A stretch of 64,000 nt of DNA, taken from positions 1 through 64,000 of the forward strand of contig VCMS01000152.1 of NCBI GenBank assembly GCA_022539475.1. Direction: 5' to 3'. The DNA comes from Gracilaria domingensis (taxonomy: Eukaryota > Rhodophyta > Florideophyceae > Gracilariales > Gracilariaceae). Both the position numbers and the translations under genes were made by a program. A model generated the notes under the pieces. It ran no database searches, had not been told where the DNA came from, and worked only from the letters and a program-made list of their open reading frames with translations. Numbering within the stretch: position 1 is the stretch's first letter; each line of letters begins with the position of its first letter. Positions 1 through 64,000 of the stretch are shown in pieces.

Positions 1-2138
1 ATATATCTCGAGTATTATGAGCGCTTAAAAAAGCACAATTCGAGAGCGCACACATACTCGCATCAGTTCTAGATGCACTAAAACCCTGACTCTGCGACAC
101 ATTTAAAACCATTTTTCAGCCTTTCGACACCTCCCAAATACGTTTATGCAATACTACAGCTTTTTTCAAGCACAAATATACATTCATCAGACAAGACTCA
201 GCTATTTTTCGTATCAATGAATGCTGGACCTAGTAAAAACTGACGGACCATGCGTTTCTACAGGTGTGTAACCCCGATACTGACACACGGGACACTTTTT
301 ACACTGCTCAATTGCAGAAAGGTGACGAACTACGAAAGCGCCTCAACAGTCGCACGCCACGAAAGTGGTAATGCGCCGGGATGACTTGCAGAAGAAACAC
401 AGAGTAACGAGAGTAGTAAGCTTACTTAAAATACTCGCACCATTGTTCCGGTGAATATACAAATTCTACGGATGATTTAGATGAAGTAATACCGTCTAGC
501 TATGAGCGCACACTTCTGGCGTTTTATGTTAATTGATTTAATTTGGTTCGTTAGCGACGGGCGGTAAAACAGCAATGAAGGCCTTCAACGGACCATAGAA
601 TCCCGAATTATAGTGGTTAGTGGATATCTCTGCGGAACACTAAAAAGAACTAAATGGAGTCATGTATAGCTAACTAGCTACATGATGTCCTCACAGGTTT
701 AGAGAACGGGGGCTGTAGCGAGCTCCTATTGTGCTAAATTCATTCAGTTAAAACTCTATGAAGGAAAACGCGAAAAGATGTAGGTGAAAGTAAAAAGATG
801 GTAGTTCATGAACCCTTCAGCCCGGCGTTCTTGGTGCTCGTAGCAATGACAAATAGTTCCAATATTGAATCGATCGCTTCAGCTCCCATTAACAAGGCCT
901 GTCGAAAACATTAACACGAGAAGACATAAATCGACGTGTTGTAGAGATTACCGTAAAATGCTGCCAATGGTGTTAGTCTTCTTTTTAAGAGCACGTTGAA
1001 TAAACTTCAGGAGTTCCAATTCCAAAGCTATGAATTGTGCGGACCACTTGTCAGGGGCATTTAAGGCTTCAATCTCCACCTTAGAGACGAAATAGAGCTT
1101 TCCACTACACCATGGGCACGATTAACCTATAAGTAGTCAAGCGACGGCGATAGTACTGAGAGAATTTTTCTGATGGGGGCCGTGTCTGCGCTCGCTATCA
1201 GATTTTCAAAGAATTCCATCATGAAAGCAAAAACATTCAATGTCTTTGATGTTTTGGCATCCCATCATTCGAAGGAAATCTGCCTTAATGAAGTTCCTGC
1301 CTTTCTTCGCGTGTAAACAAAATCTATATGCAAACCATCTGGCAGAAAACTTGCATTTGCATGGAGGATAGATTTGCGTTTGTAAAAGTTCTGGATTGGA
1401 GTACGTATCGTCGAAATGAACGTGCACGCGGATGATTCTATTCTGCAGTGCTTAGGGGTCGTCTGACTTACAGTCTCTCGATTTCTGGAAAGTATTTAAT
1501 CGGTTTCAATATGCCGAGATGCAAGTTGCGTAACTGTTCCAAAGGAAGAGCTCTCCTATGTGTTCCGAACACACTGCATGGAAATAACCCCTGGGATGAA
1601 TCTTACGGCAACGGAGTTTGATGCACGACAGAATAAGAGAACTGGAATTAGACGCATGAGAGTATCCGACTATAGATCTCCTCTCCCTTGCACGACGTAA
1701 AACTGTTCTTTCTCCTTCGGGCCTTTCTTTTGCATATTCGAGAATAACTGGAGTATGTCTTTCAGACTCTTCAAGAACTTATCATCTAAAATAGTTTTAG
1801 TGTTGGTTTTGAGAGGGTCCAGGTGAATGACGAAGAACATTAACTGCATAAAGGATGAGGGAGGGGATTTTTGCATCTACGAACAAGGCTTTGCGTTTGG
1901 TCGCCATGAGAGTAGACGAGAATGGTCCTTATGCCTCAGGAATTATCAGCACAAAACTTGCCAGAAAAAGGCACACTCCGATATAGTGCGTCTCGGCCGA
2001 TGGAAATGAATAACCTTTTTTGCATTAGATTTAGAATTTGCTACAAAGATTTGAACAAACAGTTCTTGAGGACTGTGGCATCCTGGAATCGCGGTAGAGA
2101 CTTCCTAGAAGAGGAATGGATGCGTTCTGCTTCAAGTA
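1..2138. other. AT-rich stretch without a confident gene
   Basis: I see no recognisable protein domain, RNA gene or repeat family here. The only coding-like trace is on the minus strand around 1672-1914. There an ATG-led reading (MATKRKALFVDAKIP...) seems to pass by a frame change into a Leu/Lys-rich stretch ending VVQGRGDL. This could be a small decayed gene or chance. Stop codons are frequent in all other frames. Confidence 0.4.
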
Positions 2139-2175
2139 CAGTTTTTCGCATCTGAAGTTCAGATGCGAAAAACTG
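2139..2175. repeat. Perfect 18-bp inverted repeat with a 1-nt spacer
   Basis: Positions 2139-2156 are the exact reverse complement of 2158-2175, separated by a single G, so the strand can fold into a near-continuous hairpin. It is not next to a recognised gene. It is one of several almost loopless hairpins in the first 5 kb. Confidence 0.9.
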
Positions 2176-2425
2176 GTACTAGTGTTGTAAGGAAGTAATG
2201 CCACTACTGTGAGGTCATCTCCGGATAACACTTACGGGCGTAAGCTCCGTCGGAGAAGTTGAGAAATATGAGTGAAGAGGATAGGCGTAACCGCATGTTT
2301 GCTTTAGAGTTGTTGAACGACTTGATCGGTGTATACCTGCAGAAGACTACGAATAGCTTCCTTTAACTTATTATCTTGGGAGTACCGCGCTAATTTTACT
2401 ATCCAAAGAGCCCCTCACTACTTCC

Positions 2426-3196
2426 TTAAGTTTTGAGGTGGCGTCTCTTGCGAGAGAGCGGACATAGAGTGAGATATTTTCGTGCAGTGGGTCTGAGGTA
2501 TAGGGTGGAAGAATTGTTTTCGTTGTTAGCCAACTGGAGCTGTTTTAACAAGTGTTCTGAACGGGGTCTCTCGTGTAGATGGTGGCGGCTGAACTTACAT
2601 CCTTCTGGCGAGAGCCAGTTCTGCGATTGATAAACCGTCCTTTTGAGGCGTATCGTTCGAAAATGGCGTTCTTCAGTTCTGTAGCAGCGGCTTCGGAAAC
2701 TTGTTATTGGTCTCGGTTGAATCGCTTTTGCGAGAAAATCGCGGGTCCGAAGTATGCGCCAATTAGCTCGTCTGGAGTAATTACTCGTCTGCCTCACGAT
2801 GACCAAGGTTGGAAGCTACTGAAGCCAGACAAACCGTGAGATAATCCATATGCAAATCACCAAGGCCTCCTCAGAAGGCACTGGGCGGGAACTGCTTCCG
2901 TGTTCTCGCTCTAATGACGCGGGACCCGGGGAAGGAGAAACACAATGCGAAGTGTCCGGAATGGGAGGGGCGCACGGAGTGGGGTCGACGATGTCCTCGG
3001 ACACTGAAGGCTCGGGAAGGCGACAAGGGGCAGTGACCGTTTCGGAAGATGCGGGCGCGGGCGCGGAAAGCTTGAGACGCTTGCTTCTCCGAATGGGCCG
3101 GCTATTGTCGTCTTCCAGCGCTGCTTTCAGACGAAACGGGCAATGGTTGACATGCTGTTGAAGAGGTAAGACTCCTCGGCGAGTAACGAAGGGCAC
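2426..3196 (-). pseudogene. Possible decayed hypothetical gene in a GC-rich island
   Basis: One minus-strand frame stays open over about 257 codons except for a single TAG at 2816-2818. The first part contains a basic RRSKRLKL segment followed by a Pro/Ser/Glu-rich region. The part after the stop is Arg-rich and less protein-like. Other frames also contain coding-like scraps, for example a LKEAIRSLLQVYTDQVVQQL-type tail near 2310-2410, so several frame changes are possible. No family is recognised. It may be an eroded nuclear protein gene, but a chance open frame in GC-rich DNA is equally possible. Confidence 0.25.
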
Positions 3197-3560
3197 CCAC
3201 GCTTCTTGTGTGTACAGTAGTAGACCATGGGAAGAAGAAATGAACGAGAAACGACGACAAAGACTGCAAGGGATGTTGTAAGAGGGGAGAAGGAGGTCGA
3301 GCGACAGTCAAGATCGACGTCATGCTGAGAACGGAGAATATATTTGAGTTTAAATCACGTGCTTTCGTTCAAAAAGGAACGTAGGTACACGTCGACCTCA
3401 ACACAAGGGTGTACTTCTCGTATTATCTACCACTAGTTATAAACCTGTGGTTTCGCAACGTTGTACGCTGTACACCTGTCCAGTCTCGCACAGAAAAATA
3501 AATCTCTTCCCTCCGCCGCCGCCGCCGCGCCTCCGGCGTCCGACATACCGTTACCGTCGG

Positions 3561-3587
3561 GCGTTCTACTCCGCCGGAGTAGAACGC
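3561..3587. repeat. Perfect 13-bp inverted repeat with a 1-nt spacer
   Basis: 3561-3573 is the exact reverse complement of 3575-3587. It lies just after a short CCG-repeat run (about 3519-3534). Confidence 0.9.
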
Positions 3588-3893
3588 CATAAAGCGGACA
3601 TCATCCGTATCTCATGGATGTATTCCGTGCAGTCTATTCGTACGTTCTTCCATATCCTTCCACGTATCTTTGCTCTAAACTAACCAATCCTCACCACGTT
3701 TCTTCGCGCTCTGCGACATGCAAACGGCAGGAAATAAGTTTTCACCCTCAACTTCTTCTATTTGTCCAAGATATAGAACGATTGAAGGGTGAAAACGGGA
3801 ACCCGGTAACCCAAAGTAGCGCAAGACGCGAGAAGCTAGAGCCTACTGCGCAACAAACCAAGTTGGTTCCTTGGCGATCTTGAATCTCTGAGT

Positions 3894-4593
3894 GTTCGGG
3901 ATAGACGATTCTGGTACTTGGTTGGGACATAGGCTGCTCTCTCGTTTATCGCATCTTGCGGTATGTTTGCTGCATGGGCATTCTTGGTGTCCTTGCTTGT
4001 GAGTTCTCGCTTCGACACCTTTCGCGCTTTACGATGATGGTGGGCTGGTAACCTAACCGATCCCTTTCCTTCTTCTTCTTCCTTTTGCGAGTTACTAGGT
4101 CCCTCGACTTTTCTAACGCAACGTTTCTGTTTTGTTTTATCAATGGTACGTTCCATCGCATTTCAAATGTATCCAACGGAGAATTGACTAGCTTATAGAT
4201 AATTTCTGCTTGCGTACACAGGTACACCACCAATTTCATTTCGTCTCTCAAGATCGATGTCTGACTGTTCGGGATAGGAGATTCTGGTGCTTGGTTGGGA
4301 CATAGACTGCTCTTTCGTTTATCGCATCTTGCGGTATGTTTGCTGCATGGGCATTCTTGGTGTCCTTGCTTGTGAGTTCTCGCTTCGACACCTTTCGCGC
4401 TTTACGATGATGGTGGGCTGGTAATCTAACCGATCCCTTTCCTTCTTCTTCTTCCTTTTGCGGTTACTAGGTCCCTCGACTTTTCTAGCTCAACGGTTCT
4501 GTTTTGTTTTATCAATGGTAGTTCCATCGCATTTCAAATGCATCCAACGGAGAATTGACTAACTTATGGATACTTTCTGCTTGCGTATACAGG
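3894..4593. repeat. Pair of direct repeats of about 330 bp
   Basis: 3894-4222 and 4267-4593 are close copies (estimated over 90 % identity by eye, with a few 1-base indels), separated by 44 bp. Each contains a (TTC)n tract and ends in a GCGTA-ACAGG-like boundary. No open frame is conserved in both, so this looks like a segmental tandem duplication rather than a duplicated gene. The 44-bp spacer also resembles the sequence just before copy 1, so the true unit may be about 372 bp. Confidence 0.85.
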
Positions 4594-4638
4594 TGAATGA
4601 CTTTTGATGCGGACGTAGCTCACGAGTTGCAGGTGCAG

Positions 4639-4794
4639 GTTCCTCAAGTAGGGAACCATGCATCTGGGCATGGTTCCCTACATGAGGAACGGAGAGGATG
4701 AGGCGCTTCGCGCCTCATCCTCTCGGAGTGCGTATTTGTTCTACCGATACAGCCGATGGTGGACGTGCAGTCTGCGGCATCTGCCGCAGATTGC
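4639..4794. repeat. Three consecutive hairpins
   Basis: Hairpin 1: 4639-4661 pairs with 4668-4690 (22 of 23 bp, 6-nt loop). Hairpin 2: 4692-4706 pairs with 4710-4724 (15 of 15 bp, 3-nt loop). Hairpin 3: 4767-4779 pairs with 4782-4794 (12 of 13 bp, 2-nt loop). The first two are 1 nt apart. No coding frame explains them. Confidence 0.9.
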
Positions 4795-5218
4795 GCCTAC
4801 ACCCGCTCCATCATGGGGATATGGTACATGTAATATAGCGAAGTAGTGGTTAGCAAAAGCGGTCGATAGAAGAATAGATACGAATAAAACGGTATGATTT
4901 CATAATGGGCATCATCTGTACTAGCACTAGTATTCCAGCGTTGCAGGGTATCATTCCGCAGAAGGTATCGTGTAATGTGCACCTTAATGGAAACTGAACC
5001 TAGACTTCGCGAAATACCCTTCAGGTAGCCCTCGACTAAAGAACTAGCACGAGTGGAAAACCCACCAGTATTTACTGCACAGCGATTCTGGACGACCCAA
5101 GCAATTATCTTCAAATTTTGAAATAATTGATCTCGATATTTTTTCAAAAAATTTACTGGACGACCCTTGCCACATTCTGGACGACCCTCGCCAAAAACTA
5201 GCATCTGCAAGAGACAGA
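4795..5218. other. Non-coding junction upstream of truncated element 1
   Basis: No gene is seen. The block CTGGACGACCC occurs three times between about 5090 and 5186, just before the point where element 1 pol begins. A near-perfect AT-rich hairpin lies around 5102-5128 and a 7-bp perfect one around 5141-5155. These may mark the rearrangement that removed the 5' half of element 1. Confidence 0.5.
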
Positions 5219-5220
5219 CG

Positions 5221-7986
5221 ATTGTCGTATTTTCCAACAGTATGGATGAACATATGTCCCATGTGAAGGAAGTGATGCAGGTTCTGCGTGACCCAGGTGT
5301 TACCTTGAAGCTCAAGAAATGCGAATTCTTTACCGACTCGGTGAAAGACCTGGGCCACATTATCTGCCCAGGGAAACTCTCGGTCGACGAGGTAAGGGTG
5401 AAGTCGCTGAAGGAAGCGAAACATCCGACAACTCAGACGGAATTCCGATCATTTCTCGGTTTGTGTAATGTCTACCGTCGGTTCGTCCCGAATTTTGCTG
5501 ATACTGCAGCTCCTCTCAATTCTCTCCTCAGGAAAGGGCAGCCAGTTAAACTGGAACCATTCGGCGATGCGGAAGCATCCGCCTTTTCGTCGTTAATCGA
5601 CGCTGTTACGTCTCCGCCGATTTTGGCGTTGCACACTCCAGGGCTTCCATATGAAGTTGATACTGACTCCAGTGAGCACCAAGTGAGATGTGCATTGTTT
5701 CAAGTCTCGAGGGAAGGCGAGCGATGTCCAGTTGGCTACTGGTCTCGTTCATTGAACGTGCATGAGCGTAATTACTCAGTCTCTGAGAAAGAGTGTCTCG
5801 CCGTCGTCTGAGCGCTGTCTACCTTAAGAACCTATCTTATGGGAACCCATTTTCAGGTACATACTGATCATTCGGCTCTCCGCTGGCTTATGGAGATCTC
5901 CGAGCCGTCGGGTCGCCTTATGCGTTGCCGCCTCCGTCTATCGGAATTTGATTTTGATGTCCGGTACAAACAGGGCACCCTGAATATGCAGGCTGATGCG
6001 TTTTCCCGCTAAGGAACGTCTGGAGAAGCAGAACCTGTCGACGACGACGACATACCACGCTTCTTGGTGGAAAACGGGGAGGAACACCACGAAATTACGG
6101 ATGTCGTCTGTGACGATATTCTCGCCGCAGAAACGGCCGAGCCACCGCCTGGCTCATTTGAACCCATTACCGCTGAAGAGGTAATAAGTGAACAACACGG
6201 GGATCCTTTCTGTACCCAGATAAGGGCCCGACTCAACGGAGGATTCAAGATACCCTTTCTAACCAACGATCAGGGATTCCTTGTCAGGATTGCTGGGCCA
6301 CGACCTCAAATTGTGGTTCCACACTCCCTACAATGGAGGGTTCTCCATATATCCTACTATGCAAAGATTGGGGGACACCCTGGTGGCAGGAAGTTTTATC
6401 TAACTCTCCGAAGAGACTTTAATTGGCCATCTATGGCATTCGACTGCTACGCAGTATGCCGCTCATGCACGGAATGTGCCAAGAAGAACGTCGAACTTCG
6501 ACGAAACGCGAAGTCGATGACGCTGTTTCCAGCCCGAGCTCCTTTGGAGTTCGTCGCCATCGACATTCTGGGCGAATTAATTCGAACCGCACGCCGTCAC
6601 AGGTACCTCCTGGTTATCACGGACAGGTTTTCGAAGTTAATGCGAACGGTTCCGTTGAAGCGGGTCACTGCAGCAGAAGTTGCACAAACATTTGTGACGC
6701 ATTGGGTCTTCACTTACGGGCCACCCGTTAATCTGCTTTCAGATAATGGCTCGCAGTTTGCGTCAAAGTTCTTTATGGACGTATGACGTATCTTGGATGT
6801 CAAGAATTTGTTTACAACAACCTATCATCCCCAGTGTAATGGGCAGGTAGAACGATTTAATCGTACAATGCTTAACGCATTACGATCCTATGTTGCGGAT
6901 CACCCAAAGGATTGGGACTTGTACACCGATCCTATTACGTACGCGTATAACACCCAAGACCATCGGGTAACGAAGCTTTCGCCGTTTGAACTCGTTCTTT
7001 CGAGGATACCGCCAACGGTAGCAATCGAGTCACAACCGATGCTAGCGTTTTTTCCGTCACCACAGATGTACAAGAACACCTGGAAAAATTGGTTAACCAA
7101 GATGGTACCGGTAGCCGGAAAGGCCATGGAAAAGGCACAGCCTACGTACAAGCGTAATTTCGATCGCCGAATTCGGGGTACAACAGTGGTGGTAGAGCTC
7201 AACAGCTCTGTCTTCCTTCGGAAGGAGTATTATAATCCTGACAAGGAAAAGAGACATAAGCTCTCCCCCATCGCTGATGGACCATATCGTGTCATTTCCG
7301 TCAATCCGGATACCGTCGTACTCGACATTGACGGACGTCATGAACGAATCTCGCGAGACCGCGTTGTGCCCGCCCCAACGCCATCCACCGCAACCGGGCC
7401 CACCTCAACCAATACCCAATCAGGGGATCCTCAACAGGAGACAGAACCGTCAACAACCGCTACACTACCGTCGCGCCCGACGATTCTTCCGCACCCGGAT
7501 CGAGGATTAAGAGATCTACCTACAGTAGGCACTTCTGCCCACAGAACTGAACTCCCTACTACTTGGACGAATTCCAACGACTCTGCACGAGTATGTACAA
7601 GAGTAACCCCCCCACCCCATCTCCTGATGGAGCCCGTGGCGCCACCTAAGGAGGGGGAGGATACCGCAACTGCTGCGAATAGCACTGACGCTCCGGTGTC
7701 GCCCGGTTCCCCAACCACGGGAAATTTGATCCACACTGACAATCCAGTCGCTCCCGTGGGAGAATCTAGTGGCAAAGTTGCCTTGTCGCACCCCAACCGT
7801 AAGGACTCCGCCGTATCGGTCTCCGTTACCACGGAACGTGCCTGTGAGAGGCGGAACGTCGCCGCAGGAGCAGCTACCCATCATGGGATTGCTAACCGCT
7901 CGAAGTCGCGTAACCCCGTCGAGAATGACAGTCGAACTGTGAAGACAGTTTCCGCTGATCCAGACCAGCCGCTATACGCCGAATAA
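5221..7986 (+). pseudogene. pol: Element 1 pol fragment: RT tail, RNase H, integrase
   Basis: A single frame runs for 2.7 kb with no indel but three internal stops: TGA 5809-5811, TAA 6010-6012 and TGA 6784-6786. It starts after the RT active site and keeps the RT connection (FLGLCNVYRRFVPNF) and RNase H (YWSRSLNVHERNYSVSEKE, then TDHSALRW). Next come the integrase HH-CC zinc module (around 6346-6480), the catalytic residues in VAIDILGEL, LLSDNGSQF and NGQVERFNR, and a GPY module (ADGPYRVISV, around 7270). The tail after about 7380 is Pro/Ser/Thr-rich and ends in a TVSADP motif shared with element C. Compared with element C the first stop replaces Trp (TGG to TGA). Compared with element 2 the third stop replaces Cys. 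Confidence 0.92.
7648..7661 (+). promoter_or_regulatory. Internal (central-like) polypurine tract of element 1
   Basis: AAGGAGGGGGAGGA lies inside the linker coding region, where it encodes Lys-Glu-Gly-Glu. It matches the 3' polypurine tract at 11208-11218 and equivalent internal tracts in elements 2 and C. By analogy with the central PPT of lentiviruses and Ty1 it could prime a second plus-strand start. That role is inferred. Confidence 0.55.
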
Positions 7987-8706
7987 TAGCGCTGCAACCC
8001 TGAGAGTGGAAGCCTCGTGAACGAGTTGTGCTGAGTATTACCACTCATTATGGATTCCCTTGTGGGACTTTTAACGCTTTCTTGGAAGCCGACACTCCAC
8101 AGTGTGAGCCACATTGCGTGTGGAGACTTGGAACTCCGCCGCCACTGCAAGAAATGCAATCTCCGTGACACGCGGCCTGACAGAACCAGGCGCATGCCAC
8201 GCGACGCACGCTACAACGTGGAAAGCCCTAAGGAGCGGCCGGCGACCTTTCGCGAACGGATGGCCGAGCACGGCACGCGCACGATTGTCGTGGTCGCCAA
8301 TCTGTGGCGTAGAGCCAATCAGGGTTCTTGGAACAAGCCCCGTGGACCGGGTGAACCGCCGCCCTGCCAAGGGTGTGCCGTGCGCACCTCCGTCACCGAA
8401 ACGGTTATCCCCGTGAAGGCCGGGAGATTCGTCAACCGGAAGCAATACCCTTTGTCGGTCTTTCGACTATCATCGACGAACGCTGAAGCGTTGAACTCGT
8501 CAGTTCGAGAGCTCTCAGAACATCCCTCTAGCTCGAGGACAGGACGCGTAGGACGCGAGTTACAGTACGGCCGCCGCAGCGGGATCTGGCGAGGAACGCG
8601 AAAGTAAGCACGTCTCCAACACTTGGAAAGCCTCACCTGAGGGACGCGAGCGCATTTGCACAACCTCTCTAGGCGATACTGCGTCAGCAGGAGTGGCCGA
8701 TACGCC

Positions 8707-8940
8707 ATGGAGACCCGCGAACGGGAAGTGTTCCCACAGGAATTCGTTATCGAACGCATCGTGAGTCACGTCGTAAACCCCGATGGGGAGACTGAATACC
8801 AAGTCCGTTGGTACGGATACTCCCCTGAGGAGGATACTTTCGAGAATATCGAACATCTACCGCGATCGAAGGTTCTCGCCTACTACCGGCGTAAGCGGTT
8901 AGAGCTGCCTCCAGATTTGGATAAAGCCCAAGTAGGATGA
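8707..8940 (+). pseudogene. Element 1 chromodomain
   Basis: About 77 residues with a chromodomain fold pattern: FPQEFVIERIVSH, a short loop, EYQVRWYGYSPEEDTFENIEHL. The aromatic residues of the methyl-lysine cage can be recognised (Trp-Tyr-Gly-Tyr and the Phe of DTFEN). It lies in the same reading frame as pol but is separated from it by about 720 bp with several stops (7984-8706). That stretch has no recognised domain except a CxxC-containing Arg-rich segment near 8140-8300, and is probably a decayed linker. Chromodomains at integrase C-termini direct chromovirus insertion to marked chromatin. Confidence 0.85.
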
Positions 8941-9301
8941 CAGTGCCGCCATGTCGTAAGGGCAATCGACGGACCCACTTGTGGGGAGTCAATGATGGTA
9001 ATACCAAAAAGTTTGGTTTGTTCCTAAGGAAGGAAGTACTGAAGGGATGAAAGAAGAAAGATGATTTCCGTCTAACGGACGCCGATTTATCGGAAAGAAG
9101 CGAACTACCTTCTGACGGTCCATGTGAACATGTCGTGACGCTACACGCATAATGGAGAATCGTATTGGAACGATGGCGCCAAAGGCATTGAACCGTAATC
9201 CGGTTATGAAGGAATTGATATCGAAGTCGATTTTATTCTAAGGAGAAGTTATACCGCTAGCTATTGCGGAGTGCGTTGGTCGCAGAGCCTACCACAGCCC
9301 A
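8941..9301. other. Non-coding spacer between pol and the antisense gene
   Basis: No open frame, repeat or RNA signature. The two genes converge here, pol from the left and the aORF from the right, so termination signals for both transcripts would be expected. None could be recognised. Confidence 0.5.
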
Positions 9302-11023
9302 TCATGGAGGGAACCCATCATTGGGATCACTGCCATCCTGTCGAAGGACCGGCACCTCCAGGGTTGGACGGCCCCGCTTGGAGAGGCTGACTCGCGAAAG
9401 CCTGCGCGCCCAATGCCAACGCTGGCCGAGATCGTACATATCCGGCGGAACCGGGACCCCAAGTCCGAGGAGTTGGTTGCGCATCGCTATCACGCGAGGG
9501 TCAATATTCTCCTGCGAAGGGCCCACGCCCCAACCGATAGGAGCAACTGGCGCAGCCGCCCCTCCGACAACCGGAACTCCTGCGGAAGCCGCCGACGGGC
9601 CTCCCGTTGCCGGGTCTTCCACAGCGTCATCCACCATTGGATCGTCTTCCTCTGCTACGGAGTAATAGTCGTCGGAAAACATGAACCCAATAGGGTGATC
9701 GCTCGGAACCACTCGAGGAAGTCCGCGTAGGACGAGAGCCCGCTCCTTCGGGACGGTAACTCCCTCCCAGAGATAGTAATACACGAAGTCCCCGGCACCC
9801 GGATGTCTTTGCCCTGGCGAACGGTCGTAGTGCGAACGAGTGCCCCTGGGGACGTTTTCCGCCGGAACGGTACTCCAATCAATGGAATCGATGAGATCGA
9901 TAAGGCTGAATACCTCGCTGACGTTGTCGTCCGAACCGAGCGCGGTGTATAAGTCCAGTTTCCTAATCACATTCCGTAACCTCGGAGGCAAATACCAAAC
10001 ACGGTTCTGGTCGTATGCTTCCCATAGCATAAACGCGGCAACGCGAGCGGCCCATTCGGCGATGAAGAGCATCCAATACTCCGAGTGCGGATTCGCAATC
10101 ATGCGTGACCCTACATAGGAGATGCACGGAGGCACTTCCGGGAAACACCCGCGTGGTACCTCATAGTGAGCCCACCACGATGGGAGTGGAGCGAATCGAC
10201 CCGCTAGTGCGTCCAGACGCAAACGTTCAACCTCCATGTTCTGGTGTGGAATCAGATACCCGAACCGGGATCGCCATTTGTTTTCGTTTCGCAGTTGGTC
10301 GAAGAAGCTTCCCTCTCCCGAAGGGCGATGTAGATATCGGAACTCCGCTCGCAGGATCGGCCTGTTGAACAGGAGAATGTCCGCCGGCATCGACTCCGGG
10401 AAGTTTTCCGCGGCTTGGAAGTCCGCGAGGTTCGCACCATACTTGATCTCTCCGTAAATTCGGAACGGGGAAAGGTCGAACCCGTATGACTCGGGGATCC
10501 TCTCGGGGAACGAGGCTCGGTCCTTCCGAAAGTATGTCAATCGCGCCATAGCCGCGCGCGCTTCATCCAGCTTTTCGTATCCACGGCCGCGCCGCTTTCG
10601 TGACAACACGTGAGCTGCAACCGCCACGCGGTGTCTCCAATCCCAGGAATCCACCATATCTCGGTGCAGGCCGCCAGGCAGCATACCGTTCTCGGTGTAT
10701 GAATCCATCGACGCACTTTTGCGAACCGCTGTCGGGTGAAACCAGGGCGCTCTGGAATAGGCCCAGCTTCCTCCGGTAGTCGGATCTTGAACAAGGAGCG
10801 ATTCAGGCGCTATCCAGTCAGCTGGAGTCGCCAGTAAGGGCACCGCCTGAGCGGAATTCCACGCCGCGACGTCGACTGGATTCAGTGTAAAGGTGTGATG
10901 TTGACTCTGAGGCAGAGGAGCGCAGGCGAAACCGCCGAGATACCCTATCGCAGGAGTTGCGGGACCCGAAACGTCCGGAACCCCGGCTTGGGAAGGCTGC
11001 TCGTCACCCTGGTGAGGGTTCAT
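9302..11023 (-). CDS. Antisense accessory protein (aORF) of element 1, intact
   Basis: The only intact aORF in the window: 573 residues from the ATG at 11023, with the frame open upstream to an ATG at 11140. I prefer 11023 because it lies 136 bp after the antisense TATA box and begins MNP, as the element C copy does. The ATG at 11140 is only 19 bp from the TATA box and probably lies upstream of the transcription start. The N-terminal 90 residues are Pro/Ser/Ala-rich. The conserved core has SRAPWFHPTAV, IYGEIKYGANLADF, RAEFRYL, SYVGSRMIANP, EWAARVAAFMLWEAYDQ, WYLPPRLR, DSIDWSTVP and PSDHPIGFMFSDDYY, followed by an acidic then Gly/Pro-rich tail. There is no zinc knuckle, protease, signal peptide or clear membrane segment. 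No known family is recognised. Conservation in four elements suggests a selected role. Confidence 0.75.
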   Translation of the reverse strand: MNPHQGDEQPSQAGVPDVSGPATPAIGYLGGFACAPLPQSQHHTFTLNPVDVAAWNSAQAVPLLATPADWIAPESLLVQDPTTGGSWAYSRAPWFHPTAVRKSASMDSYTENGMLPGGLHRDMVDSWDWRHRVAVAAHVLSRKRRGRGYEKLDEARAAMARLTYFRKDRASFPERIPESYGFDLSPFRIYGEIKYGANLADFQAAENFPESMPADILLFNRPILRAEFRYLHRPSGEGSFFDQLRNENKWRSRFGYLIPHQNMEVERLRLDALAGRFAPLPSWWAHYEVPRGCFPEVPPCISYVGSRMIANPHSEYWMLFIAEWAARVAAFMLWEAYDQNRVWYLPPRLRNVIRKLDLYTALGSDDNVSEVFSLIDLIDSIDWSTVPAENVPRGTRSHYDRSPGQRHPGAGDFVYYYLWEGVTVPKERALVLRGLPRVVPSDHPIGFMFSDDYYSVAEEDDPMVDDAVEDPATGGPSAASAGVPVVGGAAAPVAPIGWGVGPSQENIDPRVIAMRNQLLGLGVPVPPDMYDLGQRWHWARRLSRVSLSKRGRPTLEVPVLRQDGSDPNDGFPP

Positions 11024-11152
11024 CGAATCGTCGATCGCAGAAGAAACTTCAAGTACTGAATCGTCTGAGTGCAGAGAAGTTGAGTGCGCTTGCGCGTATG
11101 TCTCGTTGTGACGAGGAACCGGAATCTCGGATATGTCCATCGTGGACCCCGC

Positions 11153-11159
11153 TTTTATA
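11153..11159 (-). promoter_or_regulatory. TATA box of the element 1 antisense gene
   Basis: Read on the minus strand this is TATAAAA, starting 62 bp inside the 3' LTR boundary. Elements 2 and C have a TATA box at 64 and 63 bp in the same orientation, so the spacing is conserved. Confidence 0.65.
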
Positions 11160-11207
11160 CTCGCTCGCTGATGAGTCTCCGCTTGCAAACCGGATGTTTC
11201 CTGCGCT

Positions 11208-11218
11208 AAGGAGGGGGA
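11208..11218 (+). promoter_or_regulatory. 3' polypurine tract of element 1
   Basis: AAGGAGGGGGA followed by TA and then the LTR start TGTAG at 11221. This is the expected plus-strand primer site of LTR retrotransposons. Confidence 0.85.
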
Positions 11219-11220
11219 TA

Positions 11221-12200
11221 TGTAGAGCAAAACGTGCTCGCCCGGTACACGGGGAAGGATTTCATAAACCCCTGGTAAGGATGATTCCGGGAACTCGGAA
11301 GGTATGAGTATTGGCCCACGGATGGGATACTCTTTGGCAGTATTGAGGTATGGCACCCTGAGGGGTCGGCCATGACGTGGCGCGGGTGATTATTGGTCGC
11401 GTGTACACGTGTGTAGGAATGGGTGTGTTCACACATGTCTTGTTATGAATGTCGGATATTTTACTGGCCGCTGCAGCGGGTTGTCTCGTGCACCACGTGT
11501 ATGGACCTGCTTAGGTGTGCACTAGATTATTTAATTTAGTTTAACTAATTTATCGGTTACGATATAAGAGGTGACCTCCCGGTCACCTCCTCCTTCAGTA
11601 AAGGGTAACCGAGTTCGGCTCTGAACCAAGTTCGCCTGCGCGAAGTGTGCAACTCCCTCAGGAGGGTCACCGCGTACGGTACGGATTGGATTCATCCCTC
11701 GGGATCACTCAGGCAATACTGACCATTGTGGCCTTGCCTTCGGGCTTATTTATTACGTGTCTTCGGACTTTCTGTTTCGTTTACTGTGGAGTTGTACTGC
11801 CTTCACCACAATTGGTAGCGTTTCTGTCTCTGTACAGAGTTGTGCCGCGTGGGCTTAATACACATCGTCGTCTCCCGGCGCCGGGTCTGTTGCCGCTTGC
11901 CGCACGTCCCGCCGCGAGATTCCTCTCTTTTCCTCCTTTGGTTTCCCTTCCTTTCCTCCTTTTTTACCTAGGGCTTACACCGCTCTACGGTACCTTCCTC
12001 CTCATCCATTCCGTCGCTTTTCGCCGGATTCCTGGATCAGCCCGTTCACCCATCCACCTCCGTCGGTATATCCCGTACCACGGGCGGTCTTACACCCGCG
12101 CTATCCGTGCTCGGAGGGCTCACCACTGAGTTCACCTCGTCTAGAGGGCAGGGACTCGAACGCCTTGAGAGACGATCCCATCGCTGGGGTTTACTCTACA
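11221..12200 (+). repeat. 3' LTR of element 1 (980 bp)
   Basis: Starts TGTAGAGCAAAACG after the polypurine tract and ends TTTACTCTACA. Its length and end motifs match the 0.99-1.0-kb LTRs at 21948, 28355, 36241 and 60538. It includes a TATA-like GATATAAGAGG near 11560 and a CCTCAGGAGG-type palindrome near 11656. Open frames inside it are not treated as genes. Confidence 0.88.
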
Positions 12201-12238
12201 CTGGAAACTGTGCTTACATCTACTTGGGGGCCGCGGGC

Positions 12239-12285
12239 GCAGGACGAATATGTGTAACAATTCATATCAAATACTCCAAATGGCT
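12239..12285 (+). repeat. Left terminal inverted repeat
   Basis: Matches the reverse complement of 14708-14755. The inner 23 bases (12263-12285, CATATCAAATACTCC then AAATGGCT) are identical. The outer part shares GCAGG and AATATGTGT with small differences. Confidence 0.85.
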
Positions 12286-12418
12286 TTTTTTTCCGAAATT
12301 AATCTGAGTACACCACCGTTAAGTACTTTTTCTTAGCTTTCATTTGCACCCAAAATGGAAACAATCCGACTTTTGAGTGCTGAGAGATGTCATAAATCAT
12401 TTCGTGTGTCATGTTGAC

Positions 12419-12437
12419 AGCCGTTTTCAAAACGGCT
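12419..12437. repeat. Perfect 9-bp hairpin upstream of the transposase gene
   Basis: AGCCGTTTT, C, AAAACGGCT: 9 bp with a 1-nt spacer, about 94 bp before the transposase ATG. It could be a binding or regulatory site. This is inferred only from position. Confidence 0.6.
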
Positions 12438-12530
12438 AGGAAGGCAGAGAAAAACGGTCATCTTTTTCTCCGTCCCTCCATAACCCTTTTTGATGTGAGC
12501 ATTGCGTCCCTCCGCACTTCTTTGCTCGCC

Positions 12531-14510
12531 ATGAGTACCGCATTCATGGACCCTGAAGCAATCCAAGCTTTCGACCTCGAACAAATCGAGCCAGATGGCA
12601 TTTCTAACTTATATTCTGCTCCCAAAAGCACACATTTGACCGAAGACGAACAGAAAACTACACCTTTTGCAGAAACCCAAACCGCAGCTCTAAGCCCTAC
12701 AGAGAACGAAGCTCTTTCGCGCAATACTCGACAGCATTTCAAAACCCAGATGGGGTACTGTACGTGTTCTGAACCTTGTGCGAATGATCAACACCTCACC
12801 TTAGCTACTGGATTTGCATCAATGTCACAAGAGCACCGTTCCAACACTGTACGGGGAATGCTGCTTGCACTGTCCGCACCTTCTGGCCGGGAAAATGAAC
12901 TCATGAGCTGGGACACTCATCACGCGCAAGACAGGAAAGCGAAACGAAGAAAAACCGGATCAAGCTCCTCGCATGTCACCACATGCTACGCGACTAAAGG
13001 TCACCGAATGTGCATGTATGGATATGCTGCAACGGTACAGTTGCATCCAAGAACAATCCGTCAGTTTGCGCTGGAAGTCTCAACCGCGACAGAGTATAAG
13101 TGGAAAGAAAACGAACATTCAAAAGGTCGTAAAGGACGACTGTATCTACAATCCCTTGTAGCGTTGGCTTTTCTTCGTCGATATGCACAAGTAAACGCTT
13201 TTTGCTGCTCAACAGGGAGAGGATCATCTACGGAACGTCCAATACAATGGCTTCCAAATGATGTACGTCGATAAGACGTTTTCGTGAGTTACAAGGAGGC
13301 GTGGCAGGAGATTATGGAGGCCGCGGCTGCATGGTGTTCTACGTCTGTACCTGCAGAGCCTCTAACTAAAGAAGGGTTCAAGAAAGTATGGTCAACCCAC
13401 TACGAAACATTGCGCATTCTTAAGGTGGGTAGCGATTTCTGCGATACGTGCACCACGCTGCTCAACTCTGCCACGTCAACAACGAATACTGATCTTCGTG
13501 CTTCGTTAATATCCGCACGCAGGCGGCACCGTTTGGAAGCCGCAACAGAGTTTCAAGTTTACCAGACAATGCAGAGCGCTGCCACGTCTTCACCCTCTTC
13601 TGAACCGTTACATTTAGTATTTGATTTTGCAGAAAAGGTTCTACTCCCGCGCCTACAGCGCCAACCAGGGCAGCTACATTTCGTTACTGGCCTGAAGTTC
13701 GACTTCTTTGGGATATCGAGCAGCAACTTAGGGATTTGTTACGTGTATGGCCTGCCCGAAGGGCATTGGCCGAATAACAAGACATGTAATGAAGTAGCCT
13801 CAATGTTGCACCATGCCTTCTCACAGCATCGAACTACGGAGTGTGTTACACGGACGCAGAAGCGGGTTAATCTGCACGCCGATAATTGTAGCGGGCAGAA
13901 CAAAAACCGCTTCATGATTTGGTATTTGCTGTGGAGATTGTGTATGGGATATGAAGAAGAAATTGTTTTGCACTTCCTTGTTGCCGGTCACACCAAGAAC
14001 CGATGTGATGCCTCTTTCGGATTGGTTAAACGACGTTTGAAGCAGTTCAACGTCTATTCTCCAAAAGAAATGATGAAGGTTATTGACCAAAGTTCAATTT
14101 CCAACAAATGTGTTTGCGCTACAGAAGTTGCATGGGTCAATTGGAAGAAACTATTGGTGCAGTGGTTTACGATCCCAAGTTCCTTCCGGTTGTCGAGGTT
14201 TCATTTGTTTCGTTTTTGCTCTGATTGGTCTGAAGGCGTGTACACTAAAAGATTTTCGACGGACTCTACGTGGTCAAAGTATAAGCTTTTGAAAACTGGC
14301 GTTGCTGTTGCTACAGTGAAGCAGGAAAGCGTGCGTCTGTTGGGAAACACGGCTATGTCTTTGACAGTGACGCCTTTGCGTGAGGTTCCGTCCGCTCAAG
14401 AGCGGACGAGAGAGGCCTACCTGGTAAAGAATGTCTTGGACAGGTACTATAAGGATGATTTGCAACGGAGGGAAAGTTACTTCGGGAGTGGCAGTGACTG
14501 GAATGCGTGA
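12531..14510 (+). pseudogene. Transposase-like protein, DUF7869 family, one in-frame stop
   Basis: One frame of 660 codons from ATG 12531 to TGA 14508-14510, broken only by TAA at 13272-13274. The N-terminal part has a Cys-rich stretch (GYCTCSEPC) and a basic KAKRRKTG run. Next comes the family's usual block HSKGRKGRLYLQS followed by the VYxxY-like YKEAW. The central zinc-like GSDFCDTCTTL precedes a helix-rich region. The catalytic-looking core has LHLVFDFAEKV, VNLHADNCSGQNKNRF and FLVAGHTKNRCDASFG, which keep the Asp, His and Asn residues typical of this family. An RNase H-like DDE fold is plausible but not proved from motifs. The single stop suggests a recently silenced copy. Confidence 0.75.
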
Positions 14511-14707
14511 TTTGTAATGTGAGTAAAGAGCTGTTGTAAACCAGAATTGTTATGTTCAGCTGTTTAACAGATATCTCCTGAACGAGAGCCCGGTTTTCGA
14601 TTCTGATTTTTGCAGAAGAAGGCTGAGAGAAAGAGCTTCAACTTTGGTCTCGAGCAGAAAAATGGATTTCTGAGACGAAATTGGCCGTATCTCCGATGTT
14701 CCTAGAT

Positions 14708-14755
14708 AGCCATTTGGAGTATTTGATATGGATTTCAACACATATTTAAGCCTGC
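14708..14755 (-). repeat. Right terminal inverted repeat
   Basis: Begins AGCCATTTGGAGTATTTGAT and ends ACACATATTTAAGCCTGC. It mirrors 12239-12285 with an identical 23-base inner block. Confidence 0.85.
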
Positions 14756-15881
14756 AACGCGCCGTCATGATGTCGTTCGTTCGGTGCCGTTGACATTTTT
14801 ATCCTGGCTGGAACCTACTGGTTTGAGTTATCTCGCAGTGTCTGGCCATGTACTGGATATATTGGTGTCTCTGGCGCTCCGCGTTCTTTGTTCTTGGCAC
14901 GAAAACTTTGTGACACGGATCGACAACGTCCCTTTCTTGTTGAGATAATTCGTTATTGTCCGCGCTATCTTAGGGATTGCGATGAATGTCTTACCTTGCT
15001 CGCACTACTGCTCTGTTACTGGTTGCTCGACCGTTATACCACTTAGGATTTGGTTCTTTTCGTGGTCCCGCACTGCAACCCTTTGAGTAAATGGCTCCTT
15101 CTTAATGGAGGGAAACGGGTACGGTGCGAGCGGGAGGTGTGTGGCTATATGTACAATTGTGCACGCGCAGGCTGCTCGCAGGTTGCGTAAGATTGACCGA
15201 TCTCCCGCTGCTCGAGAGCTCACGAGGAGCTCCGAGGGCGGGAGAACCGGAACTACAATAAACGAGACGGCGTCTGGCCCCGCCCGGAGGAGGCCGAGGG
15301 GACCAGACCGGGGAACTGACTTCTTCCCTGCTCTGTTTGCCTTTCTGAGGACCGAGAACAAGACAGCGTAGCTCTCCGCAACGCTTGCTTAGCACGCGCC
15401 TCATACTGCCGTGCACCATAATATCAACTCTTGAGACAAGACGTTGACAATTCAATCTACGGATGTAGACTTGAAACCAATTTGGTGACAGCGTCGGCGG
15501 TTATGAAACATCATTATGACTATAAGAGCTACCAACCTCTCTCTTTATGTATTTAATTATTATGCTTAGAGTATTACATGGCCAATTACGTGGCTACCAA
15601 ATTATTATGCGGTGCTCTCCGGATTTTTATTAGTAATATAAAAGGGATAGAACTTGCTCTGGTCTACCACTAGAGTTCATCCAAGCCCAATTACAACCAC
15701 CATCTTTATAGTTATGGGCCCCCATCGCAAGATTCGCTGCCCCTCTATTCGATCTTGCCGCTACCACTAAGGTCTTTTATGTCAGTATTCTATTTAAGTT
15801 TTTTATTTTATTCGAATTATGCCGCCGCCTCAACGTTTTAAATACAGCTCGGATATCAAATCTCCACCGTAGACAGATGAA
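14756..15881. other. Intergenic DNA without a clear gene
   Basis: No confident coding frame. A near-perfect hairpin (9 of 10 bp) pairs about 15268-15277 with 15299-15308 in a GC-rich patch. The stretch 15480-15720 is AT-rich, with a TATA-like AATATAAAAGGGA near 15635, and may be the eroded LTR of the retroelement whose gag remnant follows. Its ends could not be defined. Confidence 0.4.
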
Positions 15882-16388
15882 ATTGGCGACCAACGTCTAT
15901 ACTATGTATCCGTTATTTTATGGAAAGAATTTTATGATTCATTGGATACATCAAACAACAACAAAATTCCTGCAAAATTGCAATGCATTCTTTTATTATC
16001 TCAACCAGAAGGTCGTGCCCAAGACGTGGCATCACAATTAGAAGTGAAAAATCTGAAGACTGAAAATGGCGCAATTACATTGGCCAAATGTATTTATAAA
16101 CAAGATTCTCTATCGCGGATTACGGACACTTACGAACGGTTCCGAAAATTGTTACGGATAAGAAGGGAACGCCGTCAAGCCGGTCATATTTTTGAACCAA
16201 GCTTTCAAGCTGCTGTATGAAGATTTCACGACGCATGCGATGCATTTCGTCTTTCGAACGCGTTTTTGGCTTAAATTTTATTGGAAATTTCTGAAATATC
16301 TGCTACACATCGGCTCTCTATTCTAGCGTCAGTTGCACCTAAAAAAAATGATAACCCTAATCTTAAGATGTAAAATGATTCTAAAAAA
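15882..16388 (+). pseudogene. Gag-like remnant of a separate retroelement
   Basis: The clearest frame is 15942-16220, in which about 90 residues include LQCILLLSQPEGRAQDVASQ and a FRKLLRIRRERRQAG helix. After the stop at 16218-16220 the same reading continues with FHDACDAFRLSNAFLALILLEI and HRLSILASVAP. That order resembles the helical Gag core of Copia-like elements with small Gag proteins. The match is by pattern only. It is cut at 16388 by the LTR of element 2. Confidence 0.4.
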
Positions 16389-17131
16389 TGTAGTGCAATG
16401 CCTGCGAGCAGGAAACACCACTAAGATGTTCGGGATCTTCCTCTACTGAGGGCAACCCAGTGAACAGAGCCTCTCTGGGCTGGCGCGACTAGCCGGGTGT
16501 AAGATCGGGGCCAGACTGTCAAGACGGGGCGTTGAGAGTTGAGTTGGGAAGGGTGACTCACACTTGAGTGTAGCAGCCTCGAAAGAGGGCCGAAACCACA
16601 GAGTGGGGAAAGGGAAAGAGAGGGAAAGAGAGAATGGGATAAGAGAGGTACGGCGTATCGCCGGGGTATTCCCTATACAGCGTCGTCAAACACAAACAAC
16701 AAAGGTGAAACGCTCCTAAAGTTGGGTTCTGCGGGGACGCAGGGTGGATAGCCTCACCGTGACAACGGGGAGTCCCTCCGATAAGAAGTTGTGCACCGCC
16801 GAAGGCGAGAGTGGCTAAAGCCAAGATCCGTGAAGTAGAACCACCCTGGTTGGGGCACTTAACTGGTGCGACGGCGGCGACGCCGACGCAATAAGTAGTG
16901 TCCTAACTAAAATTAATAAATAATATTAACTAAACATCTCACTAATTGTGGCAAACGCCCACGTGTAGTGGCCAACCTCCGATCAGCTCTACCGTGTCCC
17001 ACCTGTCCATACCATCTCGATGGCAACCACTAGTAACTACTAGTCATATACTGGTGTGTACCAGGCAAACCCGTGAACGGGAATTATGACTAAGTCCAGC
17101 GACATTTCTCATACATGAGCGTTGCACTACA
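16389..17131 (-). repeat. 3' LTR of element 2 (743 bp)
   Basis: On the plus strand it runs from TGTAGTGCAATGCC to GTTGCACTACA, next to the polypurine tract at 17132-17144. It is shorter than the LTRs of elements 1, C and E and only its ends are clearly alike, so it defines a separate subfamily. The outer flank is AAAAA. Confidence 0.85.
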
Positions 17132-17144
17132 TCTCCCCCTCCTT
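17132..17144 (-). promoter_or_regulatory. 3' polypurine tract of element 2
   Basis: Minus strand AAGGAGGGGGAGA directly abuts the LTR start TGTAGTGC. Confidence 0.85.
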
Positions 17145-17194
17145 GGGTGGCAATACAGCCTCGAAGAGGGCAGGATGGCGCCGAGCCAAGAGGA

Positions 17195-17200
17195 TATAAG
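17195..17200 (+). promoter_or_regulatory. TATA box of the element 2 antisense gene
   Basis: TATAAG on the plus strand, 64 bp from the LTR edge and 155 bp before the aORF ATG at 17350. Confidence 0.6.
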
Positions 17201-17349
17201 TGCGGCGCTCCCCGGTCCTACGGTATGTCCTTCTCCTTCTCCCGTCAACGACGTGCTCCCTGCTCCTGCAGTAGCCGTATCTCCTCAGAGTACCGAACGC
17301 GCCCTCGCTTCTGCGGTGAACTTTCCTCCGACTGGAACTAGACCTCACT

Positions 17350-19107
17350 ATGAGTGACGTTCCACCGAACCAGCCTCCGAACCAACCGCCATTCCCCCAA
17401 GGGGGCTTCACCGGATTCCGATCCGTTCCACTCCCTCAACAGGGCTCCAATCCGTCCGCGGCGCAACAGAACAACACCGCTGGGTCCTCTGCGCAGCATG
17501 CCGCTCTCGCGGGGCCCGTCGTCGGCTTCCACCCGGGCGCGGTCTGGCCATCTTTCAACTCCCTTGTAGGGCTCAACCCGGCAAACCGGCGACATGCGAG
17601 CCGTCTCCGGCTTGCGCCATGGTTTCACCCGACTGCGGTGTTCAACGAAAGCCTCATTACTGAGTATGCCGACGGGCGCAACACCCTTCCGGGGGACCTT
17701 CCAGCGATGGTGACCTTTTCGTGGGGTTGGCGTACCCGAATTGCGATCCCTGTTCATCAGGTCGCACGAGAGAACCCGCAATCCCCGGAAGAGTGTCACG
17801 CGAACTTCGTGTCGTTGGCCTACAAACGGCAAGCCCGGGTGCCCTTCGAGTTCCCAGTCCCACCGGGGATGGGCTTTGACGTGGCCTATTACCGCACCCG
17901 CGGAGAAATTAGTTACTGCGACCGCTTAGCGGAATTGGAAATCTTCGCCTGGCGAGGCATGCCCGTTGCACGGCAGGAAGCCATGTGCTAGACACGACCG
18001 ATTCTTCGGAATGAATTTCGCTATCTTTCGCGGCGCTCGCGGTCCAACTTCCTTCAGAACTTCATCCGCCATGAGAGGCGGTCTCGGTCCCAACTTGGGT
18101 ATTTCGCTCCGTATGAGAACGTTGAAATCCGCCACATCGCGGCGGCGCACCGACAGGGTCGGTATGTTCCTCTACCGGAGTGGTGAAGCTACCTGGAGGC
18201 ATGCCGGGAGTGTTACATCGAGTTGCCCCCGGTATTCACCTACTTAGGGTCATACCTGCTCACAGATCCCAGAACTGGGTTGTGGTCGGTTGTCGTCACC
18301 GAGTGGGCTGTCCGCCCCGCGGGCTTTATCCTCGCTGAGGCTTACGACCAGTATCGACTGTGGTTCATCCCTCCCCGCGTACGGGCGGCCTTCCGAAGTT
18401 TGGAATTGGAAGTCCCCCTCGGGGGTCGTGCAAACAACGACGAGGTGTTGAGCTTTCTCGATTATATCGATAGTGTCGACTGGACCGAAGTGCCTCTGTC
18501 TCAGAGTAGTCGTGTTGATTCCCCGAACACGGGTGGGTACGGCCCAGGTCTGGGAAGAAATACCGCTCTTGCGGGCGATTACGTCTTCTTCGACCCGTGG
18601 GAATATCGGGAGATTACCGCTGAGGAAGCGGGTGAGCTCCGTTCTGCTCCCCGGTGCGTGCCGGCCGATCACCCAACTGGGTTCGTGAACTTGGATGAGT
18701 ATTACAGAGAGTACCTCGGGGGAGATCCAATGATGGACAATCAGCCCGAGGACACGAGAGGCGACGACATCGAAATGATCGAAGAAGTCGACGCAACCCC
18801 TGTGAGGGAGAGCGCCGGCTCTGCTCCGGTTATCGGTTCCACCTCCGCGGCTGACTTCGTCGCTCCCGCTCCGGTTCCCATTCCGGTACCGACACCGGCT
18901 CAGCTGGCTCCTTCCGCAGTTGCGACTGCTGTAGCTCCTCCCCCGCCAGCGGGTGTGAACGAAGGTGCGATCATCGCTCGCTTCCTCCGCCGCGCGGGTT
19001 TGAGTGCTAGTGCGGCCTCTGGCGACGTCACCGCTATGGCGGATCCCTTGGCTCAACGCCTTGGCGGTATGCCTCCTCAGGATGAAGGCGATGGCGACGG
19101 CCAGTAG
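17350..19107 (+). pseudogene. Antisense accessory protein (aORF) of element 2, two stops
   Basis: A single frame of 586 codons without indels, interrupted by TAG 17989-17991 and TGA 18184-18186. Both stops sit where the intact or related aORFs have Trp (TGG to TAG and TGG to TGA). The N-terminus is Pro/Asn/Gln-rich. The core has APWFHPTAVF, YYRTRGEISYCDRLAEL, RNEFRYL, FTYLGSYLLTDP, EWAVRPAGFILAEAYDQ, WFIPPRVR, DSVDWTEVP, DYVFFDPWEYREIT and PADHPTGFVNLDEYY. The tail is acidic, then Pro/Ala-rich. The start at 17350 fits the TATA box 155 bp upstream. Function is unknown. Confidence 0.75.
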
Positions 19108-19500
19108 TTGGGAGCCGAGCTTCCCCATGCGTGGGTAATTACCTGTTCACAGTAGTATAGCCTTGAGATAAAAGATCCTTCGCTTCATACACGTCTTCGA
19201 CGGTGTCCTTCTTCTTTACCGGGACAGCCGGCTAATGCGATGCGATGCGCTGCGCTGCGAAAAACGCACCTTTCCGAGGGGAAAAAGCATGCTCATGGTG
19301 TGGTGGTAATGCCGTTACCAGCGAGCTGGATGGAAAACCCTCAGGCATGAGCCTTCCTTCCGAAAATCGGTGTTCTCGCGGCGCGAGCCGGTCGAACCGC
19401 CAATGCGGCGAACATCCAACCAAGGTGGTATGGGCTCAATTCCCGTCGCACGACGTGTGTTACCAACATGATGTCCCTCCGTTTTAACGGCAACATTATC
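19108..19500. other. Spacer between aORF and chromodomain of element 2
   Basis: The two convergent genes end here. A short GCGATGCG/CTGCGCTGCG run lies near 19237-19260. No gene or clear terminator is recognised. Confidence 0.4.
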
Positions 19501-19929
19501 TCACTTGGGCGTTGTCCAGCGTCTCTGGTGTGGCCGTTCCCGCGTTGCGGTGGTATTGTACGACCTTCGAGCGAGATAGGTGCTCGATTGGTTCGTCAGT
19601 CCCCCCGAGGGGCCATAGCCGTACCAACGAACGTGGTATTGTAAAATGCCCTTCTGGTCCCAGGAGTGCCCGATAATTCGGTCGACGATGTACTCTTGAA
19701 CGTACACCTGCCAGCCTTGCCGTGTTATGGTTACTTCATGGGCTGACAACCCTTGCGGGGGACCGGTTCCCGTGCCGGTGGTAACAGCGCGCGCTTGGCT
19801 CTGCGTGGCCAGCTTCCACGGTGGAGGAGCGTTCAAAATGTCGCTGGGTACCGCCAGTCGGCGTGGGTTTTTCCGCTTCGGCGGTGTTGGCGGAGCTGCG
19901 TGCTCACCGCTTGCGGCGGGAGGCTTCAC
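19501..19929 (-). pseudogene. Element 2 chromodomain
   Basis: A Pro/Lys-rich lead-in is followed by VQEYIVDRIIGHSWDQKG and QYHVRWYGYGP, the first two thirds of a chromodomain. The final helix reads out of frame, which suggests an indel near 19600. The lead-in abuts the linker of the integrase region and differs from it by a frame change near 19935, so the chromodomain was probably the C-terminus of pol. Confidence 0.75.
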
Positions 19930-19940
19930 GCCGGGTGGCT

Positions 19941-21421
19941 TTACAACCGTGCGTGCACGTTATTGTAGCGACGGTTGGCTGTCAAGCTCCCTCGGGAGAA
20001 CCTCCTCCTTGTTACAGGTGTCCTCCAACGGCTGCGCCGTTGGCCTTTAGCTTCTTTGCTCGAATTTTCGTTCTGAACGGTTACTTTCGGGTTACCGGGG
20101 TTATCGGCACCGCCGGCGGCTTTCGATCTCGCGATCTCCACACGCGGCTGCACATGCGCCGATATTTCATGCCCAGTACTTGGTGCTGTACCGTCCATGA
20201 CGTGAACTCTTCCCGCAGTGCCCGGTATTCCCACGGCTGTACTGCCGGTTTCCACCGAGTCACTCGGGACTTCTATTCCCTCAGTTCGTGCCTGCTCCGC
20301 AGGATTTACCAGACTTTCTGGTTGTTCTGCATCGCGTTGCGCGGTGGGTCGCGATGTCGCTGCGCTTTTCCCAGTAGGGCTTCGTTCGGACGACGTCGGC
20401 TCGGTGCCGACGGCATCCCTCGACTTCGCTTCGACCAGCGCAGCTAGTAGGCCACGAGGCTCTGTTGACTTAACCGAATGCGCTTCTGCGTGAGTGTCCT
20501 TACCCAGCGACGGTGTAGACTTCCCGGCAACGGGGCTGTGTGTCTGGCGAGCGAGCGTGCGTTTCGGAGGCAAAGCCCGCCCACAGGCCGGAACATCCGG
20601 AGAGCTCGGTACAATCCGTGCGTCACGATTGGTTTCACGACGCGACGTCGGCGAAGAACTCTCAGCAGGGCTGATAACCTCCTCCCCCTCCTTAGATGGA
20701 GCGGCGTGGGGAGTACTTGAATGTACCGCATCGCGAGAAAGTGAACCCAGCGATGGGACAGAAACGGGGGTGCCATATTGGCGATCCTTTTCCGACACAG
20801 TCGGCGGGCCGACCCTATCGAGAGGTCTGTAAGGCCTCGATGGGCGTGGGACAGGGCGGAGGGTCTTGTCACCACATTTGTTTCCGGTGTTACCGGCGTT
20901 GTTGACTCCGTAGGCACGGGCTCTCTACCAGACGGGGGAATCTCAGATGACGGTGGAGGGGCCAATACCACGCGTTCGCGGGAGATGCGCTCATGCGCGT
21001 CAGCGATCTCGACCACCACCGTTTCCGGTGCGACCGAGATTACCTTATAAGGTCCATCCGCCACAGGCGAGAGCTTATGATGTTTGACCTTCTCAGGGTT
21101 GTAGTGTTTCTTCCGTACGAAGACATGGTTGCCCACAGTAAGTGGTTCAGGGGTTCTTCGTTGCAAGCGAGCATCAAAATCACGCTTGTAAGCGGCTGGG
21201 GCTTTTGCCATTGATTTCCTGGCGGCCGGTACTAACTTCGTTAGCGAAGCCTTCCATTGTTGGCGATAATCACCAACAGATGGGAAACTGGCCAAAGTAG
21301 CTTGTGATTCTAACGCCAATGGCGGGGGTGTCCGTGACAAAACCAGTTCGAATGGGGAAACACCAATAGTCCTGTGTACCTGCGTGTTGTACGCAAAGGT
21401 TAACGCGTCGGTGTATACGTT
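19941..21421 (-). pseudogene. pol: Element 2 integrase C-terminus and linker
   Basis: Minus-strand reading in two overlapping frames (21340 to 20444, then 20798 to 19941), so one frameshift lies near 20800-20860. The first part has the integrase tail PFELVLSRTPPPLALES, the basic helix AAYKRDFDARLQRR, and the GPY module SPVADGPYKVISV. The second is a long Ser/Pro/Lys-rich linker with the KEGEE peptide encoded by the internal polypurine tract. A stop at 21422-21424 separates this from the catalytic core. Confidence 0.8.
20680..20693 (-). promoter_or_regulatory. Internal polypurine tract of element 2
   Basis: Minus strand AAGGAGGGGGAGGA, identical over 14 bases to the internal tracts of elements 1 and C, and nearly identical to this element's own 3' tract. 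Confidence 0.55.
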
Positions 21422-21947
21422 TCATGTTTTTGGGTGGTAAGCAACGTAAGAACGGAGAGATGCCAGCATCGTATGGTTGTACCGTTCAACTTGTCCATTA
21501 CATTGGGGATGGTAAGTGGTCGTGAACAGATTCTTCACGTCCATGATGCGACATACATCCTGGAAGAACCGGGATGTGAATTGCTTTCCATTATCGGATA
21601 AAAACTCCACAGGAGGACCGTACACAAAGATCCAGTGCGTGGCGAACGCCTGCGCGACTGTGAATGCGTTGATCCCCTTTAGAGTTACTGTCCGAACCAG
21701 TTTCGAGAACCGATCCGTGATAACGAGAAGGAACTTATTTCCTCTCCGAGTGGTAAGCAATGGTCCGATAATATCGATTGCCACAAATTCAAGGGGCACC
21801 CTGGCAGGGAATAGTTTCACTTTCTTCGAATTCTTTCGAAGTTTCACGCGATTTCTCGCGCATTCGGCACAAAAGCGTACCGTAGACAACAATCCACCGC
21901 CATGGGGGGCCAGTAGAAGTCTCTCTTCAAGTTGAGGTACAACTTTC
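21422..21947 (-). pseudogene. pol: Element 2 integrase catalytic core
   Basis: The catalytic triad is kept: VAIDIIGPL, FLSDNGKQF and NGQVERYN. The zinc-module end CAECARN is present, but the region before it (around 21875-21900) is out of frame and shortened relative to elements 1 and C. A stop at 21422-21424 ends the frame. The upstream part is displaced to 22934 by the nested solo LTR, which splits the codons after a GGRK motif. Confidence 0.85.
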
Positions 21948-22933
21948 TGTTGTGCAAACCCAGGACGGGTGTAACACGCACAGGATGTCCGAAGTCCTGC
22001 TCCGTAGGGGATGGTAGCCCGGTGGACGAGCCTCTGTTGACACCGGGGACCTGGGTGTAAGACCAGTATCGTACTGAGGAAAACCTACAGCGTTGAATGC
22101 AGAAAGTCCAATATCAAGAGGATCACCAGCCAAGAACGAAGTAGAAGCGAGGAATACCCGAAAGGAGTTGAGCCGGACACTCCGGGAGGAGGCGTAGCCC
22201 AAGAAACAAGGGAAAAGGAGATACGTCCAAAGAAGAGACGCTGGCCGTGCACACGCAGGCAACAGGCCCGACGTCGGGGAAAAAGAACAAGAAAAGAACC
22301 AAGAAAGAACCCAATACTTGGGCGGAGATCTGTCCTGCAATCAGGAATTAATCGAAAGAGTAGACGTCAATACCACACGGTATATACAGATTCCTTAGGC
22401 GTCCCAAGGGGAGTACGCGTGCTTATACTTCTTGAGGTGACCCTCCGGGCGCAGTAGTAGGCAAGGGCAGTAGCGCCTAGAGCCCACACTCAAGATGAAG
22501 TGCCCTCTGATCCGAGTGGCAGTTCTCGAAGGAGAGGCTTGGTTACTTTACCATCAGGTGGTGTTCAGCCGCCCCTGCACCTCTAAGTACCCCAAGTGCA
22601 GGAGCGGTTGACTGATTACAATAGTGCACACCCCGCACGGGTGGTACACGTACGCAACCCCACTGTCGGGGTGCAAAAATAAAGACAAACTAAAGTATTC
22701 CCCGAAATAACACACTGGTATGCAAGCCATCCACCTCCACGTGTCCACGCCTAATCAGGGACCTTGGCCCATGCACGCCCCTCTACGGGTGCTAATTAAA
22801 ATTAAATTAACCAACGGTTGAAGACTCCCATGGAGGATGCACCTCATAACTTCAAGTGCCACGTGCACGGGCGCATCGCTCATGTATGAAGAGCTTCTTC
22901 GTCAAACACCGTCAGAATCGGGTTTGCTCCACA
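21948..22933 (-). repeat. Solo LTR (986 bp) nested in element 2 integrase
   Basis: Plus-strand ends TGTTGTGCAAACC and GGTTTGCTCCACA. It is flanked by the 5-bp duplication CTTTC at 21943-21947 and 22934-22938. No internal coding region is left, so the two LTRs of a former element recombined. Its size and ends match the element C LTR family. Confidence 0.9.
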
Positions 22934-23457
22934 CTTTCTTCCACCTGCGTGGCCACCTAACTTTGCGTAATTCGAAAGGTGTAGGATCCTCGTCTGCAAC
23001 GAGTGTGGTACCACAACTTGTGGGTGTGACTCGACTGTCCTTACGAGGTAGCCGATGTCGTTGACCTCTAATGGGAGGGTGGCTCCACCGTTAAGTCGGG
23101 CAAGGATCGTGATGCAGAACGGGTTTCCATGTTGTTCTCGGATCATTTCTTCCGGTGATACCGATAAAAAATTTCCCGGTAGGGGCTTTATAGCCTCGGT
23201 TTTGCCTGCAACAACCAGTTCATAAAACTCAGCGTCCATATCATCCCAGTCATCTGGCCAGTCGTCAAGCTGCCACTCTGGGAGTTCCGGTTCATCATCG
23301 TCGACACGAAGCAAGGGATTTCATCGTCCTCAACGAGCAGAGTTTCCCCATTCGTGGGTAAGCGCGACAGCGCGTCCGCCTGGGTGTTTAGGGTCCCTTT
23401 TTTGTATTCGACGTCGAAGTCGAATTCCGCTAGGCGGAGCCTCTACCGCATAAGGGG
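22934..23457 (-). pseudogene. pol: Element 2 RNase H tail and integrase N-terminus
   Basis: Minus-strand reading from 23457: RLRLAEFDFDVEYKKG and QADALSRLP (end of RNase H), a frame change near 23315, an acidic spacer, then EEMIREQHGNPFC and HLSNYAKLGGHAGGRK (start of the zinc module). Homology to the other elements ends at about 23457 in the LMRWRLRL motif. Confidence 0.8.
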
Positions 23458-23603
23458 TTGGGTACCAAAACTACGGCAAAGCTGCGGCGCAAACAAAACG
23501 CACTTTTGGACGTTACAAATAACCTTGCGGTTAGTATTACGTCGAACTGGCTCGCGGCTACCACGCAGATTGCTTCACGGTAGCGGCGAGCCAGTTTTGG
23601 TAC
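23458..23603. repeat. Nested inverted repeats at the element 2 breakpoint
   Basis: The outer pair is 23462-23472 (GTACCAAAACT) with 23593-23603. The inner pair is 23546-23562 with 23579-23595 (16 of 17 bp, 16-nt loop). They start within 5 bp of the point where element 2 is cut, so they may be linked to the rearrangement or to a small non-autonomous element. Confidence 0.75.
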
Positions 23604-23859
23604 TTAATAGATCTGTGAGCCACTCTTGGGATTCCTCCACTTCGGCTGACCCCCCACCCATACCAGCATCGAACACGCCCAACTTAGCGCAAATCTTGCT
23701 GCGCAGTTACTGCAAAGCAGGAGCAGCCAGCAGATTATGGCGTCTCTACCATGGGGGTGCTTCCAAAAGTTGCGCACCCCTATCGAAATCCCGACGATCC
23801 CCTACCACGCGCACTCCGTTTGTCACCCGGTTGGGGTGATATTACTCTCCGTCGCCCAC

Positions 23860-25440
23860 ATGAATTCGGACGACGAAATTGAACAAGCAGAACTCGCCGA
23901 AGAAGCCCTTTTACCTTCCGATGAAGACCCAAAGACGACGCCAGAACAACAAACAAGACCGCATTTACCGTCGAATTTCTCAACAGCCTCACCATCCAAG
24001 AGCAAGTATCAAAAGATGCACTTTACCACCGGGAATGAAGAGCTTGACTTTGCATACAACTTTATCCTTACCAGAAGTATTTCCCAATTGAAAGAATTGC
24101 TACAGGACTACCGCGTTCGCCGCTCAAACTCTGGTAAGCGCGACGTGTTGCGCGCACGATTGGCCCTTCACGTCCTTAGCGAGGTCGAACGTGCCATAAT
24201 GCCAGTCTCCTTGCTTGAGTCGTTACCGAAAGAGGCTGTTTCACGGCACATTGAAGTGAAAAAGCACGCAACGTGTGCAAAGATGCCTGCCAGTATGGTC
24301 CTCCTTGCTTTGCTTGGAAACGACAAAGAGAGAAAGGCATTCGAGCGAATTCTCCGCCCCAACTTACTGAATTCTACATCTTCCCCCCTCGGCGGTGTTT
24401 CGTTGTCCGCAATGAGAGAACCACCAAATAAGGAAACGGAAAAAGGAGGCAAGAAACAAACCCCAGAGTTCTGTGACGATGAATTTGCTCGTCTGCTGCT
24501 GCTGATGAGAGACGACGAGCAGACAAAGCGATACATTTCCAACCTCTGCATCACAATCCCGCGAGACAAACAAGATATAGGCATCAAGAAGTCAAACTTG
24601 TGGGACAGGATTGCATCGAGGTTCAATAATCCCGACTTTTGTCTAAATGAATCTTTTCCAGAGCCTGTCCAGGACTTTTGTTCGGGTTTGGTCCCATTGA
24701 CACAGCGCACGGGCCAGAAGTTGCCGACTGTTTGGCGAGAAAACACCAGTAACTGGACGAGCACTGTTGCAAAGTACGAAGTTTCCGGTAACAATGGCGA
24801 GTTGCCGTTTATTGACTTTTGCCACCGAATCCAGCGAAAAAACCAGCTGTCTGCGTTAAATCGTCGCGTGTACATAACATATTGTGTGTATGGGCTGGAC
24901 TATGTTGCCTACGATCGCCAAGTCGGCCAGTTTATGACAAAGAAGCTACCAAACAACGCGGGTGGATCTCTGGGTGTTACCAGAAACATTGATGTGATTC
25001 TTGGTAGAAATCGTAGGCATTCTAGCGGAGGTGATGTATCTCAGGGATCCAAGCGTCCCAAGTCTCAACGAGATAGCAGCGACAATTCCATTCATGATAT
25101 GGTTTCAAATTTAAGTTCGCATATGGACCTGGTGGCGAGGAGCTTCAGGCAGAGGGTGGGTATACAGAATGAGAAGCACAGGGATCGCAAGGAAGCGAAA
25201 GAATCGACCACCTCTCAGGCAGCCTGTAGTTCTTTACAGGCTCAAATACAGCAAACGATTTCTCTAATGGAAGTGACGAGGATGTTAGAAGAGGCCAACA
25301 TCAACTATCAAGAGGCCCAAAAGAGAGGTGCGGACGTTGAGCACATATCTCGCTTGAAAAAGGCGTATAACTCCATATACAAGCTTTTCGAAGCAATGCT
25401 TGGAGAGAACGAGGGGGACAGAAAGAAAGGTAATGAGTGA
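23860..25440 (+). CDS. Probable DNA-binding protein with SAP-like and trihelix-like regions
   Basis: An intact frame of 526 residues from ATG 23860. An in-frame ATG at 23737 would add 41 residues, but the acidic MNSDDEIEQAELAEEA start looks more natural. Residues about 65-105 (RSISQLKELLQDYRV..SGKRDVLRARL) resemble a SAP helix-extended-loop-helix DNA-binding motif. Residues about 245-340 (NLWDRIASRFNNP, then TVWRENTSNWTSTVAKYEVSG, then FIDFCHRI) resemble the Trp-spaced Myb/trihelix domain of transposon accessory proteins. The last 100 residues are charged and predicted coiled coil. Both matches are by pattern. The gene lies between a broken retroelement and a broken RAD52. It may be a host regulator or the accessory protein of a DNA transposon; no flanking inverted repeats were found. 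Confidence 0.6.
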   Translation: MNSDDEIEQAELAEEALLPSDEDPKTTPEQQTRPHLPSNFSTASPSKSKYQKMHFTTGNEELDFAYNFILTRSISQLKELLQDYRVRRSNSGKRDVLRARLALHVLSEVERAIMPVSLLESLPKEAVSRHIEVKKHATCAKMPASMVLLALLGNDKERKAFERILRPNLLNSTSSPLGGVSLSAMREPPNKETEKGGKKQTPEFCDDEFARLLLLMRDDEQTKRYISNLCITIPRDKQDIGIKKSNLWDRIASRFNNPDFCLNESFPEPVQDFCSGLVPLTQRTGQKLPTVWRENTSNWTSTVAKYEVSGNNGELPFIDFCHRIQRKNQLSALNRRVYITYCVYGLDYVAYDRQVGQFMTKKLPNNAGGSLGVTRNIDVILGRNRRHSSGGDVSQGSKRPKSQRDSSDNSIHDMVSNLSSHMDLVARSFRQRVGIQNEKHRDRKEAKESTTSQAACSSLQAQIQQTISLMEVTRMLEEANINYQEAQKRGADVEHISRLKKAYNSIYKLFEAMLGENEGDRKKGNE

Positions 25441-25690
25441 TAGAACTAGAGTATTGTTACAGATAGATTAATTGAATGCACCTTTGCTTCGGTACCGCGA
25501 GAACAGGGGCTGCGCGGCGCTGATCATCGCCTAAACGCAGCTCTCAGGGGCTGAAGACGAGCTCGAAGCAGGGCTGCGCCTCTTTGAAAACTCCCGCCGC
25601 CCCCTCCTTTCCTTCCCCTCCCTCCTATCTGTTGAGGCGTGCCCTTTCCGCTCGCCGCGTGTTGCTTGCGTCTGTGTGTAACAGTGTGCC

Positions 25691-26742
25691 ATGATGAAAG
25701 ACTTTGCGCATACTGATATTGCGCCACGCACCTCCGACTTTGTGGTCAAGAGCGAGGACGTGGCGTGTAAACCGCCGCTGCCGCTGCGCAACAAGCGCAA
25801 GTCCGCGCGTACATTCGGCAACGCGCCGTTTTCCTAAGATGAGAGTCGCACGATTCGAAAGCGACTCAACTCGGGCCTCACGCGCAGCGACACCATGCAG
25901 CGTCCGGGGCCTGGCGGCGCGCCCATCACGTACCTGGAGGGCTGGAAAGCCATCCACGAGGCCAACCAAATCTTTGGTTTCAATGGCTGGTCGTCTGAGA
26001 TTCTCCAGCTGGACCAACGCTTTCTGGAGGCGTTGAGGGGTCCTTTCAGTGTGTGCGTCACTGCTACCGTGCGCATCACGCTGCGTGACGGCTGTCAGCG
26101 GGAGATCGTGGCGGCGGCGTGGCCGAGAATATGCACTCAAAGGGCGATGCGATTCTCAAGGCGGAGAAGGAAGCTGTGACGAATGTTACCAAACGCGCGT
26201 TGAAGAACTTTGGGTTGCGACGAAGCTTCTCGCTGAATGATCTACAACAAGTGAGGGACATGAGTCGACCGGCGCAACGCGCGAGTGTTGGAGCGAATGA
26301 TGGTGGCTCAAGGGCGCTTGCGAACACTAATCAGCCGCGCTTCTCGGCGAAGCAACAGCAGAAATCGCCGGCTACGGCCGGTGTGTGCAATGGAAAGGTG
26401 CTGATGGCAAATGCAATGGGCGATCGCGCAGGGAGTGCAAAACTCCTCGAGAAGACGTTTTCAAACGCGGTGACGCCTTCGGGCGGTCGCGATGCGGCGC
26501 CGGCGCAGGCGCAGGCGATGTTGCAGAACAAGACGCAGCGAGTGCGCGCGAATCAGGAGGCGAGCAGGGTGCAACAGGCGGTGGCTACAATACAGAAGCA
26601 ACAGCCAGCGAGGGCGTCCATAAACAACATAACACAGTTGAATGTGGTGCCGGGCAGCTTTGCGGGCTCACACCACGCGAATGGGGGCGCGAGTTCGTTC
26701 GGTGCAGCGATGGTGGATGCGCGAATGGCAGGACGGTTGTAG
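25691..26742 (+). pseudogene. RAD52: RAD52 family recombination mediator, two lesions
   Basis: RAD52 anneals complementary single strands and loads RAD51 in homologous recombination. The conserved domain is clear: MQRPGPGGAPITYLEGWKAI, ANQIFGFNGWSSEI, TATVRITLRDGC, then AENMHSKGDAILKAEKEAV and NVTKRALKNFG. From ATG 25691 the frame meets TAA at 25835-25837, just before RTIRKRL. A 1-nt loss in a GGC repeat near 26108-26122 then shifts the frame between REIV and GVAENM. The C-terminal 170 residues are Gln/Ala/Asn-rich low complexity, as in other RAD52 tails. Two lesions suggest a pseudogene. A sequencing error in the GGC run could explain one of them, and an intron could hide the first. The upstream 100 bp are pyrimidine-rich. 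Confidence 0.85.
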
Positions 26743-26887
26743 AAGAGCAATGGGGTGTCGTCGACATCGTCGGGCAGAGTGGGTCAGACTGTAGGCGTGC
26801 AGGCGTCAAACATGAACGTTGAAGGCGCGTCAGCGGCGGCGAAGCAACAGTATGACGGCGTGAGAGCCTCACGGGCCCCCAGCAGAA

Positions 26888-27385
26888 GCGGCGCGCAGCG
26901 CGGTGTGTCGCGCCGGTGTGGTGGGGCGCGCGGTGTGTCACGGCGGTATCGCGGCGGGCGCGGTGGGTCGCGGTTGTGTCGCGGTGCGCACGCCGCGTCA
27001 CAGCCGTATTGCGACGCGGACTGTGCGGCGCGTTGGTGTCGCGTCGCTGTGGCGTCGAGCGCGCTGTATCGCAGCGGTAGAGCGGCGCATACGGTGCGTC
27101 GCTGCGGTGTGGCTGCGAGCGCAGTAGATCGCGACGTTGTGGCGGCGCGCGCGGTGTCTCATGGTGGTGTGGCAGTATGACGGCGCGCGCGCTGCCTCTC
27201 GGCGGTATGGCGGCGTGCGCGGTGCGTCGCGGCGCTAGAGCGTCGCGTTTGGTGCGTCGCTGCCGTGTGGTGGCGTGTGCGGTGGGTCGCGCCGTTGTGG
27301 TGGCGCGCGCGCGGTGTCATGGTGGTGTGACAGTGCTGCGGCACGCGCGCTGCGTCTCGGCGGTGAGGCGGCACACGCGCTGACA
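26888..27385. repeat. Degenerate 30-bp minisatellite, GC-rich
   Basis: About 17 diverged units of 30 bp with a core like GCGGTGTGTCGCGGC. In one frame they read as a 10-residue period (RGVSRRCGGA, RGVSRRYRGG, RGGSRLCRGA and so on), which makes the period easy to see. It lies between the 3' ends of the RAD52 and glycosyltransferase pseudogenes. The open frames on both strands are by-products of the repeat. Confidence 0.8.
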
Positions 27386-27401
27386 TGCCATTGCTGTAGA
27401 T

Positions 27402-28354
27402 AGGACTAGCCATAGAGATAATATCGTTCGGCACAGGAAGCTTTTCAATCTGTTCGTTCTCAGATTCCCATGTGGTAACATTTGAATTCATTACGGCAGA
27501 AGATTTGAAGTATATGTCTTGTCTGGATAGTCGACAATAAACTTTCCTACATTCTCTTGCAACATATAGTTCTAGAAATCGATGTCTCCCCAAACAGCAT
27601 CATACTTGACATTACCAGCCAGGAGCCATTTTGGAATGAACTTGTCCATTACGGGGAAATGGAGATTAGATGTGTCAAAGATGTCTGAGTACAGTGCGTC
27701 GAAATGTTCGTCCTTTTCCCAGATGACCACAGGCTCTTGACCTGTTCTCTCTGCAAATGAAATGCCGCTGCCCATGGACCGCAAGCGATTACCAATTACG
27801 TTCTGGACGTTAATGAGCACAAAACGTGGTCTGACATCACTGTCAATGACTTCGTCAATTCCTGAAGCCTTCTGGCGCTTGTTTATGTTGTTCAAGAATA
27901 TCTCGGCAGCACGCGTGGCCATAGATTGTATGATACCCCACGGCATACCATAGTCATCGTGCATACGGCGACCCAGGGCTAGTCTTCGTATTTCGGTGTA
28001 TTCGTCAGTAGATACGAGAGTCTTAAGAGCGGGTGGGATGTAAGTAGCGCGGAGCAAATCAGGGTCTCCTCCCTGTTGTGCGTACTGGGGCCTTTCGAAT
28101 GTCTTGTTCCATGGCTCCGCAATCTTTTCAAGAATAAGAATGTTGATATCTATCAGCACCCGGGGGAACTAGACACCCTCCTGAATGCGAAACTTGTCCT
28201 CATGGAATATATGACTGAAAGGGTCGAAGCCGACGTTAAGTCCCTCTGCACCCGAGGCCTCGAGGCGTTCGTACAGGTCATCGTCATCAAAGCCATACGT
28301 TTGAATTCTCTCGTCATAGCCGCCGATGGACCAAAACCGAGTTTCAGATACGAC
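27402..28354 (-). pseudogene. Two-domain glycosyltransferase, decayed and cut by element C
   Basis: Reading from 28354: RFWSIGGYDERIQTYGFDDD and DLYERL form the end of a GT-A domain (GGYDE-YGxDDxDL pattern, donor and metal site). After TAG 28169-28171 comes a second domain with RPRFVLINVQNVIGNRLRSM, GSGISFAERTGQEPVVIW and DALYSDIFD, the GNRLR signature of a fucosyltransferase-like GT-B family. TAG 27572-27574 and a 1-nt shift near 27510 follow. The end is lost in the minisatellite around 27390. The start is lost because the LTR of element C begins at 28355. Such enzymes modify glycoproteins or cell-wall polysaccharides in the Golgi. The exact sugar specificity cannot be told. Confidence 0.7.
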
Positions 28355-29342
28355 TTTAGAGCAAAACCCTGCGCTAGGCGCGATGGGGAATCTCCACTAG
28401 GATATCCGAGTCCTACTCCCTGGATTGGATAGAAACAGCGGTAGAACTTTCTGTCCGTGCTCGAGTCGCGATACAAGCCGGGTGTAAGACCGGAGACGGT
28501 GACTGGATATAGCTACAGAGGTGAGATGCAAAGAACGGTGTAGATCCAGAGGTGAAGTGTGATCCGAACCTGGAGAGATGGAGAAAAAGGGAACCGTGTC
28601 AACGGGGGAAAGCTCACGGTGCAACCCACCGGAGCGAAGCTACGGACCGTGCCAACCGGCGGGAACAGGTCCGATAGCGGAGCGACGCACAAAGGCGTGC
28701 CAAAAATATACCCAATACTGGGGCGGAAGCAATACCTGAACCAGGTGAACGGGTGACAACAACAGTCACGAAAGTGAACAACAAAATACAATGACAACAA
28801 CAATGGACCGATAAAACGGTAGATATAACAAAGATTCCAGAGATGGCAAGATGCAAGCTTCCTAAGTGACCCTGAGGGGTAGTAGCGCCGAAACCAATCG
28901 TGGTTACTCTCCGCGGGGAGTGGTAAACTTACGTAGGCAGCTGTCTACTATAACCCGATTCTCAACAGGACGCGACTCTGTTGTTCATTTACTTGGAGGC
29001 TCCAGGGTGAGATCACCCCAGCATATATACTATTACTACTACGGTATCTACAATACACACCTCCCGAGGGTCATACACGTGGACGAACCACTGTCACGGT
29101 GCAGGGTATTCCCCAACGGGCGTGGCACAAATATCTAACTAGCCAGCTCCACCACGTGGCCTACTATCACACCTACTAGGCACTTCCCATGCAGGGTCCA
29201 CCTATTAAGGGTCCAACCAAACCATCCCAACAATACCCAAAATTAAAGGGAGTTTTCATAACTTAGCCACGTCCCCGGCCATCGGTACCATCTCATTCTG
29301 AGAACCGTGATGCATCCGATAGCGGAAAGCCGTTGCTCCACA
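28355..29342 (-). repeat. 3' LTR of element C (988 bp)
   Basis: Minus-strand start TGTGGAGCAACGG next to the polypurine tract. The other end reads GGTTTTGCTCTAAA, a changed form of the expected CTACA. It is the same family as the solo LTR at 36241-37235, which lies in the opposite orientation 7 kb away. Confidence 0.85.
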
Positions 29343-29355
29343 TCTCCCCCTCCTT
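29343..29355 (-). promoter_or_regulatory. 3' polypurine tract of element C
   Basis: Minus strand AAGGAGGGGGAGA abuts the LTR start TGTGGAGC. Confidence 0.85.
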
Positions 29356-29404
29356 AGGTTTGAGCGCGAGCGGGAGCGCAACGGCGAAGTACCGACATCG
29401 GGAG

Positions 29405-29410
29405 TATAAA
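29405..29410 (+). promoter_or_regulatory. TATA box of the element C antisense gene
   Basis: TATAAA, 63 bp from the LTR edge. The nearby ATG at 29412 is too close to be used; the next in frame, 29559, lies 154 bp downstream. Confidence 0.65.
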
Positions 29411-29558
29411 TATGACGTCCCCTCAGGGTTCTACCGACCACTTGGTTCTTCCACGCAAGCGGCTTTCGCCTCCGACCTCGGATATAACTCCTCCTTCTCC
29501 TCCGATACCTCGGCGTTCGCTACCAGTGCCTACTGCTCCTTCTTATCCTTTGACAGGA

Positions 29559-31471
29559 ATGAATCCGAACCCCTTCCATACCAACCCGCTCCCGGGGAAC
29601 TCTTCGTCAGCTCTGCAAGCGGCGTCTGAGGTGCCCTCGGGCAGTGCGTCGCAACAAGGACATCCTCCTCAAGGCCCCTCCCAATACTTTGGTGTGTTTC
29701 AGTCAGCTTCTCTCCCTCAAGGGATTCCGTACGGTGGTCCGTTCAATCAACCCTACGCGGGGTACAACCATCTCGGGTTCTTTCCTTCTCAGGCGCAAGC
29801 TCCGGTCCCGCAAGCGGTGGCTCCTTTCAGCTTCTACGAGGCGTATCCCCATCCGGGTGCTCCTCTTCCGATGCCTACGGCTCCTCCAGTTGCTTCTACA
29901 CAGCAGACTCTGGATCCTAACGCCATTGCTTGGAATGCCGAGCAGGCTGTCCCGTTGACGGTGAACCCCCGTGGGTGGATTAGTCGTGAGTCCCTCGTGA
30001 ATCGGGATATACGCCGCGAGGGCCTTATCTTCTCCCGCGCGCCGTGGTTCCACCCGACAGCGGTTGCCGATGAGGCTCTCATCGATTCTTACGCCGTGAA
30101 CGGAATGCTCCCAGGTGGGATCCCCCGAGATGCAGTACGCTCCCGCGAGTGGTGAACCCGCATTGCGGTGGAACCTCACTTGCTCCGATGTGAACGTGGA
30201 CAGTCCTCTGACCAAGCGCGTGGGGAGATGGCTCGTCTGGCTTATTCCAGGGTTGGAAGGTTGCGATATGATCATCCGATTCTGGCAGAATTCGACTTCG
30301 ACGTGTCGCACTACCATACCTACGGGGAGGTTTCATATATGGCAACGCGTTGGCGGAGTTTCCGGAAGCGGAGCATCGGTATCACTTTGGTGAAGTGGAT
30401 CCTGATATCCTCCTGTGGAGTCGTCCCTCGCTGAAGGCAGAGTTCCGATACCTGTCACGGAGTAGGCGTCACAACCGTGATCTCTATGATTTCGAGAGGA
30501 GGGTCCGGTTCGAGCGGAATGCGCGCTCCCGTCGCGGACTTCTGATTCCGTATCCAAATTTGGAGGTTGATCGTTTGCGCTTCGATGCCTTACCGTCCCG
30601 ATACGTGGGCCTTCCATCGTGGTGGAGTCGGGTAGATTTCCCTGCGGGGTGTTTCGCTGAACTCGGGCCGAGCATCTACTATATCGGCTCGCGGTTGATA
30701 GACAATCCCAACTCGGGCTTTTGGTCGTTGGTACTCGCCGAGTGGGCTGCCCGCGTCGCGGTTCATCTTCTGTGGGATGTCTATGATCACTACCGCTTGT
30801 GGTATCTCCCTCCAAATTTGAGGTGGCTCCTTCGAAGAATTGATCTCGTTACCCCCTTGGGTTCCGAGGCTAACCAGGAAAAGGTTGGGGAGTTGTTGGA
30901 TGTCATCGACAGGGTCTAATGGGACCGAGCTCCGGTAGCTTGGCAGCCTGACAGGCGACAGCGTTTCCGCGACCGATCACCGGGGCGAATTTTCACCCGT
31001 TCCGGGGTCTGGGTGTACTACGACCCGTGGGAGCGATAGTTCATCTCCGAGGAGCAAGCGACTGCAATGGCGGCTATGCCCCGCGCAATGCCGGTCGGTC
31101 ACCCAGTAGGGTTCGTGTTCCCCGAGGATTACGCCGTTCCGTCGGATGCACCTGATCCAATGTTGGACGATGATGAGATTGACACCGTAGCCGGGCCAGC
31201 ACAGCTGACAGAAGTTCCGAACTCGGATCCTAACGCGGCAGCGGTCCCAACAGAGGGCGTTCAAGCCCCTGTGGGATGGTCCTTGATCGCTCCCACTACT
31301 CAGCCTGCCAATTGGTCTGGGAGTGTGGCTTCCCTTCGTACTGACCTCCAGGCTCATGGCATTCCGATCTCCCCGGGAGTGAACACCGTTGCGGGGCTCG
31401 CGGCTCTCGCGAGCGAGTACTTCGCGAAAAATCCGAACACGGGAAGCGGTGCTCCCTCCACTGGCGGTTAG
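29559..31471 (+). pseudogene. Antisense accessory protein (aORF) of element C
   Basis: The frame is open from 29412, but 29559 (MNPNP) fits the TATA spacing and the MNP start of element 1. Lesions: TGA 30153-30155 at an Arg position of related copies, a frameshift near 30340, TAA 30917-30919 and TAG 31036-31038. Conserved blocks: SRAPWFHPTAV, TYGEVSYMA, AEFRYLSR, PSWWSRVDFPAGCFAE, YYIGSRLIDNPNSGFW, EWAARVAVHLLWDVYDH, WYLPPNLRW and VGHPVGFVFPEDY. The N-terminus is Pro/Gln/Ser-rich. It is clearly related to the aORFs of elements 1 and 2 along the full length. Confidence 0.72.
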
Positions 31472-31862
31472 CCCCTCATGAGGTCTTCCTCCAATTTTAG
31501 AGTGTCTTGTGATAGTTTCCAATTAATGCCAGCTAGTGGCAAATTTTCCCTTACCCTCGTCGAGGTATGCTCCTCGGCGACGAGCTTCTTCTTCTTCCTT
31601 CTTCCTCAACAGGATCTGTTCTCTTCCACTTCTCTTCTAGTTCCTGGCCACGTAGTGCAGATGTCTTCATTCCTTTCTAGGCAGTTTCTACTTCTCCGTA
31701 ATACGGAAGTTTCCCGATAATTCGGTAATTCTACTACATCTCTCCTATGATACAGAGGATCTCTGCCTACTTCTTTCTCTTCTTCTTCTCTTCTGAGCAT
31801 CCTTCTTCGGACTTCTTACCGCATGGCGGGCATGAGTACTGTAAAACACACCGGTAAGCGGG
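31472..31862. other. Spacer between aORF and chromodomain of element C
   Basis: Pyrimidine-rich (CTT/TTC tracts around 31580-31680 and 31765-31800). The two convergent reading frames end on either side. No gene is seen. Confidence 0.4.
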
Positions 31863-32111
31863 CTACCGGACCATCGCGTTATCCAATGTTGGTGGCAATG
31901 GTGTCCGAGTACGGCGATGATACGACATCACCTTGGATCTGGGGAGGCGTTCAATTGGCTCCCAAGTGTCCTCGTCAGGGGGATAGGCGTACCAACGGAC
32001 TCTATAGATTAGTTTCCCTTCGGGGGTTTCCTCGTGTTCCACGATAAGATCTACCACGAATTCTTGTGGGTATACGCCATCTTCGGCTTCTTCCTTGTCC
32101 TTTCCCGACAT
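31863..32111 (-). pseudogene. Element C chromodomain
   Basis: About 82 residues: VYPQEFVVDLIVEHEETPEG then YRVRWYAYPPDEDTWEPIER and LPRSKVMSYHRR, a complete chromodomain with the aromatic cage positions (Trp-Tyr-Ala-Tyr and Trp of DTWEP). It starts with an ATG, but in the related element B the chromodomain is read through from pol. Between it and the pol linker (32112-32827) no domain is recognised, though there are Arg/Ala-rich open stretches. Confidence 0.85.
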
Positions 32112-32827
32112 CGGGGAATGACAATTAGCAAAACCCAGGCGGATTAGTAGTTCCTTCGGGCTCTGAACCGGTTCTCGGGGCAGAGGATGGGTGAAATGTC
32201 GTGTCCTCCAGCCGTCGCGACGGAGTGCGCTAACTCCTGAAACGGGCGTCCATTTGCCTCACAAGTGAGCTCAATCGAAAGCTCTCGAGCTCCGGATTCT
32301 GGCAAACTCTTTTCTATCCCAGACGGGCGATTAACCGCCAAACGGTAGCCTCCGTGCTGCGGAGCTACTTTCAGTTTGGCCGCGGAGGAGCCGTTGGGGC
32401 GGAGAAGCGGTGCACAGCACTCCCCGTGCCGGGCGGCGGAACGTCGGGCCATGGCGCGTGACCTGCCGTGCACTCCATTTTCATTGGAGAGTAGGGCGCG
32501 CGCGTGCACGCGTGTGCGCCACACGTCCCATGAACGGTATCTACGGTGTCAGACCCCGGCCGACGGTTGCCAAGCGGCGTGCACGACTCTCCAGCAATGG
32601 CGCTCGATTACAGCGTGTAATCTCAAATCTCCCGCCAGCGGGCTGCGCATTCACACTATCGGCAGTGCCGTTTACCGTGATTACGGGTCCCACGCCTGGT
32701 AGCGTTCCGTGTTCTTCATTACGCCCTTAAGACGGACTTCTCCACTTCCTTCTTCAGGCCTTCCAGGGTAATTCGCAAGGATTCTTCTCTTCTTTCTCCT
32801 CCCGCTACGGGCTGTTCCCAAGGGGGG

Positions 32828-34909
32828 CTATGCATCGCTCTCCATGTCGCTTCGTGCCACAAAGGGGTCGGCTGAGACTGTGCGTTCGCGCGAGCGAGAT
32901 GCGGCACGCTCCAACGACTTGGATTGCAACCCAGTGGGGCTACTAACTTTCTTAGCAGCAGCACTCCCAGCAGCGGATTCTTCACTTCTTCTGACGTCCT
33001 TCCTCGCCGAGCTCTCGGATTCGCGTAAATCAGCACCAACGCGACCATTCCCAGCGAGGGATTCCGTCTCCTTCTGAGATTCAGCACCTCGGTCAGGTCT
33101 AGCGGATGCCGGAGCAACCGGAGCGCGATTTACACTGTCCTCCCCCTCCTTAGGGTGCGATACGGCTTCCGCATTTCGCGCCAATACCGTAGACGGGGGG
33201 TGAACCTCATGCAACTCAGTAGAGGGTGTAGGTGTAACCCGTGAGAGTCCGGGGTTATCCTTGAGCAACTCTGTTATTTCAGGCAAGTCAGAGAGACCGC
33301 GCTGCGGGTGGGGCAAAACTGATGGACGGTTTGCTGCAGTACCCGACTGTTCGGTAACTTGATGCCACGATGGACCGTTTCCGGTACCTGGCGCTGCGAT
33401 AACGTCCTGTATAGGGCTCGGTGCGCGATATACGCGATCTCGCGATACCCGCTCGTGCTGATTATCGATATCAAGCACGACGGTAGTCTCCTGTACGGAT
33501 ACAACCCGATAGGGGCCACTGGCGATTGGAGAGAGCTTATGGCGCTTCTGTTCTCAGGATTGTAGTACTCATTCCTAAGGAACACATAATCACCAACCCG
33601 CAGCTGCGGTAGCGGCCTACGGATTCGGCTATCAAAATTGCGCTTGTAGGCGAGTTGAGCTTTCTCCATAGAGCGCTTAGCAATAGGCACCATCGTGGTT
33701 AACCATTTCTTCCACGCTTCGCGGTGTAGCCTCGGTGTCGAGTACTCGTCCATGGTTGGCTGTGCCTCAATGGCAAGAGGAGGTGGTCTCCTTGACAGGT
33801 CTAACTCGAAAGGAGACAACGACGTTACCCGATGTACCTGGGTGTTGTACGCGTATGTAATGGCGTCTTGTGTACAAATCCCAAGTCTTGGGGTGTTCCG
33901 CAACGTAGGATCTGAATGCACCAAGAATGGTTCGATTAAATCTCTCTGCCTAACCATTAGTTTGGGGGTGATACGTTGTTGTAAACAGATTCCTAATGTC
34001 CAGGATGCGACAAACGTCTTAAAAGAATTTCGACGTGAACTGGGAGCCGTTGTCGGAGAGTAAGTGTACAAGTGGTCCATAGACAAAGACCCAGTGGGCA
34101 ACAAACGCCTGAGCCACAGCGGCAGCAGTTATCCGCTTGAGCGGCACAGTCCGTACCAGCTTTGAGAAGCGATCGGTGATCACCGAGAGGTATTGATTCC
34201 CTCGCGAGGTTTTGATCAATTTGCTAAGAATGTCAATGGCGACAGACTCTAGCGGCGCCCTTGCAGGGAATAGCTTCAACTTCTTTGAATGCTTCCTCAG
34301 CTTGATATCATTCTTGGCACATTCCTGACAGGATCGACGTACTGCATAGCAGTCGAATGCCATTGCCGGCCAGCAAAAATCCTTGCTCAATGTGAGATAC
34401 AACTTTCTTCCTCCCGGATGGGCTCCCAACTTCACATAGTGAGAGAGGTGAAGAACTCGACTCTGTAAGGAGTGCTGCAGCACTATTTGTGGGTTCGTTG
34501 ACACCTTCCTCATTAGATAGCCTTGATTATTCACCTGAAAGGGCAAGTGGTATCCACCGTTCAGACGGGCTCGTACCTGTGTACAGAAGGGATCCATCTG
34601 CTTTTCCCGTATCATCTCCTCGGGCGTGATGGGTATAAATGACCCGGTACCCGGTTCAGCGGTTTGTGTGGCGAGTATATCGTCACACACGTCATCCGTC
34701 ACAATTTCCATACTCCCCTCGAGGTCACCAACCATAAAACATGGGATGTCGGCGTCCTCGGTAGGCTCGGCTTTGGCTGCTGTGCCCAAACGGGATAGGG
34801 CGTCCGCCTGGAGGTTAAGGGAGCCTTTCTTGTACACTACTTCGAAGTCGAATTCCGACAGTCGGAGTCTCCAACGCATCAGGCGTCCCGATGGTTCGGT
34901 GATTTCCAT
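32828..34909 (-). pseudogene. pol: Element C integrase and linker
   Basis: The first frame (34909-34019) holds the end of RNase H (RWRLRLSEFDFEVVYKKG, ADALSRLG), the HH-CC module and two catalytic Asp (VAIDILSKL, LLSDNGSQF). After a stop and a frame change near 34020-34100 the core resumes, with TAG in place of the Gln next to the catalytic Glu (NG-stop-AERFNR). The tail has FELDLSRRPPPLAIEA and a GPY module read in a third frame. The linker (33478-32828) is Ser/Pro/Glu-rich, with PKEGED encoded by the internal polypurine tract. It ends in TVSADP like element 1. Confidence 0.85.
33138..33151 (-). promoter_or_regulatory. Internal polypurine tract of element C
   Basis: Minus strand AAGGAGGGGGAGGA inside the linker. 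It is identical over 14 bases to those of elements 1 and 2 although the surrounding linker differs. Confidence 0.55.
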
Positions 34910-35823
34910 CAGTCAGCGAAGGCACTTGTGGTCGGTGTGTACACGAAAGTGGGTTCCCATCAAATATGGTCTGAGTGTCGATAATGCCCAGACTACGGTA
35001 AGGCATTCCTTCTCGGAAACTGAGTAATTCCGCTCATGGACGTTGAGCGATCTCGACCAGTACCCAATAGAGTGTCGTTCCGCGGTCTCATCGGTTTGAA
35101 ACAAAGCGCACCCAACCTAGTTTGCGCTAGCGTCAGTGTCGACCTCATAGGGTAACCCAGGATTGGGGAGAGCCAGAATTGGCGGAGAAGTCACGGCTTC
35201 AACCAATGCCGCGAACGCGGAGGCCTCTTCACCTCCAAAGGGCTCCAATTCAACAGGTTTTCCTTTCGTTAGGAGCTTGTTCAACGGTGAAGCAATGTCC
35301 GTAAAGTTCGGAACGAAACGTCGGTATACGTTACACAGTCCTAAGAAGGATCGCAGCTCTGTTTGAGTTCTCGGGTGTTTCGCCTCCTTCAAGGATTTGA
35401 CTCGCACTTCATCGACTGAAAGTTTTCCGGGACGGATTATGTGACCCAGATACTTGACCGATTCGGTGAAGAACTCGCACTTCTTGAGTTTCAATGTGAT
35501 TCCTGCGTCGCGCAGTACTCTCATAACGTCCCGCACATGGGCTAGATGATCATCCAGATTGTTGGAAAAAACGACGATATCGTCCAGATACACCAAACAT
35601 GTGGTCCACTTAAATCGCGCCAGTATGATATCGACCGCACGCTGGAATGTAGCGGGTGCATTAGTTAACCCAAAGGGCATTCTCCGGAGACGGTATAGGC
35701 CTTGATGGCATACGAACGCCGTCTCATCCCGTTCTTTCTCGCTGATGGGAACCTGCCAGTATCCCCAGTTAGCGTCAAGGGTGGTGAACACGTTCGCGCT
35801 CCCAAGAGAATCGATATAGAATA
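34910..35823 (-). pseudogene. pol: Element C reverse transcriptase and RNase H
   Basis: RT from FTTLDANWGYWQVP to its end, with the active site CLVYLDDIVVFSN, fingers/palm block RMPFGLTNAPATFQRAVD and thumb LKLKKCEFF. RNase H follows with DTDASAN (stop at 35117-35119), YWSRSLNVHERNYSVSEKE and HTDHKCLR (second stop at about 34913). The N-terminal third of RT is missing because homology starts at 35815-35823. Confidence 0.9.
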
Positions 35824-35889
35824 AAAGACTAACTGATTACTCTGGACGCAGAGGCTGGTTGGCATGAGACCGCATCCCGTCCGACATAT

Positions 35890-36240
35890 ATGTTTATTAG
35901 TAAACAATTTTCAAAGCTTGTAAGCAAGAAGAAAAGTACGGTATACCATATTGTTGTGAAGGCAAGTTCAAACCCGCCCAAGTCAGAGTCATCACTTGCA
36001 GAAGAAGATAAAGGCCTGGATATCCAAATAAAGAAGTTACTAAGTAAGTATGGGGATATATTTCCGAGGGAATTACCTCGAAATTTACCGCCTCACAGCG
36101 AAGTCGAAATGAGGATTAACTTAGAAGAAGGCGTAAAGCCTAAGTTAGGACCAATGTAAAAGTTATCTCGAGCAGAGCTTTCGGAAATGAAGACGCAAAT
36201 AGAAGAGCTTTTGGCTCACGGATTCATTCGTCCAAGTATT
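35890..36240 (+). pseudogene. pol: Element D RT N-terminal part
   Basis: FISKQFSKLVSKKKSTVYHI, LLSKYGDIFPRELPRNLPPH and KTQIEELLAHGFIRPSI, the usual sequence leading into Ty3 RT, with TAA at 36157-36159. It stops at the solo LTR. The reading continues in frame (SPWGSP) after 37240, which shows that the two parts were one gene. Confidence 0.85.
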
Positions 36241-37235
36241 TGTGGAGCAATGGCTTTCCGATATCGGATGCATCATGTCGCTCATAATGAGATGGTAACG
36301 ATGGCCGGTGACGTGGCGAAGTTATGAAAACTCCTTTTAATTTTGGGCAATTTTTGAAGGGTTTCAAAGGAGCCTTGATAGGTGAATCCTCTGTAAGAAG
36401 TGTATAGTAAGTAGAATAGTTGGCCACGTGTGGAGGTTGGCCTGCAGATAGTTGTGCCACGCCCGCTGGGAATTACCCCACCCCCTGACAATGGGTTGTC
36501 CACGTGTAGAACCCTCGGGAGGTGCGCACCGTAGATATAGTAGTAGTATATATGCTCGGGTGATCTCACCCTAGAGCCTCCAAGTAAATGGATAACTGAG
36601 TCGACACTCAAGTCGAATCCTGTTCAGGATCGGGCTATAGTAACTTGCTGCCTACGTAGGTCTACGACTCCATTAGGAGAGTAACCACGACTGGTATCGG
36701 CACTACTACCCCTCAGGGTCACTAAGGAAGCAATCGTCTCGCCATCTTTGAGTATTTGACTGTTTTTACCACTATGTCGGTTGTCTCTTGTTGTTGATTC
36801 TTGCTGTTGTCACTCTGTTGAGTCTCGTTGTTTACACTTGTTTACCTGGTTCAGGTATCGCTTCCGCCCCAGTATTGGGTTTAAATCTGGCGCCTTTGAG
36901 TGCGTCGCTCCGCTGTCGGACTTGTTCCCGCCGGTTGGCACGGTCTGTAGCTCCGCTCCGGTGTTTTCTATCGTGAGCTCTTCCCGGTTCATGCGGTCTC
37001 TTTTATTTCCCTTTGTTCAGTTTCGGATCACACTCCATCTCCAGATCTGCACCGTTCTTTGCATCCCACCTCTGTAGGTATAGCCAGTCACCGCCTCCGG
37101 TCTTACACCCGGCTTTTCATTCGACTCAAGTATGGACAGAGGGTTGTATCGCTGAGTCTATCCCTTATAGAGAGTAGGACCCGGACATTCTAGTGGAGAT
37201 TCCCCTTTGCGCTTATCGCAGGGTTTTGCTCTACA
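36241..37235 (+). repeat. Solo LTR (995 bp) inside element D RT
   Basis: TGTGGAGCAATGG to TTTTGCTCTACA, flanked by GTATT (36236-36240) and TTATT (37236-37240), a 5-bp duplication with one difference. Removing the LTR and one flank restores the RT reading frame. It is the same family as the element C LTR. Its internal open frames are not counted as genes. Confidence 0.9.
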
Positions 37236-37240
37236 TTATT

Positions 37241-38551
37241 AGTCCTTGGGGAAGTCCGGTATGTTTACAAAAAAGAAGGATGGTGGTCTAAGAATTTGTG
37301 TTGAGTACCGAGCGTTGAACAAGCAGACCATCAAGAATCAAGTACCGCTCCGAAGAAGTGATGAAGTATGCGATCAAAAAGGAGGAACTAAAGTATTCTA
37401 CGTTATAGATTTAAGATCTGGATACAACCAGATACAAATACGACAAGGTGAAATTGAAAAGACCGCATTCCGAGCAAAGTATGGACAGTTCGAGTATCTA
37501 GTAACGCCATTTGGTTTAACTGGAGCTCCCGGGTGTTTTCAGAAATACATGAATATGAAATTCAAAAAACATTTAGATAGTTTCATACTTGTCTACCTAG
37601 ATGATATTCTAATATACAGTGAGAATGAAGAAGAACATTTGAAACATGTAGAAGAAGCCTTCAAGATCCTAAGAGAAAATATGTTATATGGTAAGCTGTC
37701 AAAACGTGAGTTCATGAAAGACTCTATCGAATATCTCGGACACATCATCCCATCCGATGGTATTAAAGTTAACCAAGAGAAGACGAAAGCCATTCACAAA
37801 TGGGAAGTACCAAGCAACGTAACCCAGGTGCAAAGTTTCCTAGGTTTTTGCAATTACTACAGACGATTCGTCAGGGATTTCTCCCGAATCGCTGCACCAC
37901 TTACTGATCTTACGAAGAAAGATATTCCTTTTGAATGGACCGCAAAGGAGCAAAAGGCCTTTGAACACGTCAAAGAAGCTCTGACTAATACACCAGTCCT
38001 ACGCTGCGCTGATCCAAGTTTGTCATACATATAAAGTTACAGCTGCCGCGTCCCAAACAGGAATAGGTGCTGTGTTGGCACAAACCGACGAACAAGGTAG
38101 TCGATCAGTCGCTTACGCATCACGCAAATTATCAGCCACATAACAAGGTAACACTACACAAGAACGAGAAGTGCTGGCCATAATCTACGCACTGGAGACA
38201 TGGAGAACATACCTCTATGGAGTAATGTTCACCATATACACAGATCATAACCCACTGAAATATCTAGAAACACAGAAAAGTCTGGCAAGAAAACAAGCTA
38301 GATGGGTTGAGTTTATGCAAGAGTTTGAGTTTGAAATCACGCACATCAAGGGAAAACGTAATTACGTATCTGATGCACTGTCAAGGAAACACGCTGAAGT
38401 GCATAAGGTATCTTCTGACGTCATCAGAAATCTCCTTCATGTGGCCATCGTTAAAATACAAGACGATACACTGAAGACAGATACAGAAGATTACCATAAA
38501 GACGAGTTCTTTAAAGAAAGAATGCATAATTTGAAAGAACCTTTTGATTAG
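37241..38551 (+). pseudogene. pol: Element D RT core and RNase H
   Basis: RT with GLRICVEYRALNKQTIKNQ, YVIDLRSGYNQIQIRQ, VTPFGLTGAPGCFQKYMN, the active site FILVYLDDILIYS and KREFMKDSIEYLGHII. A frame change near 38030 leads to RNase H (SQTGIGAVLAQ, AYASRKLSAT, TDHNPLKYLET, RNYVSDALSRK). The first RNase H catalytic Asp (usual T-D-A-S) is replaced: the reading is V-T-A-A-A-S. The RNase H would therefore be inactive even without the stops at 38032 and about 38141. Confidence 0.88.
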
Positions 38552-39903
38552 AAGAACAGGAGACTGTATTTTGAAAACACACTCTGTATTCCGAAAGAAA
38601 AAGTTAGAGACAGTATAATGCATGACAACCACAAATCTCTTCTTGGTGCCCACAGAGGATCTCAGAAGACGATATCACTCATCAAACGAGATTACTTCTG
38701 GCCAGAAATCAGCAAAGATATCAAGAAATTTGTAAAGAATTGTCATAACTGTCAGAGAGCAAAAAGTATGAACCAGAACCGAGAAGGAATAATACGACGG
38801 TTCCCTCCACCAAGTAAGAAATAGGAAGTCATATCAATGGATTTAATCTTTGATTTACCGAAGACAAAGGAAAACATGTGTTCTATCCTTGTTGTCGTTG
38901 ACCAGTTATCAAAACGAACACATTTTGTTCCGATGAAATCGAATGTCAACGCAAAGGACGCAGCCAATGTGTTCTATCGAGAATTTTACAAACATCATGG
39001 ACTACCATGGAAGATTATTTCGAACAGAGACTCAAGGTTTACAGGAAATTTCTGGAAAGAACTAATGAAGATTCTAACTGTAAAGCTAAATTTTTCGACG
39101 GCCTTCCATCTCCAAACTGATGGTCAGTCGGAGAGAGGTTTCAGAACATTGGAAGAGATGTTACGTTGTTTCGTAAGCTATACTCAAAGAGACTGGCACA
39201 TATTCCTCCCTGGTCTTGACTTTGCTTACAACAACCATATCAACTCGTCAACAAATGAAACACCATTTTATTTGGAGTATGGACAACATCCTGTTACGAT
39301 ATCCGATTTTCCACATCATGATGAAGTAGAAATGTCGACTGATGCAACGGAGAAATTCATATACAACCTCAAGTACGCAACGGAAGTGGTGAAGATGTCA
39401 ATTGAGGCCACGAATTTGAAAATGATGGACGACAGCGAGAGAAGTGGAGAAGAACGGACGCTCAACGTTGGAGACAAGGTTCTATTGTCCACGAAGAGTC
39501 TCAATCTTAAACAAGGTCATGTAAAGAAATTATCACCGAAGTACATTGGACCATAAGAAGTGAAGAAAGTAATGGCTGAAGGAAGATCGTATGAGTTGGA
39601 TCTCCTTGAAGAATGGAAGAACATTCACCCCACATTCCATGTTTTCCTACTCAAGAAATATGAAGGCAAGTAAGGTGTGGCAGAAGTTAAAGAAGACAAG
39701 AAACGAGAGACCAACAATGAAGTAGAAAAGATAGTTAAGATAATAGAAAGTAGAATCGAGAGAATTTTGGATCCGCGTGAAGAATAGCCGTCTGGAGTAT
39801 CTTGCCGACTATAAGAACACCGACGACACCGAAAACCGATGGGTCGATAGTCAGACACTCATCACCTCTACCGATCCGCAAGTCATCGAATCATTCACAT
39901 TAA
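38552..39903 (+). pseudogene. pol: Element D integrase and chromodomain
   Basis: Zinc module HDNHKSLLGAHRG with CHNCQRAKS (38618-38760). After TAG at about 38822 comes the core with MDLIFDLPKTKENM, IISNRDSRFTG and DGQSERGFRTLEEM, which keep D, D and E. The C-terminal part has GDKVLL, KKLSPKYIGP (GPY-like, then stop) and HPTFHVFLLKKY. A chromodomain follows in two frames (VEKIVKIIESRI, then LEYLADYKNTDDTENRWV), shifted near 39765. Confidence 0.85.
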
Positions 39904-39916
39904 GAAGCAGTTCATC

Positions 39917-40381
39917 ATGAGAATTCGAGCCGATTATGAACGTCTATCCAACGTCGTCAAGTCCCGCAATGGAACGGTCGCCGGTAAGACTCTTGAAGTT
40001 TGGCTCTCGCCGATGCACAGGAACAATCTCATCGTCGAGCGTACTTTATGGAATCTTATTCACCTATGCTTGGGATTCTACGAAGTACGAGGACCTTTCA
40101 TTACCGATAGAAATGTGCTGAAGTCCTTGGTTCATTTGGTTAAATGTCTGGATTTAGGAACTCTACTCCACCGTCAATGTGGTATGGAAGCTTTCATCAT
40201 GTACATATATCACTTTACCGTTGTACGTTTTGGACATCAGCGACCTACTAATACCTATGCAACTGATGTTCAAGAGTGCCTTCGTCGTATGGATAATGGT
40301 GAAGACTTTTTTATCCGATTTGAATATGATCATAATCGCCGTCATGTTCCGCTTCCGTTTAAGTACGTTATCGAAGGCTAA
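39917..40381 (+). CDS. Extra ORF of element D after the chromodomain
   Basis: 154 residues from ATG 39917 to TAA 40379-40381, intact although the rest of the element is broken. It begins MRIRADYERLSNVVKSRNG and contains LEVWLSPMHRNNLIVERTLW and HQRPTNTYATDVQECLRRMD. It has no recognised domain and no membrane segment. It ends 22 bp before the polypurine tract, which ties it to the element's 3' end. It could be an accessory gene or the C-terminal tail of pol displaced by a frameshift. Confidence 0.5.
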   Translation: MRIRADYERLSNVVKSRNGTVAGKTLEVWLSPMHRNNLIVERTLWNLIHLCLGFYEVRGPFITDRNVLKSLVHLVKCLDLGTLLHRQCGMEAFIMYIYHFTVVRFGHQRPTNTYATDVQECLRRMDNGEDFFIRFEYDHNRRHVPLPFKYVIEG

Positions 40382-40412
40382 TCGAGGACGATCAACCAAT
40401 TTGAAGGGGGAG

Positions 40413-40775
40413 TAGTTGAGGCCTTTGCCTCATAAATGCGCCAGTTTCTGGCTTTTGTTTTGGAAAACGTTTTGGTGCGCCGGCGCCACAAAAGGGTTAA
40501 TTATGCGTTAAGGTGACGGTTTGCACACCGCAAGTTGTAGTTTACTAAAACTATTGGCTAGCACTAGTCTAAGGCTACCTTACGTTCTCTGTAAGAAGGC
40601 GTGGGGAGTCGCGAGACCCGTCGTCTCGCTTCTCTCTCCCCACGCCCTGCCTACCTAGAGTCGTGAGTACCTAGCTAGCAAGTAGAGGGTAGTCAAGTTA
40701 AATAAACTTTGTTTTTCTGTTGAACGTTTTGTTTATTTTGCCAAGAGTAAGTCAAGTTCTATTCTGTTCGCTACA
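40413..40775 (+). repeat. 3' LTR of element D (about 363 bp)
   Basis: It follows the polypurine tract AAGGGGGAG (40404-40412). Its end is taken at GTTCGCTACA (40775). The start is less certain, TAGTTGAGG or TGAGG a few bases on. It includes an AT-rich promoter-like AAGTTAAATAAACTTT near 40690. Confidence 0.6.
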
Positions 40776-41392
40776 ACGACGAAGGGTTGATCGTTGTCAA
40801 GTAAAAAGAAAAATGGTAGCTGGCCCTTGTTTCATTATGCAGCTTTCAGTAGATTTGCCGCAACCCACCGGTACGTTGCGAAGGTTCTCCGGGGGTAGCG
40901 CACCCACGTTTCAAAATGTGTATGCTCAAAATTCCTAGAAGATAGTTCTAGGTGTTACTCGAACTACACCTTACACGTCTAAAATCTAACTAAGGCACCC
41001 CCAATAGGCAAACGGACAAAACCGACGCAGAAACAGCAACGCAGCCAACTGGTGACCATGCTGGAGGTTCAAAATCGCAATTATTTTCAATTCATGCGAG
41101 CATGTGACAATTGCCATTGACACGCAATTAACAAACAGAATGCCTTTGTCACATCTTTCACACATACGAGAAGATCAATACGGCTTCCTGTGGGCATCAG
41201 AAGTCTTAATAAAGCTCCTTCTTTGTTTGCTCACGATAAATAAAAACACCACACGCCCTACAATAAACCAATATATTGCAAATACGTCATCAATGACGTC
41301 GTAATTGATCATAAACACTAATCGACAAAACCAAGGAAAGTCGCCTTCAATAATCGCTTCCAGCACTTCGGTACACCTCGATTGACTCAAAA
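40776..41392. other. Intergenic, nothing recognised
   Basis: AT-rich, with short open frames only. An ACAACGA/TCGTTGT inverted pair lies just after the element D LTR (about 40774-40798). Confidence 0.4.
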
Positions 41393-41815
41393 TCAATTTA
41401 ACCTTAAAAACATGGTTATTATCCTCAAAAATAATACCAAAAGGTTCACGAAAACGAGTTGCATAAGAAACAAAATTCTCAAAAAAGTCCTTTGCAGAGA
41501 TTTAAATATCAGTTCATCGTCACATACTCCCTCATGGTTTTCTCTTCTCTTCAAATTCATTCTCCTATTCAATGAAGTCTTCCTTGAAACATTTGCCAGT
41601 AGCGTTTGTTCTTTCAGAACGTGTTCAAAAACTTTTGGAAAGAAAACTTGTACAGAAGTAGCGTATGTCCTGAGTTCCTTTCCAACAGTGTGTACCAGAA
41701 CCGACACAAAGCTGCTTTTCAGTAAATAGTTTACGAATATCTCTAATTCTGTTTCCTCTCGTTGGAAAGATGCTGGTACTAAGGCAGAGAAGAGTACACA
41801 GTCTTGAATGACCAT
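41393..41815 (-). CDS. Hypothetical protein, 140 residues
   Basis: ATG at 41815 (MVIQDCVLFSALVPASFQRE). The first 100 residues are mixed, with a basic RKTSLNRRMNLKRREN segment. The last 30 (FLRILFLMQLVFVNLLVLFL) look like a membrane segment, but could be an out-of-frame AT-rich run. No family is recognised. It lies in a zone of decayed genes on the same strand, so it may be a fragment of a larger broken gene. Confidence 0.3.
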   Translation of the reverse strand: MVIQDCVLFSALVPASFQREETELEIFVNYLLKSSFVSVLVHTVGKELRTYATSVQVFFPKVFEHVLKEQTLLANVSRKTSLNRRMNLKRRENHEGVCDDELIFKSLQRTFLRILFLMQLVFVNLLVLFLRIITMFLRLN

Positions 41816-42164
41816 GGTAATAAATTAAGAAATATAATTGCAAGCAAGAATGCGCACCATAATGAAATGTTGAACACACCAGTATTTGAAATCCGTCATG
41901 TGCTGCCAGGAACAAAAAATCATGCTCAGCTGTATCATCCTCTCTTTCACCTATCCGACTACTTTTCGTAAAACACTATCTAATAAATCTAAAAACTTCG
42001 ATCCATTCATTTCTAATTGAGCATTTGAATCCTTTTTGTAGCCAGAACCGAACAAAGTCAAAGGTCACGTGCCCGGCTTGGAAGTCTCTCTGCAATCGCA
42101 ATCGCAATAGCAGTTAGGTGGCCCGACCGACGAATAATTCGTTTGCAAATCTACATCTATACTT
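41816..42164. other. Intergenic, nothing recognised
   Basis: No open frame of note and no repeat. It separates the 140-residue ORF from the large decayed gene on the same strand. Confidence 0.35.
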
Positions 42165-44884
42165 CTACACGCCTGCCTGACTAAAAGTATTGGTTACGTT
42201 CAGTGAAGAACACCTGCATGCCAGTAGGCAAAAGATACAACTGTCCTTCGTTCCAATTTGCTGTGTGAATGTCAAATCAAACCCAGCGTAAGTGTATTTC
42301 CCTGCCCAACTGGGATTCGATTGATGTAGGAGAAACGTTCTGAGAGCATCAACGGCATCTCCAACTTCCTTCATTATTGAGCGCTTATTCGATTGCCACA
42401 AGTCAAATACCTTAATCCGACGCGAGAATTTGGAAGCAGAGAAACACACTCCTTTCTCCGTTTTCTTATGCTTGTGTACAAGGAGAGGACAAATAATTGT
42501 TTCTGCGTCATCATCCCATGTTTCGAAGCGAAGAGGATCGTAACCCTTTCTTCATCTGGTGCTTAAGAAGCTGTAGATCCTCTCCATTCATCAATCGTGA
42601 CAATGTCATATTTTGCAAAACCATGTCCGCCAACCAGTCTTTATGCTGAATGAGAACCTTCGTTCTTCCTCTGCCACTGTTGGCGTTGTATAATTCGGTC
42701 ATGTTGTTCATTATTCTTGCCGTTAACTTAGAGTCCTTCAATTTCGACAATCTTGGTGCCACAAGAACTCGAATATCCTCCAAAAAACTAAAGTCAGCTC
42801 CATCCATGTCTAACTCTATTCTGTTAGAACCTCTATCGACCACAAGATCGTCAAGAAATATTCTATCTCGCACGGATGCAATCCTTTTTTGCACGAATGT
42901 AAGAAGCTCACATTCGCCAAATCCAGTGTCAAGACTACCTTCATTCCACACATTACTGGTTTCCAATAGCGAAAGCATAGAATCGAGAGTAACTTGCTTT
43001 GACGTATCGTAGAAGAACAAGAGGTTGCAGTCGACTACAGCTTGCAATAACTCACTAATTTCTTCTGCAGCTAAACCATTTGAATCTCTTGTGTGTAAAT
43101 GAGACTTCAGCAACGTTATAAATTTGTCTGATGTTCCAAAAGGGGACAGAACTTCTTCCAATTTCTCCGTCGCGGAACGAAGAAAACACCCCTTTCTCTT
43201 CTCAGCGTTTGCCTCCAAACTTCTGTTACTTCCTTGAATACCTCTCGTACTCCTCCAAATTGACTCAGCTCGCCTTTCTTGACTTAAACTCAATTGGGTA
43301 GATGATACGCCTGCCTCTTGATCATCTCCGCCTTCTGAACAATTCCCGAAAGGCTTATCTGATTCATTATGGTTTTGAAAGAACTTTAGGGACGTTTTCT
43401 GGTTCGTGACATCAACATTGCATTTGCGCGCAATATCAGTCAGTCGAAACCTTTTTTTTCTGCCTAAAAAATGATTATCCGGCAAAGGAATGTGTCGACG
43501 GCCACTTACATCGTCACTGATCATTAACGACAACTGAACCACATTCTTATGATAAATCCACTTCGAACGGCGGTCGACATACTAAGGAAGATTCATTCCT
43601 TTTGCACACGTCTTCATTAACAGTCCAATCTCGTCAACATGTTTTGGATTTCGAATCGCCACTTCTACTGATGTGTTGTGCGTCAAAGAAGGTCTAGAAG
43701 TCAGGGCATCGCAGAAAAACACAGCGTTTGCGAGCACACTGTTTCTGAAGAAGTCTAAAGTTCGCCCTTGTGCCCACAACGGTGAACGAATTCCCTTCCG
43801 GTCTACATCCCTCAGTTTACACACGATCTTGAAACCTCCCGATCTATACCCAAAACCAATCAAAAACGGGCACCGGAACCGAATAAGAAGTCTGTCAACA
43901 CCGTCGACAGAGAGTGTTGACTCATACTCAACAAAAGAATGAAATCTTCCAAAGGAGAGAAGTTGAACGCCCTTTTCCTTGAGCACAGTGTCTCTGCTTG
44001 CTAGTACCCCATTTGCACCAACCCCTCCTGAAGAAGAGCACCCAACTTTGTGCGCTTGTTTATCTTCTGCTTCGATTTCTTCTCTTAATCGTACCTCCAA
44101 CTCAGAGTTGAGTTGTTCCTTTCCGAGCGTTGGTTCATACCTAACTCTATGAACCGACTTTCTCGAGGGAGGTGGTCTATTTGATAGGGTAAGTCCTCTC
44201 CACCACTCTCTCTCACCTCTCTCGATACACTCTTCTGGAGAAGCGATAACTTGAGCTCTACCAAGATTACCAGGCGTTACATATGGGAAGCATTCTGACG
44301 ACAGGATACAAGCTACAACCCCCGCTTTATGACAGAGCTCCTCGTAAGACGTTGCTGATCTCAGGAAGGAAAAACGTTGTTGAAGAAAGTGGTTAAGAAA
44401 GCTTTACAGCTCACTATCGTTCTTCTCGTTCCGTTTTCGTGCCAGTTCTTGTATATAATCACGAAGGTTCCTTGCCTTGTGTACGGAGCAATGAACGAGA
44501 ATGGTTCTCACTCTTTCGATTCGAATAGATGCAACTTGCCTTTGTGACGAAAGCATCATCACCGCGCCATATTCAGAAACATACATCCGGTTAAATACCC
44601 ATGTGGTAGCTGAGGTAAAAGCTTTGTCTTCATGGGAAAAAAAGAAAGAAGGATACGGATTAACCCCTATGTAAAACTCTAAGCGCTTGAAATACCTCTC
44701 AAGGAACTTCACCATCTCCTCCGCCGTTCTTTCAATGCTGATATGCTCAGCACATACGTACGGCTGAGTAGTGCGGGTTCTTTGGGTACCCGTGGGAAGC
44801 CTCAAGACCAGAAATGTGTGCAATGGCTTTATCCATACATGGCACTTATCAGACGAGTATAATAGAAGTGGAGAGTGAAAATCT
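42165..44884 (-). pseudogene. Large decayed gene of unknown function, about 900 codons
   Basis: One minus-strand frame is open from about 44884 to 42511 except for TAA 44404-44406 and TAG 43582-43584. A 1-nt shift near 42545 then leads into a further 125 residues (PLRFETWDDDAETIICPLLV and so on) ending at 42165. No ATG was found at the 5' end within the open frame, so the start is unknown. Features seen: Cys/His-poor mixed helices, SVHKARNLRDYIQ, a PPPSRKSVHRVRYEP basic segment, a Ser/Gln-rich middle and several Leu-rich helices. No domain is recognised. Divergently placed from the gene at 45526, it could belong to a large DNA transposon. Confidence 0.5.
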
Positions 44885-45005
44885 GAGCGTCAAAGAAGTT
44901 AGAGAGCGGATGAAGAATCAGTGGTCAAGGCACTATCCCTGGCTAAACTTTTCGTGTGATGCAAGGTACCCTACAAGAAATTTTTTCATTTTTGTGACTG
45001 CAAAT

Positions 45006-45360
45006 GGAGTGCATCTTTCGGGGTGTTTAGCCTCCAACTGCACTCTGCTTGTACGCCAACCGCGTTCCAATGTGGCACCCTTGGCAGGGCATTTTAATTT
45101 TTTAAGAGTTTATTTCATTATTGTGAGTGCGCGTGGAGTGCAAATTGAGATCGTGGAGGAAGAAGTGTGGACAATGTGGGTGCAGATGGAGTGCAACATG
45201 TATTGCGTGCACTCCAAGTGCACTCCATGTGCTTAGCGGGCGTCCTCCAATGTGACACCACGAAATTAGGCTGCAATCGCACATTGCTCGCACTCAATGC
45301 GCCATCCGTTTGGCATCCCTGTATCATCCATTGGTGCTATCCAACCTCAAATTGCACTCC
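45006..45360. repeat. Cluster of six GGAGTGCA / TGCACTCC motifs
   Basis: Exact 8-mers at 45006-45013, 45135-45142, 45188-45195 (GGAGTGCA) and at 45208-45215, 45219-45226, 45353-45360 (TGCACTCC). They fill the gap between two divergent decayed genes. They could be transcription-factor sites of a shared promoter or transposase sub-terminal sites. Confidence 0.7.
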
Positions 45361-45525
45361 CCTTCTTCCAAAAATTTCTCATAGGGGTATTTGGAAGAAA
45401 AGCTCAAACTCCGTCCCGAAATGCAAGCGGAGATATGGGGATTTTACCGGTTGGAAGGTAATCCAGGCACACCAGCAGTAATTCTCCAGCATGTAGTGGC
45501 TGAGTGTCTGATGTTCGGATAGAAG

Positions 45526-47216
45526 ATGACCCCCACCGATTTCGTTTCATTGAAAAGATGCGCCTGTTATGGGAAGAGCAGGAAGAAAAGTGAGTATCCT
45601 CGAACACCAGGCATCCTGAGTTTTTGTTTACTGAAGGTGCCAGGGGGCTTGTCACCTCAGAAAGCATTCGCAAAAACTGTGTCGGCTTTTCGAAAAAAGC
45701 AAGATCCGACTAACGATGTCAACCAAGATCAATCTTTTGTGAGCAACTCAGACTTCATATCTGTAACAGAATCTGTTCCATCTTCAGTTTCGAATGTTCC
45801 TTGGCGTGTGAATATTATCATCGACTTAGTAGATAACCATTTCGATACGGAAGACGATTTTGTGGATGCGAGACCAAAGAGTATTGTGGTGCAATCCCAC
45901 GAGTGGGCAAACAAGAGCCGCGTCGCGGAAAGCGCACCTACAGGGTGTTCGAAACCTGCTCTCTATAGAGGTAGATGCAGCAGCAGAACCCTCTGATAGG
46001 GCCAGCGCGATGCCGGGTGTAAGTCCGGGTGGCCCCGATCTGAGCGTGCAGTCAGAGATGAAGGGGAAGAATCGGCGTAGGTATCCGGTTGTTCCGGCGA
46101 GCCAAAGCGAGTGGGGGTATCCAGCCCAACGGTAGGGCGCAACAAAGAATCAGCAAACGAGCTGCACTGCGAAGCATTGACTCGTGATAAACGGGAATAA
46201 GTCCCGAGACTAGTGGGCCAAACCTGTATAACAGGGCAGAGAAACAAGAGCCGTATGACGGAAATAATTACGAATAAACAACAAAAAGAAGCCGTAACGA
46301 CGGTCTAGGACACCTCGGGGACCGATGTGGATAGCAACTCCGGGGATGCGGCGGTTTAGCCCGGTTAGGGATGAAGAACCGTTCGCACGCGGCAAGAGGC
46401 TAGAGCCAAAGGCCTCTTTGAGGTTTACGTCCCGCACAGTGGCGGCGAGTGCCGCCACCTATATAGGGCACTTGAAAATATCAACTAAAAACATCTAACT
46501 ATCCGGCGCTGCCGGCCAACTCCCTACACGTGTGAAACCGTGGCAGGCTTGCCACGGTGCACACGGCATCGGGCCAACTCAGCACACGTGTGCAGAAACA
46601 CTACCCTTCCTAGGCATACCCCAAAATAGGGCCACTACTACAGTAGCCTGTCATAACATGAAATGTCGAAGCCGGTAACGGATCAATAGACTATGAAAAG
46701 CACCTCGGTGCATCCCTCTGCAGGGCGTTTTGCTCTACAAGTATTGGATTCAAATTGGTAATAGAAAATGCGACCAAACCACGAGAACATCGGAAAGAGG
46801 ACAGTAATTGTTGTTTCAATGACAGACTTCAGAAATTCAAGGAGGGTCCACAGGCTTTGAATAAGAAGCGACTCATTTCACCTGTAGAATGTTCGAAAGA
46901 AGTGAATAGTTCACGATCTGTGCTAGACGAAAGTGTAATAATCGTCATAGAAGAAGAGAACAAACAAGAAGAGAAGAAGGAAACAAAGCATGACACTAGA
47001 AATTTATCGGCATTAGTGCATTTGGAAAACATCATTAACGATGTAGATACATCTGTGACAAATGAGATGGCAAGATCACATATGTCGTGGGCAAATGTTA
47101 CCTGTCCGACAAAGATAAAAATGATGAGGAGGGCGTTGAAACTTTTGTACGCAAAGAAGGTTTGGAAAAACAACCAATGTCTTTTTGCGTTGCAAGCGCT
47201 TAGAGAGGAGATATAG
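45526..47216 (+). pseudogene. Unknown gene split in frame by a solo LTR
   Basis: Exon-like parts 45526-45884 and 46740-47216. Taking out the 855-bp LTR and one 5-bp target copy gives a continuous frame of 276 codons ending in TAG at 47214-47216. ATG 45526 follows an in-frame stop. The protein has a basic, Lys/Arg-rich first half (CACYGKSRKKSEYPRTPG), an acidic middle (DNHFDTEDDFVDARPK), a Glu/Lys-rich segment and a helical end (MMRRALKLLYAKKVWKNNQ). No domain is recognised. The insertion truncates the product after about 120 residues. Confidence 0.65.
45885..46739 (+). repeat. Solo LTR, family A, 855 bp
   Basis: TGTGGTGCAATCCC to TTTTGCTCTACA, flanked by a perfect AGTAT duplication (45880-45884 and 46740-46744). 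It is the same family as the 433-bp copy at 59157-59589, which lacks about 420 internal bases. The orientation is assigned from the matching ends only. Confidence 0.93.
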
Positions 47217-47245
47217 ACAGTGACCACCGGAAGAAAGAACGTTTG

Positions 47246-47483
47246 CATGGCATTAGAGGGTCCTTTCAGTAGCTCATACAGTTTTGTAGATGCGAACGCA
47301 GTAGAATCGTGTGTTCCCTTAGAATGCGTAGCAGATACAAAGCAGAATTTGTAGTCTGTCTGTGCTGCCGCTTGAACGCACACAGCGAAGAACAATTTTT
47401 GATTGAAGTACTTTCTAGGATCCTTCACATCGATTCGTTTTGGCTTTGTAATCACGATTGCGATTACATCAGGTGCTGCGAGT
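47246..47483 (-). pseudogene. Harbinger-type DDE transposase fragment
   Basis: Minus-strand reading from 47483: AAPDVIAIVITKPKRID, DPRKYFNQKLFFAVCVQA, KFCFVSATHSKGTHDSTAFA and TKLYELL. This is the DDE_Tnp_4 pattern of PIF/Harbinger transposases, from the first catalytic Asp block through the conserved G-x-H-D-S. The part after this point is out of frame. The part before it was separated when element B inserted at 47484. The gene at 45526-47216 converges on it. Confidence 0.75.
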
Positions 47484-48054
47484 TGTGGTATAGCCGATCG
47501 GTGCGAGCTGTGAGTGGGGAGCCCTGCGTGGGCTCGACCCTGCGGAGGGATGAAACGCGTGACACCCAATAGGTCGGCAGCACCCGCCGTTGCCTATAGT
47601 GCACGGTGACCAAGTGGTAAGCACGCCTGCACTGGTGTGCGGCAGGCATCTATAACCCTCGAGGTCAGCAAAACTAATAGAGGACTACTAGACTTACCAA
47701 TTGGTGACTGTAGAACCGAACTGGTGTCGAATTAGCCTAGTTGGTGCTTGACTTTTCTATTCGGTGTGGGAGGTTGGCGTCTCGGGGGTTTAGTACACCC
47801 GAGCGCCTCTCCGGCTCTCATGGGCCAAGTGCCACGTGGGCCACCGGGAGGTGCATTTGTGGTGCACCACCCCGGCCACATATCTATACTATCTAGTAAA
47901 TATTAATTCCAAATTAATGAAAATAAACTAATTAGTCCTTGCCGAGCCTGCGCTTAGCGTCCCACGTGGTACAGTAGACACACGAGTCCGGGAGCCCATG
48001 ACATCACCACTTGGGCTTGGAGAGCCCCCGTTGAGCCGGCCGAGCTATACTAAA
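47484..48054 (-). repeat. 3' LTR of element B (571 bp)
   Basis: Plus-strand start TGTGGTATAGCCGATCGG. The inner end reads CTATACTAAA where the 5' LTR has CTATACCACA. It contains a tRNA-like segment (47605-47670) and copies of the CCAAGTGG/CCAATTGG motif. Confidence 0.93.
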
Positions 48055-49077
48055 GACCCCCCTCCTACCGACAGGCACGCCCCGTGGCTGTGGAGTCCTC
48101 ACGGGGTTTGCCGCCTCTTCACCAAACGGTCGTCGGTGCACATCGCCTGGCGCACGGCGCGTCTCGCGATGACGCGGAGATGGCACGTCGTTTGACGCGT
48201 TTCGCAGCATGCACTGCAACGCCGTTACTCGCGCTGCAGTGCCCCCTCGTGCGGTATGTGCGATCGTCCCTTACCTTCCTTGTGGCATTGGAACGCGAAA
48301 CCGCGAAACGCGACCATTCAGACTGATCTTGTCGTGCGCCCAGTACCACGTGGTTGTCTTCACCCCCCCCCCCCCACCCCCCCTGGGCTCCTACCGGAGG
48401 AGCCCCTTGTCTCACCTTCGCCTATTCGTCCTCTCCCTTGGCGGGTTAGTACCGGCTTACCATTTGGTCTCGTGCTCCCCGCCGGTGGGGCTCGCAGTTG
48501 TCAACCGATCGGCACGCCGCCCCCTCATGGTATCGCTCCTATCATTCGTTACCCGCTTGGTTCTCTTTCGTTCCTAGGGCTCCCTCTGGGGTGGTTGTGG
48601 CCTCTCTTATTCACGGAACCCACCTAATCGGCACATCAATCCGGTCCCTTCTCAGCGTGTGTCAGGTTGCCCGCGCGGCTTGTCCTTCCTCCGTGGCCCT
48701 TTAGGTCTCGTTTGGTCGTCCAATTGGTGGTGTTTTCGTTTTCTACTGTCTGTCTTACCTTCGCTCCGGTTTCTCCCTCGCGGTTGGTATTCTCCGTGGC
48801 ACGCTCCCGCTCAACCTCGCTCCTTTCGTACCTCATGGGTGATCGAACAGCTTCACCAACGGGGTGGTCAATGACGTTCGAATGCCATGAAAGCGGTGCT
48901 TAAGAGAGTGTCGCTCCCGCCCCTCCAACTGTGGTAGACCACGGGGGTGGGACGGCGCCGTTTCCATCGAGTTACCACGTGGTTGATTCTTCGCAGCTCT
49001 GTCTGCCGTCCCAGACCAGTACCCCGGTGTCCTTTCCATCGGGCGCTGAGACCCCCGTGGTGGCCAACCAATTGGTA
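48055..49077. other. Element B 3' non-coding region with polypurine tract
   Basis: Minus-strand AGGAGGGGGGTC (48055-48066) abuts the LTR and is the 3' polypurine tract. The rest has no domain-bearing frame. It holds a C13-A-C7 run at 48363-48383 and at least six TTGGT-type motifs. It is probably the leader of the aORF transcript. Confidence 0.6.
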
Positions 49078-49100
49078 ATGGAGGAGCCGCTCTACGACCC

Positions 49101-49106
49101 TATAAA
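49101..49106 (+). promoter_or_regulatory. Possible TATA box of the element B antisense gene
   Basis: TATAAA, 85 bp before the ATG at 49186. Unlike elements 1, 2 and C it is about 1 kb from the LTR. It falls inside an open frame that reaches back to ATG 49078, so its use is uncertain. Confidence 0.4.
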
Positions 49107-49185
49107 GGGATATTCCGCTTTTGAAGTTTCCCCCTCATCGGAGGCCAGCCGCTTGGTCCGCGAAACTGCTGTCGCCCGGTCGAGG

Positions 49186-51609
49186 ATGTCAGGCAAGATC
49201 CCTGGGGTAGCGCGCGGCCGTGGCGGTGGCATCTTCAAGCCTAACGCGCGGTCGAGCACACGCTCTCGTCAAGACCCTTACGGTCGCGGTGGGTATGATC
49301 CTTATGCGGCCGCCGCCGGTCCGAGCAAAGTCAACCCTCTTGCGGTCGCCGGTACGGTGGAAGCTCAAAAGCTGAATCCTCATGACCTCAGCAGGACGCA
49401 CGGGCAGCCGCATGCCCACTATGGTGCACGCTTTGCCGATATCTCTGCCCAGTTGGTCGCCCTGGGGAACTGGCCTTTCCACATCAGTTCCTCCTTCTGT
49501 CCCTTGCGGTTCCGCCACATGGGTCTCACGCAGTATACTACGATTGCCCGTTGGGATTGTCTCCGATTGGAAGCGGTGCCTATGGCGCCTCCTCCACCGC
49601 GCAAGGGCGAGAAGCATAGCCGGCTCGGTCGACAACAGTGTTTCCACGCGCGGCAGCGGCACACGAAGTTCCTATACTACATCCCCGTGGCCATACCATC
49701 GGATCTCCCCTTCATCCGCTGCGATGGGGAGGTCGACTAATCCCGCCGTTTGGCAGATATCCCTCACCGCTTGGACGAGCCTGCTACACACATCGAGGTC
49801 GATCTGGATTACGTCGCGTTTGAGCGCCCTTTAGATACCAATTATTGGACTGACCGTGGGAGGTGAGCGACCGATGCGATGGCCGAGAGCCGTGTTCGTC
49901 ACGGTAACAACAGTACGCGGACAATGTCCCTGTTCCACAACGTTGAGTATTGGTCACAGAGCGACCAGAACCGCCGGGCATGGTATATCAATCGACTTTC
50001 TTGGTGGGACCACTTTGAAGTATGTCAGTGGCTGGAAGTGCCGACCCCACCGGTACTTTCGTACTTTGGTAGTAGCATCTCCCTCGAGAGGAACAACACA
50101 TATGCCGTTTGGTCGGTGGTGCGCAGCGAGTGGGCCATTATGGTGGCTATCCTCGCCCTTCAGGCGTCCGTGGAAGGTGTGCCTTGGGACACGCGCTGCC
50201 CTGACACGTCTGTTGGGATCAGCGGGACTCAACCAGTTGGTCGCATCTTCAACATTCCCAACGATGTGATCTGCGACATTCGTGCCATGGGGCTCTCCAA
50301 GATCGTGGAGGGCACCAAGTATACGGCGCAGCAGTTGGACAGCTACCTCACGGCGGTAAGTAACCAAAGTTGGGGTCCTGAACAGGGTTGGGATGTCTAC
50401 GACCCGGAGGTTCATAGCATCGTGCCTCTCCAACAGCAGCATATGGCTGGCGAAGACCCATTTGGTAATGACGATACCGTGATGGTGGCTGCCGAGAACT
50501 ATGACTCCCCCGCGTTGCCTCCGTCGGCGCCCGTACAGGCCACTCCTCCGACCAGCGTGGCTGCGCCTGTCCCAAGTGGTCCAGCAGACCCTCAGGCAGC
50601 TGCTCATCCTCCCGGGCGGGCCGGCCAGGGGCCTCTTCGGGGTGGTTTCCAGTCGCTTCCGGTGAACCCGGTACCCCCTGGTGGTGATAGTGGCGCGATA
50701 CGAAGCGCCCTGGCTCGTCTCAACCACGCCTCGATGGTGCACTTCAACCGTCCTGGTCCAGATGACATCCTTACCGCTGTGGATACTCTCACCAACTTGC
50801 TACCGATGGTCGTTCACCACGAACGGCGCACTAGTGAGCTGCGGCAGTTCCGCGACTACTTTCAGCCCAATCTCTACCGTGAGGTGACAGCCTATGTTGG
50901 TCAGTTGAGCAACCTCGTGGAAGGCCACGCGCCGTTACATGGACCCCCTGTGGAAAGTTTCAACCCGTACAATCCTGCGTCGCAGCAGCCTGCGACCCCG
51001 TTGGTAGGCTTTAGTGGCCTTGGTACGTATCAACCGCCTGGTGGACCTCCTGGTTTCAATCCTTCGGCACCCTTCCATACACCGCTTGGTCCTCATAACG
51101 TTCGTCTTCCTCCAGCAAGTACTGGGGCGGGAGCACCAAGTGGTTTCCAAACTGGTTTCCGTTCGGCTCCGCTTCCGTCGTCGTCCGGCGCTCCGATGAC
51201 ACCTGCTGGTCCTGAACCTTCGGGAGTTGGAGCGCTTCTTGGTCTGGCCCCTGGTGCAGGGCCGTCCAGCGTTCTTGCTCCTAAGCCGGACTCTAGTGGT
51301 ATTCCTCCGACTAGCTTGCCGCCTTCCTTCCATCCACCCACCGGTCCTGCAAACACCTTGCCGGTAGTTAGCAGCGGTAACCCCGCGGGGCCTGCTGCTT
51401 CTGCTCCATTACCAAGTGGTGGTGCGCCATCGAGCGCGGCTAGCGGCGGGGGCGAAGCTCCGCCGGACCTATGTCGGTGTCCTCTGGTCGTGGGGGTTCC
51501 GTTTCGTCTCGCGGGACCTCCCGTGGACGTGGTCACGGTCGTGGAACCAGTCGTGGACGCGGACGTGGCCGTGGTTCTGCCAAGGCCTTCTAAGTTACCT
51601 CGTGGTTAG
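49186..51609 (+). pseudogene. Antisense accessory protein (aORF) of element B
   Basis: One frame of about 808 codons from ATG 49186 (ATG 49078 upstream in frame) with stops TAA 49738-49740 and TGA 49864-49866. The N-terminus is RG-rich (GVARGRGGGIFKPN). The middle has SRSDQ-like and SYFGSSISLERNNTYAVWSV then SEWAIMVAILAL, matching the SYIGSR and EWAARVA blocks of the other aORFs. The long C-terminal half is Pro/Gly/Ser-rich. At the end a 1-nt shift near 51467 would replace the annotated tail by GRGGSVSSRGTSRGRGHGRG and GRGRGRG, an RGG-type RNA-binding tail ending at about 51593. Both ends thus look fit for nucleic-acid binding. Function is otherwise unknown. Confidence 0.7.
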
Positions 51610-51804
51610 CGCTTGTGAGTCCGTCTTTGACTAGTAAAGTGTCTTGCCTTGTGCGTTATGATCTGGTTCCATTTTCCTGTTAGGTTAGTTATCATTTCAT
51701 GTGACGTTTGGCGTTCAACGGCTTAGACAACCCCCCCCTCCTTAGCGACGCGTACGACGCGAAGCAGTACCAGTTGGTGGGGGCGTTCGCCCCTGTTTGC
51801 GCCA
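51610..51804. other. Convergent spacer with an internal polypurine tract
   Basis: Between aORF and pol. It contains minus-strand CTAAGGAGGGGGGGG (51731-51745) and an ACCAGTTGGT motif at 51768. No gene is seen. Confidence 0.45.
51731..51743 (-). promoter_or_regulatory. Internal polypurine tract of element B
   Basis: Minus-strand AAGGAGGGGGGGG just downstream of the chromodomain stop. It is like the tracts inside the linker of elements 1, 2 and C but not within coding sequence. Confidence 0.5.
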
Positions 51805-53519
51805 CTATCTGATAATGAAGTTGTTAGTGATCTGACCAGGTAGTTCCATAGAGTCGTACTCTGGCGACCATCCGTACCATCTTACCCTGTAGCGGATACC
51901 CTTTGTGGTGTGTTCGTGACCTACAATAGTGTCAATAGCACACTCCTGGGTCTCCTCTTGAGGTTGTGACTTTTCCGTTTGGTCGTGGGGTGCGTGGCTC
52001 CCCCTGGGTGGTGTGACCTGTTGGTCTCGCCGTGGCGCGATCTCCTGTGCCTATTGGGTCGTGGGGTCAGCCGTTACGGCCCTGATGGACGGTTGACCGC
52101 TCGGTTGACTCGTCAGAGGAGGGGCTGTGGGAGACGTTTCTTCCCTTTGCCCTTCCTTCTGAGTTGGCTCACCTATTGGTTGTGTATGCGGTGTCGTCGT
52201 TTGTGCGGCCTTGGCAATTCTGTCGATGGAGACGGTGTTCTCTAAGCCATCCATTATGACCGTAGCGGTATGCTCATCGGAGCGAATCACCTTATATGGT
52301 CCCGTCGACTTGGGTAGTAGTTTGGAGTTGATATCCTTCTCAATGCGGATGTCTTCTTCCATTTCCGCTGGCGTCGGTCGTTTACCTTTTGGTGGTACGT
52401 CGATGAAAACCATGTCTCCTGCTACCACTTCGGCTACTCTGCTCACCGTTCGGTCATAATCTGCTTTATACCGATCTTAGGCTGCTGTCATTTTGAGTTT
52501 GGCAGCAGCCAAAGCGGCGCGTAACTTCCGGAGTGTGTTTCGCTTGACCTTCGCAGGTGTGAGTGTCCCTGCCGCTTTCGAGCGGTCGGGTCCGGGCTGG
52601 ACGATAATGCCATGTAGTGTTCGTGAAAGTACCGGGTCAAACGGGGTCGTTTGGGTGACCCTGTGGACCTGGAGGTTGTACGCATATGTCAATGGTTGGA
52701 CGTATTCTGACCATGTGGTTTGATGCTCTTCGACGTAGTGCCGTAGGCGTGCCACTAGGGTCTTATTGAACCGTTCCACTTGGCCGTTTGTTTGCAGATG
52801 ATAGGCCGTGGTACAGTAGTGCTTGACCCCCAGCATGGTGCAAACCGCCTCAAAGAACTTAGAAGCTAGGTTCGAACCATTATCGGTGAGTAGGTACATA
52901 GGAGCACCGTATGGGTAGACCCAGTTCTCCAAGAAGGCTGTCGCCAGTGTCGTTGCCGTTTGGTTCTTCAGGGTTATGGCCATGGTGAGCTTCGTGAACC
53001 TATCGATTATGACTACTACAAAGCGAAAACCCTCCGAGGTCTTTGGCAGGGGCCCCAGTATGTCGATCGCGACGAATTCCAGGGGCCCCGCCGTCGGGAA
53101 TAGCTTCAGGTATTTCCCTTGCTTCCTCACACCACCTCGGGTCTTTATGCACGAATTGCATTGAGCCACATAGGTATATACGTCGTTTGCCATGTGCGGC
53201 CAGTAGAATTGCCTCCGAAGGGTGTAGTACAACCGCGTGGCTCCAGGGTGTCCCGAAAGCCGTGGGTTGTGTGACAAATACAACACCCTTTGTCTTAGTG
53301 ACTCAGGTACGACCTTCTGGAGAGCTCCGTCTAAAGATGAGCGTCTGATGAGGTACCAATTGTGGTCGACATCGAACTGAGAATCCTTCTTTCCTACTAG
53401 GTCAGCGAGCGTTTTGCACAGCCTATCAGCCGATTGTTCGCGTAGGAATTCCTCACTGGTGATTGGAGCGTGTTCTCCTTCTTCCACACCCAGAGAGGTG
53501 AATTGACGTCCGGATGATA
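51805..53519 (-). pseudogene. pol: Element B integrase with GPY module and chromodomain
   Basis: One minus-strand frame, the same as RT, from about 53519 to TAG 51805-51807, with stops TAA 52477-52479 and TAG 52051-52053 (both compatible with CAA or CAG changed by C-to-T). Zinc module SHNPRLSGHPG with CNSCIKTRG. Catalytic D, D, E in VAIDILGPL, LLTDNGSNL and NGQVERFNK. GPY module LPKSTGPYKVIRS. Pro/Thr-rich tail ending TADP as in the related elements. Last comes a chromodomain with ECAIDTIVGHEHTTKG and YRVRWYGWSPEYDS. This copy shows that the chromodomain is translated as the C-terminus of pol. Confidence 0.9.
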
Positions 53520-53960
53520 TCCCTCAGATAACCCATATTCGAATTACGAAACCTGAAGATGTTAATTGGATCTCTTTAAGATGTCCATATGATATACGTA
53601 AATGATGCTCAAATGATGCATGAAGTATATCCAAATAATAACCGCCTGATAGGCATATGATGTACGAAGAGATATCCATTGGATTTTGTGATGTCCAAAT
53701 GATGCACGGCAGATTTCCGGACATCCATAGGACATATCTTCATGCATCATATGAAGATCTTCGGAATGGTTTCTGTATATCCAAAGGACATGTGAAGGGC
53801 ATCAAGTTGGCGCATCCAACGGGGTACCACGGCATATCATTCGGATGTCCTAGATGCGCAGAAGATATCCAAATGATGTTCCATAGATGCCCCAATTTTT
53901 CATCCGATAGACATCCATTGCGCATCACTTTATCTCACAGGGACAGGGAGGAGAGTCTCC
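53520..53960. repeat. AT-rich insertion made of GATATCCAAATGATG-like repeats
   Basis: A 440-bp segment between RNase H and integrase whose composition differs sharply from its host. Short related words recur: GATGTCCAAATGATG (about 53690), GATATCCAAATGATG (about 53864), GATGTCCATATGATAT (about 53579), and TATATCC-AAATAAT and TATATCC-AAAGGAC variants. They occur in both directions with no fixed spacing. The open frames through it are repeat by-products. The ends could not be placed exactly and no target duplication was found. Confidence 0.7.
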
Positions 53961-53961
53961 A

Positions 53962-55491
53962 CTACCACTTGGTACGTACTGTCACATGCCAGTATCCCTT
54001 CAGAACTTCGTTGACCTCGTGGTTCGCTGATTCTACTGTAAAACATGGAATGTCGTCGTCCACTGGGTCAGTGTCCATTCCTTCGGTATTCAACCCGGAC
54101 ATTGCATCCGCCACTCGGTGCTTGACCCCGGGGCGGTACTGCACATCGTAGTCAAACTCCGAGAGTCTTAGGCGCCATCGGTCCAGACGACCTGATGCGT
54201 CCGCCAAACCTAATATCCACCTCAAGGAGTCATGATCCGTTCGAAGCGTGAAGCGCACACCATATAGATAGGGACGTAGCATGAGCATACTCCAAACAAC
54301 CGATAGGCATTCTTTCTCCGTTACGGTATAGTTCTGCTCTGCTTGGTTCAGAGCTCTACTCCAGTACCCAATTGGTGCGAGCTTGCCATCCTCCTGTTCC
54401 TGCATGAGGCAGCAACGTATTTGGGCGTCCGACGCGTCTGTGACCAGCGTATACGGGAGTCCCGTTTTGGGCAGTGCCAGTACCGGTGGGGAGAGAAGAG
54501 CTGCCTTCAATGTGTGGAAAGCCTCTACCTCGTCTTCTTCCAAGTGGTCGAAGTGTGTGGGCTGCCCTTTCTGCAACCTCCGGTTCAGGGCGGCCGCTAT
54601 CTTTGCAAAACCCTTAATGAACCGCCGATAGACGTTACATAGACCTATAAAGGATCGTATGTCCGTCTGCGATGTAGGGAGCTGCGCTTCCTGTACCGCT
54701 CGGATATTCCGTTTGGTCACTTCGAGTTTCCCGGGGCTAATTGTATGCCCTAGGTACTCTACCTCTTGGTTGGAGAACATACACTTTCGTAGTTTGAGGG
54801 TCACGCCCGCCTCCTGTAGCAACCGCAATACCACTCGGACGTGTGAGAAGTGTTCCTCAATGGATCGCGAGTAGATGACTACATCATCTATATATACCAA
54901 TGCAGTTGTCCACTTCACCTTAGACAGTATGATGTCTAATGCTCCTTGGAACGTAGCTGGGGCGTTTCGCAAACCGAACGGCATGCGTAAGAAGTGATAC
55001 AGGCCTGCGTGGCATGTAAACGCGGTCTTATCACGATCGCCCTCTGGTACTTCGATCTGCCTATAGCCGCAGTTCGCGTCCAGTGTGGTGAGTATGTTCG
55101 CATCTCCTAGGGAGTCGATGCATTCATCCATCCTCGGGATGGGATATGAGTCCCTTACCGTTACGGCGTTGAGTTTTCTGTAGTCAATACAAAACCTCAT
55201 GCGGGTCTCTCCTCGTTTTTGGACTAGCACTACAGGGCTAGCCCATTCCGAGTTTGCCGGCTCTATAACCCCCTCGCGGAGCATCCGCTCCACCTCCTCC
55301 AGCTCTACCTCACGGGCCTTATGTCCGGCGCGGTATGGCTGTTGGTGGATGGGACGGGAGTCCGGTCTGACGTCAATCCTATGCTGGGTGGCCTTAATGG
55401 CTCCCAGTTTACCAGACCACATGGTACTGAATGGCTCCAAGAGTCCGAGGATCCGGGCTCTGAGCTCTTCCCCTTCAAGTCCTATACTCAC
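53962..55491 (-). pseudogene. pol: Element B reverse transcriptase and RNase H
   Basis: 509 codons, open. RT: HQQPYRAGHKAREVELEEVE, SEWASPVVLVQKRGETRMRF, YPIPRMDECIDSLG, TLDANCGYRQIEVPEGDRDK, RMPFGLRNAPATFQGALDI, active site ALVYIDDVVIYS (YIDD in place of YLDD/YVDD), and VTLKLRKCMF. RNase H: VTDASDAQIRCCLMQEQ, YWSRALNQAEQNYTVTEKE and RTDHDSLRWI, with all catalytic acids kept. It overlaps the protease frame by 4 bp (GTGA) and lies in the -1 frame, so it is made by frameshifting. It runs into the AT-rich insertion at 53961, which cuts it from integrase. Confidence 0.92.
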
Positions 55492-56741
55492 TTCCGTTTT
55501 CCATTGGTCACTGGGTCGAGCTCCAGTTTCGGGTCTTCTCGCTCAGCTAGTCGCTGCACCATATGGTCTGTCTGCGGCGAATTGGCACTGCCTCCCACCT
55601 CCTTAGCGTCCACGGCCTCGTGAGACCATTGTGGTTTGATCGTAAAGATCGTGCGGGGAGCCGGTAGGGCCAGACCAATTACTGTGTGCTTTGGCAACTT
55701 AACCGGGCGGTTGCTGAAGTTACTGAGGTAGACCTGAAACGGTTTTGTCGGTATGTTGTCGACTATACCATTTGCCATTAAGGTCATATGTCGTTCGGCC
55801 AACCGTGAGTGGTTCTGAATAGATAACAAACCAGGTTGTTGGCATGTCACCTTCACGACCAAGTGGTTCATAGGCGGTATCGTTACCGATTTTGCCAGTC
55901 GCACCTTGTTAGAGAGTGTATTTTCCGGAACGGGTTGGTGGCGAATGCTTTTCTCCGTGGGAGAGGCACCCTTGTGGTTACCCACGATGGCGATACGGGG
56001 ACCATTGTGGAACAGCACCGTCTTAGAGCGTGGGAAAATTGCCCTGACGTGCTGGTCTATAAAGGTCGTCCCGAGGATACAGTCTGTTGCCAGTTGGTTA
56101 ACGACTATGAAACGGACTCGGAACTTCATGGTGTCAATCAATACCATTATGGTAAGCGCGCCCATAACGGTTAATGGTTTGTTATTGGCGTCAACCAGCG
56201 GGTTAGTTAATGTACATGGCTGAAGCGTAGTAAGTTGTCTGTTAGTTAATAGTTTGGAATTCACCAGATTAGGTCCTGCCCCGGTGTCCAGGACAGCTAC
56301 GCATGGTACCAAGTGGTTAGAAGAAAACCCGAGGGTGACGTTTACCTTATAGTTATTACGCTTGAGGAACCATATGGGTTCGGTGCCATCCATGAGGCTC
56401 TCCTCCCCTGTAACCAATGGGTAATTGTCCATACTTGCACCACTTGGTTCTGGAAGGCCTTCCACATTCGGACAGTTGGGGGAGGCCTCTATCCCAACTG
56501 TTCGGCGTTTTCCGCCTGCGGGGCGGGCTCCGCTTGGTCCTGCTCCATAATTATGTGTACCTGATGAGGTGTGGCTGCATTGGGGCGCGCATTTGCGTGT
56601 CCCGTGCCTGCGCTCCGCGCTGTAGGCCCAAATATATCCTGGTGGTTCTGCTGGCGAGCAGTCAGGAGAGCGTTCCTGTTCTGCGGAGCCACACTCGGGC
56701 ACGCTGTTGCCAAGTGGTGAGGCGATAAACAGAACCAGCAT
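55488..56741 (-). CDS. pro: Element B aspartic protease region
   Basis: 417 codons in the -1 frame relative to gag, overlapping it by 253 bp and followed by RT in the next -1 frame. The active site VAVLDTGAGPNLV (DTG) and the second conserved block ILGTTFIDQHV are intact. After these come about 150 residues of spacer (TIPPMNHLVVKVTCQQPG and so on) leading to RT. The first 100 residues mirror the Gag end in another frame and need not be translated. Retroviral-type proteases act as dimers to cut Gag and Pol. Confidence 0.85.
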   Translation of the reverse strand: MLVLFIASPLGNSVPECGSAEQERSPDCSPAEPPGYIWAYSAERRHGTRKCAPQCSHTSSGTHNYGAGPSGARPAGGKRRTVGIEASPNCPNVEGLPEPSGASMDNYPLVTGEESLMDGTEPIWFLKRNNYKVNVTLGFSSNHLVPCVAVLDTGAGPNLVNSKLLTNRQLTTLQPCTLTNPLVDANNKPLTVMGALTIMVLIDTMKFRVRFIVVNQLATDCILGTTFIDQHVRAIFPRSKTVLFHNGPRIAIVGNHKGASPTEKSIRHQPVPENTLSNKVRLAKSVTIPPMNHLVVKVTCQQPGLLSIQNHSRLAERHMTLMANGIVDNIPTKPFQVYLSNFSNRPVKLPKHTVIGLALPAPRTIFTIKPQWSHEAVDAKEVGGSANSPQTDHMVQRLAEREDPKLELDPVTNGKRK

Positions 56742-58757
56742 AGGAGATTACCGGTTGTGGGGTCCTTCATCGCGAGCGACGGCGCGCGTGATGGGGGACG
56801 ACCTCCAGCCGGTGCTCCACTCCGTTGCTGCGGGGGTGGTCCTCTATCAACATATTGGTTGAATGGCACCTCTAGGACTGGACTGACCGGTATGGATACC
56901 TGTGATGGTGGAGCTGAGGTTTGCCTCGAGGGTGGCTCGCTGGATAGCGAGCTGGACCAGGAGGTGTTATTGTGCGATCGAGTTGTCGGTTGTGCATGCA
57001 CCAAGTGGACTGGGTGACCCTGGGAGGCGTATTGTGTGGATGCCTCATCCGTACTGGTCTCCTCTTCCTCTACGTCAAACACTGACCGCCTGGGTTTTCG
57101 TTTCTCCTTCGATGGTTTGCCAAGTGGTGCGGAGTCTTTTCTGGCGCCTGACCGGACGGTGTCGCCTAGCTCCTGTGCATGTCGGGCTAGTGCGTTGTAG
57201 TCGACCGTGCGGTTGGTGGCTAGGTAGTTACGAACCTGTGATCGGATAGATTTCGCCACGTTGTCGACGTACATCGATTTCAACCTCTTGGTAGTAAAGA
57301 CACTTCCACAGCGGGAGGCTAATGCCCACAGGGAGCGAGCGAATTCCAATTCGGTCTGTCCTGCGCGCTGGCGGTACGCAAGTACCTCTGCGTACGTCTC
57401 TTGAATCACCTCATCGGTCGTGTAGGTTTCCAGTAGAAAGTTAAGCACCTGTGGGTATGTCGTCAACATTTCCGTTTGGTCCTCGTCCACCGCCATGGTG
57501 TTCCCTTGGAGGCGGCTATGGAGCAACGCTCCAGCTTGAACAGTTAGGTAGAATTGAAACAACCACATGGCTGCTGCCTCTGAAAACCCATTCTGGTCAC
57601 AAGCGATCTTGAACCTTTGAAAGAAATCAATGAGCGCAATAGGGTCATCCCCGCTAAAGCGAGTCTCACCCAGTTGGAAACGAAGCTTCTTATGATGCTT
57701 CGTTATCTTCTGAGCTACCTCTTTGGTATAATCAACCTGTCTGTTCTCCAATCTATAGGTACGATAGTCAACCGCTTTGGTGAATAAATCGTTAAGCGGT
57801 GTAAGCACCTCTAGGTCAGTCTCTTCGTCGGAAGTTGAGTCCGAATCATTGTACCTTTCGGTCTTACCCTTGCGGGCATTCTTTCATTTCTTCTGGCGAG
57901 AGTCCTTCCTCTTGCGTCGTGAATCTTTACGGTCGTCGTATCCTGACGAATCCGAATCGGTGTCTGAGGACGAAGAGTTCGAGTCCGACCGGCGACTCTT
58001 TCTCTTTCCCCTTTTGGTTTTCTTCTTCTTACCATTTGGTTTACGTCGACGCTCGTCTCCTGAGCTTGACGAATCTCCATCAGGGTCTCCACCACTTGGT
58101 CCTGTCGGAGCTACACCAGTGGGTTGGGGGAGGTATACGTACCTCGGGCCCTCCAGGCCAGGAGGCTCTGCCCCTTTCCCCATGCGGTCGATAAATCCTT
58201 CACCAATCGGTTGTGTAGGAAGGTTAGGATGGATAATACCAGGTGGTTTGGTGGCTTCTACTGCCGGCCGGGGGGCTTGCTTCATGAGCGCGGCCTGGGC
58301 CACCATCTCAGGTTGAAGCTTAGCCCCCCTGCTGCTGCAGAGCCAGCATAACCAATCGGTCGATGTGTACTCGTATCTCGTTCTCTAGGTACTGTAACAC
58401 CACCACGGGTACCTTGTCGAGGACCTCCTGGGAGGCTCGATCAACTACCACTCGGGTGACCTCGTCCAGGTTCAGTCGCGGCCCGACTGGCACCTCTATT
58501 TGGTCTACCACTGGGGTTGTTACAGGAGCGGGCTCCTCCATTGCGGAGCCTGCTCCTTCGTTCACTTGGTCAGCCCGGGGAAGGGTCGAGGGGCCCCCAG
58601 CCTCTCGGTCTACCTTCTTCCCCCTCGGTGGGCGTTCCTTCCGAATCAGGTCCTTCGGGTAATCCAACACCGGATAGGACACTGAAACCCGTACGGGGTG
58701 GCCACTTGGTGGAGCGCTCGGCGCCCTTTTCGGGTGACGCACGCCCCGTTTCTCCAT
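56489..58757 (-). pseudogene. gag: Element B Gag with zinc knuckle
   Basis: About 755 codons from ATG 58757. A 1-nt shift in a G6 run (58324-58329) and TGA 57884-57886 interrupt it. Parts: Pro-rich N-terminus, a Leu-rich helix (VVVLQYLENEIRVHIDRLV), a Lys/Arg then Ser/Asp-rich tract (about 57890-58090), the capsid-like helical core (FSGDDPIALIDFFQRFKIAC to IRSQVRNYLATNRTVDYNAL), a basic and Ser/Pro-rich segment, and one CCHC zinc knuckle CWFCLSPHHLATAC that binds RNA. The element E Gag is homologous through the core. It is the first gene after the primer binding site. Confidence 0.9.
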
Positions 58758-58870
58758 TTAGGTAATTGGTGTCGGGGCAAATTGCTTCGGCAACGGGAAC
58801 CAAACCACTGGGGTATCTCGTGACTTCCAAATCCTTCCTTTCCAAAACCACTTGGTCTTCACAAATTCTA

Positions 58871-58883
58871 GGTCAGGAGACCA
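58871..58883 (-). promoter_or_regulatory. Primer binding site of element B
   Basis: Minus strand TGGTCTCCTGACC, starting 5 nt after the 5' LTR. It begins with TGG, complementary to a tRNA CCA end. It differs at one base from the site of element E. The tRNA was not identified. Confidence 0.65.
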
Positions 58884-58888
58884 AAATA

Positions 58889-59897
58889 TGTGGTATAACC
58901 GATCGGTGCGAGCTGTGAGGGGAAATCACTGCGTGGGCTCAACCCTGCGGAGGGATGAAACGCGTGACACCCAATAGGTCGGCAGCACCCGCGGTTGCCT
59001 ATAGTGCACGGTGACCAAGTGGTGAATACGCCTGCACTGGTGTGCGGCAGGCACCTATAACCCTCGAGGACAGCAAAACTAATAGAGGACTACTAGACTT
59101 ACCAATTGGTGACTGTAGAACCGAACTGGTGTCTAATTAGCCTAGTTGGTGCTTGATGTGGTGCAATTCCACGAGTGGGCAAACAAGAGCCGCGTCGCAG
59201 AAAGCGAACCTACAGGGTGTTCGAGCCCCGCTCCCTATAGGGGTAGGGTCGGTGGTAGAACCCTCCGGTAGGGCTGACACAGGTCAGGCGTAAATCCGGG
59301 CAGCCCCGTCCTGGGCGTGCAGCCGGAGGTTGGGGTGGGTAGAATCGGGGTAGAATCCGGGTAGTTCCGGCGAGCCACAGCGAGTGGAGATACCCAAACC
59401 AACGGTGTTGGGCAAAACGGGCACCCAACGAGCCGCGCAACGGTGCACTGACTCGCGAGATCGAGAAATATTCGCGGACAACGTGGGTCAAACCTGTATA
59501 ACAGGGCAGAGCGATAGGAGCCGTATGACGGAAATAATAACAATGAAAAACACCTCGTTGCATCCCCACAGAGGGCGTTTTGCTCTACACTTGACTTTAC
59601 CATTCTGTGTGGGAGGTTGGCGTCTCGGAGGTTTAGTACACCCGAGCGCCTCTTCGGCTCCCACGGGCCTAGTGCCACGTAAGCCACCTGGAGATGCATT
59701 TGTGGTGCACCACCCCAACCACATATCTATAGTACCTAGTAAATATTAATTCCAAATTAATGAAAATAAACTAATTAGTCCTTGCCAAGCCTGCGCTTAG
59801 CGTCCCACGTGGTACAGTAGACACACGAGTCCGGGAGCACGTGACATCACCACTTGGGCTTGGAGAGCCCCCGTTGAGCCAGCCGAGCTATACCACA
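58889..59897 (-). repeat. 5' LTR of element B (571 bp plus nested insert)
   Basis: Plus-strand parts 58889-59156 and 59595-59897 add up to 571 bp, the same as the 3' LTR. It starts TGTGGTATAACCG and ends CTATACCACA, followed by the CGAGT duplication. It is interrupted by a family A solo LTR with its CTTGA duplication. Confidence 0.93.
59157..59589 (+). repeat. Solo LTR, family A short form (433 bp), nested in element B
   Basis: TGTGGTGCAATTCC to TTTTGCTCTACA between perfect CTTGA copies (59152-59156 and 59590-59594). It matches both ends of the 855-bp copy at 45885 but lacks about 420 internal bases. Family A was thus active after element B. Confidence 0.93.
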
Positions 59898-59902
59898 CGA
59901 GT

Positions 59903-60216
59903 ATACCAAATATCGGAGATCGGCGTAGCTAACAGAACATATTGGAATTTCCAGGAACGCAGAAGAAGATTTATTACAGCCACACGTGCGGCGGCATGGC
60001 AGGCGAGAGAACGACGCCGGCGGATACAAGAGCTCTGCTCTGCTCTCTGCCTGGCAGTCGGATGCTCGGCGGGCCAGCCGTCGCGGCGCACGCGCACGCT
60101 GACCTTCTCTGCGTCCCTGGAGCTTCCCTGGGCCCGTTTGAGTCAACTAACGCGTCGTGGCCCAAGCTGATCCCCACACGCTCCTCGACCCTCCTTCGTT
60201 TCCTTGGAGACAAGCC
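59903..60216. other. Flank of element B, nothing recognised
   Basis: Before element B inserted, this was contiguous with 47478. The N-terminal part of the Harbinger transposase would be expected here on the minus strand. No convincing frame was found, so the transposase was already broken or the start is too eroded. Confidence 0.4.
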
Positions 60217-60537
60217 ATGGACACGCTCAGTAGCAGAGATTTGTCTCCGTCTGTAGCACTCATGCTGCAGATCATGCACGAAAAACCCCAACGCAATCAT
60301 AAACACGTTCGCAAAGCAATCAACGACGCAAGTCGTGCTCAAGATAACCAAGACAGCAATCCGCCTCTGTTTGAGGACATTTTAACCCACATTGAAACAC
60401 AGACGCTTAGCGAAAGCACCGCTCTGCTTCCCAGTCCGACTCTTCTGCAGCACCCTAACGCATGCGGCGCTCTAGCGCAAATCAACACAGCACCCTTTGC
60501 ATCACCAGCACTGACGAACCTCCACTTCCTCGTTCCT
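60217..60537 (+). pseudogene. Unknown gene, 3' end cut by element E
   Basis: ATG 60217 gives 107 residues (MDTLSSRDLSPSVALMLQIM then KHVRKAINDASRAQDNQD and so on), Leu/Ser/Asn-rich and mostly helical, up to the start of the element E LTR at 60538. The apparent stop at 60559-60561 lies in the LTR. No family is recognised. A divergent arrangement with the transposase remnant to the left leaves open that it is the accessory gene of a Harbinger element. Confidence 0.4.
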
Positions 60538-61538
60538 CGTGGAGCAAACACGATCCGGTAATCGGCGCAAGATGCATCTCATAATGAGCACTAACCCCCT
60601 TGGGTGACGTGGCGCACACTATGAATGGTACCCCCATTTTTTGGTTAATTTTTGGAAGAAGTTTCAGGAACCTCTGCGGGTAGAAGTGGGAATTGGCTCT
60701 CGGACACGAGCGGTTGCTGGACTTCGTAGTCGACGTGTATTGTAGATACTCAAGGTGTGCCCGCCGGGGTGTGCATAGGAACCCTGACACTGGGTTATAC
60801 ACGTGTTCGAACCTCGAGAGATACACACCACAACTGTAGTTAGTAGTAGCTTGATTCTTGGTAGATTACTATATAGGCTCGAGCCATCTCGCCCTGGAGC
60901 CCACCAAGTAAACTCACCTGAGTCGCGTCCTATCTCCCAGGACCGGGCTATAGATATTGTTGCCTACGTAGGTTCATTACTCCTCGCGGAGGGTAACCAC
61001 GACTGGTCTCGACATATCTACCCCTCAGGGTCCTTAAGGAAGCCTACGCTTGCACCTACTGTTGGTTTCTTGCTATTGTTCCGATATCGGCTAACGTCGA
61101 GCGTCTTGGCCAAGGAGTGGCGTCGCTCTGGACACAGTCGCCTGGTTTAGGTACCGCTTCCGCCCCCGTACGGGTATTCTTTGGCCCCACTTTGGTACAT
61201 TCTGTTGGCACCACTGCGTGGTCGTCGCGCCGCTGTCGGCCCTGTTTCCGCCGGTTGGCGCGGGCCGTAGCTTCGCTTCGTGGTCGGTTTCTGTGTACAC
61301 CGTCCACACGGTTGAGTGTTCGTGATCCCATCTCTTGGGCTCTATCTCGTCACCCACTTGGGCTCCGCTCCTTTCTCGGTTTCACCTCTGTAGGTATAGC
61401 CAGTCACCGTCTCTGGTCTTACACCCGGCTTGCTTCTCGCTTGAGCACGGACAGAGGGCTGTGTCGCTGAGACTGCCCATATAGGAAGCAGGACTCGGAC
61501 ATCCTGTGGATCATCCCCATTTCTGGGTTTGCTCTACA
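60538..61538 (+). repeat. 5' LTR of element E (about 1001 bp)
   Basis: Starts CGTGGAGCAAACACG (the first base changed from the usual T) and ends GTTTGCTCTACA. It is aligned with the element C family through GACGTGGCG, CCTCAGGGTCCTTAAGGA and the CCGCCGGTTGGC region. Open frames inside are LTR sequence. Confidence 0.85.
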
Positions 61539-61540
61539 TC

Positions 61541-61553
61541 TGGTCTCCCGACC
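61541..61553 (+). promoter_or_regulatory. Primer binding site of element E
   Basis: TGGTCTCCCGACC, 2 nt after the LTR and followed by TAG as in element B. The shared sequence shows that both families use the same tRNA, not identified here. Confidence 0.65.
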
Positions 61554-61749
61554 TAGAAAGGTGTGAAGTCAGGAGGTACTCTAACGAGTTTAGAAGCTTG
61601 ATCGATTGGATTGCCCCCTCGGGAGGTTGTATTCTAGTGCCCTCACCCCTTGGGTTCACTGGAAACAGTTTCTCGATTTACCCCGTGTATCGGTGATCTG
61701 GTGGACTTTGGTAACCGTTCTTACTGGTTGTTGATCGGTAATCTGCAGT

Positions 61750-63854
61750 ATGCCCATATCAACTCGGACCTCCAGGGCTCGCTCCGTTAACTCGGCTAGC
61801 TCCGTTCCTACGGCTGCTTCCCGCGCACAGGCGCCTGCCCCGGAGGGAGATCCTAATCCAGAACTCACCCGATCCCGAGAAGCAACCCCATTGGGTGAAG
61901 TACCCCAAGAGGCTGTTGTCCCCATGACCCCCCGAGCGGCCACCGCCACCGGTAGTGGAGACACCGTCTTCAGCTCCTTTGGGAGCACAGACCCCGCTGG
62001 CGATACGAAGTCTAAGAGCCAGGATGGACAATGCTGACATTGCCCATACGGACCTCAAAGAGGGCGTGGAGGATCTTAGACAGACTTTGGAACACGCCCA
62101 AGTTAGGGAAGTCTCAGGAGATATTCGCCTTCTGAGGCAGGAAATGAATTTCTTCTTAGAAAGTTTTGGGACCCCGCAGGTTTTTGTTGACGACTAACGA
62201 CAAACGGTTCAAGAATCTCGCATCGAGCGGCAACGATTACAAGCCAGGTTGGACAATCTGGAAGCAATTATCCGAATGGATGAAGATTTAGGAGCCGCGG
62301 AACGGAACAAATCCGAATCGAAAGCCTCGGTACGTCGTTCCGATAAGCGGAGTCGCCGGAAGCCTAAGAAGGAGTCGCGCCATTTCTCGGATTCATCTGA
62401 TTCTGACTCCGATAGTAGCTCGGATAGCTCGTCATCCTCGTCATCTTCCGATTCCTCGGCTAGTGACTATCATAAGAGTTCCCGTTCTACTCGGTCCAAG
62501 GCTACTCATTCCACTGTTGGAGCTATTCGCACCCGCAAAAAGGGAAAGAGCCACCCTGGTTTGAAGGAGATCAAACCAACGAATCCGTTGTATCGGAAAT
62601 TGCTTTCGTACCGTTGTTATCGGTTGCAGAACACTGCGTTGTCAAGGACCTCTAGAGGCACTGGAAAAGTTAGGGACTACATCCGTAGACTCGGCGTTAC
62701 ACTCAACAAGAAAGAGTTTACAGGAGAGGACCCAATCATGGTGCTAGATTTCCTCGCGAGGTGTGTTTAAGAAGCGGACATCCTCGGTATGAGTGAGGGA
62801 CAGGCGTTTATAACCCTCCCGTATTTCTGGATTGGCAGAAGATCAGTTCAAATCCGCACGCGGATCCTCGACAGCCCCTGATGAGGGTGGAGTCACTTGT
62901 TGGCCCGAAGCGGTTCATTACCTTCTCAGGTCATACGCCACTGGTGACGCCATCCAAAAGGCTACCACAGCCCTGAGGGAGACGAAGCAACGACCGGATG
63001 AAGACGAGACGGCTTATTCAACGCGCCTGAACAAGGCCTTTCACCGTTGCGATAATGTACATCTTTCTCAGGAGAGATGTTCCATATTTGTTGATGGATT
63101 GGATTCCGCAATTAGGGCACTTGTCGCCCGACATAGGGAAGAGAAGAGGCGAGTTTCCTACCTAGAGCTCATACAGTATGCCCAGGCAGAAGGAGACACA
63201 CTCCGTGCACGGAGCTCTTCTCGATCTAAATCCCGAAGGGTCCTCTTCGCCGAGAAATCGGATTCTTCACTATCCCGTAGCCGTGGGAATCACTCCAGTA
63301 TTGGCCATGATAAGGTGAACCTCGTAGGTACTGAACTTGAGTCGACTGGCACATCGGACCTTCCCTCGACATCGGCACCGTCTTCGGACACTGACCCGGC
63401 GTTATACGCTCAGGGAAGCCGAGTTCCGGCAACTCCGATACCCTTTTCGGGTCGCAACATGAGGTTCAATCGCCCTGGATGGAGGGATACTGCTCCGCAA
63501 GGTCGTATGGACTTTCGCCCGCACGACAACCCGACCCAAGTGATCTGTTACGAGGGTTACCAATTTGGTCATATCTCAACACAGTGCACGTTCCCTCAGC
63601 GGGAGAGGTCAAAAATTATCGCTCAGTATGAGTTGCTCTCACCAGAGAATCAGGCTCGTGTTCCGAGAACATCCTATGAAGTGGCCAAGTTTGCATTGAA
63701 CCTTTATCAGGGAAATGGAGGAACCAACGTTGCTGTACTTAATCATACATCGGCCCAACCTTCGGTGGAACGACAAATACCCGCGAACGGGAATCAAATC
63801 GATGCCCAGGACGGGAATCGCCAGCAACAGGCGGTACCTGCTCCGAAAAACTAA
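61750..63854 (+). pseudogene. gag: Element E Gag, decayed
   Basis: ATG 61750 (MPISTRTSRARS). A frame change near 61955-62035, TAA 62195-62197, TAA 62768-62770 and another shift near 62825 break it. Parts in order: Ser/Ala/Pro-rich N-terminus, a coiled-coil helix (DLRQTLEHAQVREVSGDIRL), a basic run then a Ser/Asp tract (62386-62460), the helical core (GVTLNKKEFTGEDPIMVLDF to IRALVARHREEKRRVSY) homologous to element B Gag, and a knuckle-like CYEGYQFGHISTQC. In that knuckle the second Cys of CCHC is Gly, so metal binding is probably lost. The stop is at 63852-63854. The following 146 bp presumably begin the protease region. Confidence 0.85.
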
Positions 63855-64000
63855 TCTTGGGAGTCTCCCCGGTGGGAGGGGCCTCTTCTGAGCCGAATGT
63901 GAAGACGCCCGAAGCGCCTTCGCTTCACTCCCCGGTCGTTAGAATCCTTACGAGGACGATGGCTGCCACAGACGTGGATTCAAAACACTGTAGTGTTTTA

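Follow-up and report, generated by a model that had tools for sequence, protein, structure and literature searches.

Short palindromes, different between families, are dispersed along Ty3/gypsy LTR retrotransposons

Element B, a retrotransposon in the window (the whole stretch of 64,000 nucleotides analyzed here), and its relatives carry short palindromic sites in numbers well beyond what chance or codon usage predicts. The sites stop where the elements end, are conserved between copies and differ between families. The best reading overall, to which we give a probability of roughly 0.6, is that these are dispersed DNA sites for a dimeric, family-specific binding protein, under selection along whole Ty3/gypsy copies.

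Element B and its palindrome

Element B is a Ty3/gypsy LTR retrotransposon, with two LTRs (93-95% alike; LTR ends TGTGGTAT...ATACCACA), a short target duplication and the order reverse transcriptase (RT)-RNase H-integrase. Its gag-pol is on the minus strand, with Pfam order RVT_1, RT_RNaseH, rve and a protease only below the cut-off, and a Pfam search of the gag-like ORF returned no gag match. The parts are as follows.

47484..59897, minus: element B, complete (LTR repeats; Pfam RT/RNaseH/IN; ends; target site duplication)
47479..47483 (left) and 59898..59902 (right), no strand: 5-bp target site duplication CGAGT
47484..48046, minus: 3' LTR, downstream of pol (aligned part; true end a few bases further right)
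48931..49740, plus: antisense ORF (aORF), first open piece
49879..51609, plus: aORF, second open piece, 576 aa, beginning with the core conserved in the aORF family
52477..53487, minus: integrase (Pfam: H2C2 zinc finger and rve core)
53962..55491, minus: reverse transcriptase/RNase H (Pfam)
55488..56741, minus: protease-region ORF (gag-asp_proteas, E 0.0089, below Pfam cut-off)
56489..57808, minus: gag-like ORF (named from position)
58889..59897, minus: 5' LTR, upstream of gag, split by a 433-bp insert (59157-59589)

An earlier note had counted 19 exact copies of a short palindromic motif plus five of a further form, and the same totals are recovered here (11 CCAAGTGG, 8 CCACTTGG and 5 CCAATTGG). 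With one LTR counted, 17 + 4 = 21 exact sites compare with a mean of 0.67 and a maximum of 4 in 1000 dinucleotide shuffles. In the 8-mer count that it proposed, CCAAGTGG is the most over-represented in the element (19 versus 0.94 expected, order-2 Markov, P = 1e-18). Two of its figures need revision, since the rest of the window holds three exact copies (29438, 61354, 31308) rather than about one, and the three near-match types it named, counted as 8-mers on both strands, number 17 in element B (CCGTTTGG/CCAAACGG 7, CCGCTTGG/CCAAGCGG 5, CCAGTTGG/CCAACTGG 5) rather than about 25. Individual sites are listed below.

47609..47618: ACCAAGTGGT, LTR; partner in other LTR 59014..59023
47696..47705: ACCAATTGGT, LTR; partner in other LTR 59101..59110
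48007..48014: CCACTTGG, LTR; partner in other LTR 59850..59857
48720..48727: CCAATTGG
49067..49076: ACCAATTGGT
50572..50579: CCAAGTGG, within aORF
51135..51144: ACCAAGTGGT, within aORF
51411..51420: ACCAAGTGGT, within aORF
52776..52783: CCACTTGG, within integrase
53964..53973: ACCACTTGGT, within pol
54368..54375: CCAATTGG, within RT
54540..54547: CCAAGTGG, within RT
55858..55867: ACCAAGTGGT
56308..56317: ACCAAGTGGT
56439..56448: ACCACTTGGT
56710..56717: CCAAGTGG
57001..57008: CCAAGTGG, within gag
57120..57127: CCAAGTGG, within gag
58091..58100: ACCACTTGGT, upstream of gag
58702..58709: CCACTTGG
58847..58856: ACCACTTGGT

A free dyad search defines the motif better than the exact 8-mers, with ACC-N3-TGG found 97 times in element B versus 14.6 expected and ACC-N4-GGT 57 times versus 7.4, against 31 and 14 in the remaining 51.5 kb of the window. 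Alignment of the 97 sites yields a 10-bp palindrome, ACCANNTGGT, with no conservation in the flanks. Sites occur, as the earlier note described, in LTRs, gag, pol, the antisense ORF and spacers, at 5.6-18.7 per kb across the segments of the element except for 53488-53961, which has none, and they end where element B ends (0.5-0.7 per kb in the flanks). The insert in the right LTR likewise holds no ACC-N3-TGG site. Their spacing shows no difference from random, with sites dispersed over coding and noncoding sequence.

The palindromes in element B are thus real, and we regard an origin in chance, base composition, codon usage or ancestral repeats as practically refuted by dinucleotide shuffles, codon shuffles and unshared flanks. 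LTR duplication does explain 3 of the 24 exact sites, each of them a single ancestral site found in the two LTRs, but motif copies otherwise lack common flanks, and 69 places of the ACCNNNTGG type (one LTR counted) compare with 8.2 in dinucleotide shuffles and at most 18 in 1000 of them. Shuffles that preserve protein and codons, also proposed in the earlier note, do not reproduce the sites either: the aORF piece of element B has 15 versus 2.8, the intact pol of the related copy C63 has 43 ACC-N3-TGG versus 12.1 (sd 3.1; at most 21 in 500 shuffles), and the pol of C508, from a more distant family, has 21 CCG-N2-CGG versus 5.7. For the aORF frames, enrichment is weak both in C63 (z 3.3) and in C508 (z 1.4).

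Conservation between copies and change between families

Three copies about 90% identical to element B (C91, C63 and C66) carry the same motif. With element B as reference, its sites are intact at 67/75, 82/95 and 76/86 places, respectively (86-89%), versus 166/266, 219/351 and 208/320 for control 6-base sets (62-65%), a comparison between family copies that the earlier note had suggested; motif sites also turn over. ACC-N4-GGT reaches 4.4-6.3 per kb in B, C63, C91, C38 and C28 versus 0-0.3 in four flank sets (about 9 kb together), and ACC-N5-GGT 2.7-6.3 per kb inside elements versus 0-1.1 in flanks. Across the whole genome, ACCAAGTGGT occurs 1688 times versus 139 for the reversed control.

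The palindrome changes with the family. ACC-N5-GGT is the top dyad in all five copies with 70-73% RT identity to element B (43-63 versus 5-9), and CCG-N2-CGG in both copies at 61% identity (49 versus about 10), where ACC-N3-TGG occurs just 8 and 12 times. A third, large group carries 11- to 13-bp inverted repeats whose 4-bp arms vary yet match each other, and preferred arms are unlike between its families (AC-arms make up 21% of 103 sites found only in L052 and 4% of 79 found only in L051). Related elements with 4-bp-arm palindromes also lie in the window, the limits of the first three being those of 2-kb bins.

4001..12000: gypsy element, many such palindromes; pol plus, aORF 9305-11389 minus
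16001..24000: gypsy element, many such palindromes; pol minus, aORF plus
28001..38000: gypsy element, many such palindromes; pol minus, aORF plus
60001..64000, plus: start of a further gypsy element with the same palindromes, extending past the window (RT at contig position 65342)

Matching arms could reflect stem-loops that act in the element's RNA or single-stranded cDNA, for instance as signals for packaging or reverse transcription. Arms in the variable-arm group do covary: at spacing 6, with five sets pooled, the base that follows CC pairs with the one preceding GG at 254 of 479 sites (about a quarter expected). This covariation, spacers of 3-5 bases and an excess in 4- to 5-bp stems are all typical of hairpins. 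At some geometries single G-U pairs are slightly commoner than A-C in B (stem 4, spacer 4: 98/79 versus 121/108) and C38 (stem 4, spacer 3: 129/98 versus 107/93), a test with mixed results, whereas near-perfect stems of seven variable-arm sets show no G-U preference (G-U 488/431, 1.13x; A-C 560/457, 1.22x; other 2016/1779, 1.13x), and the third group's sites therefore read as duplex DNA rather than RNA hairpins. Furthermore, the excess is mostly gone at 6-bp stems (L054 still has 7/2, 6/2 and 8/2), CC...GG arms at spacer 4 are enriched 5-10x versus only 0.2-2.4x for GG...CC arms, spacer composition is roughly strand-symmetric by inspection rather than formal test, and the palindrome of element B would be merely a 3-bp stem with a tetraloop. 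We consider stem-loops quite unlikely, and slightly more so a mutational process, such as reverse transcriptase template switching, that makes and perfects short palindromes. Palindromy is indeed favored beyond fixed motifs, since in six variable-arm sets the arms missing from one half of an element are still enriched 1.4-2.6x in its remaining half (1.1x in B, 1.4x in C63); against such a process stand the strong preference for CC in the left arm, the family-specific arms, the motifs fixed in B and C508 and the conservation of sites between copies.

Candidate readers of the sites

Judged from sequence, the palindromes are probably dimeric duplex-DNA sites under selection. The family's own protein, as a symmetric dimer, would read a pair of half-sites on the DNA duplex (ACC(A)...(T)GGT in element B) and so recognize own-family copies anywhere along their length. 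Such a protein would bind the motif sites and may be the product of the aORF, encoded between pol and the 3' LTR; a family-specific aORF protein of element B would bind ACCANNTGGT, not ACCANNTGGT and CCGTACGG alike. Through binding, the element might stay expressible or be flagged to its own machinery, in the way that VANC acts on VANDAL elements, but that the purpose is anti-silencing and not another use seems doubtful.

Many copies share the aORF, which lies on the strand opposite to gag-pol, after pol and before the 3' LTR. Of the 17 motif-bearing copies whose sequence was read beyond pol, 10 have it in recognizable form (B, C63, C66, C508, C41, L052, L054 and three other window elements), and the L052 type has at least 67 copies. 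The aORF family is conserved from one element family to another and has a homologue in Gracilariopsis chorda, the hypothetical protein BWQ96_10156 (P0122), which shares 39% identity with the L052 aORF across 87% of the latter and suggests that the host is a red alga. The protein, mostly neutral to acidic, shows a 45-residue match to the UHRF1 tandem Tudor domain (E 0.005 and 0.028, both UHRF1), without Pfam support; a Pfam search with the aORF and all 11 members of its alignment returned no family.

The earlier note had suggested an element-encoded, VANC-like binder, perhaps the aORF product. A co-evolving binder encoded by the element itself, of the VANDAL/VANC kind, is consistent with a motif that is element-specific, conserved and variable from family to family, while the aORF has no Pfam match and is not recognizable in 7 of the 17 copies (C91, C38, C62, C232, C28, L051 and L053), which would need a trans-acting factor or another binder. 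C91, with LTRs 99% alike, lacks most of the aORF yet keeps its sites, as expected if the factor acts in trans. These seven copies lower the odds of the aORF product, and the motif change also follows pol divergence, so that the aORF is not singled out; on sequence grounds it is the leading candidate binder, at somewhat below even odds.

A host DNA-binding protein, either an activator exploited by the element or a family of host recognizers, is unlikely but would account for motifs persisting in copies without the aORF, and several paralogous proteins could explain mixed arms in one element; families of one genome differ in their palindrome, however, which is more simply explained by a reader carried on the element. 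Integrase, Gag or another element protein is an improbable binder: the LTR ends of element B, ATACCACA/TGTGGTAT, contain the half-site ACCA, but ends and motifs do not change together (TGTCGTA/TACGACA in C38 and C28, with the ACC motif; TGTGATA/TACGACA in C508 and C41, with CCG-N2-CGG), and Gag would be expected to read RNA.

Variable but mutually matching arms are not predicted by one dimer of fixed specificity and would be a DNA-recognition puzzle in their own right. Tentatively, short duplex-DNA palindromes may label each copy from end to end; in one large branch, what is read would largely be the matching of two 4-bp arms within about 12 bp, with family-tuned preference, more than a fixed sequence, element B and its kin having fixed the code to one palindrome; such a self-recognition code would change its letters and keep its grammar.

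Comparison with known systems

The DNA transposons Ac/Ds and Spm carry many short subterminal transposase sites near their ends, which serve excision. The likeness is in the abundance of short sites for a protein that the element encodes (putative here), whereas the present sites extend over the entire element, LTRs and genes included.

VANDALs are MULE-type DNA transposons, not LTR elements. Related VANDALs of Arabidopsis accumulate different short motifs, read by their own diverging VANC protein, whose anti-silencing effect can spread along the whole element; the motifs, among them YAGTATTAY, lie in noncoding tandem repeats (PMC5735166, PMC10398659). Related families here likewise carry different short motifs, and an accumulated, short, family-specific motif is a feature of the VANDAL/VANC type. 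In contrast, these are LTR retrotransposons with a palindromic, dispersed motif that also occurs in coding frames, and the candidate aORF protein is, by Pfam only, no recognizable VANC.

Among plant LTR retrotransposons, Grande, RIRE2 and Retand have an antisense ORF that follows pol and precedes the 3' LTR, with Grande's product nuclear and Retand's predicted to bind DNA, and the passages cited mention no element-wide palindromic motif (PMC7264820, PMC11963269). The extra ORF here has the same position and orientation; compared by Pfam alone, no common domain was found. Antisense ORFs of LTR retrotransposons have no known function (PMC7264820), and in the present elements family-specific palindromes could let the putative aORF product recognize its own family. 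With dozens of predicted sites, each element could be used directly in a binding test, and the three or more motif classes of one genome would serve as specificity controls for one another. Should the aORF protein prove to be the reader, sequence-specific transposon self-recognition would extend beyond VANDALs to retrotransposons, probably of red algae.

Sites along element B

The window lies on contig C152, one of 680 in a 77.9-Mb genome assembly, and the motif-rich element B has the following features.

47484-59897: element B, a Ty3/gypsy retrotransposon with LTR termini TGTGGTAT...ATACCACA, flanked by the 5-bp duplicated target CGAGT
Minus strand: gag-pol of B
Antisense, between pol and the 3' LTR: the aORF, which in this copy is broken into open stretches, mainly 48931-49740 and 49879-51609

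The LTRs are only 93-95% alike, indicating that B is an old copy. Our recount agrees with the 19 exact CCAAGTGG/CCACTTGG and five CCAATTGG sites reported in the earlier note, the exact 8-mers being divided 11 to 8 between the strands, and CCAAGTGG is the most over-represented 8-mer of B. Two of that note's figures need correction: the rest of the window holds 3 exact copies instead of about one, and the named types of near-match give 17 further sites instead of about 25. Among all dyads of two 3-base half-sites searched in B, ACC-N3-TGG ranks first (97 observed vs 14.6 expected) and ACC-N4-GGT second (57 vs 7.4); alignment of the 97 matches yields ACCANNTGGT, a 10-bp palindrome whose flanks are not conserved. 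When only one LTR is used and every place is counted once, 69 places are found; 1000 dinucleotide shuffles average 8.2 and never exceed 18. Site density is 5.6 to 18.7 per kb in the segments of B and 0.5 to 0.7 per kb in the flanks, with spacing no different from random (CV 0.82; random, 0.78 to 1.22). All segments of B have sites except 53488-53961 and a 433-bp insert that interrupts the right LTR (59157-59589), whose lack of the motif fits a later insertion; this insert is related in two pieces (86%) to 45885-46300, just outside B.

Other words are also repeated in these elements. The nonpalindromic ATC-N8-ATC is strongly over-represented in the pol half of B (52001-56000; 17 vs 1.8; whole element, 21 vs 3.4), and ACTAATTAG occurs four times in B. 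A second word, AGACTAATTA/CTAATTAGTC, occurs four times in each of two B-type copies, C63 (L033/L034) and C91 (L031/L032), where about 0.01 is expected in each.

Coding constraint and conservation between copies

The excess persists when the encoded protein is held constant. The intact 1552-codon pol of C63 contains 43 ACC-N3-TGG, compared with 12.1 in codon-keeping shuffles (maximum of 500, 21) and 16.3 (maximum, 24) in a stricter shuffle that also keeps the neighboring base, and a piece of the B aORF contains 15 vs 2.8 in synonymous-codon shuffles. The effect is weaker in the RT of B (10 vs 3.3; shuffle maximum 9, and 10 in the stricter shuffle), in the aORF of C63 (7 vs 2.1; maximum 7), and, for CCG-N2-CGG, in the aORF of the more distant copy C508 (4 vs 2.2 in codon shuffles). 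Dinucleotide and synonymous-codon shuffles together rule out an artefact of codon use or composition.

Family copies retain the sites. Between B and three copies with 95% identical RT protein and 90 to 91% identical off-site DNA, 67/75, 82/95, and 76/86 sites are intact vs 166/266, 219/351, and 208/320 control trinucleotide pairs. Per-base identity in these comparisons is 96.4 to 97.9% on site and 92.3 to 93.5% for the same trinucleotides off site, and part of the remaining site loss would be expected from decay of B since its insertion. The three copies are as motif dense as B (94, 106, and 91 ACC-N3-TGG), and across the genome ACCAAGTGGT occurs 1688 times vs 139 for the reversed word.

Related families and palindromes with variable arms

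With respect to more distant relatives, we compared seven copies, five with 70-73% RT identity and two with 61%. ACC-N5-GGT is the top dyad in all five copies of the former group (43 to 63 observed vs 5 to 9 expected), which also hold 22 to 50 ACC-N4-GGT, and both copies of the latter group have CCG-N2-CGG (49 vs about 10) with only 8 and 12 ACC-N3-TGG. ACC-N4-GGT reaches 4.4 to 6.3 per kb in B, C63, C91, and two further ACC-motif copies (C38 and C28) vs 0 to 0.3 in about 9 kb of flanking DNA (four sets), and ACC-N5-GGT 2.7 to 6.3 per kb inside elements vs 0 to 1.1 in flanks. An integrase reading its own LTR ends was rejected as the reader of the sites, since the LTR ends do not follow the motifs from family to family. 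By eye, the pol end at L038:5000-5255 and in relatives of the 70-73% group resembles a chromodomain, which is not obvious at the pol end of B.

A third group, comprising four other gypsy elements of the window and four loci elsewhere (L051 to L054), abounds in inverted repeats whose arms, 4 bp long and separated by 3- to 5-bp spacers, vary but match each other. In 2-kb bins, the two kinds of palindrome are distributed over the window as follows.

4-12, 16-24, 28-38, and 60-64 kb: variable-arm palindromes
47.5-60 kb: ACC-N3-TGG

The bins between these stretches are near background, with a lesser rise at 46-48 kb (42 vs 24.9). A "control" stretch at 36.5-47.4 kb gives a palindrome signal at one spacing (19/33), probably due to the neighboring element, which takes in the start of this stretch. 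Gypsy pol pieces at 37243-39553, by eye unlike the others, lie in a stretch that mostly lacks a palindrome excess, a natural control; two tandem units of ~372 bp, 93-96% alike, lie beside a gypsy element at 3884-4594.

At spacer 4, we count 109 palindromes in L051 (vs about 40), 118 in L052 (vs about 41), and 141 in L054 (vs 41). Codon shuffles fail to reproduce them (L053 pol, 70 vs 18.2; L052 pol, 57 vs 20.9). Between 107 and 153 of the 256 possible arms are in use, and arms that one half of an element lacks remain enriched 1.4- to 2.6-fold in the other half (six sets; B, 1.1; C63, 1.4). Where CC-N6-GG occurs (five sets pooled), the bases following CC and preceding GG are complementary in 254/479 cases, with all four pair types represented. 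The preferred arms are family specific: AC-arms make up 21% of 103 L052-only sites and 4% of 79 L051-only sites, and TC- and CC-arms 7% each of the former and 24% each of the latter. Sites are retained above controls in 8/8 comparisons (0.18 to 0.69 vs 0.11 to 0.55); cases in which both arms of a palindrome have changed total 12 in eight overlapping comparisons and are no more than suggestive.

Hairpins in RNA would be an alternative to sites in duplex DNA, and in the sense strand near-perfect RNA stems should contain G-U in preference to A-C. Seven variable-arm sets show no such preference (G-U, 488/431; A-C, 560/457), and their spacer composition is roughly strand symmetric. The pairing correlation lies chiefly 3 to 6 bases from the center (2 to 5 for odd centers), and with 6-bp arms the excess is mostly gone, L054 retaining a small one (7/2, 6/2, 8/2). 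In the seven sets, CC-left arms are enriched 5- to 10-fold at spacer 4, compared with 0.2- to 2.4-fold for GG-left arms. RNA hairpins are thus unsupported in the variable-arm group by the G-U test, stem length, and CC-left preference. Results are mixed in B (stem 4, spacers 3 to 5: G-U, 91, 98, and 77 vs 79; A-C, 100, 121, and 104 vs 108) and in C38, where G-U is slightly ahead at one geometry, so that the G-U test speaks mainly for the variable-arm group.

The aORF product and a predicted reader of the sites

The simplest account is a predicted family-specific dimeric DNA-binding protein, whose sites would have been acquired and retained throughout the element. The best candidate binder is the aORF product, since it is conserved and shares its place and direction with ORFs of plant LTR retrotransposons whose products are described as probably nuclear (PMC7264820).

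The aORF protein combines a conserved core with low-complexity ends, and its C termini are RG rich in the C63 and C508 types. No Pfam family matched 11 members at E values up to 10, a single-sequence search found no relative among 8000 scored candidates, and viral contigs scanned with the RT alignment gave no confirmed relative. A profile search of a large protein set, built on the aORF alignment, recovered six relatives, namely five archive entries and BWQ96_10156 of the florideophyte red alga Gracilariopsis chorda; the latter suggests a red algal host. Over 45 residues the protein is similar to a portion of UHRF1 (E 0.005) in the region of the tandem Tudor domain; this likeness is a lead only.

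Among 17 motif-bearing copies read past pol, the aORF is present in 10 (B, C63, C66, C508, C41, L052, L054, and three window elements) and absent from 7 (C91, C38, C62, C232, C28, L051, and L053), a count that leaves out C267, whose contig ends before the aORF region, and the 60-64 kb element. C91 has lost most of its aORF and has LTRs 99% alike; in C28 (L047), the aORF match falls outside the element. Copies without an aORF would need its product in trans. The aORF of L052 has at least 67 copies that are 94-100% identical, indicating that this family was probably amplified recently. The aORF types go with the motif types, but pol types do too, so that this match does not identify the reader.

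One dimer of fixed specificity does not explain arms that match but vary. Several coexisting specificities, a palimpsest of older specificities, or recognition of symmetry itself may account for these arms.

Within limited literature coverage and search terms, no paper turned up whose title or abstract deals with palindromic motifs spread along entire LTR retrotransposons. The nearest working parallel (PMC5735166, PMC10398659) is the one drawn in the earlier note, with the VANC proteins of Arabidopsis VANDAL transposons, which bind motifs accumulated in their own elements, and it comes with clear differences.
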